64,000 nt of DNA from Nocardioides jensenii JCM 1364 = NBRC 14755 (GTDB lineage: Bacteria; Actinomycetota; Actinomycetes; Propionibacteriales; Nocardioidaceae), in contig NZ_BCRJ01000075.1 of the NCBI RefSeq assembly GCF_001552535.1, positions 1 to 64,000 on the forward strand, in the 5' to 3' direction. Numbering within the stretch: the stretch's first letter is position 1; each line of letters begins with the position of its first letter. Under the pieces are notes generated by a model that made no database searches, was not told the DNA's origin, and worked only from the letters and a program-made list of their open reading frames with translations. Shown piece after piece: positions 1 to 64,000 of the stretch. The translations under genes were made by a program, and so were the position numbers.

Positions 1-32
1 CAGGGAGAGGCTCCGCAGGAGGGTGCAACGGA

Positions 33-800
33 ATGGCTTGGGGAGAACGGGAATTCGCGCGCGGCATCGCCGCGCTACGTTCCGCGGTTCTCGCGACCCT
101 TGCCGCCGAACCCGTCCTGGCCACCGCCGACGGCATCAGGCTCACCCAGGAGGTCCTGCCGGACGCCCGGGTCGAGAGCGGCCACGGCAGCCCCGGCGGC
201 CCGTACGACGACGCCGACCAGGCCGCCTCCTCGGCCGAGAACGAGGCCGACCGCGAGCGCCTGATCGCGCTGGTGGAGCTGGCCCGTGGCGGTGACAAGG
301 AGGCCTTCGGGCAGCTCTTCGACCACTACCACCCGGCGGTCTACCGGTTCCTCTATTACCGAACCCGGTCCCAGACCCTGGCCGAGGACCTCGCCTCGGA
401 GACGTTCTTCCGGGCTCTGCGGTCGATGAACAACTTCCGGTGGCAGGGCAAGGACTTCGGCGCCTGGTTGATGACCATCGCGCGGAACCTGACCACCGAC
501 CACTTCAAGGCCGGTCGCACGCGCCTCGAGATGACCACCGAGGACATGGGCGCCCACGACGACGCCACCGAAGGTCCGGAGTCGGCGGTCCTGGCCTCAC
601 TGAACAACGAGTCTCTGCTCAACGCCCTGCACAAGCTGCCCAAGGAGCAGCAGGAGTGCCTGATCATGCGGTTCCTCCAGGGCATGAGCATTGCCGAGAC
701 CGCCCAGGTGCTGGCCCGCTCCGACGGCGCGGTCAAGCAGCTGCAGCTGCGTGGCGTCCGCAACCTCGCGAAGCTGCTACCGGCGGGGATGAGGGACTGA
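33..800 (+). CDS. ECF-type sigma factor, BldN-like
   Basis: RNA polymerase sigma factor of 255 residues. Sigma region 2 lies at about residues 92-160 and region 4, with its helix-turn-helix, at about 195-247. The roughly 85 residues before region 2 are a long N-terminal extension, as in the Streptomyces sporulation sigma factor BldN, which is made as a pro-protein. An AGGAGGG sequence at 17-23 supports the ATG at 33. The next gene encodes a DUF5667 membrane protein, the usual partner (RsbN-type anti-sigma) of BldN-like factors. Family and partner are well supported. A developmental role in this organism, or proteolytic removal of the extension, is inference. Confidence 0.85.
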   Translation: MAWGEREFARGIAALRSAVLATLAAEPVLATADGIRLTQEVLPDARVESGHGSPGGPYDDADQAASSAENEADRERLIALVELARGGDKEAFGQLFDHYHPAVYRFLYYRTRSQTLAEDLASETFFRALRSMNNFRWQGKDFGAWLMTIARNLTTDHFKAGRTRLEMTTEDMGAHDDATEGPESAVLASLNNESLLNALHKLPKEQQECLIMRFLQGMSIAETAQVLARSDGAVKQLQLRGVRNLAKLLPAGMRD

Positions 801-921
801 TGTCGCCTGTGTCTCACCCCGTAACCTCCCTTCCTCCCGCGTCGTTGCTCCTGTCGACGGGGTCACTGCCGGCGGCCAACGCCGCCCGGCGTGACATGGA
901 CGAGCTGACGGGAAGCACACG

Positions 922-2043
922 ATGATCTCGGTTCTTCCGGCACACCGGCGTGCCGAGGAATTCGCGGCCCAGGTCGAAGGACGGGGCGGCGCACACGACG
1001 CACGCCATGCCGACCTCCTCGAGGTGGTCTCGGCGATGCGTGAGATCCGGGCTCCGTCGGCCCGACCCGAGTTCGTCTCCGACCTCCGCGACGCCCTCAT
1101 GGCCGAGGCCGACACCGTGCTCAAGCCGGTCAACAGCAAGCTCGCTCTCCCGTCGCACCCGCGGAGCCGCCGCGACCGGCGCATCGCCGTGGTCGCCGGC
1201 ACCGCCGCCCTTCTCGGCGCCACGACCTCGGTGGCCGTGGCCGCGCAGGGAGCCCTGCCGGGGGACACCCTCTACCCGGTCAAGCGCGCGATCGAGGGCG
1301 TCCACACCTCGCTCACGTTCGACGACAGTGCCCGCGCCGAGACGGTTCTCGACCAGGCGACCGGGCGGCTCGAGGAGATCGAGCTGCTCGCCCGGCGCAT
1401 CGACTCGACGAAGGCCGACCAGCTGCCCGAGACGCTCGACGACTTCTCCAGCCAGGCCGACAAGGCCGCCGACCTGATGATCGGCGAATACAACGACACC
1501 GGTCGCACCGAGCCGCTGACCGAGCTGCGCGGCTTCGTCGAGGACAGCATGAAGACGCTGATCAACCTCGATGCACTGCTCCCCTCCACGGTCACCGACT
1601 CCCTGAAGAACGCCGCCTCGGTGCTGACCGACATCGACGACCGCATCGGAGAGCTCTGCCCCCAGTGCGCCGGAGGCATCCTCGAGCTGCCGGCCCGGCT
1701 GACCACGGCTCTGGGCAGCGCCGCCCCCGGCGCCGTTGTCACCCCCACCCAGCAGCAGTCAACGAGCGGCGGCGACACCGCTCCGCCGAAGTCCAACGAT
1801 CCCGTGCCCACCGGGCAGGAGCCTCCGGCCGATCTCAACCCGCCGAAGATCGACGACCCGGTCAAGAAGATCACCGAAGAGGCGCCCACGACGATCAAGA
1901 AGACGACCAAGACGGTCGACTCCACGATCAAGAAGGGCAACAAGGTTCTGCTCGGCGACGGCGGGCTGCTCGATCCGGTGACCGAGCCACTCGACCCGCT
2001 GCTGGGCCCCCTGCTCGGCGACGGCGGCCTGCTCAGCGACTGA
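922..2043 (+). CDS. DUF5667 membrane protein, probable anti-sigma partner
   Basis: Protein of 373 residues with a cytoplasmic N-terminus (about 1-87), one transmembrane helix (about 88-109) and a long outer part. The DUF5667 signature LPGDTLYPVK is at 112-121. A CPQC motif at 246-249 and a low-complexity Pro/Lys/Thr-rich tail ending in two LLGDGGLL units follow. It lies 121 nt downstream of the BldN-like sigma gene on the same strand. In Streptomyces the equivalent neighbour, RsbN, holds the sigma factor at the membrane. The anti-sigma role here is inferred from context. It ends in a hairpin shared with the convergent acyltransferase gene. Confidence 0.75.
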   Translation: MISVLPAHRRAEEFAAQVEGRGGAHDARHADLLEVVSAMREIRAPSARPEFVSDLRDALMAEADTVLKPVNSKLALPSHPRSRRDRRIAVVAGTAALLGATTSVAVAAQGALPGDTLYPVKRAIEGVHTSLTFDDSARAETVLDQATGRLEEIELLARRIDSTKADQLPETLDDFSSQADKAADLMIGEYNDTGRTEPLTELRGFVEDSMKTLINLDALLPSTVTDSLKNAASVLTDIDDRIGELCPQCAGGILELPARLTTALGSAAPGAVVTPTQQQSTSGGDTAPPKSNDPVPTGQEPPADLNPPKIDDPVKKITEEAPTTIKKTTKTVDSTIKKGNKVLLGDGGLLDPVTEPLDPLLGPLLGDGGLLSD

Positions 2044-2067
2044 CGGATCGCCCCGCCGGGGGGTCAG
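2040..2067. terminator. Bidirectional hairpin between convergent genes
   Basis: CTGAC (2040-2044) pairs with GTCAG (2063-2067), enclosing a CCCC/GGGG stem. The hairpin contains both stop codons, TGA at 2041-2043 on plus and 2064-2066 on minus, and fills the 20-nt gap between the converging genes. Confidence 0.55.
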
Positions 2068-3182
2068 TGGAAGACCGACTTGCGCTCCATGAGGAGCTTG
2101 TAGAGCGACTGCTGGATGGTCTCGCGCACCTGGTCGGTCACGTTGAAGACCAGCATCGGGTCGTCGGCGGCGAACTCGTCGTACTCGTCGGTGCGGATCG
2201 GCTCGCCGAACTCCAGCAGCCACTTCGACGGCAGCGGCACCAGCCCCAGCGGTCCGAGCAGCGGGAAGAACGGCGTGATCGGGATGTAGGGGATGCCGAG
2301 CAGCCGGGCCAGTGACGGCACGTTGCCGACCAGCGGGTAGATCTCCTCGGCGCCGACCACGGAGAGCGGGATGATCGGGACACCGGTGCGCAGCGCCGCC
2401 GAGACGAAGCCGCCGCGACCGAAGCGCTGGAGCTTGTAGCGGTCGGCGAAGGGTTTGCCGATGCCCTTGAACCCCTCGGGCCACACGCCGACGAGCTCAC
2501 CTTGACGCAGCATGCGCTCGGCGTCCTCGCTGCAGGCCAGAGTGGCGCCGCCCTTGCGGGCCAGGCCGCCGACCACGGGGAGCTGGAAGACCAGGTCGGC
2601 ACCGAGCGGGCGCAGGAAGCGGCCGGCGCGGTCGTGGGTGGTGACCATGGTCATCAGCCCGTCGACCGGGATCGTGCCGGAGTGGTTGGAGACCACCAGG
2701 GCTCCGCCCTCGGTGGGGATGTTCTCCAGACCGCGCACCTCGATGCGGAACCACTTCTCAGCGATCGGACGCAGTGCGGCCATGAAGAAGCGCTCGGTGA
2801 CCTCGGCGTCGAAGCCGTACTCGTCGATCACGTAGTCACCGGTGACCCGGCGTCGCAGGAAGGCCAGGAACTGGGCAAGCCGGGGCTCCCAGTCGGTACC
2901 GAAGACCTCGAGCGCCGCCTGGTTGATCGCGGCCAGCCAGTCCCCGACTGGGATGCCCCCACCGGGTGCCCGGTCGACCGCACTGACCGACGACGTCTCG
3001 CGGGGCGCCACCGCCGGCTGCTCGATCACCGGACGCTCCGGCGTCTGCGGGGTGCCCTTGGACGTGGCTGCGGGCTTGCGGGTGGGGGCGAGGCCGCGCG
3101 CGGCGGCCGAGGGACGCAGGGTGCCGTTGCCGCGGCCGGGCCGACCCCGGGTACCGATCGGAATGATGTCCGCGTCACCCAC
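2064..3182 (-). CDS. Lysophospholipid/glycerol acyltransferase family (PlsC-like)
   Basis: Acyltransferase of 372 residues, expected to transfer acyl chains to glycerolipids at the inner face of the membrane. A disordered Pro/Arg-rich N-terminus (about 1-75) precedes the PlsC domain. The active-site His is in NHSGTIPVD (H167, D174). The usual spacing is HX4D; here it is HX6D, which I recall from other actinobacterial members. The PEG motif is at 235-237. The GTG start lies 8 nt inside the end of the epimerase gene, with AGGAG upstream, so the two are translationally coupled. The substrate is unknown. Confidence 0.85.
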   Translation of the reverse strand: MGDADIIPIGTRGRPGRGNGTLRPSAAARGLAPTRKPAATSKGTPQTPERPVIEQPAVAPRETSSVSAVDRAPGGGIPVGDWLAAINQAALEVFGTDWEPRLAQFLAFLRRRVTGDYVIDEYGFDAEVTERFFMAALRPIAEKWFRIEVRGLENIPTEGGALVVSNHSGTIPVDGLMTMVTTHDRAGRFLRPLGADLVFQLPVVGGLARKGGATLACSEDAERMLRQGELVGVWPEGFKGIGKPFADRYKLQRFGRGGFVSAALRTGVPIIPLSVVGAEEIYPLVGNVPSLARLLGIPYIPITPFFPLLGPLGLVPLPSKWLLEFGEPIRTDEYDEFAADDPMLVFNVTDQVRETIQQSLYKLLMERKSVFH

Positions 3183-4212
3183 GGGCGTCTCCTCGCGTGA
3201 GTTGGTGGGCGAGACCGGCCAGAACGGTGTCCGGGGAGGCCAGGCGGCCAGGGGACTGGACGCCGGGGGCCAGGGTGGAGGCGAAGTCAGCGAACGCCTC
3301 GGCCGTGGTGTGGCGCGGCTCGAAGCCGAGGTCGGTGCGCATGCGGGTCGTGTCGACGCCGCGACCGAAGGTGAGGAACGTGACCTGCTCGGGCGAGAAG
3401 TCGGCGCGGCCGGCCTTGCGCAGTGCGGAGCCGAGGCTCCCCAGAGCGACGGCGGGCAGCGGCAGCGTCGGGCGGCCCAGCCGACGGGACGCCTGGGAGA
3501 GCATGATGACGCCGTCGCCGGCCACGTTGAACGTGCCCCCGGCCTCGGAGAAGACGGTGTGGCGCAGCACGGCCATCAGGTCGTCGACGTGCAGGAACTG
3601 CAGGCGCGGGTCGAAGCCGAGCACCGTCGGCAGCATCGGCAGCCGGAAGTACTGCGTGATCGGCGACTGCACGCCGGGGCCGATGATGTTGGCCGCGCGC
3701 AGCGTCGCCACGCGAACGTCGGGACGCCGTCGGGCGAATCCACGGACGTAGCCCTCGACCTCGTAGGCGTCACGGGAGTAGCCCGTGCGTGGAGTTCGCT
3801 TGGGGTCCATCTCCTCGGTGAACATCGCCGGGTCGCGGCTGCTGGCGCCGTACACGGTGGTGGTCGACTTGACCACGAGGTGCTGCAACCCCGGGGCGCG
3901 CTGGCACGCCGCCAGGAGCTGCATCGTCCCGATGACGTTGAGTTCCTTCATGGTCGCCCGTCCGCCGACGCCACCGGGGGTGGCGATGACGCTCATGTGG
4001 ACGACGGTGTCGACGTCTTCCTTGGCGATCACCTTGGCGATCACGGGCGTACGGATGTCCGTACGGATGAAGTCGACACCTGCCGTGTCACCACGAGGCG
4101 GGACGATGTCCACGCCGATGACGCGGTCGACGTCGGGGTCGTCGGCAAGCTCGCGCGCGAGCCGTCGACCGAGGTCCCTCGAGACCCCGGTGACCAGGAC
4201 GACCCTGCCCAT
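3175..4212 (-). CDS. NAD-dependent epimerase/dehydratase (extended SDR)
   Basis: Rossmann-fold protein of 345 residues starting MGRVVLVTGVSRDLG, a variant of the TGxxGxxG dinucleotide site. STTTVYG supplies the usual Ser and upstream Tyr region. Where extended SDRs have YxxxK, the sequence reads YSRDAYEVEGYV, with Ala in the Lys position, so classical epimerase chemistry is doubtful. It resembles the GalE2-type protein that sits between the mini-protein and the acyltransferase genes in mycobacteria. It lies 15 nt after the mini-gene and overlaps the acyltransferase by 8 nt. The substrate is unknown. Confidence 0.8.
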   Translation of the reverse strand: MGRVVLVTGVSRDLGRRLARELADDPDVDRVIGVDIVPPRGDTAGVDFIRTDIRTPVIAKVIAKEDVDTVVHMSVIATPGGVGGRATMKELNVIGTMQLLAACQRAPGLQHLVVKSTTTVYGASSRDPAMFTEEMDPKRTPRTGYSRDAYEVEGYVRGFARRRPDVRVATLRAANIIGPGVQSPITQYFRLPMLPTVLGFDPRLQFLHVDDLMAVLRHTVFSEAGGTFNVAGDGVIMLSQASRRLGRPTLPLPAVALGSLGSALRKAGRADFSPEQVTFLTFGRGVDTTRMRTDLGFEPRHTTAEAFADFASTLAPGVQSPGRLASPDTVLAGLAHQLTRGDARG

Positions 4213-4227
4213 GACCCCGACCGAGCC

Positions 4228-4329
4228 CTACTTGCCGAGCTTGCGGCGCTGGACGCGCGTCTTCTTCAGCAGCTTGCGGTGCTTCTTCTTCGCCATACGC
4301 TTACGGCGCTTCTTGATGACTGAACCCAC
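4228..4329 (-). CDS. 33-residue AURKAIP1/COX24-domain ribosomal mini-protein
   Basis: A 34-codon frame starting with GTG at 4329, preceded by AAGGA 7 nt upstream. It encodes a 33-residue protein in which over half the residues are Lys or Arg, beginning [19 protein letters not shown] and ending RRKLGK. This is the COX24/AURKAIP1-like actinobacterial protein that binds the small ribosomal subunit (bTHX/bS22-like), and it is often missed because of its size. It leads the epimerase-acyltransferase operon by 15 nt. A -10-like TAGGCT on the minus strand (4387-4392) may serve the operon. Confidence 0.88.
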
Positions 4330-4478
4330 TGTGTTCCTTCCAGAGCGTGTGGTCGCACCCGACAGATCGGCCGGGGCGACCGGCACAGCCTATCCGGCAA
4401 TGGGCAGGCTGCCGAAACCGGCGGTCGATTGCCCACGATCCGACTCTGGACGGCGGTGGCCGTCACTGAGCCCGAGGT

Positions 4479-4679
4479 TCAGCCGGCGTCGAAGAAACTA
4501 CGCTCCAGATAGGCGTTGACGTCCTTCTCGGTGACCCGGAACGAACGACCGACGCGGACGGCGGGGAGCTCCCCGTTGTGCACGAGGCGGTAGACGGTCA
4601 TCTTGGAGACACGCATCGTCGCTGCGACCTCTGCGATCGTCAGGAACTTCACCTCGGAGATGTCACCCGAGTTTGCCAT
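4479..4679 (-). CDS. Excisionase-type helix-turn-helix regulator
   Basis: Small DNA-binding protein of 66 residues with an excisionase/MerR-type winged helix (LTIAEVAATMRVSKMTVYRLV, then VGRSFRVTEKDVNAYL). It matches the protein next to the mini-gene in mycobacteria (Rv0500A) and the Streptomyces BldD target BdtA, but not BldC, whose recognition region reads differently. I placed the start at the ATG giving MANSGDIS, with GAGGAAAG about 12 nt upstream. It is transcribed toward the mini-gene, 149 nt away. Its targets are unknown. Confidence 0.85.
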   Translation of the reverse strand: MANSGDISEVKFLTIAEVAATMRVSKMTVYRLVHNGELPAVRVGRSFRVTEKDVNAYLERSFFDAG

Positions 4680-4911
4680 GGCACACCACAACTTTCCTCA
4701 GACACGTCACCCACTTCCCCGCAGGTGATCTTCGTGCCTTGCTTCCGTGAGAATAGGGCCTGAAGTGACTCGTGGGGAAGAGTGGACGCAAAATTAGTCC
4801 TGATGTCTCGGCGTGTCGAATTGAAGTACCCAATTTTCGCCCTCGCTCCGGCGGTCGGGTCGTGCGGCGGAGCCATGCGGGTTCCCCGTTTGCCCCGGCC
4901 CCGCTTCGTGG

Positions 4912-4917
4912 CATCAT
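4912..4917 (+). promoter_or_regulatory. -10 element of trpS leader transcript
   Basis: CATCAT lies 6 nt upstream of the GTG of the leader peptide, the spacing seen at other leaderless starts in this window. It implies that the trpS transcript begins at the leader peptide's first codon. Confidence 0.5.
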
Positions 4918-4923
4918 GGGCGG

Positions 4924-4962
4924 GTGCTGACGAACCGCTCCACCCAGTGGTGGCCCGCCTGA
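4924..4962 (+). CDS. trpS leader peptide with tandem Trp codons
   Basis: A 12-codon frame starting with GTG and encoding MLTNRSTQWWPA, with adjacent TGG codons at 4948-4953 just before the stop. It sits 109 nt upstream of trpS and directly precedes a set of mutually exclusive hairpins ending in a terminator. This is the arrangement of a ribosome-stalling leader peptide: when charged tRNA-Trp is scarce, the ribosome stops at the TGG pair. Streptomyces coelicolor trpRS1 is known to be controlled this way. Confidence 0.82.
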   Translation: MLTNRSTQWWPA

Positions 4963-5016
4963 CCGGCGGACCATCCTTCGACGCACGCATCGAAATCGGC
5001 CGCCCTCGGGCGGCCG
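4955..5016 (+). promoter_or_regulatory. Tryptophan attenuator upstream of trpS
   Basis: Four segments are visible. Segment 1 is CCGCC (4955-4959, overlapping the leader stop), segment 2 GGCGG (4965-4969), segment 3 CGGCCGCCC (4997-5005) and segment 4 GGGCGGCCG (5008-5016). Segments 3 and 4 form a 9-bp perfect hairpin followed by TTCCTG, a terminator. Segment 2 can pair either with 1 or with the CCGCC in 3. A small hairpin, TTCGA (4977-4981) with TCGAA (4990-4994), brings 2 and 3 together. A ribosome stalled on TGG-TGG would cover segment 1 and favour 2:3, allowing read-through into trpS. Confidence 0.78.
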
Positions 5017-5071
5017 TTCCTGGATTTCGGGACCGTGGCCGCCCGCGGGCTCTCACCTCCCAGGAGTCACC

Positions 5072-6025
5072 ATGATCAAGCTGTCCCTGTTCAAGCCCAC
5101 CGGCCACCTGACCCTCGGCAACCACCTCGGCGCGTTGCGTCCGATGGTGGCCGGGCAGTCGGAAGGTCGCGGCTTCTACGGCATCGCCGACCTGCACGCA
5201 CTGACCGTCCCACATGATCCGGCCACGCTGCGATCCCTCAGCGTCGAGATGGCCCGCCTACTGATCAGTGTCGGCCTCGACCAGAGCACGCTGTTCGTGC
5301 AGAGCCGGGTGCCCGCGCACTCGGAGCTGTCGTTCCTGCTCGAGTCGACGGTCCACACCGGCGAGCTGAACCGGATGATCCAGTTCAAGGAGAAGGGGCG
5401 CGACCAGCCCTCCACCCGCGCCTCGCTCTACACCTACCCGGCCCTGATGGCCGCAGACATCCTGCTCTATCGCCCCGAGCAGGTTCCGGTCGGCGACGAC
5501 CAGCGCCAGCACGTCGAACTGACCCGCGACCTGGCTCTGCGGTTCAACCGCCTCTACGGCGAGGTGTTCACCGTGCCCGAGATCGTCACTCCCCCGTCGG
5601 GAGCGCGGGTGATGGACCTCCAGGACCCGACGACCAAGATGGGCAAGTCTCACGCCGACGGTGCCGGCATCGTCTATCTGCTGGACCCGCCCGATGTCAT
5701 CCGGCGCAAGATCGCCCGTGCCGTCACGGACTCCGAAGTGGGCGCGACCGCCGTACGACCTGATCGGGACGCGAAGCCCGGTGTCACCAACCTGCTCGAC
5801 ATCCTGGTCGCGTGTGGCGGTTCGACCGACGGGATCACGACGTACGGCGCACTCAAGGCGGCGGTCACCGACGCGGTGGTGGCCGAGCTCGAGCCGATCC
5901 AGAAGCGGTACGCCGACCTCGACGACGCGTCCGTCTCGGCCGAGTTCGAGGCGGGTGCCGAACGTTGTCGGCACGTCACCGCGCCGGTGCTGGCCGCCGC
6001 CCGCACCGCCATGGGCCTCTCCTGA
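5072..6025 (+). CDS. trpS: Tryptophan-tRNA ligase (auxiliary TrpRS1-like)
   Basis: Class I aminoacyl-tRNA synthetase of 317 residues that charges tRNA-Trp. The HIGH-type motif is within KPTGHLTLGNHLGAL near the N-terminus, and the KMSKS-type motif is KMGKS. The ATG is set by AGGAG at 5062-5066. The KPTGHLTLGN form and the attenuator upstream match, from memory, the auxiliary indolmycin-resistant TrpRS1 of S. coelicolor rather than a housekeeping enzyme. Whether a second trpS exists elsewhere cannot be seen here. The stop codon lies at the outer edge of an inverted repeat. Confidence 0.92.
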   Translation: MIKLSLFKPTGHLTLGNHLGALRPMVAGQSEGRGFYGIADLHALTVPHDPATLRSLSVEMARLLISVGLDQSTLFVQSRVPAHSELSFLLESTVHTGELNRMIQFKEKGRDQPSTRASLYTYPALMAADILLYRPEQVPVGDDQRQHVELTRDLALRFNRLYGEVFTVPEIVTPPSGARVMDLQDPTTKMGKSHADGAGIVYLLDPPDVIRRKIARAVTDSEVGATAVRPDRDAKPGVTNLLDILVACGGSTDGITTYGALKAAVTDAVVAELEPIQKRYADLDDASVSAEFEAGAERCRHVTAPVLAAARTAMGLS

Positions 6026-6096
6026 CCCACGAGTTGTTGATTCTCGCGCGTCGAGTTGTTGATTCCTGTCCGTCGAGTCGTGCGGTTTCGACGGCC
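6022..6096 (+). repeat. Left inverted repeat flanking lipoate-ligase gene
   Basis: A stretch of about 75 nt starting one base before the trpS stop and carrying two copies of GAGTTGTTGATTC. It matches, in inverted orientation and with scattered mismatches, the stretch at 6942-7017 that ends at the proC stop. Shared blocks include CTGACCCACGA, GAGTTGTTGATTC and GTCGAGTCG. Confidence 0.7.
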
Positions 6097-6182
6097 AGGC
6101 CGCTCCCGTGATCCGTGCGGCTGTTCGACCTCGACGTCACACAGCCGTGGATTGCAGTCACCTGGTGACTGCTGTCCACGGC

Positions 6183-6188
6183 TATGTT
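6183..6188 (+). promoter_or_regulatory. -10 element for leaderless lipoate-ligase gene
   Basis: TATGTT lies 6 nt upstream of the GTG at 6195. No Shine-Dalgarno sequence precedes the GTG, so the transcript probably starts at the codon. Confidence 0.55.
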
Positions 6189-6194
6189 GCTGGA

Positions 6195-6935
6195 GTGGAT
6201 CTCCTCCGTGGCCCCGTGACCGAGAACGACCCAGCCCTCGAGATGGCCGCCACGCACGCTCTGCTCCGGCGCGCCAGTCGGGGCGAGATCGACGCCGCTC
6301 TGCGCGTCTTCCGACCGACCCCGATGGTGGCCTTCGGGCGACGCGACACCAACCGACCCGGGTTCCCCGCCGCCGCGCAGGCCTGTCGCGACGCCGGGTT
6401 CACACCCGTCGTCCGCGCGTCTGGCGGCCGCGCCGTGGCGTGTACGACGAACGCGCTGATCATCGATCACGTGCAACGTGACCCCGGGTCGTTGGGCGGG
6501 ATGGACGCCAGGTTCGAGGACTACGGCGCGATGCTGGCCGGCGTACTCGCCGACCTCGGGATCGATGCACGGGTCGGCGAGGTGCCCGGGGAGTACTGCC
6601 CCGGCGCGCACTCCGTCAACGCTCGGGGCGAGGTGAAGCTGATCGGCACGGCCCAGCGCATGGTGCGCGACGCGTGGCTGTTCAGCTCGGTGGTCATGGT
6701 CGGCGACGCACCGCTCCTGCAGCCCCTGCTGGTCCGGATCTACGACGCCCTGGAGCTTCAGTTCGACCCCGCGTCCGTCGGAGCGGTCACCACGGAGTCT
6801 CCGGCGGCCAGGATCGACGTACTCGAGGAGGCCTTCATCGGTGCGTACGACGACCGCTTCGGACTCGTTGAGGCACGCTTCGACGCCTCGGTGATCGACC
6901 TGGCGGAGACGATGCGCCTCGACCACGAGTCGTAA
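6195..6935 (+). CDS. Lipoate-protein ligase family protein
   Basis: Protein of 246 residues with the BPL/LplA/LipB fold. RASGGRAV at 74-81 is the RRxxGG-type lipoyl-AMP site and KLIGTAQR at 148-155 carries the catalytic Lys. EYCPGAHSVNARGEVKL is the family's central motif. It should attach lipoate or octanoate to E2 or H-protein domains; ligase and transferase activity cannot be separated from sequence. The GTG start is chosen from the -10 spacing; an upstream ATG at 6108 would add an unlikely Arg-rich tail and overlap the repeat. It is a single gene between inverted repeats, between convergent trpS and proC. Confidence 0.8.
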   Translation: MDLLRGPVTENDPALEMAATHALLRRASRGEIDAALRVFRPTPMVAFGRRDTNRPGFPAAAQACRDAGFTPVVRASGGRAVACTTNALIIDHVQRDPGSLGGMDARFEDYGAMLAGVLADLGIDARVGEVPGEYCPGAHSVNARGEVKLIGTAQRMVRDAWLFSSVVMVGDAPLLQPLLVRIYDALELQFDPASVGAVTTESPAARIDVLEEAFIGAYDDRFGLVEARFDASVIDLAETMRLDHES

Positions 6936-6941
6936 GTCCTC

Positions 6942-7017
6942 GGGGCGGCGAAAACCCCCGACTCGACCGACGAGAATCAACAACTCGCGGCGCCACACCC
7001 AACAAGTCGTGGGTCAG
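6942..7017 (-). repeat. Right inverted repeat flanking lipoate-ligase gene
   Basis: Inverted partner of 6022-6096. Read on the minus strand it starts at the proC stop codon and runs CTGACCCACGACTTGTTG, then GAGTTGTTGATTCTCGTC, then GGTCGAGTCG. The inner end overlaps a CGGGG/CCCCG stem at 6941-6960 that could terminate the lipoate-ligase transcript. Confidence 0.7.
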
Positions 7018-7817
7018 GAACCGGCGGCGAGCTCCTGGGAGCGGTTCCGTGCCGCCTCCATCGCGGAGAGGAACGCGGCGCGGACCCGGTGCACCTCGAG
7101 CTCGCGGATTGCGGCGGCGGTGGTGCCGGCCGGGGAGGTGACCTGCTCGCGCAGGACGGTCGGGTGGGTGCCGGTCTCGCGCAGCATCTTCGCCGAGCCG
7201 AACAGGGTCTGGATGACCAGCTCGGTGGCCGTGGCCCGGGGCAGACCGAGGTGCACACCCGCCTCGACCATCGACTCGACCACGTAGAAGATGTAGGCCG
7301 GTCCGGAGCCGGAGATCGCCGTGACGGCGTCCTGGTGCTTCTCGGGCACCCGGAGCACGTGGCCGGTGGCGCTCAGCAGCTGCTCGGCCTCGGCGAGGTG
7401 CTCCTCGTCGCAGTGCGACCCGGGCGAGATGGCGGCCATCCCCTCGTCGACCAGCGCCGGCGTGTTCGGCATGACCCGGACCACGGCGATGCCGTCGGGG
7501 ATGCGCGACTCGATGAACGCGGTGGTGATCCCGGCGGCCAGCGAGACGATCAGCTGGCCGGGGCGCAGGTGCGGCTCGAGCTCGTCGAGCACCGCACCCA
7601 TGTCCTGGGGCTTGACCACCAGGGCCAGGGTGTCGGCCTTCTGCGCGGCCTCGATGTTGGAGACCACCGTGACGGCGTACTTCTCCTCGAGCTCGCGGGC
7701 CCGGGCCTGGCGCTTCTCGCCGACGAGCAGCGTGTCAGCAGACACACCGGAACGCAGCAGCCCGGAGAGCAGGGTCTCACCCATGACGCCGGCGCCGATG
7801 ATGGCGGTCTGTGCCAT
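7014..7817 (-). CDS. proC: Pyrroline-5-carboxylate reductase
   Basis: Cytoplasmic enzyme of 267 residues that reduces pyrroline-5-carboxylate to proline with NAD(P)H. The N-terminal Rossmann motif is GAGVMGE. The C-terminal dimerisation domain carries the ProC signature around AITAISGSGPAY and ATELVIQTLFGSAKML. The start at MAQTAII follows an AGAGGTGG sequence; an in-frame GTG three codons earlier overlaps it. The gene follows proline dehydrogenase by 24 nt on the same strand, pairing a proline-making with a proline-breaking enzyme. Confidence 0.95.
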   Translation of the reverse strand: MAQTAIIGAGVMGETLLSGLLRSGVSADTLLVGEKRQARARELEEKYAVTVVSNIEAAQKADTLALVVKPQDMGAVLDELEPHLRPGQLIVSLAAGITTAFIESRIPDGIAVVRVMPNTPALVDEGMAAISPGSHCDEEHLAEAEQLLSATGHVLRVPEKHQDAVTAISGSGPAYIFYVVESMVEAGVHLGLPRATATELVIQTLFGSAKMLRETGTHPTVLREQVTSPAGTTAAAIRELEVHRVRAAFLSAMEAARNRSQELAAGS

Positions 7818-7841
7818 GCGGTCCACCTCTTCTTCGCAGAC

Positions 7842-8777
7842 TTACTTCTTGGAAACCAGGGACTTCACGAAGAATGACAGGTTCTGCGGTCGCTCCGCGA
7901 GACGTCTCATGAGGTAGCCGTACCACTCCTGGCCGTAGGGCAGGTAGACCCGCATCGTCTCCCCGGAGGCGGCCAGACGCTTCTGCTCCTCGGGCCGGAT
8001 GCCGTAGAGCATCTGGAACTCGTAGGTGCCCTTCTCGCGGCCGGCCTCGGCGGCGATCGACGAGGCGATCGCGACCATGCGCGGGTCGTGCGTGGCGATC
8101 ATCGGGTAGCCGCTGCCGCGCAACAGCACCTTGAGGCACCGCACGTAGGACTTGTCGACGTCGAGCTTGTCCTGGAAGGCGACCGACTCGGGCTCGCTGT
8201 AGGCACCCTTGCACAGCCGCACGCGCGAACCCTGGTGCGCCAACGCACGGCAGTCGGCCTCGGTGCGGTGCAGGTAGGCCTGGAGCACGGCGCCGGTCTC
8301 GGGGAAGTCCTGGCGCAGCTCGGCCAGGATCGCCAACGTCGAGTCGGTGGTGGTGTGGTCCTCCATGTCGAGGGTCACGGTCGTTCCCGCGTTGCGCGCC
8401 GCGTGGCAGATGGTGCGGGCGTTCTCCAGTGCGGTCTTGTGACCCACCCCCGGCAGCGCCTGACCGATCGCGCTGAGCTTGACCGAGACCTCGGCCCTGC
8501 GGGCCAGCCCGCGCGCCGAGAGCTGCCCCAGCAGGTCGAGGTAGGCCTCGACCGTGGCGTCCGCCTGGGCCGCGTCGAGGGTGTCCTCGCCGAGGAAGTC
8601 GAGCGTCACGGTGAGGCCGTCGTCGACCAGCCGGGCGGTGGCGTCGACGGCGTCGCCGGTGCCCTCACCGGGGACGTAGCTGTGCACGATGCCCGCGGAG
8701 ACCGGCATGGTGGAGACGAGTTTCTTGATCCGCTCGCTCCGGGCAAGGAGCAGCAGCGGTTGGCGCAACAACGACAT
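7842..8777 (-). CDS. Proline dehydrogenase (monofunctional PutA-type)
   Basis: FAD-dependent enzyme of 311 residues that oxidises proline to pyrroline-5-carboxylate. Family markers include SVKLSAIG, LDMEDHTTTDSTL, VRLCKGAYSEPESVAF, DVDKSYV and ATHDPRMV on the TIM-barrel strands, and the substrate/FAD region MRVYLPYGQEWYGYLMRRLAERPQN near the C-terminus. It is the short Gram-positive form without the pyrroline-carboxylate dehydrogenase half. The start is supported by a leaderless -10 (TAGCCT, minus strand 8784-8789). It is co-oriented with proC 24 nt downstream. Confidence 0.93.
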   Translation of the reverse strand: MSLLRQPLLLLARSERIKKLVSTMPVSAGIVHSYVPGEGTGDAVDATARLVDDGLTVTLDFLGEDTLDAAQADATVEAYLDLLGQLSARGLARRAEVSVKLSAIGQALPGVGHKTALENARTICHAARNAGTTVTLDMEDHTTTDSTLAILAELRQDFPETGAVLQAYLHRTEADCRALAHQGSRVRLCKGAYSEPESVAFQDKLDVDKSYVRCLKVLLRGSGYPMIATHDPRMVAIASSIAAEAGREKGTYEFQMLYGIRPEEQKRLAASGETMRVYLPYGQEWYGYLMRRLAERPQNLSFFVKSLVSKK

Positions 8778-8783
8778 GGCGTC

Positions 8784-8789
8784 AGGCTA
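8784..8789 (-). promoter_or_regulatory. -10 element of proline dehydrogenase-proC operon
   Basis: Minus-strand TAGCCT ends 6 nt upstream of the ATG at 8777. It implies leaderless transcription independent of the ABC-transporter genes upstream. Confidence 0.55.
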
Positions 8790-8870
8790 CGCCGTACGCC
8801 GGCCCGCGACCCAGTTGGTGTGCCGACCAGTCGGGCCGATGGGCCTTACCCCTGGCCCGCACACGAGACG

Positions 8871-9608
8871 TCAGGTCGTACGCCGGCTCAGGGTCGCCGC
8901 ACCGAGTGCCAGTGCGGCGAGCGCGAACGCCACGACCACGGCGAGATCACTCCACACGTCACCGGTCGCGCTGGTCGTGGTCAGCGTGCCCATGGCGTCG
9001 ACCGCGTAGGAGAGCGGCAGCACGTCGCTGATCGCTCCGAGCAGGTCGGGCAGCCGGTCACGGGCGACGAAGAGGCCGCAGAGCAGGATCTGCGGGATGA
9101 CCAGGGCCGGCATGAACTGCACGGCCTGGAACTCGGTCTGCGCGAAGGCACTGACGAAGAGGCCGAGCGCGGTGCCGAGCACGGCGTCGGCGACCGCGAC
9201 CACGGTGAGCAGCCAGACCGGGCCCTCGACGTCGAGGCCGAGCAGCCCGACGCTCAGCGCCACGGCGAGGATCGACTGGAGGGTGGCGATGGCACCGAAG
9301 GCCAGTGCGTAGCCGACCAGGAAGTCGCCCTTGCCCATCGGCATCGACAGCAGCCGCTCGAGGGTGCCACTGGTCCGCTCGCGCAGTGTGGTGACACTGG
9401 TGACCAGGAACATGATGATGAACGGGAACATCGCCAGCAGCGCCGGACCGAGGCGGTCGAAGGTGTTGCCGGGCAGGTCGTCGAACATCCACCACAGCAG
9501 CGACATCAGCAGGCAGGGCAGCACCAGCAGCATGGCCAGGGTGCGGTGGTCGCGGCGAATCTGGGTGAGCACCCGACCGGCCACGGCGAACGTGATGCGG
9601 GGATTCAT
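8871..9608 (-). CDS. ABC-2 type exporter, permease subunit
   Basis: Membrane protein of 245 residues with six predicted helices. The first two follow an N-terminal cytoplasmic stretch (about 25-45 and 55-75). The ABC-2 hallmark region RERTSGTLERLLSMPM follows helix 2. It pairs with the ATPase encoded just upstream, whose stop overlaps this ATG by 4 nt (ATGA). DrrAB-like exporters have this architecture and usually expel drugs or lipids. The cargo is unknown, but control by an adjacent TetR gene suggests a small-molecule inducer. Confidence 0.85.
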   Translation of the reverse strand: MNPRITFAVAGRVLTQIRRDHRTLAMLLVLPCLLMSLLWWMFDDLPGNTFDRLGPALLAMFPFIIMFLVTSVTTLRERTSGTLERLLSMPMGKGDFLVGYALAFGAIATLQSILAVALSVGLLGLDVEGPVWLLTVVAVADAVLGTALGLFVSAFAQTEFQAVQFMPALVIPQILLCGLFVARDRLPDLLGAISDVLPLSYAVDAMGTLTTTSATGDVWSDLAVVVAFALAALALGAATLSRRTT

Positions 9609-10318
9609 TCGGCACCTCTCACGATGGTCAGGAAGGCCTGCTCGATGTCGTCGGCACCGGCCTTCGCGCGGATCTCGTCGGGGGTGCCGTCGGCGATGAA
9701 CACCCCGTCACGCATCAGCAGCAGGCGGTCGCAGCGCTCGGCCTCGTCCATGACATGGCTGGAGACCAGCACCGCGGTGCCGTCGCCGGCGAGCCGGTGG
9801 AACATCGACCAGAGGTCCTCGCGCAGCACGGGGTCGAGGCCGACCGTCGGCTCGTCGAGCACCAGCAGGTCGGGCGTGCCCAGCAACGCCACGGCCAGGC
9901 TGGCCCGGGAGCGCTGCCCGCCGCTGAGGTTGCCGACGACCGCGTCGGCGTGCGACCCGAGGTCGACGGACTCGATGACCCGGTCGACATGCTCGGCGCC
10001 GACCCCGAGCACCTTGGCGAAGAAGCGCAGGTTCTCGCGCACACTGAGGTCGTCGTACACGCTCGCGGCCTGGGTGACGTAGCCGATCCGGTCGCGCAGG
10101 GCACGCGATCCGGCCTTCGCGCCGAACACGGTGACCTCGCCCGTCACTCCGGCTTGCACGCCGACCAGCACGCGCATCAGCGTGGACTTGCCGCAGCCGG
10201 AGGGGCCCAGCAGTCCGGTCACCTGACCCACGGGGATCGTGAAGTCGAGCCCGTGGAGGACCTCCTTGGAGCCGCGGACCACCTCGAGCCCGTGCACCTC
10301 AACCGCGTTATTCATCAT
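9605..10318 (-). CDS. ABC exporter, ATPase subunit
   Basis: Cytoplasmic ATPase of 237 residues. The Walker A motif is GPSGCGKST, the signature LSGGQRSRASLA, the Walker B LLVLDEPTVGLDP, and the switch His is in VLVSSHVMDEAERCD. It energises the ABC-2 permease whose gene it overlaps by 4 nt. The ATG at 10318 is chosen because a minus-strand CATAAT (10326-10331) lies 7 nt upstream, with no Shine-Dalgarno sequence. A palindromic operator candidate overlaps this start. The gene lies 84 nt downstream of the TetR gene. Confidence 0.9.
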   Translation of the reverse strand: MMNNAVEVHGLEVVRGSKEVLHGLDFTIPVGQVTGLLGPSGCGKSTLMRVLVGVQAGVTGEVTVFGAKAGSRALRDRIGYVTQAASVYDDLSVRENLRFFAKVLGVGAEHVDRVIESVDLGSHADAVVGNLSGGQRSRASLAVALLGTPDLLVLDEPTVGLDPVLREDLWSMFHRLAGDGTAVLVSSHVMDEAERCDRLLLMRDGVFIADGTPDEIRAKAGADDIEQAFLTIVRGAE

Positions 10319-10326
10319 CTGTTGAA
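10311..10326. promoter_or_regulatory. Candidate TetR operator on ABC-exporter start
   Basis: TTCATCATCTGTTGAA is an imperfect 16-bp palindrome (TTCAnCAnnTGnTGAA, 12 of 16 positions symmetrical). It covers the ATG and presumed transcription start of the exporter ATPase gene and touches its -10. It is the only clear dyad in the 84-nt gap after the TetR gene. Confidence 0.5.
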
Positions 10327-10402
10327 TTATGCGCGACGAGAGCGCACCGCACAACCCCTGCTCCGGATTTCCGGGTCGGGCGGGACAGTGGGGGCGCCAG
10401 AA

Positions 10403-11011
10403 TCAGGGGAGGTCGCCGGTGAAGTAGCGCTGCAGCGTCGGGGCGTACGTCGCCACCACCTGCTCGGCAGGCATCGACGCCAACGGCTCCACCCGCAGCA
10501 CGTAGCGCATGATGATGAACCCGAACACCTGCGAGGCCACCAACGGCATCCGCACGTCCGCACGATCAAGATCGAGCCCCTTCCCGACCGGACCGAGCAC
10601 CAGGCCGAGGAACCCGTCACGAACCAAGGACTGGGTGTCGGAGTCGAAGACACCGCGGGCAATCCCCAACAGGGACAGGCGAATCTCGGGGTCGTCCCAC
10701 ACCTGCACGGCCACCCGCATGAGATTCTCACCGGCCGCGTCGGCACCGCCCGCGACCACCGGGGCCATCGCGGCACGCGGGTCGACCTTGATCTGCATCG
10801 CGGCCAGGAACAGGTCGTCCTTGGCCCCGAAGTAGTGGTGCACGAGCGCCGGGTCGACCCCGGCGGCCGCGGCCACGGCGCGGATCGTGGTGCCCTTCAG
10901 GCCGCGTTCGGCGAACAGGCTCCGGGCGGCGGACAGGATTCCGGCCCGGGTGTCGGGCGAGCCCGGACGCCGACCCGGACCACGCACGGCACCCGTGGGC
11001 TCATCGGTCAT
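10403..11011 (-). CDS. TetR-family transcriptional regulator
   Basis: Regulator of 202 residues. The N-terminal HTH lies at about 25-70 ([46 protein letters not shown]), and the variable ligand domain has the form of the TetR_C_18-like group. Its ATG overlaps the stop of the TIM-barrel gene by 4 nt. The exporter ATPase gene begins 84 nt downstream behind its own promoter with a palindrome, so this protein is the likely repressor of that exporter. Confidence 0.9.
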
Positions 11012-11814
11012 GTCGGGTCCCCCGCCTCATCACGAGCCACGAAGTGATCACGGACGAACTGCAGGGACTCGACGAGATCGGCGGTGCGGGCGGCCGTCGT
11101 ACCCGACCGGCGGGTGTTGATCTCCACGACGATGTGGCCATCGAAGCCGACCTCGGCCAGGTGTCCCAGCAGCTCGGCGGCGGGCTGGTTGCCCCGCCCC
11201 GGCACGAGATGCTCGTCCTTGGGTGATCCGCTCCCATCGGTGAGGTGCAGGTGCCGCAGGCGCGGGCCCAGCCGCTTGGCCATCGCCAGCGGATCCGACT
11301 GCGCGGTCGCCGCGTGGGAGAGGTCGAGTGTGGTGTTCGCGTAGTCCTCCTCCGACGGGTCCCACCCCGGGGAGTAGACCTCGACCCCGCGCCGCGACGT
11401 GGCCCGCCAGGGATACATGTTCTCCACCGCGAACTTGATGCCCGTGGCCTGCTCCAGGCCCTCGATGCCCCACGCGAACTCGCGGGCGTAGTCCTTCTGC
11501 CAGCGGAACGGTGGGTGTACGACGACCACGTCGGCGCCCACTTCCAGCGCCATCTCGGCCGATCGTTCGAGCTTGCCCCACGGGTCGGATCCCCAGACCC
11601 GCTGCGTGATTAGCAGGCACGGCGCATGCACGGCACAGACCGGGATCGCGTGGTGGGCCGAGAGCTGCCGGATCGCCGAGACCTGCTGACTGAGCGAGTC
11701 GATGCCGACCATCACCTCGACCGCGTCGTAGCCCAGCTTCGCCGCATGGGCGAAGGCGTGCGCGGTCGACTCGGGGTAGACCGAGGCCGTGGACAGTCCG
11801 ACGAGAGGAGACAT
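11008..11814 (-). CDS. Xylose-isomerase-like TIM-barrel protein
   Basis: Protein of 268 residues of the sugar phosphate isomerase/epimerase (AP endonuclease family 2) type. Metal-binding positions are suggested by the conserved [31 protein letters not shown] and VVEINTR stretches. It lies 4 nt after the Ppx/GppA gene and overlaps tetR by 4 nt. The same Ppx-TIM-barrel order, with proC nearby, is remembered from mycobacteria (Rv0496-Rv0500). The substrate is unknown. Confidence 0.82.
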
Positions 11815-11818
11815 GGCC

Positions 11819-12784
11819 TCAGACTGGTTCCGACCGGCCTGGCCAGACCCCTTCGAGCACGGAGATCTGGTCGAAGCGCTCGAGGATGACGCCCTCGCGC
11901 AACGCCCACGGGCACACCTCGAGCGCGGTCAGGTCGAAGATGTCCATGACCGCCTCGGCGACCAGGGCACCGGGCACGATCTGGTGTGATCGGCTCGGTG
12001 AGACACCGGGCAGCACGGCCAGCTCCTCGGGGGACATCGCGATCAGCTTCGGCAGCCACTCGGCCAACGCCGCGGCCGGGAGCTGGCGCGGCACGAGCGG
12101 ACCGTCGGCGGACGGCGCGGCACCGCAGATGCGGGCCAGCGAGCGGAACGTCTTCGAGGTGGCCGCGGCCCGGTCGGGGGCTCCTGATCGGAGCAGGTTG
12201 CCGGCATCGCGGGCGATCTCGGCACGAATCTGGCGTCGCAGCGCGCGGATGGAGTCCTCGTCGGGGACCCCGGAGTCGAACCAGTCCTTGGCCAGGCGGG
12301 CCGCGCCGAGCGGCAGCGACCAGGCCACGTCGGGCGCCTCGTCCTGGCCGCCGGCGATCTCCAGGGACCCGCCGCCGATGTCGAAGACGGCCAGTCGACC
12401 GGCCGACCAGCCGAACCAGCGGCGTACGGCGAGGAAGGTCAGCCGCGCCTCGTCCTCACCGGGCAACACTTCGAGATCGACACCGGTGACCGATCGCACG
12501 TGCTCCAGCACGGTGTCGGAGTTCACCGCGTCGCGCACCGCCGACGTCGCGAACCCGAGCATCTCCTCGCAGCCCTTGTCCTCGGCGACCACCAGGGCCT
12601 GCCGGCAGAACTCGGTCAACGCGTCGATGCCGGCCTGCGTGACCGCGCCGTCCTCGTCGAGGTGCTCGGCCAGGCGGAGCGGCTCCTTGTAGGAGTACGC
12701 GGGCAACGGCGCTGCCCCGCCGTGGGCGTCCACGACGAGCAGGTGACCGGTGTTGGAACCGATGTCGAGCACTCCCAGCCTCAT
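11819..12784 (-). CDS. Ppx/GppA exopolyphosphatase-type phosphatase
   Basis: Protein of 321 residues of the ASKHA fold, expected to hydrolyse polyphosphate or pppGpp. The first phosphate loop is [12 protein letters not shown] at the N-terminus and the second [10 protein letters not shown] near residue 138. It is the short single-module actinobacterial form, without the C-terminal HD-like domain of E. coli Ppx. The ATG is fixed by a leaderless -10 (TACCGT on minus, 12791-12796). It diverges from the Cys-rich gene across 39 bp. Confidence 0.88.
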
Positions 12785-12790
12785 GGGGCA

Positions 12791-12817
12791 ACGGTATCCC
12801 CGTCGGGCACGTAGGGT
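12791..12817. promoter_or_regulatory. Divergent leaderless promoters
   Basis: The 39-bp gap between the two starts carries two -10 elements. Minus-strand TACCGT (12791-12796) lies 6 nt before the ppx ATG, and plus-strand TAGGGT (12812-12817) lies 6 nt before the GTG at 12824. Their polymerase footprints must overlap, so the promoters probably compete. Confidence 0.6.
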
Positions 12818-12823
12818 TGTGCA

Positions 12824-13600
12824 GTGCCCGAAGTACCCCTCGACTTTCCCCGCGCCTGGGTCGAGTTCCCCGACCCCACCGACGAGGACCAGGTCTTCCG
12901 TTGCGACCTGACCTGGCTGACCTCGAACTACACCTGCATCTTCGGGTCCGGGTGCTCCGGGATCTACCGCGACTCCCCCGACGTCGGCTGCTGCACGCTC
13001 GGCGCGCACTTCTCCGACGAGGACGACGAGAACCGCGTGGCGGCGTACGTCGACCAGCTCGACGAGACCAGGTGGCAGTTCCATCCGGGCCGCAAGGTGC
13101 GCAAGAAGGACTGGGTCGAGAAGGACGACGAGGGGGCCCGCAAGACACTGGCCATCGAGGTCGACGGCCAGAGCGCGTGCATCTTCCACAACCGCGCCGA
13201 CTTCACGACCGAGAACTGGACCATCGGCGCCGGCTGCGCCCTGCACGGGCTGGCCCTCGCCCAGGGCAGGAACCCGCTGGAGACCAAGCCCGACGTGTGC
13301 TGGCAGCTGCCGATCCGGCGCACCTACCGCGATGTCGAGCGTCCGGACGGAACGACGTACTCCGAGGTGACCGTCACCGAGTACGACCGCCGCGGCTGGG
13401 GCCCGGGCGGGCATGACCTCGACTGGTACTGCACGGGCAACACCGAGGCCCACGTGGCGATGGAGCCGTTCTACGTCACCAACGCCGCCGAGCTCGTCGA
13501 GCTGATGGGCCAGGCGGCGTACGACGAGCTCGTGCGTCACTGCGAGCACCACCTGCGATCACGATCGCTGCTGGCGATCCATCCGGCCGACCCACGCTGA
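12824..13600 (+). CDS. Conserved cysteine-rich hypothetical protein
   Basis: Protein of 258 residues with no signal peptide or membrane segment. Ten cysteines are visible: C27, C38, C44 and the pair C56-C57 in the first quarter, then C119, C138, C159, C203 and C240. The early C-x10-C-x5-C-x11-CC spacing recalls the YkgJ/DUF3109 metal-binding families, so an Fe or Zn centre is plausible. Its place next to Ppx/GppA matches the mycobacterial Rv0495c-Rv0496 pair. The GTG start follows a leaderless -10. No function is assigned. Confidence 0.72.
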
Positions 13601-13667
13601 CCGGCACACAAGCCTCTCGACGTCAAGAGACAGCACCCCCGATGTGACCGACGGATCATCGAGAGAC

Positions 13668-13673
13668 CAGAAT
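13668..13673 (+). promoter_or_regulatory. -10 element for glyoxalase-like gene
   Basis: CAGAAT lies 7 nt upstream of the ATG at 13681. There is no Shine-Dalgarno sequence. The element favours this ATG over one 9 nt earlier. Confidence 0.45.
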
Positions 13674-13680
13674 GCTGGGC

Positions 13681-14319
13681 ATGCGCCTGGACCACCTCTC
13701 TTTCGCGGCCGGACCCGACGGTCTCGCGGCCACAGCTCAGCGGCTGGGGGATCTGCTCGGCAAGGAGTTCACCGATGGCGGGATCCATCCCCGCTTCGGC
13801 ACCCGGAACCGCATCCTTCCACTCGCTGAGAACACCTATCTCGAAGTCGTGGAGGTCCTCGACCACCCGGCCTCCGACAAGGCTCCGTTCGGCCAGGCCG
13901 TCCGTGCCCGCTCCGCCCTCGGCGGCGGCTGGCTCGGCTGGGTCGTCGCGGTCGACGACATCGCCCCGGTCGAGCAGCGCCTGGGTCGTGCGGCCGTTGA
14001 CGGCTCGCGTCACCGCCCCGACGGCAAGGCACTGTCGTGGAAGCAGATCGGCATCAACGGCCTGATCTCCGACCCGCAGCTGCCGTTCTTCGTGCAGTGG
14101 CTCTCCCCCACCGAGGACCACCCCAGCGCGGGCGCCTCCGGCGACTTCTCCCTTGCCTGTCTGGAGATCGCCGGCGACCCGCACCGCGTCAGCGAGTGGC
14201 TCGGCGAGACCGTCGAGTCTCCTCTCGAGGACGTCAAGGTCGAGTGGGTCGCCCCGCACGGCACCCCCGGTGTGATCGCCGCCCAGTTCCAGACCCCCAA
14301 CGGCCTCGTCCGGATTTGA
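13681..14319 (+). CDS. Glyoxalase-like (VOC superfamily) protein
   Basis: Protein of 212 residues beginning MRLDHLSFAAGPDGL, with the glyoxalase-like fold of the actinobacterial VOC family (Glyoxalase_3 type). His4 and the Glu in YLEVVEVLD are plausible metal ligands. The second half (DFSLACLEIAGDP onward) is the usual C-terminal extension. Members bind metals and act on varied small molecules; the substrate is not predictable. It stands alone, with a REP-like intergenic region after it. Confidence 0.75.
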   Translation: MRLDHLSFAAGPDGLAATAQRLGDLLGKEFTDGGIHPRFGTRNRILPLAENTYLEVVEVLDHPASDKAPFGQAVRARSALGGGWLGWVVAVDDIAPVEQRLGRAAVDGSRHRPDGKALSWKQIGINGLISDPQLPFFVQWLSPTEDHPSAGASGDFSLACLEIAGDPHRVSEWLGETVESPLEDVKVEWVAPHGTPGVIAAQFQTPNGLVRI

Positions 14320-14482
14320 GGCGGCCAGCCCGGCGCGAGGAACGAGCGCCGGGAGTGGGGCCGACCAGGTCGAGTCTCGATACGCCCGGCTCGTCCCTCG
14401 CCGGGCTACTCGACCACCGAAAGCCTGACGTGACTGAGGAACGAAGTCACGCAAGCGCATCGAGACCAGGACCCGTGGGCCG
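14320..14482 (+). repeat. REP-like intergenic repeat region
   Basis: No gene is visible in these 163 nt. They contain GGTCGAGTCTCGATACGCCC, then CTACTCGACCACCG, then CTGAGGAACGAAG and CATCGAGACC. Two blocks (CGGC...CTCGCCG) form hairpins. The GAGGAACGAA and CGAGACC words recur at 19,300-19,355, so this is one copy of a dispersed repeat family. Confidence 0.6.
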
Positions 14483-15181
14483 GTGACCAAGCCCAGCCGG
14501 GGCGCGGTGCCCAGTCCGAACATCTGGCACCACCCGGCGACCTACGAGCTCGAGAACCACGCCGCCGACCCCGACGGTCTGATCGAGTCGGCCATGCGGT
14601 CCGTCGCGGACTGGTCCGGGCGCACGCTCCTCGACCTGGGCTGCGGCTCCGGCTTCCACCTGGCCCGGTGGGCCGAGACCTCTCGCCAGGTCATCGGTGT
14701 GGAGCCGCACCCCGACCTGGTCTCGATCGCACGACGCCGGACACGCCGGCTCGACAACGTGGTCGTGCACCAGGGCACCGCCCAGGAGATCCCGCTGCCC
14801 GACGCCTCGGTCGACGTGATGCAGGCCAGGTGGGCCTACTTCTTCGGGCCGGGATGCGAGCCGGGGTTGGCGGAGCTCGACCGCGTGATGCGCCGCGGGG
14901 GCACCGCGTTCGTCATCGACAACGACGCCTCCCGTTCCACGTTCGGCGGCTGGTTCCGTCGCGGCTACCCGATGATCGACCCCGATGAGGTCGAGCGGTT
15001 CTGGTCGCGGCACGGCTGGCACCGCCAGCCCCTCGACATCCGCTGGTCCTTCGCGAACCGCGCCGACTTCGAGGCCGTCGTACGCATCGAGTTCGACAAG
15101 GAGACCGCCGCGCACGTCCTCTCGACGTACGACGGGTTCGAGGTGGACTACGCCGTCAACCTCTGGAGTCGCACCTACTGA
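14483..15181 (+). CDS. Class I SAM-dependent methyltransferase
   Basis: Protein of 232 residues with SAM motif I LLDLGCGSGFHLARW at about residues 49-63, the acidic end of strand 2 in VIGVEPHPDLV, and motif III-IV in ASVDVMQARWAYFFGPG. It belongs to the UbiE/Methyltransf_11 type. The GTG start is not strongly marked. Its substrate is not evident from the neighbours (glyoxalase-like upstream, DAHP synthase downstream with its own promoter). Confidence 0.85.
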   Translation: MTKPSRGAVPSPNIWHHPATYELENHAADPDGLIESAMRSVADWSGRTLLDLGCGSGFHLARWAETSRQVIGVEPHPDLVSIARRRTRRLDNVVVHQGTAQEIPLPDASVDVMQARWAYFFGPGCEPGLAELDRVMRRGGTAFVIDNDASRSTFGGWFRRGYPMIDPDEVERFWSRHGWHRQPLDIRWSFANRADFEAVVRIEFDKETAAHVLSTYDGFEVDYAVNLWSRTY

Positions 15182-15239
15182 GCGTGCCTGCGGCGCGACC
15201 TCGATGCGACCGCCTGCCGTCGCGGTTGACGCCATGTCG

Positions 15240-15245
15240 TAGGCT
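15240..15245 (+). promoter_or_regulatory. -10 element of DAHP synthase leader transcript
   Basis: TAGGCT lies 7 nt upstream of the leader peptide ATG at 15253. This fits leaderless transcription starting at the peptide. Confidence 0.55.
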
Positions 15246-15252
15246 GCTGCGC

Positions 15253-15312
15253 ATGAACACCCGTTGGTATGCGTATTTTGCGTTGGCTCTGGAGGAGCCC
15301 GCGTTCGACTGA
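15253..15312 (+). CDS. Aromatic-residue leader peptide before DAHP synthase
   Basis: A 19-codon frame encoding MNTRWYAYFALALEEPAFD, with Trp, Tyr, Tyr and Phe within five codons (residues 5-9) and another Phe before the end. It starts 7 nt after a -10 element and its stop falls in the loop of a strong hairpin, 106 nt before the DAHP synthase start. Residue content fits the pathway's end products. An analogous leader is known before aroF in Corynebacterium glutamicum. Regulation here is inferred. Confidence 0.75.
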   Translation: MNTRWYAYFALALEEPAFD

Positions 15313-15378
15313 CGCGCACCAACACCTTCAGAGCCACAGGGCGGAGAGCGATCTCTGCCCTTTCGCCATTTCATGGCG
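15285..15378 (+). promoter_or_regulatory. Candidate attenuator upstream of DAHP synthase
   Basis: GGCTCTGGAGG (15285-15295, inside the leader frame) pairs over 11 positions, one of them G-U, with CCTTCAGAGCC (15325-15335). Next comes AGGGC (15338-15342) pairing with GCCCT (15357-15361), with an inner AGAG/CTCT stem and a GG bulge, followed by TTTC. A third hairpin, CGCCAT/ATGGCG (15364-15378), follows. CAGAG in the second arm can also pair with CTCTG in the terminator arm, so alternative folds exist. Which hairpin terminates is not certain. Confidence 0.6.
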
Positions 15379-15418
15379 GGTTCTGACCGGATCCGCCTCC
15401 ACCGGACAGGAACCCAGC

Positions 15419-16486
15419 ATGAGCACCACACCAGTCACGAGCAGCGCCACCGCCGACCTGCGGGTCCGCCGCTTCGAGGCGCTGCCCACTCCCCGGGAGA
15501 TCGCCGACGCGATCCCGTTGACCGCACAGCGCGCCGACGTCGTCGCTCGCGGACGCGAGGAGATCCGCGCGATCCTCGATGGCGTCGACGACCGCCTGCT
15601 GGTGGTCGTCGGCCCGTGCTCCATCCATGACACCGAAGCCGGCCTGGAGTACGCCGCCCGCCTGGCCGAGCAGGCCGAGCTCCACCGCGACCGCCTGCTC
15701 ATCGTGATGCGCACCTACTTCGAGAAGCCGCGCACCACGGTCGGGTGGAAGGGCCTGGTCAACGACCCTCACCTGGACGGCAGCCACGACATCGCGACCG
15801 GGCTGAGCTCCGCGCGCCAGTTCCTCGCCGACGTGACCGACCTCGGCCTGCCCACCGCGACCGAGTTCCTCGAGCCGATCAGCCCGCAGTACCTCTCCGA
15901 CCTGATCAGCTGGGGTGCGATCGGGGCCCGCACCACCGAGAGTCAGATCCACCGTCAGCTCGTCTCGGGGCTGTCGATGCCGGTCGGCTTCAAGAACGGG
16001 ACCGACGGCGGCCTCCAGGTCGCGCTCGACGCCTGCGCCGCGTCCGGCGTACCGCAGTCGTTCCTGGGCATCGATCAGCAGGGACGGGCATCGCTGGTCG
16101 CCACCGACGGAAACCCCGACGCCCACCTGATCCTGCGCGGCGGCGCCGACGGGCCGAACTACTCCGCTGACCACGTGGCCGCCGCGAGCGCCCGGCTGGC
16201 CGAGACCGGCCTCAACCCCCGCTTGATCGTGGACGCCAGCCACGGCAACAGCGGCAAGTCGCACGTCCGGCAGGCCGAGGTCGCCGGCGAGCTCGCCGCC
16301 CAGGTGGCCGCCGGATCCCCGATCGCCGGGGTGATGCTCGAGTCGTTCCTGGTCGAGGGCGCGCAGAAGCTCGACGTCGCCGCGGGCCCCGGACACCTGG
16401 TCCACGGCCAGAGCGTGACCGACGCCTGCCTGGGCTGGGGCACCACGGTCGACGTGCTCGGACGGCTGGCCGCGTCGGCTGGCTGA
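15419..16486 (+). CDS. 3-deoxy-7-phosphoheptulonate synthase, class I
   Basis: First enzyme of the shikimate pathway: condenses phosphoenolpyruvate and erythrose 4-phosphate. At 355 residues it is the usual AroG/AroF class I length. VVVGPCSIHD is the active-site metal-Cys region. RTYFEKPRTTVGWKGL, GARTTESQIHRQLVSGLSMP, FKNGTDG and VDASHGNSGK are the PEP/E4P and metal sites of this class. ACAGGAA precedes the ATG. The upstream leader peptide and hairpins suggest control by aromatic amino-acid supply. Confidence 0.95.
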   Translation: MSTTPVTSSATADLRVRRFEALPTPREIADAIPLTAQRADVVARGREEIRAILDGVDDRLLVVVGPCSIHDTEAGLEYAARLAEQAELHRDRLLIVMRTYFEKPRTTVGWKGLVNDPHLDGSHDIATGLSSARQFLADVTDLGLPTATEFLEPISPQYLSDLISWGAIGARTTESQIHRQLVSGLSMPVGFKNGTDGGLQVALDACAASGVPQSFLGIDQQGRASLVATDGNPDAHLILRGGADGPNYSADHVAAASARLAETGLNPRLIVDASHGNSGKSHVRQAEVAGELAAQVAAGSPIAGVMLESFLVEGAQKLDVAAGPGHLVHGQSVTDACLGWGTTVDVLGRLAASAG

Positions 16487-16508
16487 CCGAGGTGTCGGTG
16501 GCGTCGCC

Positions 16509-16514
16509 TAGGTT
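16509..16514 (+). promoter_or_regulatory. -10 element of radA
   Basis: TAGGTT lies 7 nt upstream of the radA ATG at 16522. There is no Shine-Dalgarno sequence, so the start is leaderless. Confidence 0.6.
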
Positions 16515-16521
16515 GTGAGAC

Positions 16522-17931
16522 ATGAGCACCAAGAGGGCAGCCCGTTCGACCTACCGGTGCAGCGAGTGCGGCTGGGAGACCGCGAAGTGGGTTGGCCGCT
16601 GCGGCGAGTGCCAGTCCTGGGGCTCGGTCAACGAGGTCGGCGCCGGGCCGGCGCGGGCGGTGAAGGCCACGCCGGTGACCACCGCTGCCGTGCCGATCGG
16701 CAAGGTCTCCGTCGAGGAGTCCACCACCCGCAGCAGTGGCGTGGCCGAGCTCGACCGGGTGCTCGGAGGCGGCCTGGTGCCGGGTGCGGCGATCCTGCTC
16801 GCCGGAGAGCCCGGGGTCGGCAAGTCCACGCTCCTGCTCGAGGTCGCCGCCCGCACGGCTCAGAACAAACGGCGCACCCTCTACATCACCGGCGAGGAGT
16901 CGGCCTCCCAGGTCAGGCTGCGGGCCGACCGCACTGACGCGGTCCACGACGAGCTCTACCTCGCCGCCGAGACCGACCTCGGTGCCCTGCTCACCCACAT
17001 CGAAGACGTGCGGCCCGAGCTGTTGGTGATCGACTCGGTGCAGACCATCTCGGCCTCCGACGTCGACGGGGTGCCCGGTGGCGTCAGCCAGGTGAAGGAG
17101 GTCGCCGCGGCCCTGATCCGGGTGGCCAAGACCCGCAACATCACCACGGTCCTGGTCGGCCACGTCACCAAGGACGGCACCATCGCCGGTCCGCGAGTGC
17201 TCGAGCACGTGGTCGACGTGGTGCTCCACTTCGAGGGCGACCGCAACTCCCGCTTCCGCATGCTGCGCGCGATGAAGAATCGCTTCGGCCCGGTCGACGA
17301 GGTCGGTTGCTTCGACCTCTCCGCCGAGGGCATCACCGCGGTCACCGACCCCAGTGGTCTCTTCGTCGAGCACCACAACCAGCAGGTGGCCGGCACCTGT
17401 GTCGCAGTCAGCATGGAGGGCCGCCGGCCGATGCTGGCCGAGGTGCAGTCCCTGGTCACGCTCACCCCCTCCGACAAGCCACGGCGTACGACGTCCGGCC
17501 TCGACTCCTCTCGAGTGGCGATGGTGCTGGCCGTGTTGCAGAAGCACGGCAACCTGCGGATGCACCAGAAGGACGTCTTCGCCTCCACGGTGGGCGGGGC
17601 GAAGCTCAACGAGCCGGCCACCGACCTGGCGATCGCGATCAGCCTGGCCTCCGCGACCTACGGTCGGCCGGCACCGCAGGGCATCGTGGCGATGGGCGAG
17701 CTCGGACTGGCCGGTGAGCTGCGCCGGGTCCGCGATCTGCCGCAACGGCTGGCCGAGGCAGCTCGACTGGGCTTCAAGTACGCCATCGTCCCCAGCGACC
17801 GCACCGGCAACGGACCGCGCGGCACGACCGAGGCGCGCATGCTCGACGGCATGGAGGTCATTGACGTGCCCGACATCGGGTCGGTGCTGCAGCTGCTCGG
17901 CTTCCGCGGGCCGGTCGACGCGACCACCTGA
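16522..17931 (+). CDS. radA: DNA repair protein RadA
   Basis: Branch-migration ATPase of 469 residues acting in homologous recombination. The zinc finger is C13-x2-C16...C27-x2-C30. The RecA-like core has Walker A GEPGVGKST (95-103) and Walker B LLVIDSVQT. RadA's KNRFG motif is present in MKNRFGPVDE, and the C-terminal Lon-protease-like domain runs from about residue 290. Length is normal. The leaderless start is well placed. It precedes disA by 205 nt, an order conserved across Actinobacteria and Firmicutes. Confidence 0.97.
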   Translation: MSTKRAARSTYRCSECGWETAKWVGRCGECQSWGSVNEVGAGPARAVKATPVTTAAVPIGKVSVEESTTRSSGVAELDRVLGGGLVPGAAILLAGEPGVGKSTLLLEVAARTAQNKRRTLYITGEESASQVRLRADRTDAVHDELYLAAETDLGALLTHIEDVRPELLVIDSVQTISASDVDGVPGGVSQVKEVAAALIRVAKTRNITTVLVGHVTKDGTIAGPRVLEHVVDVVLHFEGDRNSRFRMLRAMKNRFGPVDEVGCFDLSAEGITAVTDPSGLFVEHHNQQVAGTCVAVSMEGRRPMLAEVQSLVTLTPSDKPRRTTSGLDSSRVAMVLAVLQKHGNLRMHQKDVFASTVGGAKLNEPATDLAIAISLASATYGRPAPQGIVAMGELGLAGELRRVRDLPQRLAEAARLGFKYAIVPSDRTGNGPRGTTEARMLDGMEVIDVPDIGSVLQLLGFRGPVDATT

Positions 17932-18124
17932 GCGTCGATGCCCGGCACGGGTGGAGGTCGCCGGCCAGGCCCCCGAACGTGCGCCGTCGCGAGAGCGGTT
18001 CAGGACGTGGCTCGGCACGGTGGAGAGGGGAGCCCCGGCGGTGCCACGGCGACTGACGACGACGCGGTCCAGGATGGGTGCTGCGCCGCGCGCAGCAGGC
18101 GACTTCCGTTCGACAGGCGTGGCC

Positions 18125-18130
18125 TAGACT
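18125..18130 (+). promoter_or_regulatory. -10 element of disA
   Basis: TAGACT lies 6 nt upstream of the disA ATG. The 205-nt radA-disA gap shows no other gene, so disA appears to have its own leaderless promoter. Confidence 0.6.
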
Positions 18131-18136
18131 CGCGCC

Positions 18137-19216
18137 ATGATCGAACGCTCCGAGGACTCCCTGCGCCTGCGCGTGACCCTCGCGTCGATCGCTCCCGGGA
18201 CGGCCCTGCGTGACGGCCTGGAGCGAATCCTGCGCGGACGCACCGGCGCCCTGATCGTGCTCGGCTACGACAAGGTCGTCGAGTCGATCGCCACCGGTGG
18301 GTTCACCCTTGACGTGCCGTTCACCGCGACCGGTCTGCGTGAGCTGGCCAAGATGGACGGCGCGATCATCGTCGACTCCGAGCTCACTCGCATCCACCGG
18401 GCCGCCGTACACCTGATGCCCGACCACACCATCCACAGCGAGGAGACCGGCACCCGGCACCGCACCGCCGACCGGGCCGCGCGGCAGACCGGGTTCCCGG
18501 TCATCTCCGTCTCGCAGTCGATGCAGATCATTGCCGCCTACGTCGGCGAGACCCGTCACGTGCTCGAGGACTCCGCCCAGATCCTCTCCCGCGCGAACCA
18601 GGCCCTGGCCACTCTCGAGCGCTACAAGCTGCGTCTCGACGAGGTCTCCAGCACCCTGTCGGCGCTCGAGATCGAAGACCTCGTCACTGTCCGCGACGTG
18701 GCCGTGGTGGCCCAGCGTCTCGAGATGGTCACCCGCATCGCCCGCGAGATCGAGGACTACGTGCTCGAGCTGGGCACCGACGGCCGACTGCTCTCACTCC
18801 AGCTCGAGGAGCTGATCACCGGCGTCGACACCGAGCGCGAGCTGGTGATTCGCGACTACCTGCCGACCGGCCGCAAGGCCAAGACGCCCGAAGACGTCCT
18901 GGCCCGACTGGAGACTCTGTCCCCCACTGACCTGGTCGATCCGTCGGCGGTGGCCAAGGCTCTGGGCCTGGGCGCCAGCGAGCACCTCGACGGTGCAGTC
19001 GCTCCTCGCGGGTTCCGCCTGCTGGCCAAGGTGCCGCGGCTCCCGGCACCTGTCGTCGACCGGCTCGTCGAGCACTTCGGCACCCTGCAGAAGCTGCTCT
19101 CCGCAGGCATCGACGACCTGCAGGCGGTCGACGGTGTCGGCGAACTGCGGGCCCGCAGCGTGCGCGAGGGCCTCTCCCGACTGGCCGAGTCCAGCATCCT
19201 CGAGCGGTACGTCTGA
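18137..19216 (+). CDS. disA: DNA integrity scanning diadenylate cyclase DisA
   Basis: Makes cyclic di-AMP from two ATP and scans DNA for branched structures. At 359 residues it has the full family length. The DAC domain carries DGA at 74-76 and RHR at 107-109, both catalytic. A helical linker (about 150-290) and C-terminal HhH domain (LLSAGIDDLQAVDGVGELRARSV) follow. Next to radA, as expected. The stop codon is the first base pair region of a tandem repeat. An OpuC transporter with a CBS-domain ATPase, a known type of c-di-AMP target, lies 36 kb away. Confidence 0.97.
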   Translation: MIERSEDSLRLRVTLASIAPGTALRDGLERILRGRTGALIVLGYDKVVESIATGGFTLDVPFTATGLRELAKMDGAIIVDSELTRIHRAAVHLMPDHTIHSEETGTRHRTADRAARQTGFPVISVSQSMQIIAAYVGETRHVLEDSAQILSRANQALATLERYKLRLDEVSSTLSALEIEDLVTVRDVAVVAQRLEMVTRIAREIEDYVLELGTDGRLLSLQLEELITGVDTERELVIRDYLPTGRKAKTPEDVLARLETLSPTDLVDPSAVAKALGLGASEHLDGAVAPRGFRLLAKVPRLPAPVVDRLVEHFGTLQKLLSAGIDDLQAVDGVGELRARSVREGLSRLAESSILERYV

Positions 19217-19394
19217 GTTGAGACGCGCAAGCGGATCAACTGAAGGTGGTCGAGCGAGTAGTTGAGACGCGCAAGCGGATCAACTGAAGGTGGTCGAGCG
19301 AGCGGCACGCCTGAGGAACGAAGGCGTGACCCGCGTGTCGAGACCCGGTGAGCCGAGAGCAGACCCCAACCAAGGCCGAGAGCCGAGCAGACCC
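19216..19394 (+). repeat. Tandem and REP-like repeats between disA and hypothetical
   Basis: A 43-nt unit (AGTTGAGACGCGCAAGCGGA then TCAACTGAAGGTGGTCGAGC then GAG) occurs twice without mismatch, at 19216-19258 and 19260-19302, separated by one base. GAGGAACGAAGGCG and GTGTCGAGACCC follow at 19312-19353, words shared with the repeat at 14,320-14,482. The first unit starts at the last base of the disA stop. No gene is visible. Confidence 0.8.
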
Positions 19395-20168
19395 TCAGCC
19401 GTTGGGCTCCACGGCCCCCGACGGTGACGCCGACGACGAAGGCTTCTTCTCGTCAGAGGTCTTCTTCTTCGGCTTCGGCTTCGGCTTCTCGGTCTTGTAG
19501 ACCTTCTTCGGCTGCGGGTTGACCAACTCGAACTTGTCGGAGGTCGGCTCGCCACCCAGGGCCGCGGCCTCGACGTGATACCAACCGGCCTCTGCCCACT
19601 TCGCCGACCGGCTGCAGTCGTCGTCGGAACGACGACCGTTCCACACCAGGGTCACCTTGGTGGTGGTCGCGGAGCGGACCACGACGTCCTGGCTGGGCAC
19701 CGTGGCGCACTGCTGGCTGCTCCAGATCAGGTCATTGCCGGAGGTGATCTTGATGACCATGGTCGAGTTGGAGACCTGGAAGGTGCAGGCCTCCTCGACA
19801 CCGGTCAGCAGGAACGGGATCTCGATGCGACCGCCCCCGACGCCACGGTCCAGATCCGGCTCGACGGTGACGTCCTCGGGCTTGCACGCACCGGTCGGCT
19901 GCGGCAGCGGCGTGCGGGTCTTCTTCGGCTTGGCCTTGCTGGTGTCGCTCGGGGTGGTCTGGGTGGTGGTCGTCGCCGACGGTTCCCCGGCCGCCTGCTC
20001 GGCGACCCCGGAGCCGGAGTCGCCGGCACTGTCCTCACCGTCGTTGCCCGACCCGAGGAGCCGGGCAAATCCGAAGATCAACAGGAACGCCAGACCGAGA
20101 ACCAGGGCGCGCCGTACCCAGTAGACGCGGGCGGGCAGAGGACCCCGCGGCCGGGCGACGTTGCTCAT
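19395..20168 (-). CDS. Membrane-anchored secreted protein of unknown function
   Basis: Protein of 257 residues. After a basic start, one transmembrane helix (about 23-42, ALVLGLAFLLIFGFARLLG) anchors it. A Ser/Thr/Gly-rich then Lys/Pro-rich linker (about 45-90) leads to a compact extracytoplasmic domain with three cysteines, probably beta-rich. A Lys/Pro/Ser tail closes it. The start is set by a leaderless -10 (TACCGT, minus 20175-20180). In mycobacteria a membrane protein also lies between disA and mutY (Rv3587c). I do not recognise a function. Confidence 0.7.
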   Translation of the reverse strand: MSNVARPRGPLPARVYWVRRALVLGLAFLLIFGFARLLGSGNDGEDSAGDSGSGVAEQAAGEPSATTTTQTTPSDTSKAKPKKTRTPLPQPTGACKPEDVTVEPDLDRGVGGGRIEIPFLLTGVEEACTFQVSNSTMVIKITSGNDLIWSSQQCATVPSQDVVVRSATTTKVTLVWNGRRSDDDCSRSAKWAEAGWYHVEAAALGGEPTSDKFELVNPQPKKVYKTEKPKPKPKKKTSDEKKPSSSASPSGAVEPNG

Positions 20169-20174
20169 GCGCCA

Positions 20175-20241
20175 ACGGTATCCAGCGGCCGGCCCGGATC
20201 CGGGGAGCAACACCCACGCGCGGTTCGACAACCCGTAACAT
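20175..20241. promoter_or_regulatory. Divergent promoters of anchored protein and mutY
   Basis: Minus-strand TACCGT (20175-20180) is 6 nt before the ATG at 20168. Plus-strand TAACAT (20236-20241) is 7 nt before the mutY GTG at 20249. The 80-bp gap holds both and nothing else that I can see. Confidence 0.55.
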
Positions 20242-20248
20242 GCGCGGC

Positions 20249-21115
20249 GTGAGCGACCTCCATTCCCCGGTTCTCGCGTGGTACGACGAGCACGCGCGCG
20301 CATTGCCCTGGCGGGGCAACGGGGCCACCGCGTGGTCGGTGATGGTCTCGGAGTTCATGCTCCAGCAGACGCCGGTGGTGCGGGTGCTCCCGATGCATGC
20401 GCAGTGGCTGGAGCGCTGGCCCACGCCGACAGCTCTCGCCGATGACGACTCCGGTGAGGCGGTCCGTGCCTGGGGCCGGCTCGGCTACCCGCGCCGCGCC
20501 CTTCGCCTGCACGCGGCAGCCGTGGCCATCCGGGACCAGCACGGCGGCCAGGTGCCCGAGTCGTACGACGACCTGGTGGAGCTGCCCGGCGTCGGGGACT
20601 ACACCGCGGCCGCGATCGCCTCCTTCGCCCACGGCCGACGCCACGTCGTGCTCGACACGAACGTTCGACGGGTGCTGGCCCGGGCGGTGAGCGGCGAGGA
20701 GTTCCCACCTCCATCCGTCCGCAAGGCCGAGCGCGAGCTCGCCACCTCGCTCCTGCCCGAGGACGCACCGACCGCTGCCACCTGGGCGGTCGCCACGATG
20801 GAGCTGGGCGCCCTGGTCTGCACGGCCACCAACCCCGACTGCGACCGCTGCCCGATCACTGACCGGTGCGCATGGGTGGCCGCCGGTCGGCCGGCGTACG
20901 ACGGACCCGCACGGAAGGTGCAGAGCTGGGCCGGAACCGACCGTCAGGTCCGCGGCCGGCTGCTCGCAGTGGTGCGCGAGAGCGCCGGGGCGGTGCCGCG
21001 GCGGCGACTGGACCAGGTCTGGACCGACGACGCGCAACGGGAACGAGCCCTGGCCAGCCTGGTCGTCGACGGGTTGCTGGTGCGGGTCGAGCCCGACCAT
21101 TTCGCCCTGCCCTGA
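20249..21115 (+). CDS. mutY: A/G-specific adenine DNA glycosylase
   Basis: Base-excision repair enzyme of 288 residues that removes adenine opposite 8-oxoguanine. Catalytic Glu35 is in SEFMLQQT. The HhH motif is ELPGVGDYTAAAI, followed by catalytic Asp136 in VVLDTNVRRV. The 4Fe-4S loop is C191-x6-C198-x2-C201-x5-C207. The C-terminal 8-oxoG recognition domain is short compared with E. coli MutY, as in other Actinobacteria. GTG at 20249 is preferred over the upstream ATG because that ATG overlaps the -10 element. Confidence 0.94.
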   Translation: MSDLHSPVLAWYDEHARALPWRGNGATAWSVMVSEFMLQQTPVVRVLPMHAQWLERWPTPTALADDDSGEAVRAWGRLGYPRRALRLHAAAVAIRDQHGGQVPESYDDLVELPGVGDYTAAAIASFAHGRRHVVLDTNVRRVLARAVSGEEFPPPSVRKAERELATSLLPEDAPTAATWAVATMELGALVCTATNPDCDRCPITDRCAWVAAGRPAYDGPARKVQSWAGTDRQVRGRLLAVVRESAGAVPRRRLDQVWTDDAQRERALASLVVDGLLVRVEPDHFALP

Positions 21116-21120
21116 AATGA

Positions 21121-21173
21121 CGACAGTCCCCGACGCTGCCCGTCCGGAAGAACGGAAGCGTCGGGGACTGTCG
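21121..21173. terminator. Strong bidirectional terminator, mutY/clpC
   Basis: CGACAGTCCCCGACGCT (21121-21137) and AGCGTCGGGGACTGTCG (21157-21173) form a perfect 17-bp stem, with an inner CCGT/ACGG pairing. It fills most of the 69-nt gap between the two converging genes. Confidence 0.88.
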
Positions 21174-21184
21174 CTCGGATCGGG

Positions 21185-23770
<2,586 letters not shown>

Positions 23771-23846
23771 GTACGCACTCCTCAAACTCAGGTACCAGCG
23801 CCCCGGGACGGGAGAGGCGCGGACATTGGTACCAACGTCTGGCTCC

Positions 23847-23887
23847 ACCCTACGTGTTCCCGCCGAGAGTCATATCCGCTCTCAGCG
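23847..23887 (-). promoter_or_regulatory. ClgR-type operator and promoter of clpC
   Basis: The 11-bp site CGCTCTCAGCG on plus (23877-23887), CGCTGAGAGCG on minus, fits the ClgR consensus CGCYNANRGCG known from Corynebacterium and other Actinobacteria. A minus-strand -10-like TAGGGT (23847-23852) lies 24 nt downstream of it. That places the operator near -40, where an activator would bind. The leader before the RBS is about 70 nt. Confidence 0.65.
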
Positions 23888-23907
23888 AACAGGATCGCCT
23901 CAGACGA

Positions 23908-23938
23908 GCGCCGGCGGCCCCTGAAGGACCGCCGGCGC
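23908..23938. terminator. Hairpin after lsr2
   Basis: GCGCCGGCGG (23908-23917) and CCGCCGGCGC (23929-23938) form a perfect 10-bp stem, 12 nt past the lsr2 stop and upstream of the clpC promoter. It would keep lsr2 transcripts out of clpC. Confidence 0.75.
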
Positions 23939-23950
23939 CGAAGCAGTTGC

Positions 23951-24277
23951 CTAGTGGGCGGCGGTGTAGGCCGCGCGCACGTCGGCCGGGATGCGGCCGC
24001 GATCGGGGACGTCGTGCCCGTTCTCACGCGCCCAGGCGCGGACCTCGGCCGCGTTGGACCCCGTCGCACCCGAGGAGGCTGAGGAGCCCGCCTTGCGACG
24101 GCCGGCGAGCTTGCGGCCATGGCCGACGTACGGCGCCAACGCCTCACGCAGCTCTGTGGCGTGAGCCTCGTTCAGGTCGATCTCGTAGGTCACGCCGTCG
24201 AGCCCGAACGTCACGGTCTCGCTGGCCTCACTCTCGTCGATGTCGTCGACCAGGATGATATTCACCTTTTGAGCCAT
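23951..24277 (-). CDS. lsr2: Lsr2 nucleoid-associated protein
   Basis: DNA-bridging protein of 108 residues that silences AT-rich, often foreign, genes. The N-terminal dimerisation domain begins MAQKVNIILVDDIDESEA. A Gly/Ser linker (about 62-75) precedes the C-terminal DNA-binding domain, in which RGR at 93-95 is the AT-hook-like minor-groove motif. Next to clpC, as in mycobacteria. The 166-nt upstream region is visibly AT-rich for this window, which would suit autoregulation. Confidence 0.97.
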   Translation of the reverse strand: MAQKVNIILVDDIDESEASETVTFGLDGVTYEIDLNEAHATELREALAPYVGHGRKLAGRRKAGSSASSGATGSNAAEVRAWARENGHDVPDRGRIPADVRAAYTAAH

Positions 24278-24443
24278 GATCTCCTCATTCTCGTCAATTG
24301 CATTCCGATGCGCAGATCATTGCACAGAGATATTGTCGGGAGAATATCCGCGACCCGCATCCACAATTGTCTCCAAATGAATTCGATGTGAGCATTCCCG
24401 CCTGATTCTTTTTGCGCCGGGGAGCACGGGTAGTTTGGGGCGC
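24278..24443. promoter_or_regulatory. AT-rich divergent promoter region, lsr2/sulfotransferase
   Basis: 166 nt between divergent genes with runs such as GAGATATTGTC, ACAATTGT and ATTCTTTTT. It stands out from neighbours at about 70 percent GC. A plus-strand TAGTTT at 24431-24436 is 7 nt before the ATG at 24444. Lsr2 starts behind GAGGAG on the other side. It is a plausible Lsr2-binding stretch. Confidence 0.5.
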
Positions 24444-25685
24444 ATGTCCCAGCCCACTCCGGCGCTCCCCGAAGACGCCATCCTGCTGCACATCGGCCCG
24501 CACAAGACCGGCACCACCGCGATCCAGGGCATCCTCGCCGCCGCACGCGAGGACCTTCTGCAGCACGCAGTGACCTATCCCGGACGCCATGGCGCCCACC
24601 ACGGCCACGCTCGCGCGCTTCGTCAGCACCCGGCGGGCTGGACCAACGACACCGAAGAAGTCCCGAGCGAGAAGCAATGGGCAAACTTCGCGCGCAAGGT
24701 CAGGAACACGCCCGGGCGGGTCGTGGTCAGCAGTGAGTTCTTCGCACAGTCCGAGCCTGAGGAGATTGCCCGGGCGGTCGCCGATCTCGACCCCGAGAGA
24801 CTCCATGTCCTCATCGCCGCCCGCAATCCCGGTTCGATCGCCCTGTCGACCTGGCAGCAGGTTCTGAGGGACGGCAAGGCCGGGCACCTGTCCGAGTGGC
24901 TGGACAAGGGCTTCAAGCGGCCGAGTCCGGCGGTGGTGTCGAGAGGCTTCTGGTCGTGGGCCGACACCGCAACCCTGGTCGAGCGCTGGAGCGAGGTGCT
25001 CCCCGTCGACCGGATCCGGGTCGTCGTGATCGACGAAGCCGACCGAGCACTCCTGCCCGCCACGTTCGAGCAGCTCCTCGACCTTCCGCCCGAGTTCCTC
25101 TCCACCCGAACTCCCGCTTTCAGCAACCGTGGGTTGACGGCCCCCGAAGCCGAACTCTTGCGACAGGTCATTGAGGAGAACCGCGACCGGCTGACCTGGA
25201 CCCAGTTCTCGCTGATGATCCGCTACGGGATGGTGGCGCGCATTCTCAAGGAGCGCCGCCCCGACTCGGATGAACCCAAGAGTGCCCTGCCTCCCTGGGC
25301 TGTCGAGCAGGCCCAGGTCGAAGCAGACTCCATCATCGATCGCCTCCGGGCCTCCGGTGTCGCCGTCAGCGGTGACCTCGAGAACCTGCGCCGACTTCCC
25401 GCCACCGGAGAGACGCCAGAGTTCGACCAGATCCCCATCTCCATCGCAGTCCAGGGAATCTCCGGTGCCATCACCTCGGCCCTCAAGGGCATCGACCAGG
25501 CCGATGCCCGTGGTCGCGAGGAGGCTCTCCGGGAGGTCCGGCTGGCCCGCAAGCCCCGCAAACCTGGCCGAAGGAAGCGGCAGGTCGACGAGATGAGCAC
25601 TCGGGAGCTGATCACGGTTCTGAACTCGCGGGTCAAGGCTGGCCTCCGTCGTCGCCTCGATCCGCGGATCCGTCGCAAAGCCTGA
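24444..25685 (+). CDS. Sulfotransferase-like protein (first of three)
   Basis: Protein of 413 residues opening with HIGPHKTGTTAIQG (16-29), the 5'-phosphosulfate-binding loop of PAPS sulfotransferases. A region VLIAARNPGSIALSTWQQ could carry the 3'-phosphate motif (R..P...S). The last 60 residues are very basic (RKPRKPGRRKRQ...). No signal peptide. It is the first gene of the envelope-polymer island and lies 109 nt before the GT2-TagF fusion. Sulfation of a surface glycan is inference from motif and context. Confidence 0.68.
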   Translation: MSQPTPALPEDAILLHIGPHKTGTTAIQGILAAAREDLLQHAVTYPGRHGAHHGHARALRQHPAGWTNDTEEVPSEKQWANFARKVRNTPGRVVVSSEFFAQSEPEEIARAVADLDPERLHVLIAARNPGSIALSTWQQVLRDGKAGHLSEWLDKGFKRPSPAVVSRGFWSWADTATLVERWSEVLPVDRIRVVVIDEADRALLPATFEQLLDLPPEFLSTRTPAFSNRGLTAPEAELLRQVIEENRDRLTWTQFSLMIRYGMVARILKERRPDSDEPKSALPPWAVEQAQVEADSIIDRLRASGVAVSGDLENLRRLPATGETPEFDQIPISIAVQGISGAITSALKGIDQADARGREEALREVRLARKPRKPGRRKRQVDEMSTRELITVLNSRVKAGLRRRLDPRIRRKA

Positions 25686-25719
25686 GGCCAACGGTTGGGA
25701 TCGGCCCCACATCACGCCC

Positions 25720-25725
25720 TAGGGT
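25720..25725 (+). promoter_or_regulatory. -10 element for GT2-TagF gene
   Basis: TAGGGT lies 69 nt upstream of the ATG at 25795, which itself has GGAAGGA 9 nt upstream. This would give a transcript with a leader of about 60 nt rather than a leaderless one. Confidence 0.4.
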
Positions 25726-25794
25726 GATTTCCCTGCCGCCGACGCACCAGCTCGACCCGACGCACCCCAGATCAGACCGGAAGGAACCTCCACC

Positions 25795-28428
25795 ATGAGC
25801 AACGAGGCGCGTCCCCTCTTCTCGATCGTGAGCGCCGTCTACAACGTCGCTCCCTATCTGCCCGACTTCATCGCCTCGATCGAGCGTCAGACCCACGAGC
25901 TCGACGACGTGGAGATCCTGATGATCGACGACGGGTCCACGGACGAGTCGCCCCGTCTCCTCGCCGAGTGGGCGAACAGTCGTCCCCAGACCGTGCGGGT
26001 CATCACCCAGGAGAACGCCGGCCAAGGAGCCGCTCGCAACGCCGGCATCAAGGCCGCCCGCGGCCAGTGGATCACGTTCCCCGACCCTGACGACGTCGTC
26101 AACGACAAGTACCTCCAGGTGGTGGCCGGCTTCCTCGAGGCGCACCCCGATACGCACATGGCCGCAACGCACCGACTGATCTGGAACGAGGCTGAGGACA
26201 AGCTCACCGACCGGCACCCGCTGCGCTCGATGTTCCACGCCAACCCGTACGTCGACCTGTCCCTCAACCCCGAGAGGTTCCACGGCAGCTCGCCTGCGAC
26301 TTTCTTCCGGCTCGACCGGATCCGTGACCTCGACCTGGAGTTCGACGGTCGCATCCGGCCGAACTTCGAGGACGGTCACTTCAACTCCCGCTACCTGCTG
26401 AGCTTCGAGCAGCCGCGGGTCGGGTTCCTCGACGCCGCCCGCTACCACTACCGCAAGCGGGCCGACGACAGCTCCACCCTGCAGACCGCGCAGGCACATC
26501 CAGGCCGTTACAACGTCGTGCCCGAGCTCGGCTACCTCGACCTGGTCAAGCGAGCACGCGAGCTGCACGGCCAGGTGCCGCGCTGGCTGGAGTCCTTCCT
26601 CCTCTACGAGCTGCACTGGTACTTCAAGGCGACGGACTCCCACGCGGCCTCCACGGGCCGCCCGCAAGGGGGGCCGATCACGGATGAGTTCCACGCCGTG
26701 GCCGCCGAGATCCTCGGACAGATCGACGTCGACGAGGCGTTGCGCTACGTCCCGCCGTCGGTGCCCGGGCAGACCCGGCTGATCCTCGCGCACGGCTACG
26801 ACGACCAGCCGTGGCACGACCCGTTCGTGCACCTCAAGAAGTTCGATGTCGACCAGGTGATCGTCAAGGCGTCGTACTTCTACACCGGCGAGCTTCCGAC
26901 CGAGGTGTGGCGTGCCAACGGTGAGCCGATCGAGCCGCTGCACTCCAAGATCCGCGACCTCGAGTTCTACGGGCGCACCTTGATGCACGAGCGTTCGGTG
27001 TGGCTGCCCGCCAACCGATCCCTGCAGCTCGACCTCGACGGCGCCGCCGTCGACATCGTCTACGAACGCCCTTACGGGCCGACCAGAGTCGCTCCACCCG
27101 GTCAGATCCGCTGGTTCGGCAGCCCGCTGTCCCAGCGCGCTCGCAGCCGGATCCCGAAGCACCTGCAGGTCAAGAAGCCCGAGTCCAGGCAGGGCAAGAT
27201 CGCCCAGAAGCTGATGCGGACGCCGCAGGTTCGCAAGAAGTATGCCGACGCCTGGGTCCTGATGGACCGAGTGCACGACGCGGCCGACAGTGGCGAGATC
27301 CTGTTCCGCTACCTGCGCGCCAACCACCCCGAGATCAACGCCTGGTTCGTCCTGGAGAAGGGCGGCAAGGAGTGGGAGCGGTTCCGCAAGGAGGGCCACG
27401 GCGACCGTCTCGTCGCCTACGGCTCGCTCCAGTGGCGGCTGCTGCTCGCACACGCGAAACACCTCTTGTCGTCCCACGCGGACGCGGCTGTGGTGGCGCC
27501 GGCGGAGATCACTGAGTTCACGCCCCGCAACTGGCGCTTCCACTTCCTGCAGCACGGCGTCATCAAGGACGACATCTCATCGTGGCTGGACCCCAAGGAG
27601 ATGGACACCTTCGTGGTCAGCACTCGCCAGGAGATGGCCTCGATCGCCGGCGACCACACGCCGTACGTCTTCACCACCCGCGAGGTCGCCCTGACCGGAC
27701 TGCCGCGGTTCGACCGGCTGCGCGAGGTCGGCCTGCGGTTCCCCCCCGACAAACGCGATCTGCTGCTGGTCACCCCGACGTGGCGAAACGGCTTGCTGCC
27801 CCCGGTGATCAAGGGCAGCCAGCGTCGCGAACTCGACAGCTCGCTGCTCGAGTCCGACTTCGTGCAGCAATGGATGTCCTACATCTGCGACGAGAAGCTG
27901 GCCGAGGCGTGCACCCGACACGGGCTGAAGCTCGGATTCCTGCCGCACCCGAACCTCCAGCCACTGCTGCCGATGATGGAGCTGCCCGACCACGTGCTCC
28001 CGCTCTCCTACGAGGGTGGTGACCCGCAGGAGCTGTTCGCCCGCGCCCGCGCCGTGGTCACCGACTTCTCCTCGATCGCGTTCAACGCCGCCTACCTGCA
28101 GCGTCCCGTCGTCTACTTCCAGTTCGACGCCGACACCGTGCTCGGAGGTGGCCACGTCGGCCGGGCCGGCTACTTCGAGTACCCCCGGGACGGCTTCGGC
28201 CCGGTCGAGGAGGACAAGGACTCAGCGGTGGCCGCCACCATCGAGGCCCTCGACCACGGCCCGGACCCGCTGCCGGCGTACCAGGCCCGCATCGACGCCA
28301 GCTTCCAGGAGCGCGACGGCAAGTGCTGCGAGCGGGTCGTGGCCCACGTGCGGCTGACCGAGGGCAACCGGTCCCGGTTGCCCGCCGAGCCGACCCCGGC
28401 GATGCCCGAGACGGCATCGCGATCATGA
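25795..28428 (+). CDS. GT2 glycosyltransferase fused to TagF-type glycerophosphotransferase
   Basis: Protein of 877 residues with two enzyme domains. The N-terminal GT-A/GT2 domain (about 8-240) has DDGST at 45-49, NAGQGAARNAG and the metal motif DPDD at 97-100. The C-terminal CDP-glycerol glycerophosphotransferase domain (about 480-850) has LQHGVIKDD, TPTWR, HPN and VTDFSSIAFNAAYLQRPVVYF. Expected role: add a sugar and polymerise glycerol- or ribitol-phosphate in wall teichoic acid-like chains at the inner membrane face. Its stop overlaps the DUF6270 gene by 4 nt. Confidence 0.88.
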   Translation: MSNEARPLFSIVSAVYNVAPYLPDFIASIERQTHELDDVEILMIDDGSTDESPRLLAEWANSRPQTVRVITQENAGQGAARNAGIKAARGQWITFPDPDDVVNDKYLQVVAGFLEAHPDTHMAATHRLIWNEAEDKLTDRHPLRSMFHANPYVDLSLNPERFHGSSPATFFRLDRIRDLDLEFDGRIRPNFEDGHFNSRYLLSFEQPRVGFLDAARYHYRKRADDSSTLQTAQAHPGRYNVVPELGYLDLVKRARELHGQVPRWLESFLLYELHWYFKATDSHAASTGRPQGGPITDEFHAVAAEILGQIDVDEALRYVPPSVPGQTRLILAHGYDDQPWHDPFVHLKKFDVDQVIVKASYFYTGELPTEVWRANGEPIEPLHSKIRDLEFYGRTLMHERSVWLPANRSLQLDLDGAAVDIVYERPYGPTRVAPPGQIRWFGSPLSQRARSRIPKHLQVKKPESRQGKIAQKLMRTPQVRKKYADAWVLMDRVHDAADSGEILFRYLRANHPEINAWFVLEKGGKEWERFRKEGHGDRLVAYGSLQWRLLLAHAKHLLSSHADAAVVAPAEITEFTPRNWRFHFLQHGVIKDDISSWLDPKEMDTFVVSTRQEMASIAGDHTPYVFTTREVALTGLPRFDRLREVGLRFPPDKRDLLLVTPTWRNGLLPPVIKGSQRRELDSSLLESDFVQQWMSYICDEKLAEACTRHGLKLGFLPHPNLQPLLPMMELPDHVLPLSYEGGDPQELFARARAVVTDFSSIAFNAAYLQRPVVYFQFDADTVLGGGHVGRAGYFEYPRDGFGPVEEDKDSAVAATIEALDHGPDPLPAYQARIDASFQERDGKCCERVVAHVRLTEGNRSRLPAEPTPAMPETASRS

Positions 28429-29585
28429 GCGAGCCCCGCGTCGTCGCGGTGATGGGCAGCTGCATCACCCGCGACAACTTCAACTCCCGGTTCAACCCTG
28501 ACTACAAGGCGTGGTTCCAGGTGGGGGCGACCACCAACCAGAGCTCGATGATCGCCTTGATGTCACCGCCGGTGGACACGCCGTGGGAACCGCTCGAGCC
28601 GATGAAGCCCTACGGTCTGTGGAACGTCGCCTCCGACCTCAACCGCGAGATCCTCGACCTCATCGCCGAGAACCCGCCGGACCTGCTCATCCTCGACTTC
28701 TTCGGTGACGTGCACTTCGGCGTCCTGCGCATGGCCGACGGTCGCTTCGTGACCAACAACCGGTGGCGGATCCACAAGACCGACCTCTATCAGCGGCTGA
28801 TCGACGACGAGCGCACCGAGGCGCTGAGCTGGCAGACCGACGCGGACGCCTACTTCGACCTGTGGACCGAGGCGATGGACCGCTTCGCAGCCTTCGTCGT
28901 CGAGAACTGCCCCACCACGCGGGTTGTCGTGCACTGCGGGTTCAACGCCACCGAGGTGATGCGGCCCAACCTGCCGATCCCGGGACGACTGCACCCCGGC
29001 AACCCCGCGGCCCAGCGCACGACCAAGCGGGGCAACGCCTTCTGGCGACGACTCAACGACCACGCCCGTACGACGTACGGCTGGGACCACATCGACCTCG
29101 GCGCTGAGTCCTACACAACGTTCAAGGAGCACCCGTGGGGGCCCTTCGACGTGCACTACACGATGGACTACTACCACCGGTTCCTCGGCGAGCTGCACCG
29201 ACTCGCGCTGCGGGACGACCTGCCCGGCGACGTGATGGCGAAGGTCGACGAGATCGCCGACGCGTCCGCGGACCGGGTCCGCACCGAGCTCGACCAGCTC
29301 AGCACGGCCTTCGACGCGGTGGTGAATCCTCCCGAGCACGAGGCGCCCTCCGGATGGCGGAAGCTGCTGCCGACCAGGCCCCGTCCCGACTCCGTCCCGG
29401 GTCTGCCTGCCGAGGTGGCTCGGCTCGACCACGAGCTGCTCGAGACCCTGCGCGGCACCGTCGACGACGAGACATTCGATCGCGTTGCGCAGCTGCCGGC
29501 CAGCGCCGACGAGCACGTCACCGCTCTTCGCAGCATCTGGCTGGCGCGGATCGAACGCAGGCGCGACACGGACGGATCCCCATGA
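28425..29585 (+). CDS. DUF6270 protein in glycopolymer operon
   Basis: Protein of 386 residues starting MSEPRVVAVMGSCITRDNF. The GSCxxRD motif and the later HYTMDYYHRFL stretch fit DUF6270, an SGNH-hydrolase-like family found in polysaccharide clusters; the Ser of GSC and a late His could be catalytic. No signal peptide or membrane segment. Coupled by an ATGA overlap to the GT2-TagF gene and followed after 23 nt by the nucleotide-sugar dehydrogenase. Its biochemical role is unknown. Confidence 0.65.
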   Translation: MSEPRVVAVMGSCITRDNFNSRFNPDYKAWFQVGATTNQSSMIALMSPPVDTPWEPLEPMKPYGLWNVASDLNREILDLIAENPPDLLILDFFGDVHFGVLRMADGRFVTNNRWRIHKTDLYQRLIDDERTEALSWQTDADAYFDLWTEAMDRFAAFVVENCPTTRVVVHCGFNATEVMRPNLPIPGRLHPGNPAAQRTTKRGNAFWRRLNDHARTTYGWDHIDLGAESYTTFKEHPWGPFDVHYTMDYYHRFLGELHRLALRDDLPGDVMAKVDEIADASADRVRTELDQLSTAFDAVVNPPEHEAPSGWRKLLPTRPRPDSVPGLPAEVARLDHELLETLRGTVDDETFDRVAQLPASADEHVTALRSIWLARIERRRDTDGSP

Positions 29586-29608
29586 TCGAGGCACAGGAGG
29601 ACATCAAG

Positions 29609-30865
29609 ATGACCACAGTGGCCGTCGTCGGTCAGGGGTACGTCGGACTCCCTGTCTCCATGGGCGCGGTGCGGGCGGGTTGCACCGTGATCGGGATCGA
29701 CATCGACACCGCTCGGGTCGAGCGCCTGCGTGCGGGCGACTCGTTCATCGAGGACGTCAGCTCCGGAGAGCTCAGCGACGCGCTCGCCTCGGGCCGCTAC
29801 ACCGCGACCAGCGACTGGTCCGGGATCGGCGCGTTCGACGTCTGCGTGATCACGGTGCCGACGCCGCTGCGCCAGGGGGCGCCCGACCTGACCTACGTCG
29901 AGGAGTCCGGCCGCGCGATCGCGCCGCACATCAAGCCGGGCGCCACGATCATCCTCGAGTCGACCACCTATCCCGGCACCACCGACCAGCTGCTCCTGCC
30001 GATCCTCGAGGCCGGCAGCGGCCTGAGCGCCGGCAAGGACTTCTTCCTCGGCTACAGCCCGGAACGGATCGACCCCGGCAACCAGACCTTCGGCCTGGCC
30101 AACACCCCCAAGGTGGTCTCCGGCATCGACAAGGAGTCCCTGGCCAGGGTGCGGCAGTTCTACGACCTGTTCGTCGAGCAGACCGTGCCGGTCTCGAGCA
30201 CCCGGACCGCGGAGATGACCAAGCTCCTCGAGAACACCTTCCGACACGTCAACATCGCGCTGGTCAACGAGATCGCCACGGTGTCGCGGGATCTCGGCGT
30301 CGACGTCTGGGAGGCCATCGACGCGGCCGGCAGCAAGCCGTTCGGGTTCATGAGGTTCACCCCCGGCCCGGGGGTCGGCGGGCACTGCCTGCCGATCGAC
30401 CCATCCTACCTCCTGTGGCAGGTGCGCCAGACCTCACGGGGCGACATCCGGATGATCGCCGCGGCCAACGACATCAACGACCACATGCCCGACTACGTCG
30501 TGGCCCGGTTGCAGGCCGGACTGAATCGGCGCCGGCTCGCGGTCAACGGTGCCAAGGTGCTGGTGCTCGGTCTGGCCTACAAGAAGAACGTCGGTGACAT
30601 CCGGGAGTCCCCCGCCCTCACGGTGCTCCAGCAGCTGCAGGCCCTGGGAGCCGACGTACGGGTCGCTGAGCCGTTCACCGAGGACGCCCAGATGCCTCGG
30701 GGTGTCCTCCGGGCCGAGGCGGACGCCGACGGCCTGGCGTGGGCCGACGCGGCCGTGCTGCTCACCGACCACGACCAATTCGACTACGACCTGTTGTCGA
30801 CCTCGGAGACCTACGTCCTCGACACCCGCAACCGGTGTGCCGGCCCGCAGGTGGAACTGCTCTGA
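29609..30865 (+). CDS. Nucleotide-sugar 6-dehydrogenase (WbpA/WecC-type)
   Basis: NAD-dependent enzyme of 418 residues that oxidises a UDP-sugar to the uronic acid. The Rossmann motif is VVGQGYVGLP, catalytic Cys is in GVGGHCLPIDPSYL, and the central KLLENTFRHVNIALVNE helix is typical. SPERIDPGN resembles UDP-HexNAc dehydrogenases more than UDP-glucose ones. The ATG is fixed by AGGAGG at 29595-29600, 8 nt upstream; an earlier ATG at 29582 lacks one. It would supply uronic acid for the polymer made by its neighbours. Confidence 0.88.
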   Translation: MTTVAVVGQGYVGLPVSMGAVRAGCTVIGIDIDTARVERLRAGDSFIEDVSSGELSDALASGRYTATSDWSGIGAFDVCVITVPTPLRQGAPDLTYVEESGRAIAPHIKPGATIILESTTYPGTTDQLLLPILEAGSGLSAGKDFFLGYSPERIDPGNQTFGLANTPKVVSGIDKESLARVRQFYDLFVEQTVPVSSTRTAEMTKLLENTFRHVNIALVNEIATVSRDLGVDVWEAIDAAGSKPFGFMRFTPGPGVGGHCLPIDPSYLLWQVRQTSRGDIRMIAAANDINDHMPDYVVARLQAGLNRRRLAVNGAKVLVLGLAYKKNVGDIRESPALTVLQQLQALGADVRVAEPFTEDAQMPRGVLRAEADADGLAWADAAVLLTDHDQFDYDLLSTSETYVLDTRNRCAGPQVELL

Positions 30866-30928
30866 GCCCCCGAGGTCTCTGAGTCCCGGGCCGCTACTCT
30901 TGCTGCTCCATCCCGCAGTGAGGTGTTC

Positions 30929-32866
30929 ATGACGGTGCCCGATGTCAGTGTGATCATCCCGGCGTACAACGCGTTGCCCTGGTTCCACCGTTGCCTGGAC
31001 TCGCTGGAGGCACAGACCATCGGCACCGACCGGATGGAGATCATCGTCATCGACGACGGGTCCACCGACGGGACCGCGGAGGAGATCGACCGGCGGGCGC
31101 GGGCCACGGAAGCGCTCTACCGGGTCGAGCACCACCCCGCGTCCGGCGGCCCCGCTGGGCCGCGCAACCGTGGTCTGGACATCGCCACCGGCCGCTACGT
31201 CTACTTCGTCGACGCTGACGACTACCTCGGCGTCGAAGCGCTGGAACGCCTGGTCGCCGTCGCCGACAGGGAGGGATCCGACGTCGTCGCGGGCAGCCTG
31301 GCCAGTGACTCCGAACGCGGCGTCGGCGCATCGGCATTTCGCAAGACGGATCTGGACGCCGACCTCTTCACCTCCCAGGCCTACTGGTCCATCTCTGTCC
31401 TCAAGCTCTACCGGCGGAGCATGCTGGAGGAGCACAAGATCAGGTTCCCCACCGAGTTCCCGGTGCTCAGCGACCAGCCGTTCGCGGTCCTCGCCTACCT
31501 GCGCGCCGCCAAGATCAGCCTCCTCGCCGACTACGAGTACTACTGGGTCGTCCTGCGGGATGACGGTGGCAACATCACCTACTCCGGCAAGGCCGCCAGC
31601 CGGGTCGACGTCATCGAGTCGATGTGTGCCCTGCTGGTCCGCGAGGTGCCCGATCCCGAGAACCGGGGCCGCCTGCTGGCCCGACACTTCCAGCTCGAGC
31701 TGCAGCGCGTCCTCCTGGCTCTTCCTGAGCTCGACCCGGCCGAGCAGCGAGAGCTCATGGCCCGGATCCGCGCCCTCGTCGAGGAGCACCTCACCCCGCC
31801 CGTCGCGACGTGGCTCAGCCCCGACATGAGACTGCTCTACCACCTGGTCGGCCGCGGCCTTCACGACGAGGTGGTCACCGCCGCCGCCGACGAGTCGGTG
31901 CGGAACAGGTCCTGGAAGGTCGGCATCAGCGACGGTCGGGCTCACGCCCTGCTGCCCTTCTTCCGCGATGCAGCCGTCGGGGTCCCCGACGAGGTGTACG
32001 ACGTCACCGAGCGGTTCGGGTTCAGACAGCACCTGACGTCCGTCTCCTGGAGCGGGGCGACCCTGCATCTGGAGGGCGTAGCAACCTGGGACCGGGCACC
32101 CGCCGATTCCGTGGGCACCGTGACGGTGCGTCTGCACAGTCGCGACGATCCCGGGACCGACCACCTCGTGACGGCTCGACGAGGGGAGGACGACACGTTC
32201 CGAGCCGACCTCGACACCCTCGCTCTCGACGGCGACCGGCTGCATGACGCGATCTGGGACGTCTACACACAACTGACCCACGAGGGCCTCACCCGGGAGC
32301 AACAGGCACGGCTCGACGAAGACGCGATCTCCGGAGACCAGCCCTTCCTGCACTGGGAGACCACGGACGGCTGGACCGTCGCGTCCTACCTCAGTCCCGG
32401 CCGGCGCCTGAAGCTGGACGTCGGGCAGCAGAAGCACCGCGTCGGCAAGATGCTGCGTGACTGGCAGGTCTCCTGGCAGACCGGGGACCTGGTGGTCGAA
32501 GGCCGGCTCGACCTCGACCTGGATGCGCCGTTGAGTCTGATCGCCCGGGGTGACGCCGGCTCGGTCGAGCACGAGGTGGCGCTCTCCGCCGGGGAGTTCA
32601 GCGGACGGATCCCGGTCGGCGGCCTCGAGCCCGGCAGATGGACGATTCGGCTCCGTGCCGGACTGCCCCCGCACCACGAGAGGTTCCCGGTTCCGGCGCC
32701 CACCGGGCTGGGCAGCCACACCACGGGCAAGGGGCTGCGACAGGTCGTCACGGAGGCGGTCACCCTGAAGGGTGGCAAGCTCGCCCTTGACGTCGCTGCG
32801 TCGAGCCCACTGCGATCGGTGACCCAGGCGCTCCGCCAGCGGGGCGCGGGCCAGGAGAAGCCCTAG
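30929..32866 (+). CDS. GT2 glycosyltransferase with long C-terminal extension
   Basis: Protein of 645 residues. The GT-A domain covers about 1-230, with DDGST at 42-46 and the metal motif DADD at 95-98. Residues beyond 330 form a second region with no catalytic motif that I recognise, predicted as beta-rich; TarS/TarP-type wall-teichoic-acid glycosyltransferases have comparable linker and trimerisation regions. No transmembrane segment. The start at ATG 30929 follows GAGG; a -10-like TACTCT lies at 30895-30900. It probably decorates the polymer made by the TagF-type enzymes. Confidence 0.83.
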   Translation: MTVPDVSVIIPAYNALPWFHRCLDSLEAQTIGTDRMEIIVIDDGSTDGTAEEIDRRARATEALYRVEHHPASGGPAGPRNRGLDIATGRYVYFVDADDYLGVEALERLVAVADREGSDVVAGSLASDSERGVGASAFRKTDLDADLFTSQAYWSISVLKLYRRSMLEEHKIRFPTEFPVLSDQPFAVLAYLRAAKISLLADYEYYWVVLRDDGGNITYSGKAASRVDVIESMCALLVREVPDPENRGRLLARHFQLELQRVLLALPELDPAEQRELMARIRALVEEHLTPPVATWLSPDMRLLYHLVGRGLHDEVVTAAADESVRNRSWKVGISDGRAHALLPFFRDAAVGVPDEVYDVTERFGFRQHLTSVSWSGATLHLEGVATWDRAPADSVGTVTVRLHSRDDPGTDHLVTARRGEDDTFRADLDTLALDGDRLHDAIWDVYTQLTHEGLTREQQARLDEDAISGDQPFLHWETTDGWTVASYLSPGRRLKLDVGQQKHRVGKMLRDWQVSWQTGDLVVEGRLDLDLDAPLSLIARGDAGSVEHEVALSAGEFSGRIPVGGLEPGRWTIRLRAGLPPHHERFPVPAPTGLGSHTTGKGLRQVVTEAVTLKGGKLALDVAASSPLRSVTQALRQRGAGQEKP

Positions 32867-32878
32867 TGCACACCGGCA

Positions 32879-32909
32879 GTCCGGGTCAGACTGGACGCCC
32901 TGACCGGAC
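32879..32909. terminator. Bidirectional terminator between GT2 and sulfotransferase
   Basis: GTCCGGGTCAG (32879-32889) pairs with CTGACCGGAC (32900-32909) with one bulged G. It lies in the 52-nt gap between converging genes and is followed by CCTTCG on plus. Confidence 0.65.
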
Positions 32910-32918
32910 CCTTCGAGT

Positions 32919-33968
32919 TCAGTCCCTGCGGGCCTCGACCACACGCCTGCGGATTCGACCAGCCGACCTGCGGGCCCGGCTTCCGGCCCTGCGGAGCGGG
33001 CTGACCGACAAGCGGGCGACGTCCTTCTCGAGGGCGGCGATGCGCTTGCGGGATTCGATGTTCTCCGCGTGCGCGGTGCGGGCGAGCCGGTGAAGCTCGT
33101 CGATCCGCCGGCCGAGCTGCGACTCGGTCTCACAGGCGGCCAGATCCTTGTCACTCCACGGCTCAGCGGCCTCCGTGCGGGAGAAGTCCCAGAGATGACC
33201 GAAGCGGTCGAAGTCATCGGCATACAGCTCTTCGATGCGCTCGCGTACCCCGTTCTCGAAGAGCGCCCCGATGGGCCGTAGTGGCGTCGGGTTCGCACGT
33301 GGGACGTGCACCTCACCGTCGTATCCGACCTTCTCCACGTGCTCGGAGAGATCGCTCGTGAGCTGCTTGAACTCGCCGATCTCATAGATGCGGGTGTAGG
33401 GGATCGCGTGCTCGATCAGCATGTCGACCTGCCCACGGAAGTGCGGGTCTCGACGGAGCATGTGCTCGGGTTCGTTCTCGAAGAAGGCAACGAACTTTGC
33501 GAAGTCCTCGATGACGCTCTCGCGGGTGAGTGGATGACGCGGGTACCAGTCCCGGTTCCTGAACTGCGTGATGTGCGGGTTCTCCATCAGGACCTTGTTC
33601 TGCCAGGCGGAGAACAGGCGGAGCCTCGGGTCACGCACGACCGCGAAGATGAACCAGTCGTTGTCGGGGCGAATCTCGGCCCGCTGTTCTGCGGTCAGCT
33701 GGTTCAGACGTGGAGACACCTGCCACAGGTCACGGTTGTGCACAGCCTCCGAGTCCGCGATGTAGCCGCTCCAGCCGGCCTTGAAGGTGGAGAGGTCTTC
33801 CCCTGCAAGGTCCGCCATCATCCACTTCAGACTGGTGCAGGCGTTCTTGTTCAACGACTCGAACATCACCTTGGCCTCGGGTGCGAGGTAGGTCCGCAAG
33901 ACCGCGCCGGGCACGTCACGCATCGCTTGGAACATCGCGTCGTCCGGCGTTGACAGTTCCTCGCTCAT
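32919..33968 (-). CDS. Sulfotransferase family 2-like protein (second of three)
   Basis: Protein of 349 residues. NKNACTSLKWM (40-50) is the 5'-phosphosulfate loop in the form seen in carbohydrate sulfotransferase family 2 (HNK-1/heparan type), and VVRDPRLRLFSAW (111-122) is the 3'-phosphate motif. The C-terminus is a coiled coil followed by a very basic Arg-rich tail. No signal peptide. The start is chosen from a minus-strand leaderless -10 (TATGCT, 33976-33981). It faces the GT2 gene and lies just after the coaX operon. A sulfated surface glycan is the likely product. Confidence 0.75.
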   Translation of the reverse strand: MSEELSTPDDAMFQAMRDVPGAVLRTYLAPEAKVMFESLNKNACTSLKWMMADLAGEDLSTFKAGWSGYIADSEAVHNRDLWQVSPRLNQLTAEQRAEIRPDNDWFIFAVVRDPRLRLFSAWQNKVLMENPHITQFRNRDWYPRHPLTRESVIEDFAKFVAFFENEPEHMLRRDPHFRGQVDMLIEHAIPYTRIYEIGEFKQLTSDLSEHVEKVGYDGEVHVPRANPTPLRPIGALFENGVRERIEELYADDFDRFGHLWDFSRTEAAEPWSDKDLAACETESQLGRRIDELHRLARTAHAENIESRKRIAALEKDVARLSVSPLRRAGSRARRSAGRIRRRVVEARRD

Positions 33969-33975
33969 GACCGAA

Positions 33976-33981
33976 AGCATA
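33976..33981 (-). promoter_or_regulatory. -10 element of second sulfotransferase
   Basis: Minus-strand TATGCT lies 7 nt upstream of the ATG at 33968, inside the 31-nt gap after coaX. It separates this gene's expression from the coaX operon. Confidence 0.5.
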
Positions 33982-33999
33982 GGCTGAGGCTATCTGGCG

Positions 34000-34782
34000 C
34001 TACGCCGGGGCGTTGCGGTGGAAAACGATTTCGAGACCGATGAGCGTCAGGTGCGGCGCGAACGAGGTCAGGGTGCCGCACTCGTCGAGCACGATCGGCG
34101 CCATGTGGCCCGTCGCCACGACGTTCACCGATCCGCTCGGCTCGCCCAGCTCGGCGAGCATGCGGGTGGTCAGGCCGTCGACCATGCTGGAGTAGCCGTA
34201 GAGCATGCCGGACTGCAACGCCTCGACGGTGTTCTTGGCGATCACGTTGCGCGGCCGCAGGATCTCGACCTTGCGCAGCTGGGCGCCCCGTCGGCCGAGC
34301 GCCTCGAGGGAGATCTCGAGCCCGGGGGCGATGGCGCCGCCGATGTACTCGCCCCGGGCGCTGACCACGTCGAACGTGGTGGCGGTGCCGAAGTCGACCA
34401 CCACCGTGGGCCCCTCGAAGAGGTGTGCCGCGGCGAGCGCGTTGATGATGCGGTCGGCGCCGACCTCGCGGGGGTTGTCCATCAGCACGGGCACCCCGGT
34501 GCGGATGCCGGGCTCGACCACGACCGCAGGCACGTCGGCGAAGTGGGCGGTCAGCATCTCGCGCCACTCGTGCAGCACCGCCGGAACGGTGGAGCACACC
34601 GCGATGCCGGTGAGGTCCGCCTCGTCGAGTGCGCCCGCGACGAGGCCGCGGACCAGCACTGCCCATTCGTCCGACGTACGTCGTTCGTCGGTGGAGACCC
34701 GCCAATCGGCGGCCACCTCGCCCTGCTGCAGGATCCCGATGACGGTGTGGCTGTTGCCGATGTCGGCAGCCAGGACGGTCAC
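34000..34782 (-). CDS. coaX: Type III pantothenate kinase
   Basis: Phosphorylates pantothenate, the first step of CoA synthesis, with a K+-dependent ASKHA fold. At 260 residues it has normal length. ADIGNSHTVIG is the first phosphate loop, NPREVGADRIINALAA the pantothenate-binding region, and VVDFGTATTFD the second phosphate loop with the catalytic Asp region. The GTG start overlaps the nadC stop as GTGA. It is last in an operon whose panC and panD make its substrate. Confidence 0.95.
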   Translation of the reverse strand: MTVLAADIGNSHTVIGILQQGEVAADWRVSTDERRTSDEWAVLVRGLVAGALDEADLTGIAVCSTVPAVLHEWREMLTAHFADVPAVVVEPGIRTGVPVLMDNPREVGADRIINALAAAHLFEGPTVVVDFGTATTFDVVSARGEYIGGAIAPGLEISLEALGRRGAQLRKVEILRPRNVIAKNTVEALQSGMLYGYSSMVDGLTTRMLAELGEPSGSVNVVATGHMAPIVLDECGTLTSFAPHLTLIGLEIVFHRNAPA

Positions 34783-35693
34783 GGCCGCAGGTCCATCGCG
34801 ATGTCCATGACCCGTGCGGAGTGGGTCAGAGCGCCGACGGCCAGGAAGTCGACCCCGGTGGCGCCGTATGCGGCGGCGTCCTCGAGGGTGAGCCCGCCGG
34901 AGGACTCGAGGGTGGCCCGGCCGGCGGTGAGCGCCACCGCCTCCCGCAGGGTGGCCGGGTCCATGTTGTCGAGCAGGATCTGGTCGACCCCGATCTCGAG
35001 CAGCTGGCGCAGCTGGTCGAGCGAGTCGACCTCGACCTGCACGGGCACCTTGGGATAGCGCGCACGGATCAGGTGGTAGGCCTCGACGACGCCGCCGGCG
35101 GCCACGACGTGGTTGTCCTTGACCAACGCCATGTCGGAGAGGGAGTGCCGGTGGTTCACGCCGCCACCGGCACGGACGGCGTACTTCTCGAGGTCGCGCC
35201 AGCCCGGGATCGTCTTGCGGGTGTCGCGCACCCGGGCACCGGTGCCCTCGAGCGCACGCACCCACGCGGCGGTCGCCGACGCGACACCGGAGAGGTGGCA
35301 GGTGAAGTTCAGGGCGGTCCGCTCGGCGGTCAGCAGGAGAGCGGTCGGCCCGGTCACGGAGAGCAGCACGTCGCCCTTGCTGACCCGGGCGCCGTCCTTG
35401 ACCGGCCGCTCGACGGTGATGTCGTTGCCCATCACGTAGCGGAAGACCAGCTCACCGAGGGCCAGGCCGGCCACGGTGCCGTCCTCGCGGGCCACGAAGT
35501 CGGCCGTCTCGACCTGGTCGGCGGGTATCGTCGCCCAGCTCGTGACGTCGTCACCGGGCAGATCCTCGGTCAGGGCCGCGACAACGGCGGCGTGGACCTC
35601 ACGGGCGTCGAGCCCGGCCTCGCCGAGCTCGTGGGCCAGGCCGGCGGGAACGTCGTCGCAGGCGAGAGCGACGATGTGGTCGATGGCGTTCAT
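34779..35693 (-). CDS. nadC: Nicotinate-nucleotide pyrophosphorylase (carboxylating)
   Basis: Quinolinate phosphoribosyltransferase of 304 residues, the third step of NAD synthesis from aspartate. Type II PRTase motifs are visible: LTAERTALNFTCHLSGVAT-type helix, VRDTRKTIPGWRDLEKYAV with the catalytic Arg/Lys residues, GGGVNHRHSLSDMALVKDNH, QVEVDSLDQ and ESSGGLTL. The first 25 residues are an extra N-terminal stretch. It overlaps nadB by 4 nt (ATGA) and coaX by 4 nt. Confidence 0.95.
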   Translation of the reverse strand: MNAIDHIVALACDDVPAGLAHELGEAGLDAREVHAAVVAALTEDLPGDDVTSWATIPADQVETADFVAREDGTVAGLALGELVFRYVMGNDITVERPVKDGARVSKGDVLLSVTGPTALLLTAERTALNFTCHLSGVASATAAWVRALEGTGARVRDTRKTIPGWRDLEKYAVRAGGGVNHRHSLSDMALVKDNHVVAAGGVVEAYHLIRARYPKVPVQVEVDSLDQLRQLLEIGVDQILLDNMDPATLREAVALTAGRATLESSGGLTLEDAAAYGATGVDFLAVGALTHSARVMDIAMDLRP

Positions 35694-37447
35694 GGGCGGG
35701 CTCCTGCCGGCTCGACGGGGTGGGACGGGTCGGTCGACGGCGCCGGGTGGAAGGCGACGTCGAGCTCGTCACCGATGAACCTCGAGTCGTCGGCGGAACT
35801 CGCGTTGCCAACAAACCTCGAGTCGCCGACAAACCTTGAGTCGAAGTGCCCCGACCAGGCCTCGTCGCGCTCGGGGAAGTCCTCGCGCCAGTGAGATCCG
35901 CGGGTCTCTCCGCGGCCCAGCGCCGCACCGGCCAGCGCGGTGGCGATCGTGAGCAGGTTGGTGGCCTCCCAGGCCTCGACACCGAGAGCGCCGGTGGTGG
36001 TGACGAGCGCCGGCAGCTCGTCGAGGGCCTTGCGTACGCCGTCCTCGGTGCGCAGCACCCCGACGTAGTCGGTCATCAGCGTCTGCATCGTGGCCCGGAC
36101 ATCGGCGTCGGCGATGCGGGGAGCCCGCTGGTCCTCGACCGGATCGGCCCAGGACCGCAGCTCGCCCGGGAGTACGTCGGCGATGCGGCGCGAGAACACC
36201 AGGCCTTCCAGCAACGAGTTGGAGGCCAGGCGGTTGGCACCGTGCACGCCGGAGCAGGCGACCTCACCGGTGGCGTAGAGGCCCGGCAGGCTGGAGCGAC
36301 CGAACAGGTCGGTGGCCACGCCTCCCGAGGCGAAGTGGTGGGCGGGCGCGACCGGGATCAGCTCGGTGACCGGATCGACGCCGTGGGAACGGCAGACGCC
36401 GAGGATGGTCGGGAAGCGCTTCTCCCAGAACTCCGCCCCGAGGTGGCGGGCGTCGAGCCACATGTGCGCCTTGCCGGTCTCGTGCATGCGGCGGGTGATC
36501 GCCTTGGCCACCACGTCACGGGGCGCGAGGTCGGCCAGCTCGTGCTGGCCCTGCATGAATCGGTTGCCTTCGAAGTCGACCAGGAACGCGCCCTCACCGC
36601 GGACGGCCTCGGAGATCAACGGTTGCTGGCCGCGGGAGTCGGGGCCGAGATACATCACGGTGGGGTGGAACTGCACGAACTCGAGGTCGCGCAGCACGGC
36701 ACCGGCGCGCAGGGCCAGGGCCATGCCGTCGCCGGTGGAGACCGACGGGTTGGTCGACTGGGCGAAGACCTGCCCCAGTCCTCCGCTGGCGAGCACGACC
36801 GCACGGCAGTGCACGGCGCCCACGCCGTCTCGCTGGCCTTCTCCGATGACGTGGAGCGTCACGCCGGCGACGCCACCGTCGGCTGCGTGCAGCAGGTCGA
36901 TGGCCAGCGCGTGCTGGATGACCTCGATCTCGGGGGCGGCCTCGACGGCGGCGATCAACGCACGCTGGATCTCGGCACCGGTCGCGTCGCCACCGGCGTG
37001 GGCGATGCGGTCGCGGTGGTGGCCACCCTCACGGGTCAGCGACAGCACGCCGTCGTGGTGGTCGAAGTTGGTGCCGAGGGCGATCAGCTCGCGGACGGCG
37101 TCCGGCCCCTCGGTGACCAGGACCCGCACGGCGTCGGTGTCACAGGCGCCGGCACCCGCGACCAGGGTGTCGCGCTCGTGCTGCTCGGGGGTGTCGCCCG
37201 GACCGAGCGCTGCGGCGATGCCACCCTGGGCCCATTGGGTGGAGCCGGCGTTGAGGACGTCCTTGGTGACCACGAGGACCGTGGCCCCGTCGTCCTCGGG
37301 GCGGGCGCGGAGCGCGGCGTGGATGCGCAGGGCGGCGGTCAGCCCGGCGATGCCGGACCCGATGACCACGACGTCGGAGCGCGTGGTCCAGCCGGGCTCG
37401 GGTGCGCTGAGGCGTCCCGGGAGACCGGCATTCTCGATGAGGGCCAT
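35690..37447 (-). CDS. nadB: L-aspartate oxidase
   Basis: FAD enzyme of 585 residues that converts aspartate to iminoaspartate. The FAD site is VVIGSGIAGLTAAL (28-41), followed by STQWAQGGIAAAL and the active-site region EFVQFHPTVMY and GRSSLPGLYATGEVACSGVHGANRLASNSLLEGLVF. Family members are about 540 residues. The extra tail (about 535-585) contains three DSRF(V/I)G copies encoded by near-identical 19-nt DNA repeats. The partner quinolinate synthase NadA is not in this window. It is 9 nt after panD. Confidence 0.94.
   Translation of the reverse strand: MALIENAGLPGRLSAPEPGWTTRSDVVVIGSGIAGLTAALRIHAALRARPEDDGATVLVVTKDVLNAGSTQWAQGGIAAALGPGDTPEQHERDTLVAGAGACDTDAVRVLVTEGPDAVRELIALGTNFDHHDGVLSLTREGGHHRDRIAHAGGDATGAEIQRALIAAVEAAPEIEVIQHALAIDLLHAADGGVAGVTLHVIGEGQRDGVGAVHCRAVVLASGGLGQVFAQSTNPSVSTGDGMALALRAGAVLRDLEFVQFHPTVMYLGPDSRGQQPLISEAVRGEGAFLVDFEGNRFMQGQHELADLAPRDVVAKAITRRMHETGKAHMWLDARHLGAEFWEKRFPTILGVCRSHGVDPVTELIPVAPAHHFASGGVATDLFGRSSLPGLYATGEVACSGVHGANRLASNSLLEGLVFSRRIADVLPGELRSWADPVEDQRAPRIADADVRATMQTLMTDYVGVLRTEDGVRKALDELPALVTTTGALGVEAWEATNLLTIATALAGAALGRGETRGSHWREDFPERDEAWSGHFDSRFVGDSRFVGNASSADDSRFIGDELDVAFHPAPSTDPSHPVEPAGARP
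35771..35843 (-). repeat. Short in-gene repeats in nadB tail
   Basis: Three 19-nt units on plus, ACCGATGAACCTCGAGTCG (35771-35789), GCCAACAAACCTCGAGTCG (35807-35825) and GCCGACAAACCTTGAGTCG (35825-35843), differ at one to four positions. They encode DSRFIG, DSRFVG and DSRFVG in the nadB C-terminal extension. Confidence 0.8.
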
Positions 37448-37456
37448 TCGGGCAGA

Positions 37457-37876
37457 TTAGCGGCTGGCGGTGACGTCGCCGCGCAGCAGGCCGGAGCCCT
37501 CGGGTGCCTCGGCCGGGTCGAACCCGGTGGCCAGCACCTTGTTGTCGGAGTCGACGAAGACGACGGACGGCTGGTATTCCTTGGCCTCCGCGGTGTCCAT
37601 CTGCCCGTAGCCGATCAGGATCACCACGTCGCCGGGGTGCACGAGGCGGGCGGCGGCGCCGTTGATGCCGATCACGCCCGAACCGCGCTCGCCGGCGATC
37701 GTGTAGGTCTCGAGGCGGGCCCCGTTGGTGACGTCGACGATGTGGACCAGCTCGCCGGAGAGCAGGTCGGCGGCGTCGAGGAGGTCCTCGTCGATGGTCA
37801 CCGATCCGACGTAGTGCAGATCCGCCTGGGTGACGGTCGCGCGGTGGATCTTGCTTTTCATCATGGTGCGCAGCAT
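37457..37876 (-). CDS. panD: Aspartate 1-decarboxylase
   Basis: Pyruvoyl enzyme of 139 residues that makes beta-alanine for pantothenate. The self-cleavage site Gly-Ser is in [17 protein letters not shown], and the catalytic Tyr and Arg are in [26 protein letters not shown]. The start MLRTMMKSK is set by GGGAGA 8 nt upstream. It lies 19 nt after panC and 9 nt before nadB, in the usual actinobacterial operon. Confidence 0.95.
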
Positions 37877-37895
37877 GTGCTGTCTCCCTTGTTGG

Positions 37896-38822
37896 TTACG
37901 GAGTTCGGAGAGCCACGGTGGGCTCCGGGTCGGTGGCGCCCAGGCGTGTCGTTCCCAGGTGCAGTGGCATGTTGTCGATCAGGCGGGTGGCGCCCACGCG
38001 GGCGGCGATGAGCACCCGGGCCTCACCGTGGTCGGGGGCGGGGCCAAGGTCGGTGCCCGTGACCACGAGGTAGTCGAGGTCGACGCCCTCGGAGGAACGC
38101 AGCTCGGCACGCGCCGCCGCCAACGCCGAGTCCACGCCGTGCGCCGCATTGTGCCGAGCCCGCAGCAAGGTGCGGGACAGGGCGACCGCGTGCTCGCGCT
38201 GGGTCGGGTCGAGGTAGCGGTTGCGGGAGCTCAGCGCCAGCCCGTCGGCCTCACGGACCGTCTCGGCCCCGACCACGTCGATGCCCATGCAGAGGTCGTC
38301 GACCATGCGCCGGATCAGGGTGAGCTGCTGGTAGTCCTTCTGCCCGAAGACAGCCACGTCGGGACGGACCAGGCCGAACAGCTTGGCCACCACGATCAGC
38401 ACTCCGCGGAAGTGGCCGGGGCGGGTCGCGCCCTCGAGGATCTCCGCGAGCGGCCCGGGTTCGAGCGTCACCTGCGGTTCGATGACGCCACCCGGGCCGG
38501 AGCCGGGGTAGACCTCGTCGACCGCGGGAGCGAAGACGATGTCGACGCCGTGCTCGCCGCACAGCGCGAGGTCGGACTCGAGGGTGCGGGGGTAGCGGTC
38601 GAGGTCCTCACCGGCGCCGAACTGCAGGGGATTGACGAAGATCGAGACCACGACGGGCCCGTCGCCCACCTCGGCGCGGGCGGCGTCCATGAGGGAGGCG
38701 TGGCCGACGTGCAGGGCTCCCATGGTGGGCACGAAGCCGACCCGCCGACCGGCGCCACGGGCGTCGGCGAGCAGGCTGAGGAGCTCCTCGCGGGTGTTCG
38801 CGAGAACGGGCGTGGACGTCAT
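37896..38822 (-). CDS. panC: Pantothenate synthetase
   Basis: Condenses pantoate and beta-alanine using ATP. At 308 residues it has normal length. [13 protein letters not shown] is the ATP-binding HxGH region, [19 protein letters not shown] the dimer and pantoate region, [10 protein letters not shown] and [10 protein letters not shown] (KMSKS-like) complete the active site. The start codon overlaps the DUF2520 stop as ATGA. This supports ATG at 38822 rather than the longer upstream open frame. Confidence 0.95.
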
Positions 38823-39727
38823 CGTCGAACGGCCCCGGGCGACGGGATCGTGGGGGCGGCGGCACCGTCGAGGATGCGGGTGAGGGTGGCCGCCCGGATC
38901 GGCAGCAGACGACCGTCGGCCACCGCGCGGGAGAGCGTGGCGCGCGCCATGGCGACGTACGACGGCACGGTCTGGGGCGCGGAGACGAGCAGGTCGGCCA
39001 GGTGCGCACGAACCGTGTTCACGTCGCCACGCACGATCGGGCCGGTCAGTGCGGCGTCGCCGTGGTTGAGCGCGTTGTCGAGGGCCGCCTCGAGCAGTGG
39101 GCGGAGAGTTCCGGCGGGGTCGTCGCCTCCCGCCGCGGTCAGCATCTCCATCGCCTCGGCAACCAGGGTGACCAGGTGATTGGCACCGTGGGCCAAGCCC
39201 GCGTGGTAGAGGATCCGCTTGTCTTCGGCCACCCACATGGCGCGACCACCGAGGTCGGCCACCAGGGACTCGGTGAACCGGCGCTCGGCCGGACCCGCAG
39301 TCACCCCGAACACGATGTCGTCCAGCCGGTCGAGGTCGAGGGCAGTGCCGGTGAAGGTCATCGCCGGGTGCATGGCCACCGCACGGGCGCCGACGTCGGT
39401 GGCCGGCGCGAGCACCTCCAGCCCGTGGCGTCCGGAGGTGTGGACGACGAACTGGCCGTCGCGCAGCGAGCCGCTCGCCGCCAGCATCTGCGCGACGTTG
39501 CCGAGCATGTCGTCGGGCACGGTCAGCAGGAGGACGTCGCAGGCGCGGGCCACGGCACTGGGCTTGTCGACGACGACACCGGGCAGCAGTGCATCGATGC
39601 GGGTGCGGGAGGCGTCGGACTCACCGGCCACGGCCACGATCTCGTGGCCGGCGGTGCGGAGCGCGGAAGCGAGTACGGCGCCGACGCGTCCTGCGCCGAC
39701 CACGCCGATACGGAGCGGTTCAGACAT
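38819..39727 (-). CDS. Rossmann/DUF2520 domain protein
   Basis: Protein of 302 residues. IGVVGAGRVGAVLASAL at the N-terminus is an NAD(P)-binding Rossmann motif like that of ProC or ketopantoate reductase. The C-terminal DUF2520 helical domain begins around AEDKRILYHAGLAHGANHLVTL. The same gene precedes panC in mycobacteria (Rv3603c). Leading a pantothenate operon without panE suggests a role in ketopantoate reduction or cofactor handling, but this is inference. The promoter is in the 184-nt gap shared with the divergent MidA-like gene. Confidence 0.82.
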   Translation of the reverse strand: MSEPLRIGVVGAGRVGAVLASALRTAGHEIVAVAGESDASRTRIDALLPGVVVDKPSAVARACDVLLLTVPDDMLGNVAQMLAASGSLRDGQFVVHTSGRHGLEVLAPATDVGARAVAMHPAMTFTGTALDLDRLDDIVFGVTAGPAERRFTESLVADLGGRAMWVAEDKRILYHAGLAHGANHLVTLVAEAMEMLTAAGGDDPAGTLRPLLEAALDNALNHGDAALTGPIVRGDVNTVRAHLADLLVSAPQTVPSYVAMARATLSRAVADGRLLPIRAATLTRILDGAAAPTIPSPGAVRR

Positions 39728-39897
39728 GGTGCTGCAAGCCTTTCGTTCCAGTCCCTCCGATTTCCAGCTCCTCGCGGACGAGGGGCTGGCCGGTGTGGGT
39801 ACCAGACGGTGTGCCTTCAGTTGGTTTCCACCAAAAGCGTACGCCGACCGAATCCGGCTGGGAACCGGCCGCTCGGTGGGATGGATCACAGGCCGCG

Positions 39898-39903
39898 TAG
39901 CCT
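39898..39903 (+). promoter_or_regulatory. -10 element of MidA-like gene
   Basis: TAGCCT lies 8 nt upstream of the ATG at 39912, with no Shine-Dalgarno sequence. The rest of the 184-nt divergent gap holds a minus-strand TACGCT that could serve the panC operon. Confidence 0.45.
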
Positions 39904-39911
39904 CAGGACCC

Positions 39912-40667
39912 ATGAGCACCACCAGTCTCGGCATGCCCGCACTGCCGCCGCGCACCGCGCAGCCGACCTGGAAACAGGCCTGGGACACCGCGCTCTACGG
40001 CCCCGACGGCTACCTCCGCGCCCACCCGGTGACGCTCGAACGCGACCGCGACGAGCTGGTGGAGTTCCTGCTCCCCCGGCTGCGCGACCACGCGTCCGTC
40101 GCCCTGCTCGGGGCCGCCGGCACGCTTGCCGCGACACTCTCCGGCCTGCTGCCCGACGTCTCGCTCCGCCCCGACGTCCCCACCGGTTTCACCGGCGTCG
40201 TGATCGCCGTCGACTGGCTCTCGCACGTGCCCACCCACGTCGTACAGGCAGATGACGACGGGCGCCCGCGGATCGTGCACGTCGACCCGATCTCCGGCCA
40301 GGAGTCCCTGGGCCTGCTGCTCTCCGACCCCGGCGTCCCGCCGACGCTGCGCGAGTGGCAGGAGCAGCACTGGCCGCTCAAGGCCGACTTCGCCCGCGCC
40401 GAGATCGGCACCACCCGCGAGGCCGCGTGGCGCGACGTGCTCCGCTGCCTGGAGTCCGGGGAGGCGATCGCGATCGAGAACGGGCACCTGAGCGGCGGTC
40501 GCCCCGAGGCCGGCTCACTACGCGCGGCCGGCGACCTGCCGACGATTCCCGACGGCACGCGTGACCTGTGGGCCGACGTCGCCCTCGACGCCCTCGTCGA
40601 TGCCTGTGGCGGCACGCCGGTCACCGGCGACGGCCCCGAGCGCGTCGAGTGGGTGGCCCATGGTTGA
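39912..40667 (+). CDS. Shortened MidA-like methyltransferase family protein
   Basis: Protein of 251 residues. ALYGPDGYLRAHPV near the N-terminus and ENGHLSGGRPEAGSLRAAG near the C-terminus match the start and the GRPxGTLRAY signature of the MidA (COG1565) methyltransferases. MidA proteins are usually 350 residues or more, and the SAM-binding GxGxG is replaced by LLGAAGTLAATL, so activity is uncertain. Its end overlaps the next GT2 gene by 8 nt, so the two are co-translated although their roles look unrelated. Confidence 0.6.
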   Translation: MSTTSLGMPALPPRTAQPTWKQAWDTALYGPDGYLRAHPVTLERDRDELVEFLLPRLRDHASVALLGAAGTLAATLSGLLPDVSLRPDVPTGFTGVVIAVDWLSHVPTHVVQADDDGRPRIVHVDPISGQESLGLLLSDPGVPPTLREWQEQHWPLKADFARAEIGTTREAAWRDVLRCLESGEAIAIENGHLSGGRPEAGSLRAAGDLPTIPDGTRDLWADVALDALVDACGGTPVTGDGPERVEWVAHG

Positions 40668-42630
40668 TCCGGGCAGGCTACGACGAGTCGTACGCCGACG
40701 CCGGGCCGCGGGCAGTCCCGTACTCACCGTGGTGATCCCGGTGCACAACGTGGAGGCCTACCTGCCCGAGTGTCTCGACAGCGTGCTGGGCCAGGCGTTG
40801 GACGAGATCGAGGTGATCGCGGTCGACGACGGCTCCACCGACGGTTGCCCTGAGATCCTGCGGGAGCGGGCCCGGAAGGACCCTCGCCTGGTCGTGCTGA
40901 CCCAGCCGAACGCGGGTCAGGGTCCCGCCCGCAACCTGGCCGTGACGCGGGCACGCGGCGAGTTCCTCACCTTCTGCGACGCCGACGACACCGTGCCGCC
41001 CAGAGCCTGGGCGCACATGGTCGAGGTGCTCCGTGAGACCGGATCCGACTTCGTGGTCGGCGCCGCGCGACGCGTCGCCAACGGCGAGAACATGGGGATC
41101 GCCTTCCGCGCTGCTCACGAGGTGACCCGACTGCGCACCACGATCGAGGAGTCCCCGGTCGCGATGCAGGACATCATCGCCTGCAACAGGGTCTTCCGGA
41201 CCCGTTTCTGGGTCGACCGGGTGCCGCCGTACCGCGGTCACATCGCCTATGAGGACCACGTGCCCGGGCTGGCCGCCTACGTGCGCGCCAAACGTTTCGA
41301 CCTGATCACCAACGTCACCTACCTGTGGCGGGTCCGCGAGGACAACACGTCCACCGGCCAGCAGAAGGCGAAGCTGGAGAACCTTCTGGACCGCATCGCG
41401 GTCAAGGAGGAGGCCAGTGACCTGCTCCGGGAGGAAGCCTCCCCCGCCGTGTACGCCGCCTGGGTGGCCCGTTGTCTCAGCGTCGACTTCCCGCCCTTCA
41501 TCACCCACGGCATCGACGGTTCGCCGATGTATCGCAACGTCCTGAGCGCGACCTACCGCACGTTCCTCGACCGTACCGACGAGGCGACGCTCCAGTCCGT
41601 GCCGCAGTTGAACCGGCTCCGGGCCCGACTGTGTGCCGACGGGCGGTGGGACGAGCTCGCCACGATCGGCGAGCGTCTGGAGACCCAGGGGCGGCTCCCT
41701 CGCACGCAGGCACGCGACGGCGAGGTGTACGCCGTCCGGGACGCTCTCGGCGCCGATCTTCCCGACGCGCTGTGGCGGATGGCCGACTCCGAGTCGGGTG
41801 TGATCGCCGGGGTGCGGTCGGTCTCTGCTGCCGAGGGTCGCCTGCGGATCTCGGGGTTCGCCGCGATCCGTACGCTCGACTGCTCGCTCGAGGTGCCCAG
41901 GATCGAGGCGTGGCTCCAGGAGGCGTCCGGCGACGCAACGGTCCCGCTGTCGGTCTCCGGATTCCGCGACCCCGCGGCCAACGTGTGGACCCGGCACCGC
42001 AACGCCGGCTACGACAACGCCGGGTTCCGTGCCGAGCTCGACGCGGCTGACCTCACGGGCCGAGTCGCCGTCGACGCGATTCCGTGGGTGTTGCACGTGC
42101 GCGTCACCCAACACGGTGTGGTGCGTGAAGGCGTCGTGCGGGCGCCCGTCGAGGGCTCAGCGGGCAACCATCTCTCCACGCTGGCCGTCGGCGAGGTGCT
42201 CGTGACCCCCGCGTTCTCGGGCGACCTGGGCTTCCACCTCACTGCCGCGGCCGCCTCAGACCGACCCGACTCGGGCACCCCCGGCCCGGCGATCGTGGCG
42301 GACGCCGTGATCGACGCAGAGATCGATGCGGGAACGGTCTGGCTGACGACGGACCGCCCTGATCACCCCCGCCCCGGAGTGCTGCGAGGAAAGGCCGGTG
42401 AGATCGAGGCGGCAACCGTCGAGGACGACACCGAGGGCCGACCTCGCGCGGGCTACCGCGTCGCCGACCTCGCCGACGGCGACCATCGCGTGGTGTTCCA
42501 GGGCGCCGAGGCGGTTGCCGGGCCCGGACTGTGGGAGCAGCTTCCTGTCGTGTCCATCGACGATGCCGAGCGTGTGCAGGTGCTGGTGCGCCGCGACGGC
42601 GCCCTCGTGGTTCGCGTGACTCGCCCCTGA
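40660..42630 (+). CDS. GT2 glycosyltransferase with beta-rich C-terminal half
   Basis: Protein of 656 residues. After a basic start, the GT-A domain (about 20-240) has VVIPVHNVEAYLPECL, DDGST at 56-60, NAGQGPARN and FCDADD with the metal motif at 107-110. Helical and beta-rich regions without recognised motifs follow. The layout equals that of the GT2 gene in the first island (30.9-32.9 kb). The start overlaps the preceding gene by 8 nt. It likely acts on the same class of wall polymer; acceptor and donor are unknown. Confidence 0.82.
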   Translation: MVDPGRLRRVVRRRRAAGSPVLTVVIPVHNVEAYLPECLDSVLGQALDEIEVIAVDDGSTDGCPEILRERARKDPRLVVLTQPNAGQGPARNLAVTRARGEFLTFCDADDTVPPRAWAHMVEVLRETGSDFVVGAARRVANGENMGIAFRAAHEVTRLRTTIEESPVAMQDIIACNRVFRTRFWVDRVPPYRGHIAYEDHVPGLAAYVRAKRFDLITNVTYLWRVREDNTSTGQQKAKLENLLDRIAVKEEASDLLREEASPAVYAAWVARCLSVDFPPFITHGIDGSPMYRNVLSATYRTFLDRTDEATLQSVPQLNRLRARLCADGRWDELATIGERLETQGRLPRTQARDGEVYAVRDALGADLPDALWRMADSESGVIAGVRSVSAAEGRLRISGFAAIRTLDCSLEVPRIEAWLQEASGDATVPLSVSGFRDPAANVWTRHRNAGYDNAGFRAELDAADLTGRVAVDAIPWVLHVRVTQHGVVREGVVRAPVEGSAGNHLSTLAVGEVLVTPAFSGDLGFHLTAAAASDRPDSGTPGPAIVADAVIDAEIDAGTVWLTTDRPDHPRPGVLRGKAGEIEAATVEDDTEGRPRAGYRVADLADGDHRVVFQGAEAVAGPGLWEQLPVVSIDDAERVQVLVRRDGALVVRVTRP

Positions 42631-42968
42631 CTCTTGGTGGTGGTCGAGCGCGGTGTGGTGGTGGAGGAGGTCCCGATCCTTGGTGGTCGAGCCTGTCGAG
42701 ACCACCCCGGTCGGCGTCATCGGTGGTTGAGGAGGTCGCGGCGCGACCGTCTCGAAACCTGTCGAGATTGACGGGTCCCAGGCAGGCAACTTTGACAGAT
42801 CAGGGCTCGGCTGAGCCGAGAGCAAAGTGCGCGCAATGCGGCAGATCCGTGCGCGCTGCCGCACTATGCGGCAGTTGCGGACGTTCGCGAGGCTACGCGT
42901 ACGCCCGATTCCGGCCGGTAGCATCGACTCTGCACAGAGACCGGTGAGACTGTCGAGGTGATGCCCGC
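42631..42968. repeat. REP-like repeats in gene-free stretch
   Basis: 338 nt without a gene. The first 150 nt hold GTGGTCGAGCGCGGTG, then GGTGGTCGAGCCTGTCGAGACCACC as two half-sites forming a GGTGGTC/GACCACC hairpin (42679-42705), then GGTGGTTGAGGAGGTCG and CCGTCTCGAAACCTGTCGAG. These are the same words as in the repeats at 14.3 and 19.2 kb. The remainder, to 42968, is unremarkable upstream sequence. Confidence 0.6.
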
Positions 42969-43373
42969 ATGACCAACTACTTCATGGTGGGGACGATTCA
43001 CGGTGGTTGGCACGGCGACGGAGCACGGGAGGGGCTCGCCGACTGGATCGAAGCGGGCGAGTGGGTCTTGGGCTGGCACAACATGGAGTCGGACCCGAGC
43101 TACCAGAAGCAGGCCCCGAACCTCGACCTCATGGAGCACGGCGACGTGCTCGTCGCGAAGCAGATGAACAACGACTTCCGCACGATGCTCGTCAAAGCCA
43201 TCGGTGTCGTGACCGAGCCTTCAACTGACGGCCACCGGGTCGGTGTGGATTGGGTGCGTGACCTTCGATCAGCGCCCGTCACGCTTCCGTCGTCGTACCG
43301 CCAGACCTTGACCAGGGTGTCCGACACACACCTGCGTCGAGGACGCTCATCAGGGACCACATTCTCCCGCTGA
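42969..43373 (+). CDS. Hypothetical protein, possibly PUA/EVE-like
   Basis: Protein of 134 residues starting MTNYFMVGTIHGGWHGDGAREG, with GAGGTG upstream. Aromatic-rich strands (WIEAGEWVLGW, YQKQAPNLDLMEHGDVLVAKQMNNDF) recall small beta-barrel EVE or PUA-like modules, but I cannot name the family. The C-terminus turns Arg/Thr-rich and may be truncated. No neighbours on either side for 300-440 nt, and the surroundings are less GC-rich than the rest, suggesting acquired DNA. Confidence 0.5.
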   Translation: MTNYFMVGTIHGGWHGDGAREGLADWIEAGEWVLGWHNMESDPSYQKQAPNLDLMEHGDVLVAKQMNNDFRTMLVKAIGVVTEPSTDGHRVGVDWVRDLRSAPVTLPSSYRQTLTRVSDTHLRRGRSSGTTFSR

Positions 43374-43813
43374 TTAGTTGGGGGCTGGCTTCCACCAGCC
43401 ACATCGTCGGCGTCGCGGTGTGCCTCTGACCGCCAGCGATGACTCGATGGCGGCGATTGCGTGCTCCCGGGAGCTGAGTCACGGCTCCGCGGCGGCGGCT
43501 CGGTGACCCTCTGCGGTGAGACGCTGGCGCTCTCTCATCGGCATGAGCGCGCGGTTCGACGGCACCGATCGGGAGCCGCCCAGGTACGCCGAGGCACGAG
43601 CCAATCGGTAGCCAACTTCTCGCGTCCTCACAGACCAATCAGCACGACATAGCGTCAAAAGACCATCTATGCCGACGATCCGACAATCCGACAATCTTCG
43701 CTGCATCTCGACAAAACCGCCCTCGGAACCTTCGTGAAAATAGTTTCCCCGGGGGCTGTGGATACGCCGTTTTCGGGTCCCGGGGTGTCGGTGGTCTCTG
43801 GTGCAATGGGGTC
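43374..43813. other. Gene-free, composition-atypical stretch
   Basis: 440 nt with no convincing gene on either strand. Open frames here lack start signals and any recognisable protein. GC is visibly lower than in the neighbours (for example ATAGCGTCAAAAGACCATCT around 43,650 and CGTGAAAATAGTTTCCCC around 43,735). A plus-strand -10-like TGCAAT at 43802-43807 is 6 nt before the DUF222-HNH ATG. It may be a remnant of lost or inserted DNA. Confidence 0.45.
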
Positions 43814-45326
43814 ATGATCGAAACCGATGCCAGCCACCAGCCGTTCGAGGTCGAGGACCTCGAGGGTGAGTGGCTGCTCGATGTGATCACCGACTCAGCG
43901 ACCCTCGAGAAGACCGCCGCCCGCCGCCGACTCCGCCTGGCCTACCAACTCTGTGTCACTCACCCCGTCACCCCCGACGGAGAGGCCGCCACGTGGGGGG
44001 ACGGGATCCCCGGGCTGGGTGACTACGACCAGACCCTGGGTGGGCAGGGGTGCCCCGGGGTGGCGGCGTTCACCACCGAGCTGTGGGCCACTGCCACCGA
44101 GGTCTCCTCGTGGTCGGCGAAGAAGACCCTGGCCAACACCTTGGACCTGCACCACCGCCTTCCCAGGACCTGGGCCGCGGTCGAGGCGTTGGAGGTGGAG
44201 GCGTGGCGGGCCTGCCGGATCGCCGAGGACACCCGTCACCTCTCCGCCGAAGCCGCCGCCTGGGTCGATGACCAGCTCGCCGAGACCGGCCGCTACGGGC
44301 TCCCCACCATCGAGAAGACGATCCGGTCCGCGGTCGCGAAGTTCCACCCCGACCAGTTCGGTGGCCCGGCCCCGGTGCCGGGCAAGGACCAGTGGGGGGT
44401 CCACCTCGACCACACCGTCGGTGCCGGCAACGGCACCAGCCGGTTGGACGCGTTGGGGGACTCGCTGGACCTGGCCAAGCTCCACGACGCACTGTGTGAC
44501 GAGGCCACCACGATGGGTCGCCTGGGCGATGGTGACTCCTTCGAGCAACGCAAGGCCAAGGCCCTGGGTCGGATCGCGGACCGGCAAGCCACCCTGGATC
44601 TGATCGGCCTCACCGGAAACCACCTCACCGACACCATGACCGGCACCGCGACTGGGGACGGTTCGGATGCGGGGACCGGCACCACGGGCGACCACGAGAG
44701 CACTCGCGGCGACGAGGCGGATGAGGCTGCCGAGGCAGCGCCCGGCCCGAGGCTCGATGCGGAGGGGAACCTGATCCACCCGACCACCGGGGCCGTGGTC
44801 AAAGGTCCGGAAGTCGTACCTGCAGACCCGGCTCTACATCCACGTGAACCTGGCCGACCTCGCCACCACGGGCACAGCAACAGCAGGCGCGGGGATGGGT
44901 GAGACGAACCGGTTCGGTGCGGTCACCCTCGCCACGATCCAGACCTGGCTCAAAGACCTCGGCGCAACCGCCAAGGTGACCCCGGTCATCGACACCACCC
45001 ACCAGTGGGGCATCGACGCACACGACCCTCCCGAGGCGATGCGTGAACAGGTCATCGCCCGCGACCGACACTGTGTCTATCCCAACTGCACCACCGACTC
45101 GAGGTCCTGCGACCTGGACCACATCGAGGCCTACGACCCCAACGGGCCACCGGGCCAGACCACCCCGGAGAACCTCGCCCCCCTCTGTCGGCGACATCAC
45201 CTGGTCAAGACCCACGGCCGGTGGACCTACGCGCGGAACAAGGACGGCACCTACACCTGGGCCAGTCCCTACGGGAGGACCTGGCTGGTCACCACCTTCG
45301 GCACCGTCGAACTCCCCACCAATTGA
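43814..45326 (+). pseudogene. DUF222-HNH endonuclease gene, frameshifted
   Basis: Two overlapping frames make up one DUF222 (13E12-type) HNH protein. The first (43814-44902) carries the DUF222 domain. The second (from 44844, frame open earlier) carries LQTRLYIHVNLADL and the HNH nuclease, CVYPNCTTDSRSCDLDHI then NLAPLCRRHHLVKTHGRW. Removing one A from the AAA at 44801-44803 joins them into VVKVRKSYLQTRLYIHVNL and an intact protein of about 503 residues. Such proteins are multicopy in this group and their role is unclear. Pseudogene or sequencing error cannot be separated here. Confidence 0.8.
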
Positions 45327-45349
45327 GCTGATCAGCGCCAGCGAGCAGA

Positions 45350-45380
45350 AGCCCCACACCGGACACCGGTGCCTGGGGCT
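45350..45380. terminator. Bidirectional terminator, HNH/acyltransferase
   Basis: AGCCCCA (45350-45356) pairs with TGGGGCT (45374-45380) and CACCGG (45357-45362) with CCGGTG (45366-45371), leaving a CC bulge and an ACA loop. It sits between two converging genes. Confidence 0.75.
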
Positions 45381-45447
45381 ACTGTCACACCCAGACCCGG
45401 GACACGAAGCCGGCCGGACGCCGAACTCACGACAGGTCGGCCCGCGC

Positions 45448-47586
45448 TCAGCGTTTGGCGACGGCCTTCTGGACCATCGGCACCAGGTCCTGACCCAGGA
45501 ACGGGCCGAGCGTCTCGGCGTACGTCGCGGTGATGTGCGAGGCGTCGAAGTAGACCCCGACTCCGCCGACGGCGACGTCGCAGAACTTCGGGCCGCAGAT
45601 GTAGTCGGTCAGGTCGATCACCGACACCAGTGGATCGTCGAGCTTCTCGGCGGCGTTGACCAACGCGTCGTTCGGCACCCAGTCATCGCGCAGCCCCGTG
45701 CAGGCGCCCAGCCCGTCCTCGTTCTCGGCAATGCACTCGGGACCCCGGACGTCGTCGACTCCGGGCGTCGGCGTGTCATGGATGACCACGACCCGCTGGC
45801 CCTGGTCGATCCAGTCGGCGAGGTAGTCCTGGTAGCCCTGCTCCCACAACTCCTGCTCGTTGCCGTCCACCGCATCGACGGGCTTGCGCCCGTTGCGTTC
45901 GGAGGTGACCACGACGTCGAAGTCGCCCTCGGCGGTCAGGTCGAGGACCCGCTGACCCCAGTCGAGACAGCCCTGGGAGTCCTCGTCGGTCTTGAAGTCG
46001 ACCTTCGTGCGGGTCGCGGTGCACTCGGAGGCAAGGATCGTGGTGATGTGCCAGCCCTGGTTCTCGGCGACGACCTGCAGGGCCGGCAGCCAGTGGCCGG
46101 CGTGGGAGTTGCCGACCAGGGCGATGTGAACGTCGGAGGACTCGTCACCGTACTCACAGGTCTTGACCCCGTCGAACGGGACCCATTCCCAACAGCCGTC
46201 ACGGTAGGCGTCGGACTTGTCATCGATGGCCAGGTTGGGCGCGGGGACCACCGGGCCCTCCTTGGTGCGCGGGCAGTCCTCCTCGCGGTTGGCCAAGGTC
46301 TTGGCACCGAAACAGGGGTCGTCACTGTCCTTCGCGGCGATCAGCTCCTGGCGGGCCAGGTCCTGCTGCTTGTCGAAATAGCGGTCGAGCGTGTGAGCCA
46401 TGCCCCAGACCAGTCCCATCGCGAGCACCATCGCGACGTACGGCTTCCACAAGGGCGTGCGGAACCTGGCCCGTCGGAAGACGTCCTCGATGAAGAACTT
46501 CGTCAGCGTCGCGAGCACGAGGGTGGCCACGAGGATCGCGAGCTTGTTCTGCAGCGTCAACTGGTGACCGGTGGCCTGCGGCACCAGCACCACCATCGGC
46601 CAGTGCCAGAGGTAGACCGAGTAGGAGATGTCACCGAGGAACTGGATCGGCTTCCACGCCAGGATCGGACCGGGCGAGTGCCGCTTCAACGGGGCGTCGA
46701 CAGCGATCACGGCGACCGTGCCCAGCACGGGCAGCAAGGCCTGCCACCCCGGGAACGGCGTACCGCCGGTGTAGGTGAACGCGGTCAGCGTGATCGCCCC
46801 GAACCCGATCCAGGCCACCGCCGACCGCGCCGCCTCGGGGATGAGTACGTGCTCGTGGTCGACATCGCGGCCGAACGCGCGCCGTGACAGCAGGCCGGCG
46901 AGCAGGCCGCCGAGCCCGAGCTCCCAGATGCGGGTGGGCGTGACGAAGTAGGCACCGGCCGGGTTCGAGGCGGTCTCGGTGATCGAGTAGACCAGCGAGG
47001 CGGCCACGGCCAGGGCCAGGCCGGGTACGACGACGCGGGTGGCCGGCCGCTTGAGCACGCGGGCCAGCAGGAAGAGGAGCAGCAGCAGGACCGGCCAACC
47101 GAGGTAGAACTGCTCCTCGATCGAGAGCGACCAGTAGTGCTGCACGGGCGAGGGTGCCGCCTCGGCGCCGAGGTAGTCGACCGAGCTGGAGGCGAGGTTC
47201 CAGTTGACGTAGTAGAGCGTCGCGGCCTTGATCTCGGCGGCCGTGCTGCCCCACTCGGTCTCGGGGGCGAACATCCGGCTGCCGACGACGGTCAGCGCCA
47301 GCACCAGCAGCGACGCCGGCAGGAGTCGTTGGATCCGTCGCGCCCAGAATCCCAGCAGGTCACCGGCCTTGGTGGGCGGGTGCGCCAGGAGGTGCGAGGT
47401 GATCAGGAATCCCGAGATGACGAAGAAGACGTCGACACCGACGAAACCACCGGTCATCCGGTTCGGCCACAGGTGGAAGAGGAACACCAAGCTGACCGCG
47501 AGGGCCCTCAGCGCCTGGATGTCGGTGCGGACCGTGGTGGTGGTCGACTGCGCCGACTCTGCTCGCGAGCTCAGGGTGTCGGACAC
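45448..47586 (-). CDS. OafA-type acyltransferase with SGNH domain
   Basis: Membrane protein of 712 residues that transfers acyl groups, usually acetyl, to cell-surface glycans. The N-terminal acyltransferase_3 domain (about 20-370) has DIQALRALAV, a roughly ten-helix core and the active-site His region FHLWPNRMTGGFVGVDVFFVISGFLI. A periplasmic linker leads to the SGNH domain with VALVGNSHAGHWLP and a late DASH (block II and block V). The GTG start has GAAGG upstream; minus-strand TATCCT (47622-47627) is the likely -10. Suited to O-acetylating the island's polymer. Confidence 0.9.
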   Translation of the reverse strand: MSDTLSSRAESAQSTTTTVRTDIQALRALAVSLVFLFHLWPNRMTGGFVGVDVFFVISGFLITSHLLAHPPTKAGDLLGFWARRIQRLLPASLLVLALTVVGSRMFAPETEWGSTAAEIKAATLYYVNWNLASSSVDYLGAEAAPSPVQHYWSLSIEEQFYLGWPVLLLLLFLLARVLKRPATRVVVPGLALAVAASLVYSITETASNPAGAYFVTPTRIWELGLGGLLAGLLSRRAFGRDVDHEHVLIPEAARSAVAWIGFGAITLTAFTYTGGTPFPGWQALLPVLGTVAVIAVDAPLKRHSPGPILAWKPIQFLGDISYSVYLWHWPMVVLVPQATGHQLTLQNKLAILVATLVLATLTKFFIEDVFRRARFRTPLWKPYVAMVLAMGLVWGMAHTLDRYFDKQQDLARQELIAAKDSDDPCFGAKTLANREEDCPRTKEGPVVPAPNLAIDDKSDAYRDGCWEWVPFDGVKTCEYGDESSDVHIALVGNSHAGHWLPALQVVAENQGWHITTILASECTATRTKVDFKTDEDSQGCLDWGQRVLDLTAEGDFDVVVTSERNGRKPVDAVDGNEQELWEQGYQDYLADWIDQGQRVVVIHDTPTPGVDDVRGPECIAENEDGLGACTGLRDDWVPNDALVNAAEKLDDPLVSVIDLTDYICGPKFCDVAVGGVGVYFDASHITATYAETLGPFLGQDLVPMVQKAVAKR

Positions 47587-47621
47587 AAACAGCCTTCCGG
47601 CGGGACAAAAGAACGTCGGTC

Positions 47622-47652
47622 AGGATAACCGCCGACCCCGGCATGCCACTAT
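47622..47652. promoter_or_regulatory. Divergent promoters, acyltransferase and sulfotransferase
   Basis: Minus-strand TATCCT (47622-47627) would start the acyltransferase transcript about 30 nt before its GTG. Plus-strand CACTAT (47647-47652) lies 7 nt before the leaderless sulfotransferase GTG at 47660. The gap is 73 bp. Confidence 0.5.
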
Positions 47653-47659
47653 TCAGTGC

Positions 47660-48754
47660 GTGTCGACCCAGAACGAGATCCCCGGATCCCCACCCGCCTC
47701 CAGCGTCACCAAGCGTCTGCTGCTGGTGACGGGCTCCGGGCGCAGCGGAACCAGCACCGTGGCCGGGGCGCTCAACCACCTCGGCATGCACGTGCCGCGC
47801 CCGGTGCTCAAGCCGAACGACTCCAACCCTCGCGGATTCTTCGAGTCGACCTGGCCGCTGCGGTTCCACCGACGGCTGATGGACGACGCCGGGATCGCGC
47901 AGACCGACGCCCGGCCCGAGGCGCTGGCCCTGATGCAGTCCAGCGTGACTCCCGAGGTGAGGGCCGAGCTGGTGTCCTGGCTCCGCAGGGTGGCCGACAA
48001 GGCCGACCAGTCCGTGGTCAAGGATCCACGCTCGGCGTGGGTCCCGGACCTGTGGCGCGAGGCCGCCGCCGAGGCTGACATCGATCTCTCCTTCGTCACG
48101 ATGCTGCGCCACCCTGCCGAGGTGGTCGGCAGCCGCAGCACGCACTACACGAAGTCCGAGGAACGCGTCGGGGCCTGGAAGTTCGCGGTGATGAACCTCG
48201 CGGCCTGGGTGAACCAGAACCTCAACGCCGAGAGGCTGACCCGCGGCCACCACCGCGCCTGGTTGCGGTACGACGACCTCCTGGACGACTGGCGCCGTGA
48301 GATGGAGAAGGTGCGCCGCATGTCCGGCGTCGAGTTCAACCACTCGCTGGAGCGCGGGGTCCCGCACGAGGTGGACTCGTTCATCGATCCGGCCCTCCAG
48401 CGGCACCGGCTGCGCTTCGAGGACCTCGATCTGCCCGACTCGCTGTGTGCCATCGCCGAGGAGATCTGGTCCGCCGGCGGCGTGTTGGCTGACCGCAACG
48501 GCCAGGACGCCGATGCGGAGGCCCGCTTCGACGCGGCGGCCGCTGCCTATGCCGGCCTGTTCCGCGCCTCCGCCGCCATCGCCGGCGACGAGACGGCGGC
48601 ACGGGTACGTCAGGCCCGCGAGCATCTGACCGCGAAGCTGTCCCGGGAGGCAGACGCAGCCGAGCCGTCGGCCGATGAGGCGCAGTCCCGTCCCCGGCGA
48701 GAGCCAGGTGTACGCAGTCGGCTGCGGCGATGGCTCCCGCGCCCGCGTCGCTGA
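47660..48754 (+). CDS. Sulfotransferase-like protein (third of three)
   Basis: Protein of 364 residues. LLLVTGSGRSGTSTVAGAL (21-39) is a P-loop-like 5'-phosphosulfate site. VVKDPRSAWVPDLW and MLRHPAEVVGSRSTHY supply the R..P...S type 3'-phosphate motif. No signal peptide; basic C-terminus. It starts at GTG 47660 behind a leaderless -10. It lies between the OafA-type acyltransferase and the CDP-ribitol-type synthase, so the substrate is probably a glycan or its precursor. Nucleotide-kinase-like P-loop proteins are an alternative. Confidence 0.72.
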   Translation: MSTQNEIPGSPPASSVTKRLLLVTGSGRSGTSTVAGALNHLGMHVPRPVLKPNDSNPRGFFESTWPLRFHRRLMDDAGIAQTDARPEALALMQSSVTPEVRAELVSWLRRVADKADQSVVKDPRSAWVPDLWREAAAEADIDLSFVTMLRHPAEVVGSRSTHYTKSEERVGAWKFAVMNLAAWVNQNLNAERLTRGHHRAWLRYDDLLDDWRREMEKVRRMSGVEFNHSLERGVPHEVDSFIDPALQRHRLRFEDLDLPDSLCAIAEEIWSAGGVLADRNGQDADAEARFDAAAAAYAGLFRASAAIAGDETAARVRQAREHLTAKLSREADAAEPSADEAQSRPRREPGVRSRLRRWLPRPRR

Positions 48755-48789
48755 ACGCGCTGGCTGGCTGCACCGGGGCGGTCAGCGTC

Positions 48790-48795
48790 TATCCT
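48790..48795 (+). promoter_or_regulatory. -10 element of cytidylyltransferase-SDR gene
   Basis: TATCCT about 50 nt upstream of the GTG start at 48846, which has GAGGAG close upstream. Implies a short 5' leader of about 45 nt. Confidence 0.4.
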
Positions 48796-48845
48796 GTGAC
48801 CCGTCGCCCGGGGACGGCGGCGTGGGTCCGACCTCGAGGAGCTTG

Positions 48846-50246
48846 GTGAAGAACATCGCAGTACTCCTGGCCGGAGGCGTCGGCGCACGCGTCGGTCTCG
48901 ACATCCCCAAGCAGCTGATCAAGATCGCGGGTCGGCCGATCATGGAGCACACGCTCGCCACCCTCGACGCCCACCCGTTGGTCGACGAGATCATCATCCT
49001 GATGGCCCAGGGCCACCTCGACGCGGTGCACGCGATGATCCGCACCGGCGGCTACACCAAGGTGACCCAGGTCCTCGAGGGCGCCGAGACCCGCAACGAC
49101 ACCACCCTGCGGGCGATCCGTGCCCTGCCCGACGAGGAGGCGAACCTCCTCTTTCACGACGCGGTGCGCCCGATGGTCACCGACCGGATCATCACCGACT
49201 GCTTCAAGGCCCTCGAGACCTACGACGCCGTCGACACCGCGATCCCCTCGGCCGACACGATCGTCGAGCTCGACGAGCACGGCATCATCAGCAACATCCC
49301 ACCGCGAGCCCGCCTGCGCCGCGGCCAGACTCCGCAGTGCTTCAAGGCATCGGTGATCCGCCGGGCGTACGACGAGGCCGGGCGCGACCCGAACTTCGAG
49401 GCCACCGACGACTGCACCGTCGTGCTGCGCTACACCCCCGACGTACCGATCGGGATCGTCGCGGGCGACGACCGCAACATGAAGGTCACCGAGCCGATCG
49501 ACGTCTACCTGGCCGACAAGCTCTTCCAGCTGACCTCGACCGACCTGCCCGCGCCGCGCACCGACGACGAATACCGTGAGGCCCTGGCCGGCAAGACCCT
49601 GGTCGTCTTCGGGGCGTCGTACGGCATCGGCCTCGACATCGTCGAGCTGGCCCGCTCCTACGGCTGCACCGTGCACGGGTTCAGCCGCTCCGGCAGCCGC
49701 ACCCACGTCGAGCGCCGGGAGGACGTCGCCAAGGCCGCCCGGCAGGTGATGGAGTCCGAGGGCCGCATCGACTTCGTGGTGAACACCGCCGGGGTGCTCC
49801 CTCGTGGCGACCTCGCCGAGACCTCGGAGGAGACGATCTACGCCGCCACCGAGATCAACTACCTGGCCCCGATCCTGATCGCCCAGGAGTTCCACCCCCA
49901 TCTGGTCGCCTCCGGTGGGTCACTGCTGCTGTTCACCTCGTCGTCCTACACCCGCGGGCGCAGCGGCTACTCGCTCTACTCCTCCGCCAAGGCGGCGGTG
50001 GTGAACCTCACCCAGGCGCTGGCCGACGAGTGGGCCGGGCAGGTGCGGGTCAACTGCATCAACCCCGAGCGCACCGGCACCCCGATGCGCACCAAGGCGT
50101 TCGGCGAGGAGGACCCCTCCACCCTGCTGGAGTCCACCGTCGTGGCGACCGCCGCCCTCGACGTGCTGCTTGCCCGCCAGACCGGACACGTCATCGACGT
50201 GCGCAAGTCCGACCCCCTGGCCGGTCTCACCGACGACGAGATCTGA
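48846..50246 (+). CDS. Cytidylyltransferase-SDR fusion, probable CDP-ribitol synthase
   Basis: Bifunctional protein of 466 residues. The N-terminal IspD/TarI-type domain (about 1-225) has AVLLAGGVGARVGLDIPKQ and the VTEPIDVYLADKL end motif. The C-terminal short-chain dehydrogenase (about 238-466) has VVFGASYGIGLDI, NTAG and YSLYSSAKA, with the YxxxK pair. Haemophilus Bcs1/Acs1 has this fusion and makes CDP-ribitol from ribulose 5-phosphate, so the product should be CDP-ribitol for the TagF-type polymerases. GTG 48846 follows GAGGAG. Only 3 nt separate it from the converging TagF gene. Confidence 0.86.
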   Translation: MKNIAVLLAGGVGARVGLDIPKQLIKIAGRPIMEHTLATLDAHPLVDEIIILMAQGHLDAVHAMIRTGGYTKVTQVLEGAETRNDTTLRAIRALPDEEANLLFHDAVRPMVTDRIITDCFKALETYDAVDTAIPSADTIVELDEHGIISNIPPRARLRRGQTPQCFKASVIRRAYDEAGRDPNFEATDDCTVVLRYTPDVPIGIVAGDDRNMKVTEPIDVYLADKLFQLTSTDLPAPRTDDEYREALAGKTLVVFGASYGIGLDIVELARSYGCTVHGFSRSGSRTHVERREDVAKAARQVMESEGRIDFVVNTAGVLPRGDLAETSEETIYAATEINYLAPILIAQEFHPHLVASGGSLLLFTSSSYTRGRSGYSLYSSAKAAVVNLTQALADEWAGQVRVNCINPERTGTPMRTKAFGEEDPSTLLESTVVATAALDVLLARQTGHVIDVRKSDPLAGLTDDEI

Positions 50247-50249
50247 CGC

Positions 50250-53135
50250 CTACGGGAAGAGCAGGTCGACCGCACGAGCCGCCGAGCGACCGTCCTGCCA
50301 CGCGTTGTAGGTCGCGTTGAACTCGTCGATGGCCGGCGCCCACTCGGTGGCCAGCGCCGCCACGTCCCGCACCAGCTCGATCACCTCGTCGGTGGTCTCC
50401 ACCAGCGGACCGGGCGCCGAGTTGGTGAACGGGAAGAGGAAGCCCCGCTTCTCGTCGGAGTAGTCGACCAGGTCGGGCACCAGGAACACCATCGGCTTGC
50501 CGGTCAGGGCCATGTCGAAGCGGAGCGACGAGTAGTCGAGCACGGCCACGTCCGCGGCCAGGATCAGGTCGTTGATCTCGGGGTACGCCGACACGTCGAG
50601 CACCCGGGCGCCCGAGCCCGGCGGCTGGTGGAACCGGTGGCCGCGCAGGAGCACGACGTGATCGGGCCCCAGGCGGTCGGCCAGGCGGGCCACGTCGAGG
50701 TGCTGGTGCAGGGGTGCGGCCCGGTAGTTCGTGGCCAGGTCGTCGCGCCACGTGGGGGCGTAGAGGATCGCGTTCTGCCCCTCGCCGATGCCCAGTCGTT
50801 CGCGGGCCTGGTCGCGCAGTGCGGCGGCCTCCGGTCCCACGAGCACGTCGTCACGCGGATAGCCCTGGTTGAGGTAGGTGCCGTCGAAGCCGTACTGCTC
50901 GCGATAGTGCAGCTCCATCTCGGGGCTGGGCACGCACGCGACGGTCCACTGGTGAGCGGTGTTCTCGAGCTGTTGCTCGATGCGCAGGGGTGAGAAGTTC
51001 TTGTCGCGCCACAGGCCGACGCCCATCGCCTTCGACGGGTAGCCGTGGAAGGTCTGCACCAGGCGTTGACCGGGTCGGGTGCGGAAGAACCGGTTCATCT
51101 CGATGTTCGTCACGACGGTCCCGGCTCGGGCGAGGGCGTCGTACCAGGCCCGGCTGCGGATCAGCACCGCCCGGCTCCCCGAGGGCGCGGGCACGCTGTG
51201 GTCGGCCACGCCCCACACCGGACGCAGGTCGGGCCGACGCCTGCGCAGCTCCTCGAAGATCGCCCGCGGACTGTCCGTGGTCCCCGAGCCGGCATAGGAG
51301 TGGAAGACGACCAGATCGGGGTCGATCGGCCCCCGCGAGGCTGCATGGGCGGCGCGCAACCGGGTCTGGGCCCAGGGGCCGAGCTCGTCCTCCCGCAACG
51401 GCGCGGCCAGCTCCACCAGCACCTGGTCGCGCAGGCCGCGCAGCAGCCGGACCCGGTGGCTGCGGGTGATCCGCTCCCGCGGCGTCTGCGAGGCGACCTT
51501 GGGAGGCATGGGCAGGTCGCCGCTCGCGTGCGCCGAGGCCCACACGAAGTGCCAGGTGCCGCTGGGCAGCGGGCGGGGCGGCAGCTTCCACGGTCGGTGC
51601 CGCAGAGGTACGACGGCCGTGAAGTCACGGCCGTGGGTGGTGACCTTGGCCTCGACCCTCCAGTCGCCGTGACGGAGCTCGAGGGAGAAGTCGGCCGAGG
51701 TCATGCCGTGCAGCACCAGCGTCTCGCCCAGCTCGACCGACGTCACGACAGGTGCCGGCTCGGGCTCGGGCCGCGGGGCCGCCTTCTCCCCGCGGATGAT
51801 CCGGAACCCGTGGCGGGTGTCGAACGCGGCGCGTGCGGTGAGCCCGATGTCGGGCACCCCGGCCGAGCCCCGGGGGTCACGGTGCGTGGCGCGTCCCCAC
51901 AGGGTGACCCCTCCGACCGTGACGCCGATCTCCAGCGCCCAGGGCCCGTCGATGGTCAGCCAGGCCGGGTCGACGGCGATCTCGAGGCCCGCGGCGTCGT
52001 GGTTCTGGTGGGCCTGACGGAAGAAGCGGGTGGCGGCCCGGTCGGGCCTGCTCTCGGGGGTCAGTGCCACGCGCGCACCGGTGCGCGCGTGGGCCATGCG
52101 GGCGCGGAACTGGGGCGGGTGCTCGGAGAAGTCGATCCACCGGCAACCGGCGAAGACGGTCAACCGCACCAGGTGCCCGTCACGACGCACCCGCCGCAAC
52201 GAGACCTCGAGCCGCGGTCGGATCTCGAGCACGTCTTGAGGGACGTCGACTCCCGGCACCGGGAGGAGTGCGAAGACCCGCTCCCCCACCAGTCGGGTGG
52301 GGTGCTGCTCCTCGTCGAACCAGCGATCGGCGGTGAACCGGCTCATCGCCTCACGGTGGCCGTGGGCGACCAGCCACAGCCGGACCCTGGTCTCCACGGG
52401 AACGTCGAGGTGACGCGCGCGAGGCAGGGCACGCCACGCTGTCGCCACCGCCTGGCCGAACGCGTCCGCGTCGGCCGCCGAGGCGTGCTCCAGGTCGTCG
52501 AGGAACGCCCCGGACTCATCGCGCAGGACCTGCACCAGGACGTCGGCCGAACTGAGCCCGGAGAGCATCCAGGAGAACGCGACGATCTCGTCGGCCGTTG
52601 CCGGCACCGTGCCGAACGGTGTGGCCCACGTGCGATCGGTGTTGCGGGTGGTCACCTCCGCAAGCTCGCGGGCCGCGGACTCGAGGGCCGACTGGCCGAA
52701 CCGGCCGTGCACGTCGAGGAACTCAGGGGCACTGCGTCGTCGCCACAGGCGGGAGCCCAGGGTTCCGCCGCGCCCCGAGACCGACTCCTCGGTCGCGGTC
52801 AGCTCCCCCAGCAGCAGGGCGAGAGCTCCGTGCTCGAGGGTCTCGGTGGCCTCCAGATGGAGGAGCGTGTCGCTCACGGTGGCCGCCGTACCGGAATTTC
52901 GGGCACCGTTGCCGGTCTCGGCGGTGGCCAGGACGCGTGCCCCCTCGATGGCCTGGAGGTCGTCGGCCCGGACGCCGCCCCACGGACAGAGCACGATCTC
53001 GTCGGCGGCCTCGTCCTGGGCAGCCAACGATGCCATGGCCTCCCCGAGGTGCCGAACCTGACGCGGACCGACGGTGACCACGACCGCCACGGACGTGCGC
53101 CGACGGCGCACCGCGCGGCGCACCCGATCCAGCAC
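50250..53135 (-). CDS. TagF-type polyol-phosphate transferase with degenerate GT2 domain
   Basis: Protein of 961 residues. The C-terminal CDP-glycerol glycerophosphotransferase domain (about 590-955) is intact: TFHGYPSKAMG, YAPTWRDD, LLRGHRFH and VLDYSSLRFDMALTGKPMVF. The N-terminus (about 14-230) looks like a GT2 fold but is degenerate: NGARNSGTAAT is kept while the metal DxD is EATE (95-98). The middle is beta-rich. Minus-strand TAGGCT (53178-53183) and GGGAGG precede the GTG. Likely polymerises ribitol- or glycerol-phosphate using CDP-ribitol from the converging gene. Confidence 0.84.
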   Translation of the reverse strand: MLDRVRRAVRRRRTSVAVVVTVGPRQVRHLGEAMASLAAQDEAADEIVLCPWGGVRADDLQAIEGARVLATAETGNGARNSGTAATVSDTLLHLEATETLEHGALALLLGELTATEESVSGRGGTLGSRLWRRRSAPEFLDVHGRFGQSALESAARELAEVTTRNTDRTWATPFGTVPATADEIVAFSWMLSGLSSADVLVQVLRDESGAFLDDLEHASAADADAFGQAVATAWRALPRARHLDVPVETRVRLWLVAHGHREAMSRFTADRWFDEEQHPTRLVGERVFALLPVPGVDVPQDVLEIRPRLEVSLRRVRRDGHLVRLTVFAGCRWIDFSEHPPQFRARMAHARTGARVALTPESRPDRAATRFFRQAHQNHDAAGLEIAVDPAWLTIDGPWALEIGVTVGGVTLWGRATHRDPRGSAGVPDIGLTARAAFDTRHGFRIIRGEKAAPRPEPEPAPVVTSVELGETLVLHGMTSADFSLELRHGDWRVEAKVTTHGRDFTAVVPLRHRPWKLPPRPLPSGTWHFVWASAHASGDLPMPPKVASQTPRERITRSHRVRLLRGLRDQVLVELAAPLREDELGPWAQTRLRAAHAASRGPIDPDLVVFHSYAGSGTTDSPRAIFEELRRRRPDLRPVWGVADHSVPAPSGSRAVLIRSRAWYDALARAGTVVTNIEMNRFFRTRPGQRLVQTFHGYPSKAMGVGLWRDKNFSPLRIEQQLENTAHQWTVACVPSPEMELHYREQYGFDGTYLNQGYPRDDVLVGPEAAALRDQARERLGIGEGQNAILYAPTWRDDLATNYRAAPLHQHLDVARLADRLGPDHVVLLRGHRFHQPPGSGARVLDVSAYPEINDLILAADVAVLDYSSLRFDMALTGKPMVFLVPDLVDYSDEKRGFLFPFTNSAPGPLVETTDEVIELVRDVAALATEWAPAIDEFNATYNAWQDGRSAARAVDLLFP

Positions 53136-53225
53136 GTAACCCTCCCACTGCTCGCCCGACCCAACGGCTTTCCGACGAGCCTAGTGGCCATCGTCGGAAG
53201 TTCGTCGGAGGTGGCCGGGGACCGA

Positions 53226-54209
53226 TCAGAGCAGGTCGTTCTCCTCGAGGTAGTCGCGAGCCACGTCGGAGGCCTTCTGCCGCTCGCCCGTGACGCGGCC
53301 GTTGAGCTCGACCAGGTCGTCGGTGGTCAGGATCGCCATCAGCGGGTCGAGCACGTCGGCCACGTCGGGGTGCGCCTTGAGGAACTTCGTGCTCACCGCG
53401 GGCACCAGGTTCTGCACCGGCTGAACCGCCTTGTCGTCCTTCAGGAGCAGCATGCCGCGGGCCTCGAGCGAGCCGTCGGTGGTGCTGGTCAGGCCCAGTT
53501 GTGACTCGTCGTCCTTGACCGACTTGAAGGTCTGCGCACTGGCGAAGCCGAGCGGCAGGATCTCCTTCAGCTTGATGCCGTAGACCTCCTCCAGGCCCTT
53601 GCCGCAGTCAAGACGCTCCGCGCAGTCGGGGTGGGCGGCCAGGGTGACCGTCTCACCCTCGAGGTCGGAGAGCTTGCTGACCGAGTGTTCGTCGGCGAAC
53701 TCCTGGGTGACGAAGAAGGCGTTGGTGTCCGCGGCCTCGGCCGGGTCGAGGAGCGTGATGCCCTTCTTCTTCAGCACCTTCGCGCCGGCGGCGAGCGTCT
53801 CGTCGAGGTCTCCGGTGCTCAACGGCTTGGCATCGACCCCGTTCTGCGTGGTGTTGAGGAACTCGATGGTGCCACCGACGTACTCGGGTGCCACGTCGAC
53901 GCCGTCAGCGAACTCGTTCATGTAGATGTCGCGACTGGTGACCAGCTTGGTCTCCACGTCATAGCCGGCGTCGTCGAGCAGCAGCTCGTACATGCTGGCC
54001 ATCAGCGCGGCCTCGTCGAACTGTTGACCCGACAGCCGGAGCTCGCCCTTCGCCGAGGTGTCGGGGCTGCCGCTCGTGTCTCCGCTCGGAGTGCTGCTCG
54101 AGCTCTCGTCGTTCTTGTCGTCCTCCGCGAGGTCATCACCCGCGCAGGCCGATGCTCCCATCAGTGACGTCGCCATCAACACCGCCACGACCAGCCGTCG
54201 TACCCGCAT
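53226..54209 (-). CDS. OpuC-type osmoprotectant-binding lipoprotein
   Basis: Substrate-binding protein of 327 residues for glycine betaine/choline/carnitine-type solutes (OpuAC/ProX fold). The signal peptide MRVRRLVVAVLMATSLMGASAC ends at lipobox Cys22, so it is a lipoprotein. A Ser/Asp-rich linker (about 28-60) follows. Binding-fold landmarks include SRDIYMNEFADGVDVAPEYVGGTIEFL and the LGLTSTTDGSLEARG segment. Its start lies 74 nt inside the second permease gene, the shortest frame that keeps the signal peptide. Confidence 0.88.
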   Translation of the reverse strand: MRVRRLVVAVLMATSLMGASACAGDDLAEDDKNDESSSSTPSGDTSGSPDTSAKGELRLSGQQFDEAALMASMYELLLDDAGYDVETKLVTSRDIYMNEFADGVDVAPEYVGGTIEFLNTTQNGVDAKPLSTGDLDETLAAGAKVLKKKGITLLDPAEAADTNAFFVTQEFADEHSVSKLSDLEGETVTLAAHPDCAERLDCGKGLEEVYGIKLKEILPLGFASAQTFKSVKDDESQLGLTSTTDGSLEARGMLLLKDDKAVQPVQNLVPAVSTKFLKAHPDVADVLDPLMAILTTDDLVELNGRVTGERQKASDVARDYLEENDLL

Positions 54210-54936
54210 GGTTTCCGCCTTCTGTGTCCCGTGGCGCATCGCCACGCGTGTCCGGTCGTGCATTCTGGAGGGAACGCTGCACCATCGCGGCGGAGACTTC
54301 AAGGATCAGGGCCACGACCGCGACGACAACCGCGCCGCCGAGGCCCTTCGGGTAGTCGCCGTTGTAGAAGCCGGCGGTGATGACGTTGCCCAGGCCGGGA
54401 CCGGCCACGAGAGCCGCGATGGTGGCGGTGGCCCACACCTGCACCAGGGCCAGGCGTACCCCGGCCGCGATCAGGGGCAGTGCCAGGGGCAGCTCCACCC
54501 GGGTGAACTTCTGCCAACCGCTCATCCCCATGCCGTCCGCGGCATCGCGCACGTCGCGCGGCACCTCGTCGACCCCCACGTAGGCGTTGGTGATGATCGG
54601 CGGCAGCGCGAACGCGGCCAGGGCGATCAAGGTGGCCAGGCCGGCGCGTCCGTAGGGTCCGAGGTGGTCGGTGCCGACCGGCTCCCACATCACCAGCAGG
54701 GCGAGTACGGCGAACGTGGGCACCGCCCGACCCACGCCGGCCACGTTGATCGCCAGGAAGCCACCTCGACCCAGGTGACCCAGCCACAGGGCGACCGGCA
54801 GCCCCACGACCACAGCGATGCCCAGAGCAGTGAAGGTGAGCAGGAGCTGTTGGAGCATCAGGTGCCACAGACCGCCGGAGCCGCCCCAGTTGGCGCCGTC
54901 TCCGAGCCACGCCATGGTGTCGATGACGAGCTTCAT
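54136..54936 (-). CDS. OpuC-type transporter permease (second)
   Basis: Membrane protein of 266 residues with about five helices and the ABC permease EAA loop (DVRDAADGMGMSGWQKFTRVELPLALPLIAAG). It forms a heterodimer with the permease encoded upstream, whose stop overlaps this ATG as ATGA. The C-terminal 40 residues are hydrophilic and encoded where the binding-protein gene begins. Imports compatible solutes. Confidence 0.9.
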   Translation of the reverse strand: MKLVIDTMAWLGDGANWGGSGGLWHLMLQQLLLTFTALGIAVVVGLPVALWLGHLGRGGFLAINVAGVGRAVPTFAVLALLVMWEPVGTDHLGPYGRAGLATLIALAAFALPPIITNAYVGVDEVPRDVRDAADGMGMSGWQKFTRVELPLALPLIAAGVRLALVQVWATATIAALVAGPGLGNVITAGFYNGDYPKGLGGAVVVAVVALILEVSAAMVQRSLQNARPDTRGDAPRDTEGGNHAGTTAGRGGVDGDVTDGSIGLRG

Positions 54937-55631
54937 CCGCGGACCCCCCGGGACCACGGGGTGGCCAGCCGCTGGACGACCAGCAGCAGCAGATCGAGCA
55001 CGAGCGCGATCGCCACACAGATCAGGCTCGCCGCCATCACCTGGGCACGGAAGTCTCCGTCGACCCCGGTGAAGAGCAGGTTGCCGAGGCCGCCGTACGA
55101 CACCAGGGCACCGACGGTGGTCAGGGCGACGGTCGAGACCGTGGCGATCCGCAACCCGGCCATGATCGGTGGCAGGGCCAGGGGCAGCTCCACTCGCCAG
55201 AGGAGTTTGCTGCGCGAGTAGCCCAGACCGGTGGCGGCCTCGATCACGTCGTCGGGCACCGCGCGCAGGCCCTCGACCATGTTGCGCACCAGGATGGTCA
55301 GCGAGTAGAGCGCCAGACCGAGGACGACGGTGGTGCGGGTCAGACCGGTGAACGGCACCAGCAGCGGGAACAGCGCCAGCGAGGGCAGCGTGTAGATGCC
55401 GGTGCAGACTCCGAGGACCGTCGCCTCCATCCGCGGGAAGCGTCGGGCCAGGAGGGCCAGCGGCAGGGCCATCGCCAGTCCGAGCAGCACGGCGAGGGCC
55501 GTGATGGTGAGGTGGTCGATCGTGGCGTCGATGAGCTCCTGCTTGCGGTCGACGTAGTAGTCGCCGCAGAACCATTCGTTGACGTAGAGGCTGTAGCAAC
55601 TCGGTTCGTCGGCGCCGGTCGATAGGGTCAC
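54933..55631 (-). CDS. OpuC-type transporter permease (first)
   Basis: Membrane protein of 232 residues. Helices start near residue 40 after a hydrophilic N-terminus with two cysteines. The EAA loop is DVIEAATGLGYSRSKLLWRVELPLALPPIMAG. The start is the GTG at 55631 because a minus-strand TACCGT (55639-55644) lies 7 nt upstream. That -10 is inside the coding sequence of the divergent ATPase gene. First gene of the permease-permease-binding-protein operon. Confidence 0.9.
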   Translation of the reverse strand: MTLSTGADEPSCYSLYVNEWFCGDYYVDRKQELIDATIDHLTITALAVLLGLAMALPLALLARRFPRMEATVLGVCTGIYTLPSLALFPLLVPFTGLTRTTVVLGLALYSLTILVRNMVEGLRAVPDDVIEAATGLGYSRSKLLWRVELPLALPPIMAGLRIATVSTVALTTVGALVSYGGLGNLLFTGVDGDFRAQVMAASLICVAIALVLDLLLLVVQRLATPWSRGVRG

Positions 55632-55644
55632 GCCATGGACGGTA
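55623..55644. promoter_or_regulatory. Face-to-face overlapping leaderless promoters of opuC genes
   Basis: Only 3 bp separate the divergent starts at 55631 (minus) and 55635 (plus). The plus -10 TAGGGT (55623-55628, 6 nt before ATG) lies inside the permease gene; the minus -10 TACCGT (55639-55644, 7 nt before GTG) lies inside the ATPase gene. The two transcripts therefore overlap by a few bases at their 5' ends, and polymerases cannot occupy both promoters at once. Confidence 0.62.
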
Positions 55645-56630
55645 TCGAAGATCCGATGATCCGGCTCTCAGGCGTCAGCAAGACGTACGCCGACGGCACC
55701 CCCGCCGTCCACGAGCTCGACCTCGACGTGGCCCGCGGCGAGATGGTGACCCTGGTCGGCCCGTCCGGGTGCGGCAAGTCGACGACCCTGAAGATGATCA
55801 ACCGCCTGATCGAGCCGACCACCGGCTCGATCTTCATCGACGGCGTCGACGTGACCCGGGTCGATCCGGTCAAGCTGCGCCGCGGGATCGGCTACGTGAT
55901 CCAGCAGGTCGGCCTGTTCCCGCACCAGAAGATCATCACCAACGTGATGACGGTGCCGCTGCTCTACGGCGAGTCCAAGGCGACCGCGCGGTCGCGGGCA
56001 CGCGAGCTGATGGAGCTCGTCGGCCTGGACCCCGACCAGCAGTCCGACCGCTATCCGCACCAGCTCTCGGGCGGGCAGCGCCAGCGCGTGGGCGTGGCGC
56101 GGGCCCTGGCCGCCGACCCGCCGGTGCTGCTGATGGACGAGCCCTTCGGCGCCGTCGACCCGGTGGTGCGTGGGCGGCTCCAGGAGGAGTTCCGCCGGTT
56201 GCAGCGCGACCTCGGCAAGACCGTCGTCCTCGTCACCCATGACATCGACGAGGCGGTGCGCATGGGTGACCGGGTCGCGGTCTTCGCCGACGGCGGACGC
56301 CTCGCGCAGTACGACGTACCGGCGGCGGTGCTGGGCGCGCCGGCAGACGACTTCGTGGCCGACTTCGTCGGGTCCGCGCGCGGCCTCCGACGCCTGGCGG
56401 TCACGCCCATCGACCCGACGCTCCTCGAACCGTTGGACGGCGTGCGGGCCAGCGACCTGGCCGCCGCGATCGACGTGAGCGCCACGCTCGAGGAGGCCCT
56501 GTCGGTGTTGATGCGCGAGGACAAGCCGGTGATCGGCGTCCGTCGCGGGGCACAGTTCCTCGGTGTGCTCACCCCCAACGGCATCCACCGCGCGCTGCGC
56601 GCCTCGGTCAACCACTCCGCCGACGCCTGA
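55635..56630 (+). CDS. OpuC-type transporter ATPase with CBS region
   Basis: ATPase of 331 residues for compatible-solute uptake. Walker A GPSGCGKST (42-50), the QQVGLFPHQKI Q-loop, signature LSGGQRQRVGVARAL, Walker B VLLMDEPFGAVDP and switch VTHDIDEA are all present. The C-terminal 65 residues (DVSATLEEALSVLMREDKPVIGVRRGAQFLGVLT) form a single CBS-type region. CBS regions of OpuCA proteins bind c-di-AMP in some Firmicutes; disA is in this window. Transcribed away from its permeases. Confidence 0.92.
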   Translation: MDGIEDPMIRLSGVSKTYADGTPAVHELDLDVARGEMVTLVGPSGCGKSTTLKMINRLIEPTTGSIFIDGVDVTRVDPVKLRRGIGYVIQQVGLFPHQKIITNVMTVPLLYGESKATARSRARELMELVGLDPDQQSDRYPHQLSGGQRQRVGVARALAADPPVLLMDEPFGAVDPVVRGRLQEEFRRLQRDLGKTVVLVTHDIDEAVRMGDRVAVFADGGRLAQYDVPAAVLGAPADDFVADFVGSARGLRRLAVTPIDPTLLEPLDGVRASDLAAAIDVSATLEEALSVLMREDKPVIGVRRGAQFLGVLTPNGIHRALRASVNHSADA

Positions 56631-56700
56631 GCCCCACCGCCCCGCGCAACGCGGGGTCACAGTCGCTCACACGCGGTGTGCGGCCCGGAGATGTCAACAA

Positions 56701-56723
56701 CCCCGCACACGTCGCGTGCGGGG
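56701..56723. terminator. Bidirectional terminator after ATPase gene
   Basis: CCCCGCAC (56701-56708) and GTGCGGGG (56716-56723) form a perfect 8-bp stem with a 7-nt loop, between the converging OpuC ATPase and coiled-coil genes. The plus-strand flank reads CTGTCGC, without a T-run. Confidence 0.65.
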
Positions 56724-56737
56724 CTGTCGCAGGTGGA

Positions 56738-57325
56738 TCAGGCGTGCTTGCGCACCGGCATCGTCGCGGCGTCTTCCCAGGCGGCCAGCTCGACCTTGAG
56801 GTCGGTCACCTGCTGCTCGAGCTCGGCCACCAGCACGATCGCCTCGGCGGCGCGACTCTCGGACGCCTCGAGACGCGTCGACTCGGTGGCCAGTCGGGCC
56901 TCGGCCTGATCGGCACGACGGGACTCGTTGCCCAGCTTGAGGGTCGACTCGGCGACCTTGCGCTGAGCCAGTGCCAGCTCGCCCTCGAGCTCGTGGATCA
57001 GCTTCTGACGCGCCGCGATGCGCTCGGTCATCGTGTCGGCGAACTTCTTCGACTCGGTCGTACGCTCGTCGGTCAGGACCGCGTAGGCGCGGGCCTGGTC
57101 GGCGCGGTCGCGAGCGGCGTCACGGCGGGACTGCAGCAGCTCGGAGTGCGTGATCTTGGTGGCGGCGGCACCAAGCAGGACGGCCACCACAGCAGAGACG
57201 GCGATCAGGAGGGACGATCCGCCGAACAGCGCGCCGAGAACGACGAGCGAGGCGATCATGATGAGGACTACTGCGACCGTGATGCGGGTGCTCCGCTGAC
57301 GGCGTCGAGCATTGGGGGAAGCCAT
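56738..57325 (-). CDS. Membrane-anchored coiled-coil protein
   Basis: Protein of 195 residues. Two transmembrane helices near the N-terminus (about 15-35 and 38-56, ITVAVVLIMIASLVVLGAL and LLIAVSAVVAVLLGAA) are followed by a continuous coiled coil (about 62-180) with Ala/Glu/Arg heptads. No enzymatic motif. It lies 9 nt after DUF3180, so is the last gene of the ftsH-folate operon. A scaffold or envelope-organising role is possible but unproven. Confidence 0.7.
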   Translation of the reverse strand: MASPNARRRQRSTRITVAVVLIMIASLVVLGALFGGSSLLIAVSAVVAVLLGAAATKITHSELLQSRRDAARDRADQARAYAVLTDERTTESKKFADTMTERIAARQKLIHELEGELALAQRKVAESTLKLGNESRRADQAEARLATESTRLEASESRAAEAIVLVAELEQQVTDLKVELAAWEDAATMPVRKHA

Positions 57326-57334
57326 GAACTCACA

Positions 57335-57832
57335 CTAGGCGCCGTCGCCGTGCTTCCGGATCCGACACGCTCGTTCCAGCAGGAGTGCTGCACCACACAT
57401 CAGGGCACCGGCCAACGCCGCGAGTGCCGAACGCAGCATCCGTTGCTCGGCCAGCTCGGCGGCCAGGCCCAGCCACGACACCGCATAGCCGGCGTACCCG
57501 CCCGCGACCAGCGCCCCGACCAGCGCGCAGGCCTTGGCCAGCACCAACCGGTTGACGGCGCGGTGCGGCTCGAGGAAGTGGCGGCGCGCGATCGTGCGGT
57601 ACGTCGACCAGGCGGTGGCGCCCAGCACGACCGCCACGAAGAACAGCACGAGCACCTGGACCCAGCTGACCACCGGCGAGGAGTCGGCGTACCGCTGGGT
57701 GAGGGGACGCACAGCCCAGCCACCGACCAGGCCGGCGACCAGACACCCGGCGACGGCGGCGGGCGCGGTGGGGCCGACGTGGCGCTCCTCGGGCGGCAGA
57801 TCGCCGTCCGGGCCCTCGTCGGGCGAGGTCAC
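57335..57832 (-). CDS. DUF3180 membrane protein
   Basis: Protein of 165 residues with four predicted transmembrane helices and the DUF3180 pattern (GWAVRPLTQRYADSSPVVSWVQ, later HRAVNRLVLAKACALVGALVAGGYAGYA). Always near folK in Actinobacteria (M. tuberculosis Rv3605c). The GTG start overlaps the folK stop as GTGA. Function unknown. Confidence 0.85.
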   Translation of the reverse strand: MTSPDEGPDGDLPPEERHVGPTAPAAVAGCLVAGLVGGWAVRPLTQRYADSSPVVSWVQVLVLFFVAVVLGATAWSTYRTIARRHFLEPHRAVNRLVLAKACALVGALVAGGYAGYAVSWLGLAAELAEQRMLRSALAALAGALMCGAALLLERACRIRKHGDGA

Positions 57833-58398
57833 TGCAGGTCGATGGCCAGGTCGTCGCGCAGCTTGATGCCGCTCTGGTCGGCTGCCTCGAGCAGTTCGGC
57901 GACCGGGCCGGCGTCGGGCAGGACCGCGTCAGGTTCGAGGTCGTGCCACGGCTTGAGCACGAAGGCCCGCTCCTTGGCACGCGGGTGCGGCAGGCGCAGG
58001 AAGTCGTCGTCGGCCCGGCGGTCGCCGACCACGATCAGGTCGACGTCGAGGGTGCGCGGCGCGTTCTTCTCCGTGGGCCGGACCCGGTCGAAGGCGTCTT
58101 CGATGGCCAGGGCACGGTCGAGCAGGGTGGCCGCGGGCAGCGTGGTGTCGAGCAGCACGACGGCGTTGAGGAACTGCTCCGAGCCCGCGGGGGCGCCGAC
58201 CGGCTCGGTCTCGTAGACGCCGGAGACGCCGGTCACCCACACGTCGGGGGTGTCCGCGAGGGAGTCGACGGCCCCCTGGAGGCTGGCCAGGCGTTCGCCG
58301 AGGTTCGAGCCCAGGGCCAGCACCGCACGACGGATCGGGTGCATCTCACCGGTGAGGGTGTCGGCGTCGATGATGTTCGGGTTGGGGGTCTCAGTCAC
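57829..58398 (-). CDS. folK: Hydroxymethyldihydropterin pyrophosphokinase
   Basis: Transfers pyrophosphate from ATP to 6-hydroxymethyl-7,8-dihydropterin in folate synthesis. Enzyme of 189 residues. LALGSNLGERLASL opens the fold; SGVYETEPVG, RPTEKNAPRTLDVDLIVVGD and LPHPRAKERAFVLKPW carry the Mg and ATP residues. The first 22 residues are an extension. The GTG start overlaps the folB stop as GTGA. Confidence 0.95.
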   Translation of the reverse strand: MTETPNPNIIDADTLTGEMHPIRRAVLALGSNLGERLASLQGAVDSLADTPDVWVTGVSGVYETEPVGAPAGSEQFLNAVVLLDTTLPAATLLDRALAIEDAFDRVRPTEKNAPRTLDVDLIVVGDRRADDDFLRLPHPRAKERAFVLKPWHDLEPDAVLPDAGPVAELLEAADQSGIKLRDDLAIDLQ

Positions 58399-58766
58399 GG
58401 CTGCAACGTCCTCTTCCGGGTAATCGTCAGCGCAACATCCGAGAATGTTGCGTCAATGGGCGCGTCCGGCTTGTGAACCGTGACCCGTGCCCATTCAACA
58501 CGATCGTCCAAGAGGCAGACATTCGCGATGCGCTGGGCCAAGGTCTCGATCAGGTCGACCGGGTCGGTCTCCACGGCGGCTTTCACCGAATCAACGAGAA
58601 TTCCGTAGTGCACCGTCTCACGCAAGTCGTCGGTGCTGGCCGCGGGGGTGGTGTCGAGGCCCAGGACGAGGTCGATCACGAAGATCTGACCCTCGCGCCT
58701 CTCGAAGTCGAAGACGCCGTGGTGGCCGAAGCACTCGATGCCCATGACGGCAAGCTCGTCGGTCAT
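58395..58766 (-). CDS. folB: Dihydroneopterin aldolase
   Basis: Cleaves dihydroneopterin to 6-hydroxymethyl-dihydropterin and glycolaldehyde. Enzyme of 123 residues, normal length. GIECFGHHGVFDFERREGQIFVIDL is the family signature with the catalytic Glu, TVHYGILVDSVK and LIETLAQRIANVCL follow, and VTVHKPDAPI carries the catalytic Lys. Overlaps the NTF2-like gene by 4 nt (ATGA) and folK by 4 nt. Confidence 0.95.
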   Translation of the reverse strand: MTDELAVMGIECFGHHGVFDFERREGQIFVIDLVLGLDTTPAASTDDLRETVHYGILVDSVKAAVETDPVDLIETLAQRIANVCLLDDRVEWARVTVHKPDAPIDATFSDVALTITRKRTLQP

Positions 58767-59209
58767 TCGGTCCGCCTCTCGACATCGCCCATCACCGGGC
58801 CGGCATGGTGGGTCCACAGGCGCCAGTCGGCCCCGACGGCACGGAACAGGCTGGTCACCGCGAGCCGCGAGGTGGGCAGGTCGACCATCTCCGCCAGGCT
58901 CAGCGTGCCAGGCAGGAGCACGTTCTCGACGCAGGTGAGCCGGGCGACGTCCCCGCGCACCACGATCCGCAGGTCCTCGAAGATGAACTGGACGCCGGCC
59001 GTCAGCACGATGCCCTCGACCACCTGCTCGAAGACCGCCCGACGGCCGATGACCCCCGGAACTCCCGGGAACGTGCAGCTGATGTCGTCGGAGTCGACCC
59101 ACAAGCTGGTCGCCGCGGCCGTGTCGCCCCGCTCCCAGGCGGCGTAGTACGCACGGTGCGCCTCCTCGACGGCCCTCATGCGGGCGCTCACCCCGTCCGC
59201 GCCGCTCAT
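58763..59209 (-). CDS. NTF2-like (SnoaL-type) protein in folate operon
   Basis: Protein of 148 residues with a cone-shaped NTF2 fold pattern: an N-terminal helix pair (RAVEEAHRAYYAAWERGDTAAATSLWVD) followed by beta-strands (DISCTFPG, IVVRGDVARLTCVENVL). It overlaps both folP and folB by 4 nt (ATGA), so it is translated in fixed ratio with folate enzymes. Such folds can be small enzymes or binding proteins. A role in an unassigned pterin step is possible but is inference only. Confidence 0.78.
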   Translation of the reverse strand: MSGADGVSARMRAVEEAHRAYYAAWERGDTAAATSLWVDSDDISCTFPGVPGVIGRRAVFEQVVEGIVLTAGVQFIFEDLRIVVRGDVARLTCVENVLLPGTLSLAEMVDLPTSRLAVTSLFRAVGADWRLWTHHAGPVMGDVERRTE

Positions 59210-60066
59210 CGCCGCTCCCCCGAGGCACGGCCGAACCTCTCCACCACGCGTACGGCGTCGGCGGAGGCACGGACGTCGTGCACGCGCACGCACCACGAGC
59301 CCTGCAGCGCGACGATCGTCGTCAGGGCGACGTTCGCGTGCTCCCTCTCGTCCACGGGTCGCGGACCCTGCGGACCCCCCAGGAGGGTGCCCAGGAACGA
59401 CTTGCGGCTCGACCCGACCAGCACCGGGCGGCCGAGCTCCTCGATCGCGTCGAGGTGCTGGAGCAGCTCCCAGTTGTGGTCGGAGGACTTCGCGAAGCCC
59501 AGGCCGGGGTCGACGACGATGCGCTCCAGGTCGACGCCCGCCGCGACCGCGTCGTCCACCCGCGCCGACAGCTCGTCGCGGACCGCGGTCACCACGCCGC
59601 CGGGTCCGTCGTACACCGCATGCTGCTGCATCTCGGTGCTGTGGGCCCGCCAGTGCATCGCGACGAAGAGGACGTCGTGCTCGGCAGCGACGCGCAGGAT
59701 CGCCGGGTCGGCCAGACCGCCCGAGACGTCGTTGATCACCCGTGCTCCCGCGCGTACGGCGGCCTCCGCGACCTCCGCGCGCATGGTGTCGACCGAGACC
59801 GTCGCACCCTCGGCCGAGAGTGCCCGGATCACCGGCACGACCCGGTCGAGCTCCTCGGAGACCAGCGGACGGGTCGCTCCGGGACGCGTGGACTCGCCCC
59901 CGATGTCGAGGATGTCGGCACCCTGCGCCATCAGCTCCCGACCGTGGCCGATCGCGGCGTCGGAGGTCATGAAGCGACCTCCGTCTGAGAACGAGTCGGG
60001 GGTCACGTTCACGATGCCCATGATGCGCGGGCGCCCCAGCGGCGTGATCAGCTCATCGGGTCGCAC
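59206..60066 (-). CDS. folP: Dihydropteroate synthase
   Basis: Joins para-aminobenzoate to the pterin; target of sulfonamides. Enzyme of 286 residues. MGIVNVTPDSFSDGGRF is the first signature, ADILDIGGESTRPGA the second, then INDVSGG, VDPGLGFAKSSDHNWELL and LVGSSRKSFLG with the catalytic Lys. The GTG start lies 3 nt after the folE stop. Confidence 0.96.
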   Translation of the reverse strand: MRPDELITPLGRPRIMGIVNVTPDSFSDGGRFMTSDAAIGHGRELMAQGADILDIGGESTRPGATRPLVSEELDRVVPVIRALSAEGATVSVDTMRAEVAEAAVRAGARVINDVSGGLADPAILRVAAEHDVLFVAMHWRAHSTEMQQHAVYDGPGGVVTAVRDELSARVDDAVAAGVDLERIVVDPGLGFAKSSDHNWELLQHLDAIEELGRPVLVGSSRKSFLGTLLGGPQGPRPVDEREHANVALTTIVALQGSWCVRVHDVRASADAVRVVERFGRASGERR

Positions 60067-60069
60067 GTG

Positions 60070-60680
60070 TCACCTGCTGCTGTGGATCAGCGCCATCGCC
60101 TCGGAACGGGTCGCCGCATTGTGCATGATGCCGCGCACGGCCGAGGTGATCGTGCGGGCACCGGCCTTGCGGACACCGCGCATGGTCATGCACAGGTGCT
60201 CGGCCTCGATCACCACGATCACCCCGCGGGCGTCGAGGATCTCCATCAGCGCATCCGCCACCTGGGTGGTCAGGCGCTCCTGCACCTGCGGGCGCTTGGC
60301 ATAGACGTCGACGAGCCGGGCCAGCTTCGAGAGCCCGGTGATCTTGCCGGACTCGGCCGGGATGTAGCCCACGTGGGCCACGCCGGTGAACGGCACCAGG
60401 TGGTGCTCGCACATCGACCAGAGCTCGATGTCACGCACCAGCACCATTTCGTCGTGGCCGATGTCGAACGTGGTGGTCAGGACGTCCTCGGGCGTCTGCC
60501 GCAGCCCCGCCGTCATCTCGGCGTACGCCCTGGCCACGCGGGCCGGGGTGTCCTGAAGGCCTTCGCGCTCGGGGTCCTCACCGATCGCGTGGAGAAGCTC
60601 ACGCACGGCCTTCTCGGCCCGGTCGTGGTCGAACTCCGGCACCGAGGCGGGGTCGGGGTCGACACCACCGAACGCCGTGA

Positions 60681-60684
<4 letters not shown>
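60070..60684 (-). CDS. folE: GTP cyclohydrolase I
   Basis: First step of folate synthesis, GTP to dihydroneopterin triphosphate. Enzyme of 204 residues. Zinc ligands are Cys and His of [10 protein letters not shown] and Cys of [43 protein letters not shown] is the family block. The ATG overlaps the ftsH stop as ATGA, an order shared with mycobacteria. Confidence 0.97.
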
Positions 60685-62702
<2,018 letters not shown>

Positions 62703-62799
62703 AGACTTCTCTCGGGACAGCTCAGAGCGGGCTCAGAGCGGCGACCATGTGAGGTTTGACGGTACATGGTCGCAGAAAGCAGCCCGCGATCAGGAGTCG

Positions 62800-63351
62800 T
62801 CAGGAGTAGACGTGCGGTGCGAGAGTTCCGATGTCGCGCAGGTTGCGGTACCGCTCCTTGAAGTCGAGTCCGTAGCCCACGACGAACTCGTTGGGGATGT
62901 CCCACCCGACGTACTTCGGCTCGACCGGCATCGCCAGCGCCTCCGGCTTGCGGAGCAGGGTGGCGATCTCGACGCTGGCCGGGCTGCGGCTGCTCAGGTT
63001 GGAGATCAGCCAGCTCAGGGTCAGGCCGGTGTCGATGATCTCGTCGACCACCAGCACGTGGCGACCGGAGATGTCGGTGTCGAGGTCCTTGAGGATGCGC
63101 ACCACACCACTGGACTTGGTGCCGGAGCCGTAGGAGCTCACCGCCATCCAGTCCATCTCGAGGTGACGGGGCATCGACCGGGCGAGGTCGGCCATCACCA
63201 TGACCGCGCCGCGCAGCACGCCGACCATGAGGAGGTCCTTGCCCTCGTAGTCGGCCGAGATGACATCAGCCATCTCCTGCACCTTGGCCTGGATCTGCTC
63301 CTCGGTGAAGAGGATGTTGACCAGATCGCTCTCGACGTGGGCGGAGTCCAT
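62800..63351 (-). CDS. hpt: Hypoxanthine phosphoribosyltransferase
   Basis: Purine salvage enzyme of 183 residues. LLMVGVLRGAVMVMADLARSM is the PPi loop, the PRPP loop is VLVVDEIIDTGLTLSWL, and the purine-binding end is YVGWDIPNEFVVGYGLDFKERYRNL. It is 97 nt upstream of ftsH, with no other gene between; in many Actinobacteria hpt precedes ftsH. tilS, its usual upstream neighbour, is absent here. Confidence 0.95.
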   Translation of the reverse strand: MDSAHVESDLVNILFTEEQIQAKVQEMADVISADYEGKDLLMVGVLRGAVMVMADLARSMPRHLEMDWMAVSSYGSGTKSSGVVRILKDLDTDISGRHVLVVDEIIDTGLTLSWLISNLSSRSPASVEIATLLRKPEALAMPVEPKYVGWDIPNEFVVGYGLDFKERYRNLRDIGTLAPHVYS

Positions 63352-63422
63352 GGGCGTCAGACTGCCACATGGCCCTGCAGGTTTCTCCGGTGCACCGGGG
63401 ATTCCAGAGCCCGCGCGACCCC

Positions 63423-64000
63423 TCAGGCCGGCGGGACGAACTGGCTCGCGGTGAACACCGCGCCCTGGGGATCACGGATGACCGCGGCCCGCACCCACGG
63501 GAGGTCCACCGGTTCCTGCAGCACCGAGGCCCCGAGCTCGCCGGCCCGGACGGCGGTGGCGTCGGCGTCATCGACCGCGAAGGTCACGCCCCAGTGCGGC
63601 GCGGTGTCGTCGTCGTCCGGCATCGGAGACAACGCGGCGACCGCCTCGTCGAAGCGGGCCGGTGCCCCCATCTCGGCCTGACGCTCGCGGTTGCCGGGAG
63701 AGAGCTGCTCGAGGAAGTCGCCGTACGCCGGCAGCGCCCACATCCGCCCGTCGCCCACGTCGATGGCTTCCCAGTCGAGCACCGCGCGGTAGAACACCTC
63801 CGCTGTTGCGGAGTCGCGGGTGTGCAGGACGTTGAAGTTCAGGGACCCGTGGGCGTTGACCCGTTCCGCACCGCGGTTCTCCCGGGGTTGCCACAGCCCG
63901 AGGAGCGCGCCCTCGGCGTCGCGGAAGGTGGCCATCCGGCCCACGGCCCCGTCAGGACCCAGGTCGGTGGGCGCGACGACTTGCTCACCGCCTGCCGCGA
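63423..64000 (-). CDS. Two-domain glyoxalase-family (VOC) protein, 5' end cut
   Basis: The frame is open from the right edge of the window to the stop at 63423, so the start is outside. The visible 192 residues hold the end of one VOC domain (GGEQVVAPTDLGPDGAVGRMATFRDAEGALLGLWQP) and a complete second one (LNFNVLHTRDSATAEVFYRAVLDWE to VIRDPQGAVFTASQ). This is the tandem layout of mycobacterial CFP30B-like proteins. Function unknown. Confidence 0.8.
   Translation of the reverse strand, partial: AAGGEQVVAPTDLGPDGAVGRMATFRDAEGALLGLWQPRENRGAERVNAHGSLNFNVLHTRDSATAEVFYRAVLDWEAIDVGDGRMWALPAYGDFLEQLSPGNRERQAEMGAPARFDEAVAALSPMPDDDDTAPHWGVTFAVDDADATAVRAGELGASVLQEPVDLPWVRAAVIRDPQGAVFTASQFVPPA

Follow-up and report, generated by a model that had tools for sequence, protein, structure and literature searches.

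A TagF-family protein with a degenerate N-terminal glycosyltransferase domain in Nocardioides jensenii and its relatives

Introduction

In the capsule polymerases Cps1B and CslB, one polypeptide carries GT-A at its N-terminus together with a TagF-like domain that has a conserved histidine pair (PMC5974469). As described there, both domains are active, dead forms were engineered, and polymer synthesis was restored in trans with Cps1B mutants dead in either GT-A or TagF. The protein described here, from the soil actinobacterium Nocardioides jensenii, has the same two-domain plan, but it belongs to a natural clade without the glycosyltransferase (GT) active site, and some natural partners of clade members lack the TagF active site. 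A second comparator is the TagF of Staphylococcus epidermidis (SeTagF; PDB 3l7i), which aligns with our protein over SeTagF residues 350–713. Its N-terminus (4–111) matches the profile of our clade (i-E 4.6e-5), so this classic enzyme too has a GT2-like N-terminus; SeTagF retains NDGSTD and DADD there, motifs that our clade has lost, and the middle region is longer in our clade.

Two further systems resemble the locus in gene content. In Streptomyces griseus, TagF SGR_4957 carries the locus tag next to that of TarIJ (SGR_4956), and NMR places ribitol phosphate in the wall teichoic acid (PMC13274773); the likeness is one of gene neighbourhood, an actinobacterial TagF encoded near a CDP-ribitol synthase. 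In Haemophilus influenzae type b, the CDP-ribitol synthase Bcs1 feeds the TagF-like ribitol-5-phosphate transferase Bcs3; in Bcs3 the transferase is joined to different domains (phosphatase, ribose-phosphate transferase), and Gly stands where our clade has Pro (PMC10299916). Litschko et al. 2018 describe type II wall teichoic acid synthesis as little known and leave open any involvement of TagF-like polymerases. A literature search, with most subscription journals outside its scope, found no report of GT-dead TagF proteins or of reciprocal pairs of the kind described below.

Results and Discussion

The locus lies in a 64,000-nucleotide stretch of N. jensenii DNA, here called the window. A GTG codon starts a 961-aa open frame, which converges on a putative CDP-ribitol synthase gene. 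Nocardioides sp. Root140 encodes a protein 81% identical to the 961-aa product and has a similar gene order. The relevant features are as follows.

50250..53135, minus strand: 961-aa protein of type A (GT dead, TagF alive), with a pseudo-GT2 region, a middle region and TagF
52782..53099, minus strand: degenerate GT2 (nucleotide-binding half of GT-A), residues 13–118, from HMM, six-row AF2 model and Foldseek/VIA
52977..52985, minus strand: PWG replacing the DDG sugar-nucleotide site, residues 51–53, by alignment
52890..52904, minus strand: ARNSG, surviving piece of NxGxxxARNxG, residues 78–82, by alignment
52842..52853, minus strand: EATE replacing DSDD (the DxD metal site), residues 95–98, by alignment
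51336..52403, minus strand: middle region, residues 245–600, first part common to the family, without a Pfam match
50256..51341, minus strand: TagF domain (PF04464), residues 599–960, by Pfam and alignment with SeTagF
51045..51047, minus strand: H697 in FHGYP, equivalent of TagF H444 by alignment
50637..50639, minus strand: H833 in RGHRF, equivalent of TagF H584 by alignment
48675..50246, plus strand: IspD and SDR fusion, CDP-ribitol synthase-like, by Pfam; convergent to the 961-aa gene with 3 bases between
40561..42630, plus strand: 689-aa type C relative with intact GT2 (VDDG, DADD; PF00535) and no TagF
30923..32866, plus strand: GT2 with a TarS linker domain (TarS-like)
25795..28428, plus strand: 877-aa type D GT2-TagF fusion, DxD intact, TagF with QHG

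The TagF domain

The preliminary description called the protein a TagF-type enzyme, and this is borne out: PF04464 matches with an E-value of 1.1e-81 and 275 bits against a cut-off of 22.1, and the catalytic histidine pair of SeTagF (H444, H584) is present as H697 and H833. The domain is apparently competent. Compared with the bifunctional GT-A/TagF-like enzymes of Litschko et al. 2018, the protein has the TagF residues and lacks those of GT-A. Its top PDB match is the polymerase TagF. Its top NCBIfam match is TarF (NF041712), at 166.9 bits below the cut-off of 550, and TarL (NF041713) likewise falls below its cut-off (78.3 bits against 1000). The TarF match, together with a second PF04464 protein in the genome, the fusion at 25.8 kb, could reflect a TarF/TagB-like primer or linkage-unit transferase that starts the chain with its first polyol phosphates and leaves polymerisation to another enzyme. 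Such a role is unlikely, however, given the TarF cut-off, the polymerase as best structural match, and the limited occurrence of the 25.8-kb type: of the 37 genus-sample genomes that have a member of the clade defined below, 9 carry it.

The N-terminal region

A Pfam search with the N-terminus of the 961-aa protein gave no match, but three lines of comparison relate it to GT2 domains. First, an HMM built only from other clade members scores it at 37.6 bits (best of 1000 shuffles, 8.1), and one built only from DxD-intact GT2 domains at 18.7 bits (best shuffle, 8.4). Second, hhalign returns 98.2% when the N-terminus, together with those of its two closest relatives, is compared with the intact set; the training rows were taken from a single alignment that also contained the three query sequences. 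Third, PF00535 matches 14 of 17 clade N-termini at E<=0.1. At the level of sequence, the N-terminus is GT2-related.

The residues expected of a working enzyme are missing. As first noted, EATE stands opposite the D-S-D-D of intact relatives, in place of the metal-binding DxD. The NxGxxxARNxG pattern had also been listed as kept; ARNxG survives and the rest does not (AETGNGARNSG vs NGGLGAARNTG). The alignment reveals further losses, namely the nucleotide-binding Asp (VDDG to CPWG) and the presumed acidic base. An active GT2 would show both a DxD site and the sugar-nucleotide Asp; here EATE and PWG occupy these positions.

Structure prediction had been proposed over residues 1–230 with a GT-A fold in view, and it favours that fold for the nucleotide-binding half (residues 13–114) and not for the remainder. 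A two-row AF2 model was too poor for use (mean pLDDT 43). The six-row model, whose input holds aligned GT2 paralogues from the window and may be biased towards GT-A, reaches 10-residue block means of 66–90 over residues 11–110 and stays mostly below 50 from residue 115; the jackknifed HMM test above is independent of it. In Foldseek and VIA-align comparisons this model matches GT-A enzymes over residues of about 13–133, with IspD cytidylyltransferases, which share the nucleotide-binding fold, nearly equal to them (Z 9.8 vs 11.6). SeTagF is absent among the 50 matches listed in either fold search, which excludes nothing. The prediction thus supports a fold resembling GT-A in its nucleotide-binding half.

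The region is also short. The shared block is preceded by about 340 residues in most clade members but by about 245 in the 961-aa protein and its two nearest relatives, and the deficit of about 100 residues lies between the nucleotide-binding half and residue 245. In GT-A enzymes the part beyond the nucleotide-binding half binds the acceptor. The earlier suggestion was that the remnant is retained for binding the acceptor chain, and a dead GT domain could indeed keep acceptor contacts. This role is quite improbable here because those residues are missing; what is conserved is the nucleotide-binding half, and beyond it the chain is shorter and the model poor.

Loss of the glycosyltransferase site across the clade

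In a genus-level alignment, from which the contig-end fragment L044_2-1384 was omitted, the nucleotide Asp (position 51) is present in 21 of 21 GT-intact relatives and 0 of 36 clade members. Each DxD Asp is likewise present in all 21 relatives and in 1 of 36 clade members, and the presumed acidic base in 19 of 21 versus 3 of 36. The proposed survey of the DxD site therefore confirms its loss well beyond the 961-aa protein, the D.D pair being missing in 36/36 clade rows. An invariant Arg is also gone in nearly all of them. Sequencing error or a recent frameshift is ruled out, since these 36 alignable rows without the pair come from 35 genomes. One row, L053_17431, is an open copy of L001 and was dropped or is a weak row.

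The DxD metal site is dispensable in some GT-A enzymes, and its absence by itself is no proof of inactivity. A domain that still transfers sugar in this way would also fit the purifying selection described below. That it does so is nonetheless highly improbable: the sugar-nucleotide Asp, both DxD Asps, the presumed acidic base and the invariant Arg are each kept in only 0–3 of 36 rows, and about 100 residues are missing from the 961-aa protein.

Three trees bear on the timing of the loss. In a TagF-domain tree the GT-dead group (37 rows, counting L040_5368, which has no GT region) is set apart by a single branch in 98% of bootstraps. A wider tree with other genera, with fragments L109_4322, L109_4767 and L113_16537 omitted, places 54 rows from six Nocardioidaceae genera in one clade (SH-aLRT 100, a quick method). 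Of these, 47 are GT-dead, none is GT-intact, and 7 have no readable DxD site, 3 of them cut by contig or stretch ends. The GT-domain tree, which includes the trait's own columns, is concordant, grouping the 36 clade rows in 100% of bootstraps. The loss took place at the base of the clade and not in the N. jensenii protein itself.

The dead region is under purifying selection. Of 10 close pairs, 9 have a dN/dS of 0.07–0.28 there and the remaining one has 0.56, and Q40, G53, D98, G116 and others are conserved in 31–34 of 36 rows although the catalytic positions are gone. Both observations speak against a roleless, decaying remnant behind which the TagF domain alone matters. Several features would suit such decay: the short N-termini of the 961-aa protein and its two nearest relatives, a dN/dS of 0.28 and 0.40 for the window pair (weaker constraint than in most other pairs), and clade members without a detectable GT domain, such as L040_5368. 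On balance we regard decay as rather unlikely.

Intact relatives and reciprocal pairs

The preliminary description derived the protein from the architecture of the 25.8-kb protein, with GT activity lost. A pseudo-GT of fusion origin stands; that reference protein does not, nor does a loss within this one protein. The TagF domain of the 25.8-kb protein is remote, on a stem of 3.7 changes per column in the TagF-domain tree. In the GT domain, where few columns and long branches underlie the distances, it lies 4.95 from the 961-aa protein, beyond the GT2-TagF fusions (3.68) and the 40561–42630 type (3.77). With its QHG motif, these distances rule it out as the parent. The nearer GT-intact relatives are GT2-TagF fusions of ~1130–1240 aa and the 40561–42630 protein, which is homologous to GT-alive/TagF-dead fusions of other genomes and whose gene sits 7.6 kb from the 961-aa gene.

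This arrangement recurs. There are 14 loci where no more than 8 kb separates a GT-dead/TagF-alive gene from one for a GT-alive protein with a dead or missing TagF, and such reciprocal pairs occur at three separate places in the tree. In some genomes, for example of the L046 or L049 type, the type A and type C genes are adjacent. On a hand-picked 60-row tree (39 of 133 rows plus 21 class-level and plasmid rows), GT loss takes 6 changes, or 4 without L157, L159, L163 and L165, whose GT-dead label comes from weakly aligned N-termini (21–30 bits). The class-level survey covers 20 loci; L153 (family f19), with a GT-dead gene and a TagF-altered gene cut by the stretch end, was not counted as a pair. 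In the 133-row set a TagF-alive neighbour accompanies 12 of 12 TagF-dead/GT-alive rows; for rows in which GT and TagF are both alive the figure is 28 of 47. A GT-alive family member occurs within 12 kb of 30 of the 54 clade rows, and at 11 of these loci a partner's TagF is dead or absent. For 23 rows the fetched stretch, in some cases truncated at a contig end, contains no such partner, so dependence on a GT partner may not be universal.

It appears that an enzyme with two activities was divided on more than one occasion into complementary halves, and the natural pairs resemble the engineered trans-complementing Cps1B mutants. One could go further and propose that GT2-TagF teichoic-acid polymerases of Actinomycetes have repeatedly become obligate heteromeric pairs through duplication and reciprocal inactivation, the dead domains serving as mutual scaffolds. 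The window would then represent a late stage, one partner having discarded its dead TagF and the other having shrunk its dead GT. We hold this extension to be possible but doubtful.

The polyol donor

The adjacent IspD-SDR fusion suggests a donor. All 37 genus-sample genomes with a placed clade member carry it, against 5 of the 110 others (147 genomes). This count omits six genomes that match IspD alone (E 1e-65 to 1e-74) and places among the others genomes with weak TagF matches only, mostly unfetched. Ribitol-5-phosphate cytidylyltransferases take ranks 2 and 3 among the PDB matches of the fusion. The NCBIfam model that fits it best is TIGR00453 ispD, at 169.4 bits under the cut-off of 181.3, and the ribitol-5-P cytidylyltransferase model NF001183 also falls under its cut-off (156.2 bits against 166). 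The IspD part is the only good IspD match of the genome (172 bits; next, 34.8), and no separate isoprenoid IspD was found in the genome, including near disA/clpC of the window. The fusion might therefore serve isoprenoid synthesis instead of or besides CDP-ribitol, and for this reason we weigh our overall reading slightly lower and CDP-ribitol lower too, the latter as fairly probable. The TagD-type CDP-glycerol synthase model is non-discriminating, matching 12 of 14 control genomes, and gives at best 116 bits in this genome (cut-off 165.4).

The residue after HGx is described as Pro in glycerol-phosphate transferases and Gly in ribitol-phosphate ones (PMC10299916); with HGYP, the 961-aa protein has Pro and so departs from that ribitol rule (Gly at TagF P447). 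Among Nocardioidaceae genomes with fetched loci, IspD-SDR is present in 61 of 62 with an HG[Y/N/V]P TagF versus 5 of 15 with HGTP, HGSP or HGIP only. We claim no HGYP/HGTP code for ribitol and glycerol because the class-level loci L152 and L154 have HGTP TagF genes, with no visible GT domain, within 4 kb of IspD-SDR. The polyol transferred is probably ribitol phosphate.

Proposed role and significance

Homology, residue losses, ancestral clade loss, purifying selection and gene neighbourhoods are the observations on which we build; we infer the donor, the polymer and the cooperation of the 961-aa and 40561–42630 proteins. We lean modestly towards a TagF-family polyol-phosphate transferase of a wall-teichoic-acid locus whose pseudo-GT remnant is under selection while other proteins add the sugar. 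The N-terminal domain would be the GT2 remnant of an ancestral two-headed GT2-TagF polymerase, presumably without the usual mode of sugar-nucleotide and metal binding and retained most likely as a structural or docking part. The natural candidate for sugar addition here is the GT2 protein at 40561–42630, a putative sister enzyme that kept GT and lost TagF; together the two proteins may replace one two-headed polymerase.

These actinobacterial loci contain GT2-TagF fusions near CDP-ribitol synthase-like IspD-SDR genes, along with natural counterparts of the single-domain mutants engineered by Litschko et al. 2018. With them one can test directly which enzyme makes wall polymers of glycosyl-polyol-phosphate and why GT and TagF domains persist after losing their catalytic activity. 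In Streptomyces, glycans on ribitol teichoic acid are described as affecting susceptibility to umbrella toxins (PMC13274773), and changes in this machinery may accordingly matter for competition between bacteria.

Catalytic losses in a TagF family clade

The reading frame of the window protein encodes 961 residues and carries a single detectable Pfam domain, PF04464 at residues 599–960, whose TagF histidines, H697 in FHGYP and H833 in RGHRF, align with S. epidermidis TagF residues H444 and H584. The genes of the window that bear on its function are as follows.

50250–53135, reverse strand: the window protein, TagF family with a degenerate GT2-like N-terminus
48675–50246: IspD-SDR fusion, 3 bases from the window protein gene
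40561–42630, forward strand: P0003, a GT2 protein with VDDG and DADD and without TagF, 7.6 kb from the window protein gene
25795–28428, forward strand: the 25.8-kb protein, a GT2-TagF fusion

Residues 50–53 of the window protein read CPWG where the aligned intact relatives have VDDG, and residues 95–98 read EATE where they have DSDD, bearing out the preliminary description's claim that EATE replaces the metal-binding DxD. It had also taken the NxGxxxARNxG motif as kept; ARNSG is present, but the rest of the motif is gone.

The genus search covered 147 genomes, 56 of them with a match, and alignment of 59 family members distinguishes three types: A, GT-dead and TagF-alive, which includes the window protein; B, with both domains alive; and C, GT-alive and TagF-dead. 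Residues were compared at positions held by 19–21 of the 21 GT-intact rows. Among 36 A rows, none keeps the nucleotide Asp or one conserved Arg, one keeps the first and one the second Asp of DxD (never both together), two keep one conserved Gly and three the presumed acidic base; several other conserved positions are retained by 31–34. When the tree is built from the TagF domain and nothing else, each type falls on one side of a branch: 37 A rows (98% of bootstraps), 13 B rows and 7 C rows. With 40 stretches added from a family search, the A clade (SH-aLRT 100, quick method) grows to 54 rows, which span six genera, and contains no GT-intact member, the DxD site being unreadable in seven rows (three at a contig or stretch end); GT loss is therefore best read, on these sequences, as ancestral to the clade. 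The window protein is best read as one of the most strongly shortened members. Outside the clade, the GT was lost as well at the loci L112, L153 and L167/L169 of other genomes.

The 25.8-kb protein, proposed earlier as the reference for the window protein, proved the wrong comparison. Its translation has an intact DxD and a QHG motif, linked with hexose-phosphate transferases in PMC11666461, and its TagF domain is set apart from the other rows by a stem 3.7 changes per column long. This type occurs in 16 of the 147 genus genomes at E<=1e-60, and nine of these belong to the 37 in which an A member was placed.

A GT-A-like half at the N-terminus

The N-terminus of the window protein gave no match with Pfam, in a phmmer search of the PDB or, at E 1e-3, with an HMM built from intact relatives. 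With its three-row subclade held out of training, it scored 37.6 bits with an HMM of the other clade members (maximum of 1000 shuffles, 8.1) and 18.7 bits against an HMM of the intact GT2 domain (maximum, 8.4). PF00535 is matched by 14 of 17 clade N-termini at E<=0.1 (best 6.2e-14), and a PDB search with a profile of the clade N-termini yields GT-A enzymes (best 4.3e-17). A six-row AF2 model, with 10-residue block means of 66–90 over residues 11–110, matches GT-A enzymes in a fold search across residues about 13–133. VIA-align Z is about 9.4–9.6 for TarS, TarP and RmlT and 11.6 for WrtF; IspD proteins reach 9.8, and the fold match therefore favours a shared nucleotide-binding fold more than a glycosyltransferase as such. 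A GT-A nucleotide-binding half at the N-terminus is supported; the second half, for which structure prediction had also been the suggested check, is not. The model is unreliable beyond residue 115.

In the GT-like region, dN/dS is 0.07–0.28 in nine of ten close A pairs and 0.56 in the remaining pair; between the window protein and its close relative at L001 it is 0.28, with 0.40 for the segment that follows. In one C pair the dead TagF domain gave 0.21; live TagF domains, analysed alongside, gave 0.06–0.20.

The GT2-TagF architecture is already known, one such protein being titled bifunctional glycosyltransferase family 2 / CDP-glycerol glycerophosphotransferase in a database record. Residues 4–111 of S. 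epidermidis TagF (PDB 3l7i) match the GT2 profile and retain NDGSTD and DADD, which suggests that the classic polymerase likewise began as a GT2-TagF fusion. Among the papers listed by the literature searches, no report was found of a clade-wide pseudo-GT or of recurrent reciprocal pairs.

Reciprocal partners

In the gene maps, 30 of the 54 A rows have a GT-alive member of the family no more than 12 kb away; 23 have no family partner in the fetched stretch, and one more has a TagF protein only. The partner's TagF is dead or absent at 11 of the 30 loci (L039, L046, L049, L050, L063, L070, L071, L096, L097, L001 and the window). For the window protein this partner is P0003, whose nearest relatives, besides its L001 counterpart, are C fusions. 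In a 133-row set, a TagF-alive neighbour accompanies 12 of 12 TagF-dead/GT-alive rows versus 28 of 47 both-alive rows, the rows being related and the test not independent.

Three further reciprocal pairs, judged by eye from an alignment, bring the total to 14 loci. One is at L112, from the HGTP group of another Nocardioidaceae genus; the others, GT-dead and TagF-dead neighbours outside the clade of the window protein on the tree, are at L167 (5103–12972) and L169 (2502–9156) of another actinomycete family, f17. A tree of 60 rows requires six changes for GT loss, at least five of them forced by well-supported branches, or four changes without four rows of weakly aligned N-termini; for TagF loss it requires six, at least six being forced in this way. 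The class-level sample comprised 20 loci from 19 of 39 matching genomes (197 searched).

Both catalytic sites look dead in four GT2-TagF relatives (L105, 1454–4105; L116, 14292–16967; L117, 1416–4070; L099, 2958–5972), each <=12 kb from a TagF-alive relative. In L119 a TagF-family unit of two genes, encoding 802 and 1088 aa, is present twice in one stretch, at 2385–8035 and 11126–16776.

The teichoic acid locus of the window also holds sulfotransferase-family genes at 32919–33980 and 47228–48754; relatives of the latter adjoin type B polymerases at L035, L037, L038, L059, L072, L088, L090 and L092. Sulfation of the wall polymers is possible. An acyltransferase-3/SGNH fusion lies at 45448–47586, and its relatives are close to TagF genes at several other loci.

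Donor and proposed mechanism

The second- and third-ranked PDB matches of the IspD-SDR fusion are ribitol-5-phosphate cytidylyltransferases. Among NCBIfam models it scores best with ispD, at 169.4 bits against a cut-off of 181.3, and with D-ribitol-5-phosphate cytidylyltransferase, at 156.2 against 166, so that neither cut-off is reached. The fusion occurs in all 37 genus-sample genomes with a placed A member and in five of the other 110, and because it is thus present in 42 of 147 genomes it is more easily read as an accessory enzyme than as the housekeeping IspD. MEP-route isoprenoid synthesis requires an IspD, and the whole N. jensenii genome holds no second good match (fusion 172 bits, next 34.8); the fusion may therefore serve isoprenoid synthesis. 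According to PMC13274773, the locus tags of TagF and TarIJ are consecutive in S. griseus, and NMR detects ribitol phosphate in the wall. The Pro/Gly rule of PMC10299916 points to glycerol for the window protein, counter to CDP-ribitol. On balance, we lean towards CDP-ribitol as the donor.

For Cps1B, PMC5974469 describes GT-A-dead and TagF-dead single mutants that make no polymer alone and together restore wild-type synthesis. The A and C pairs would be the natural counterpart of these engineered mutants. In the simplest model, A would add ribitol phosphate and C a sugar, both onto the same chain, and assembly would be the reason why the dead domains are retained. An A protein that lacks a partner would make plain poly(ribitol phosphate), which TarS-like enzymes, found close to some A genes (L047, L054), may decorate.
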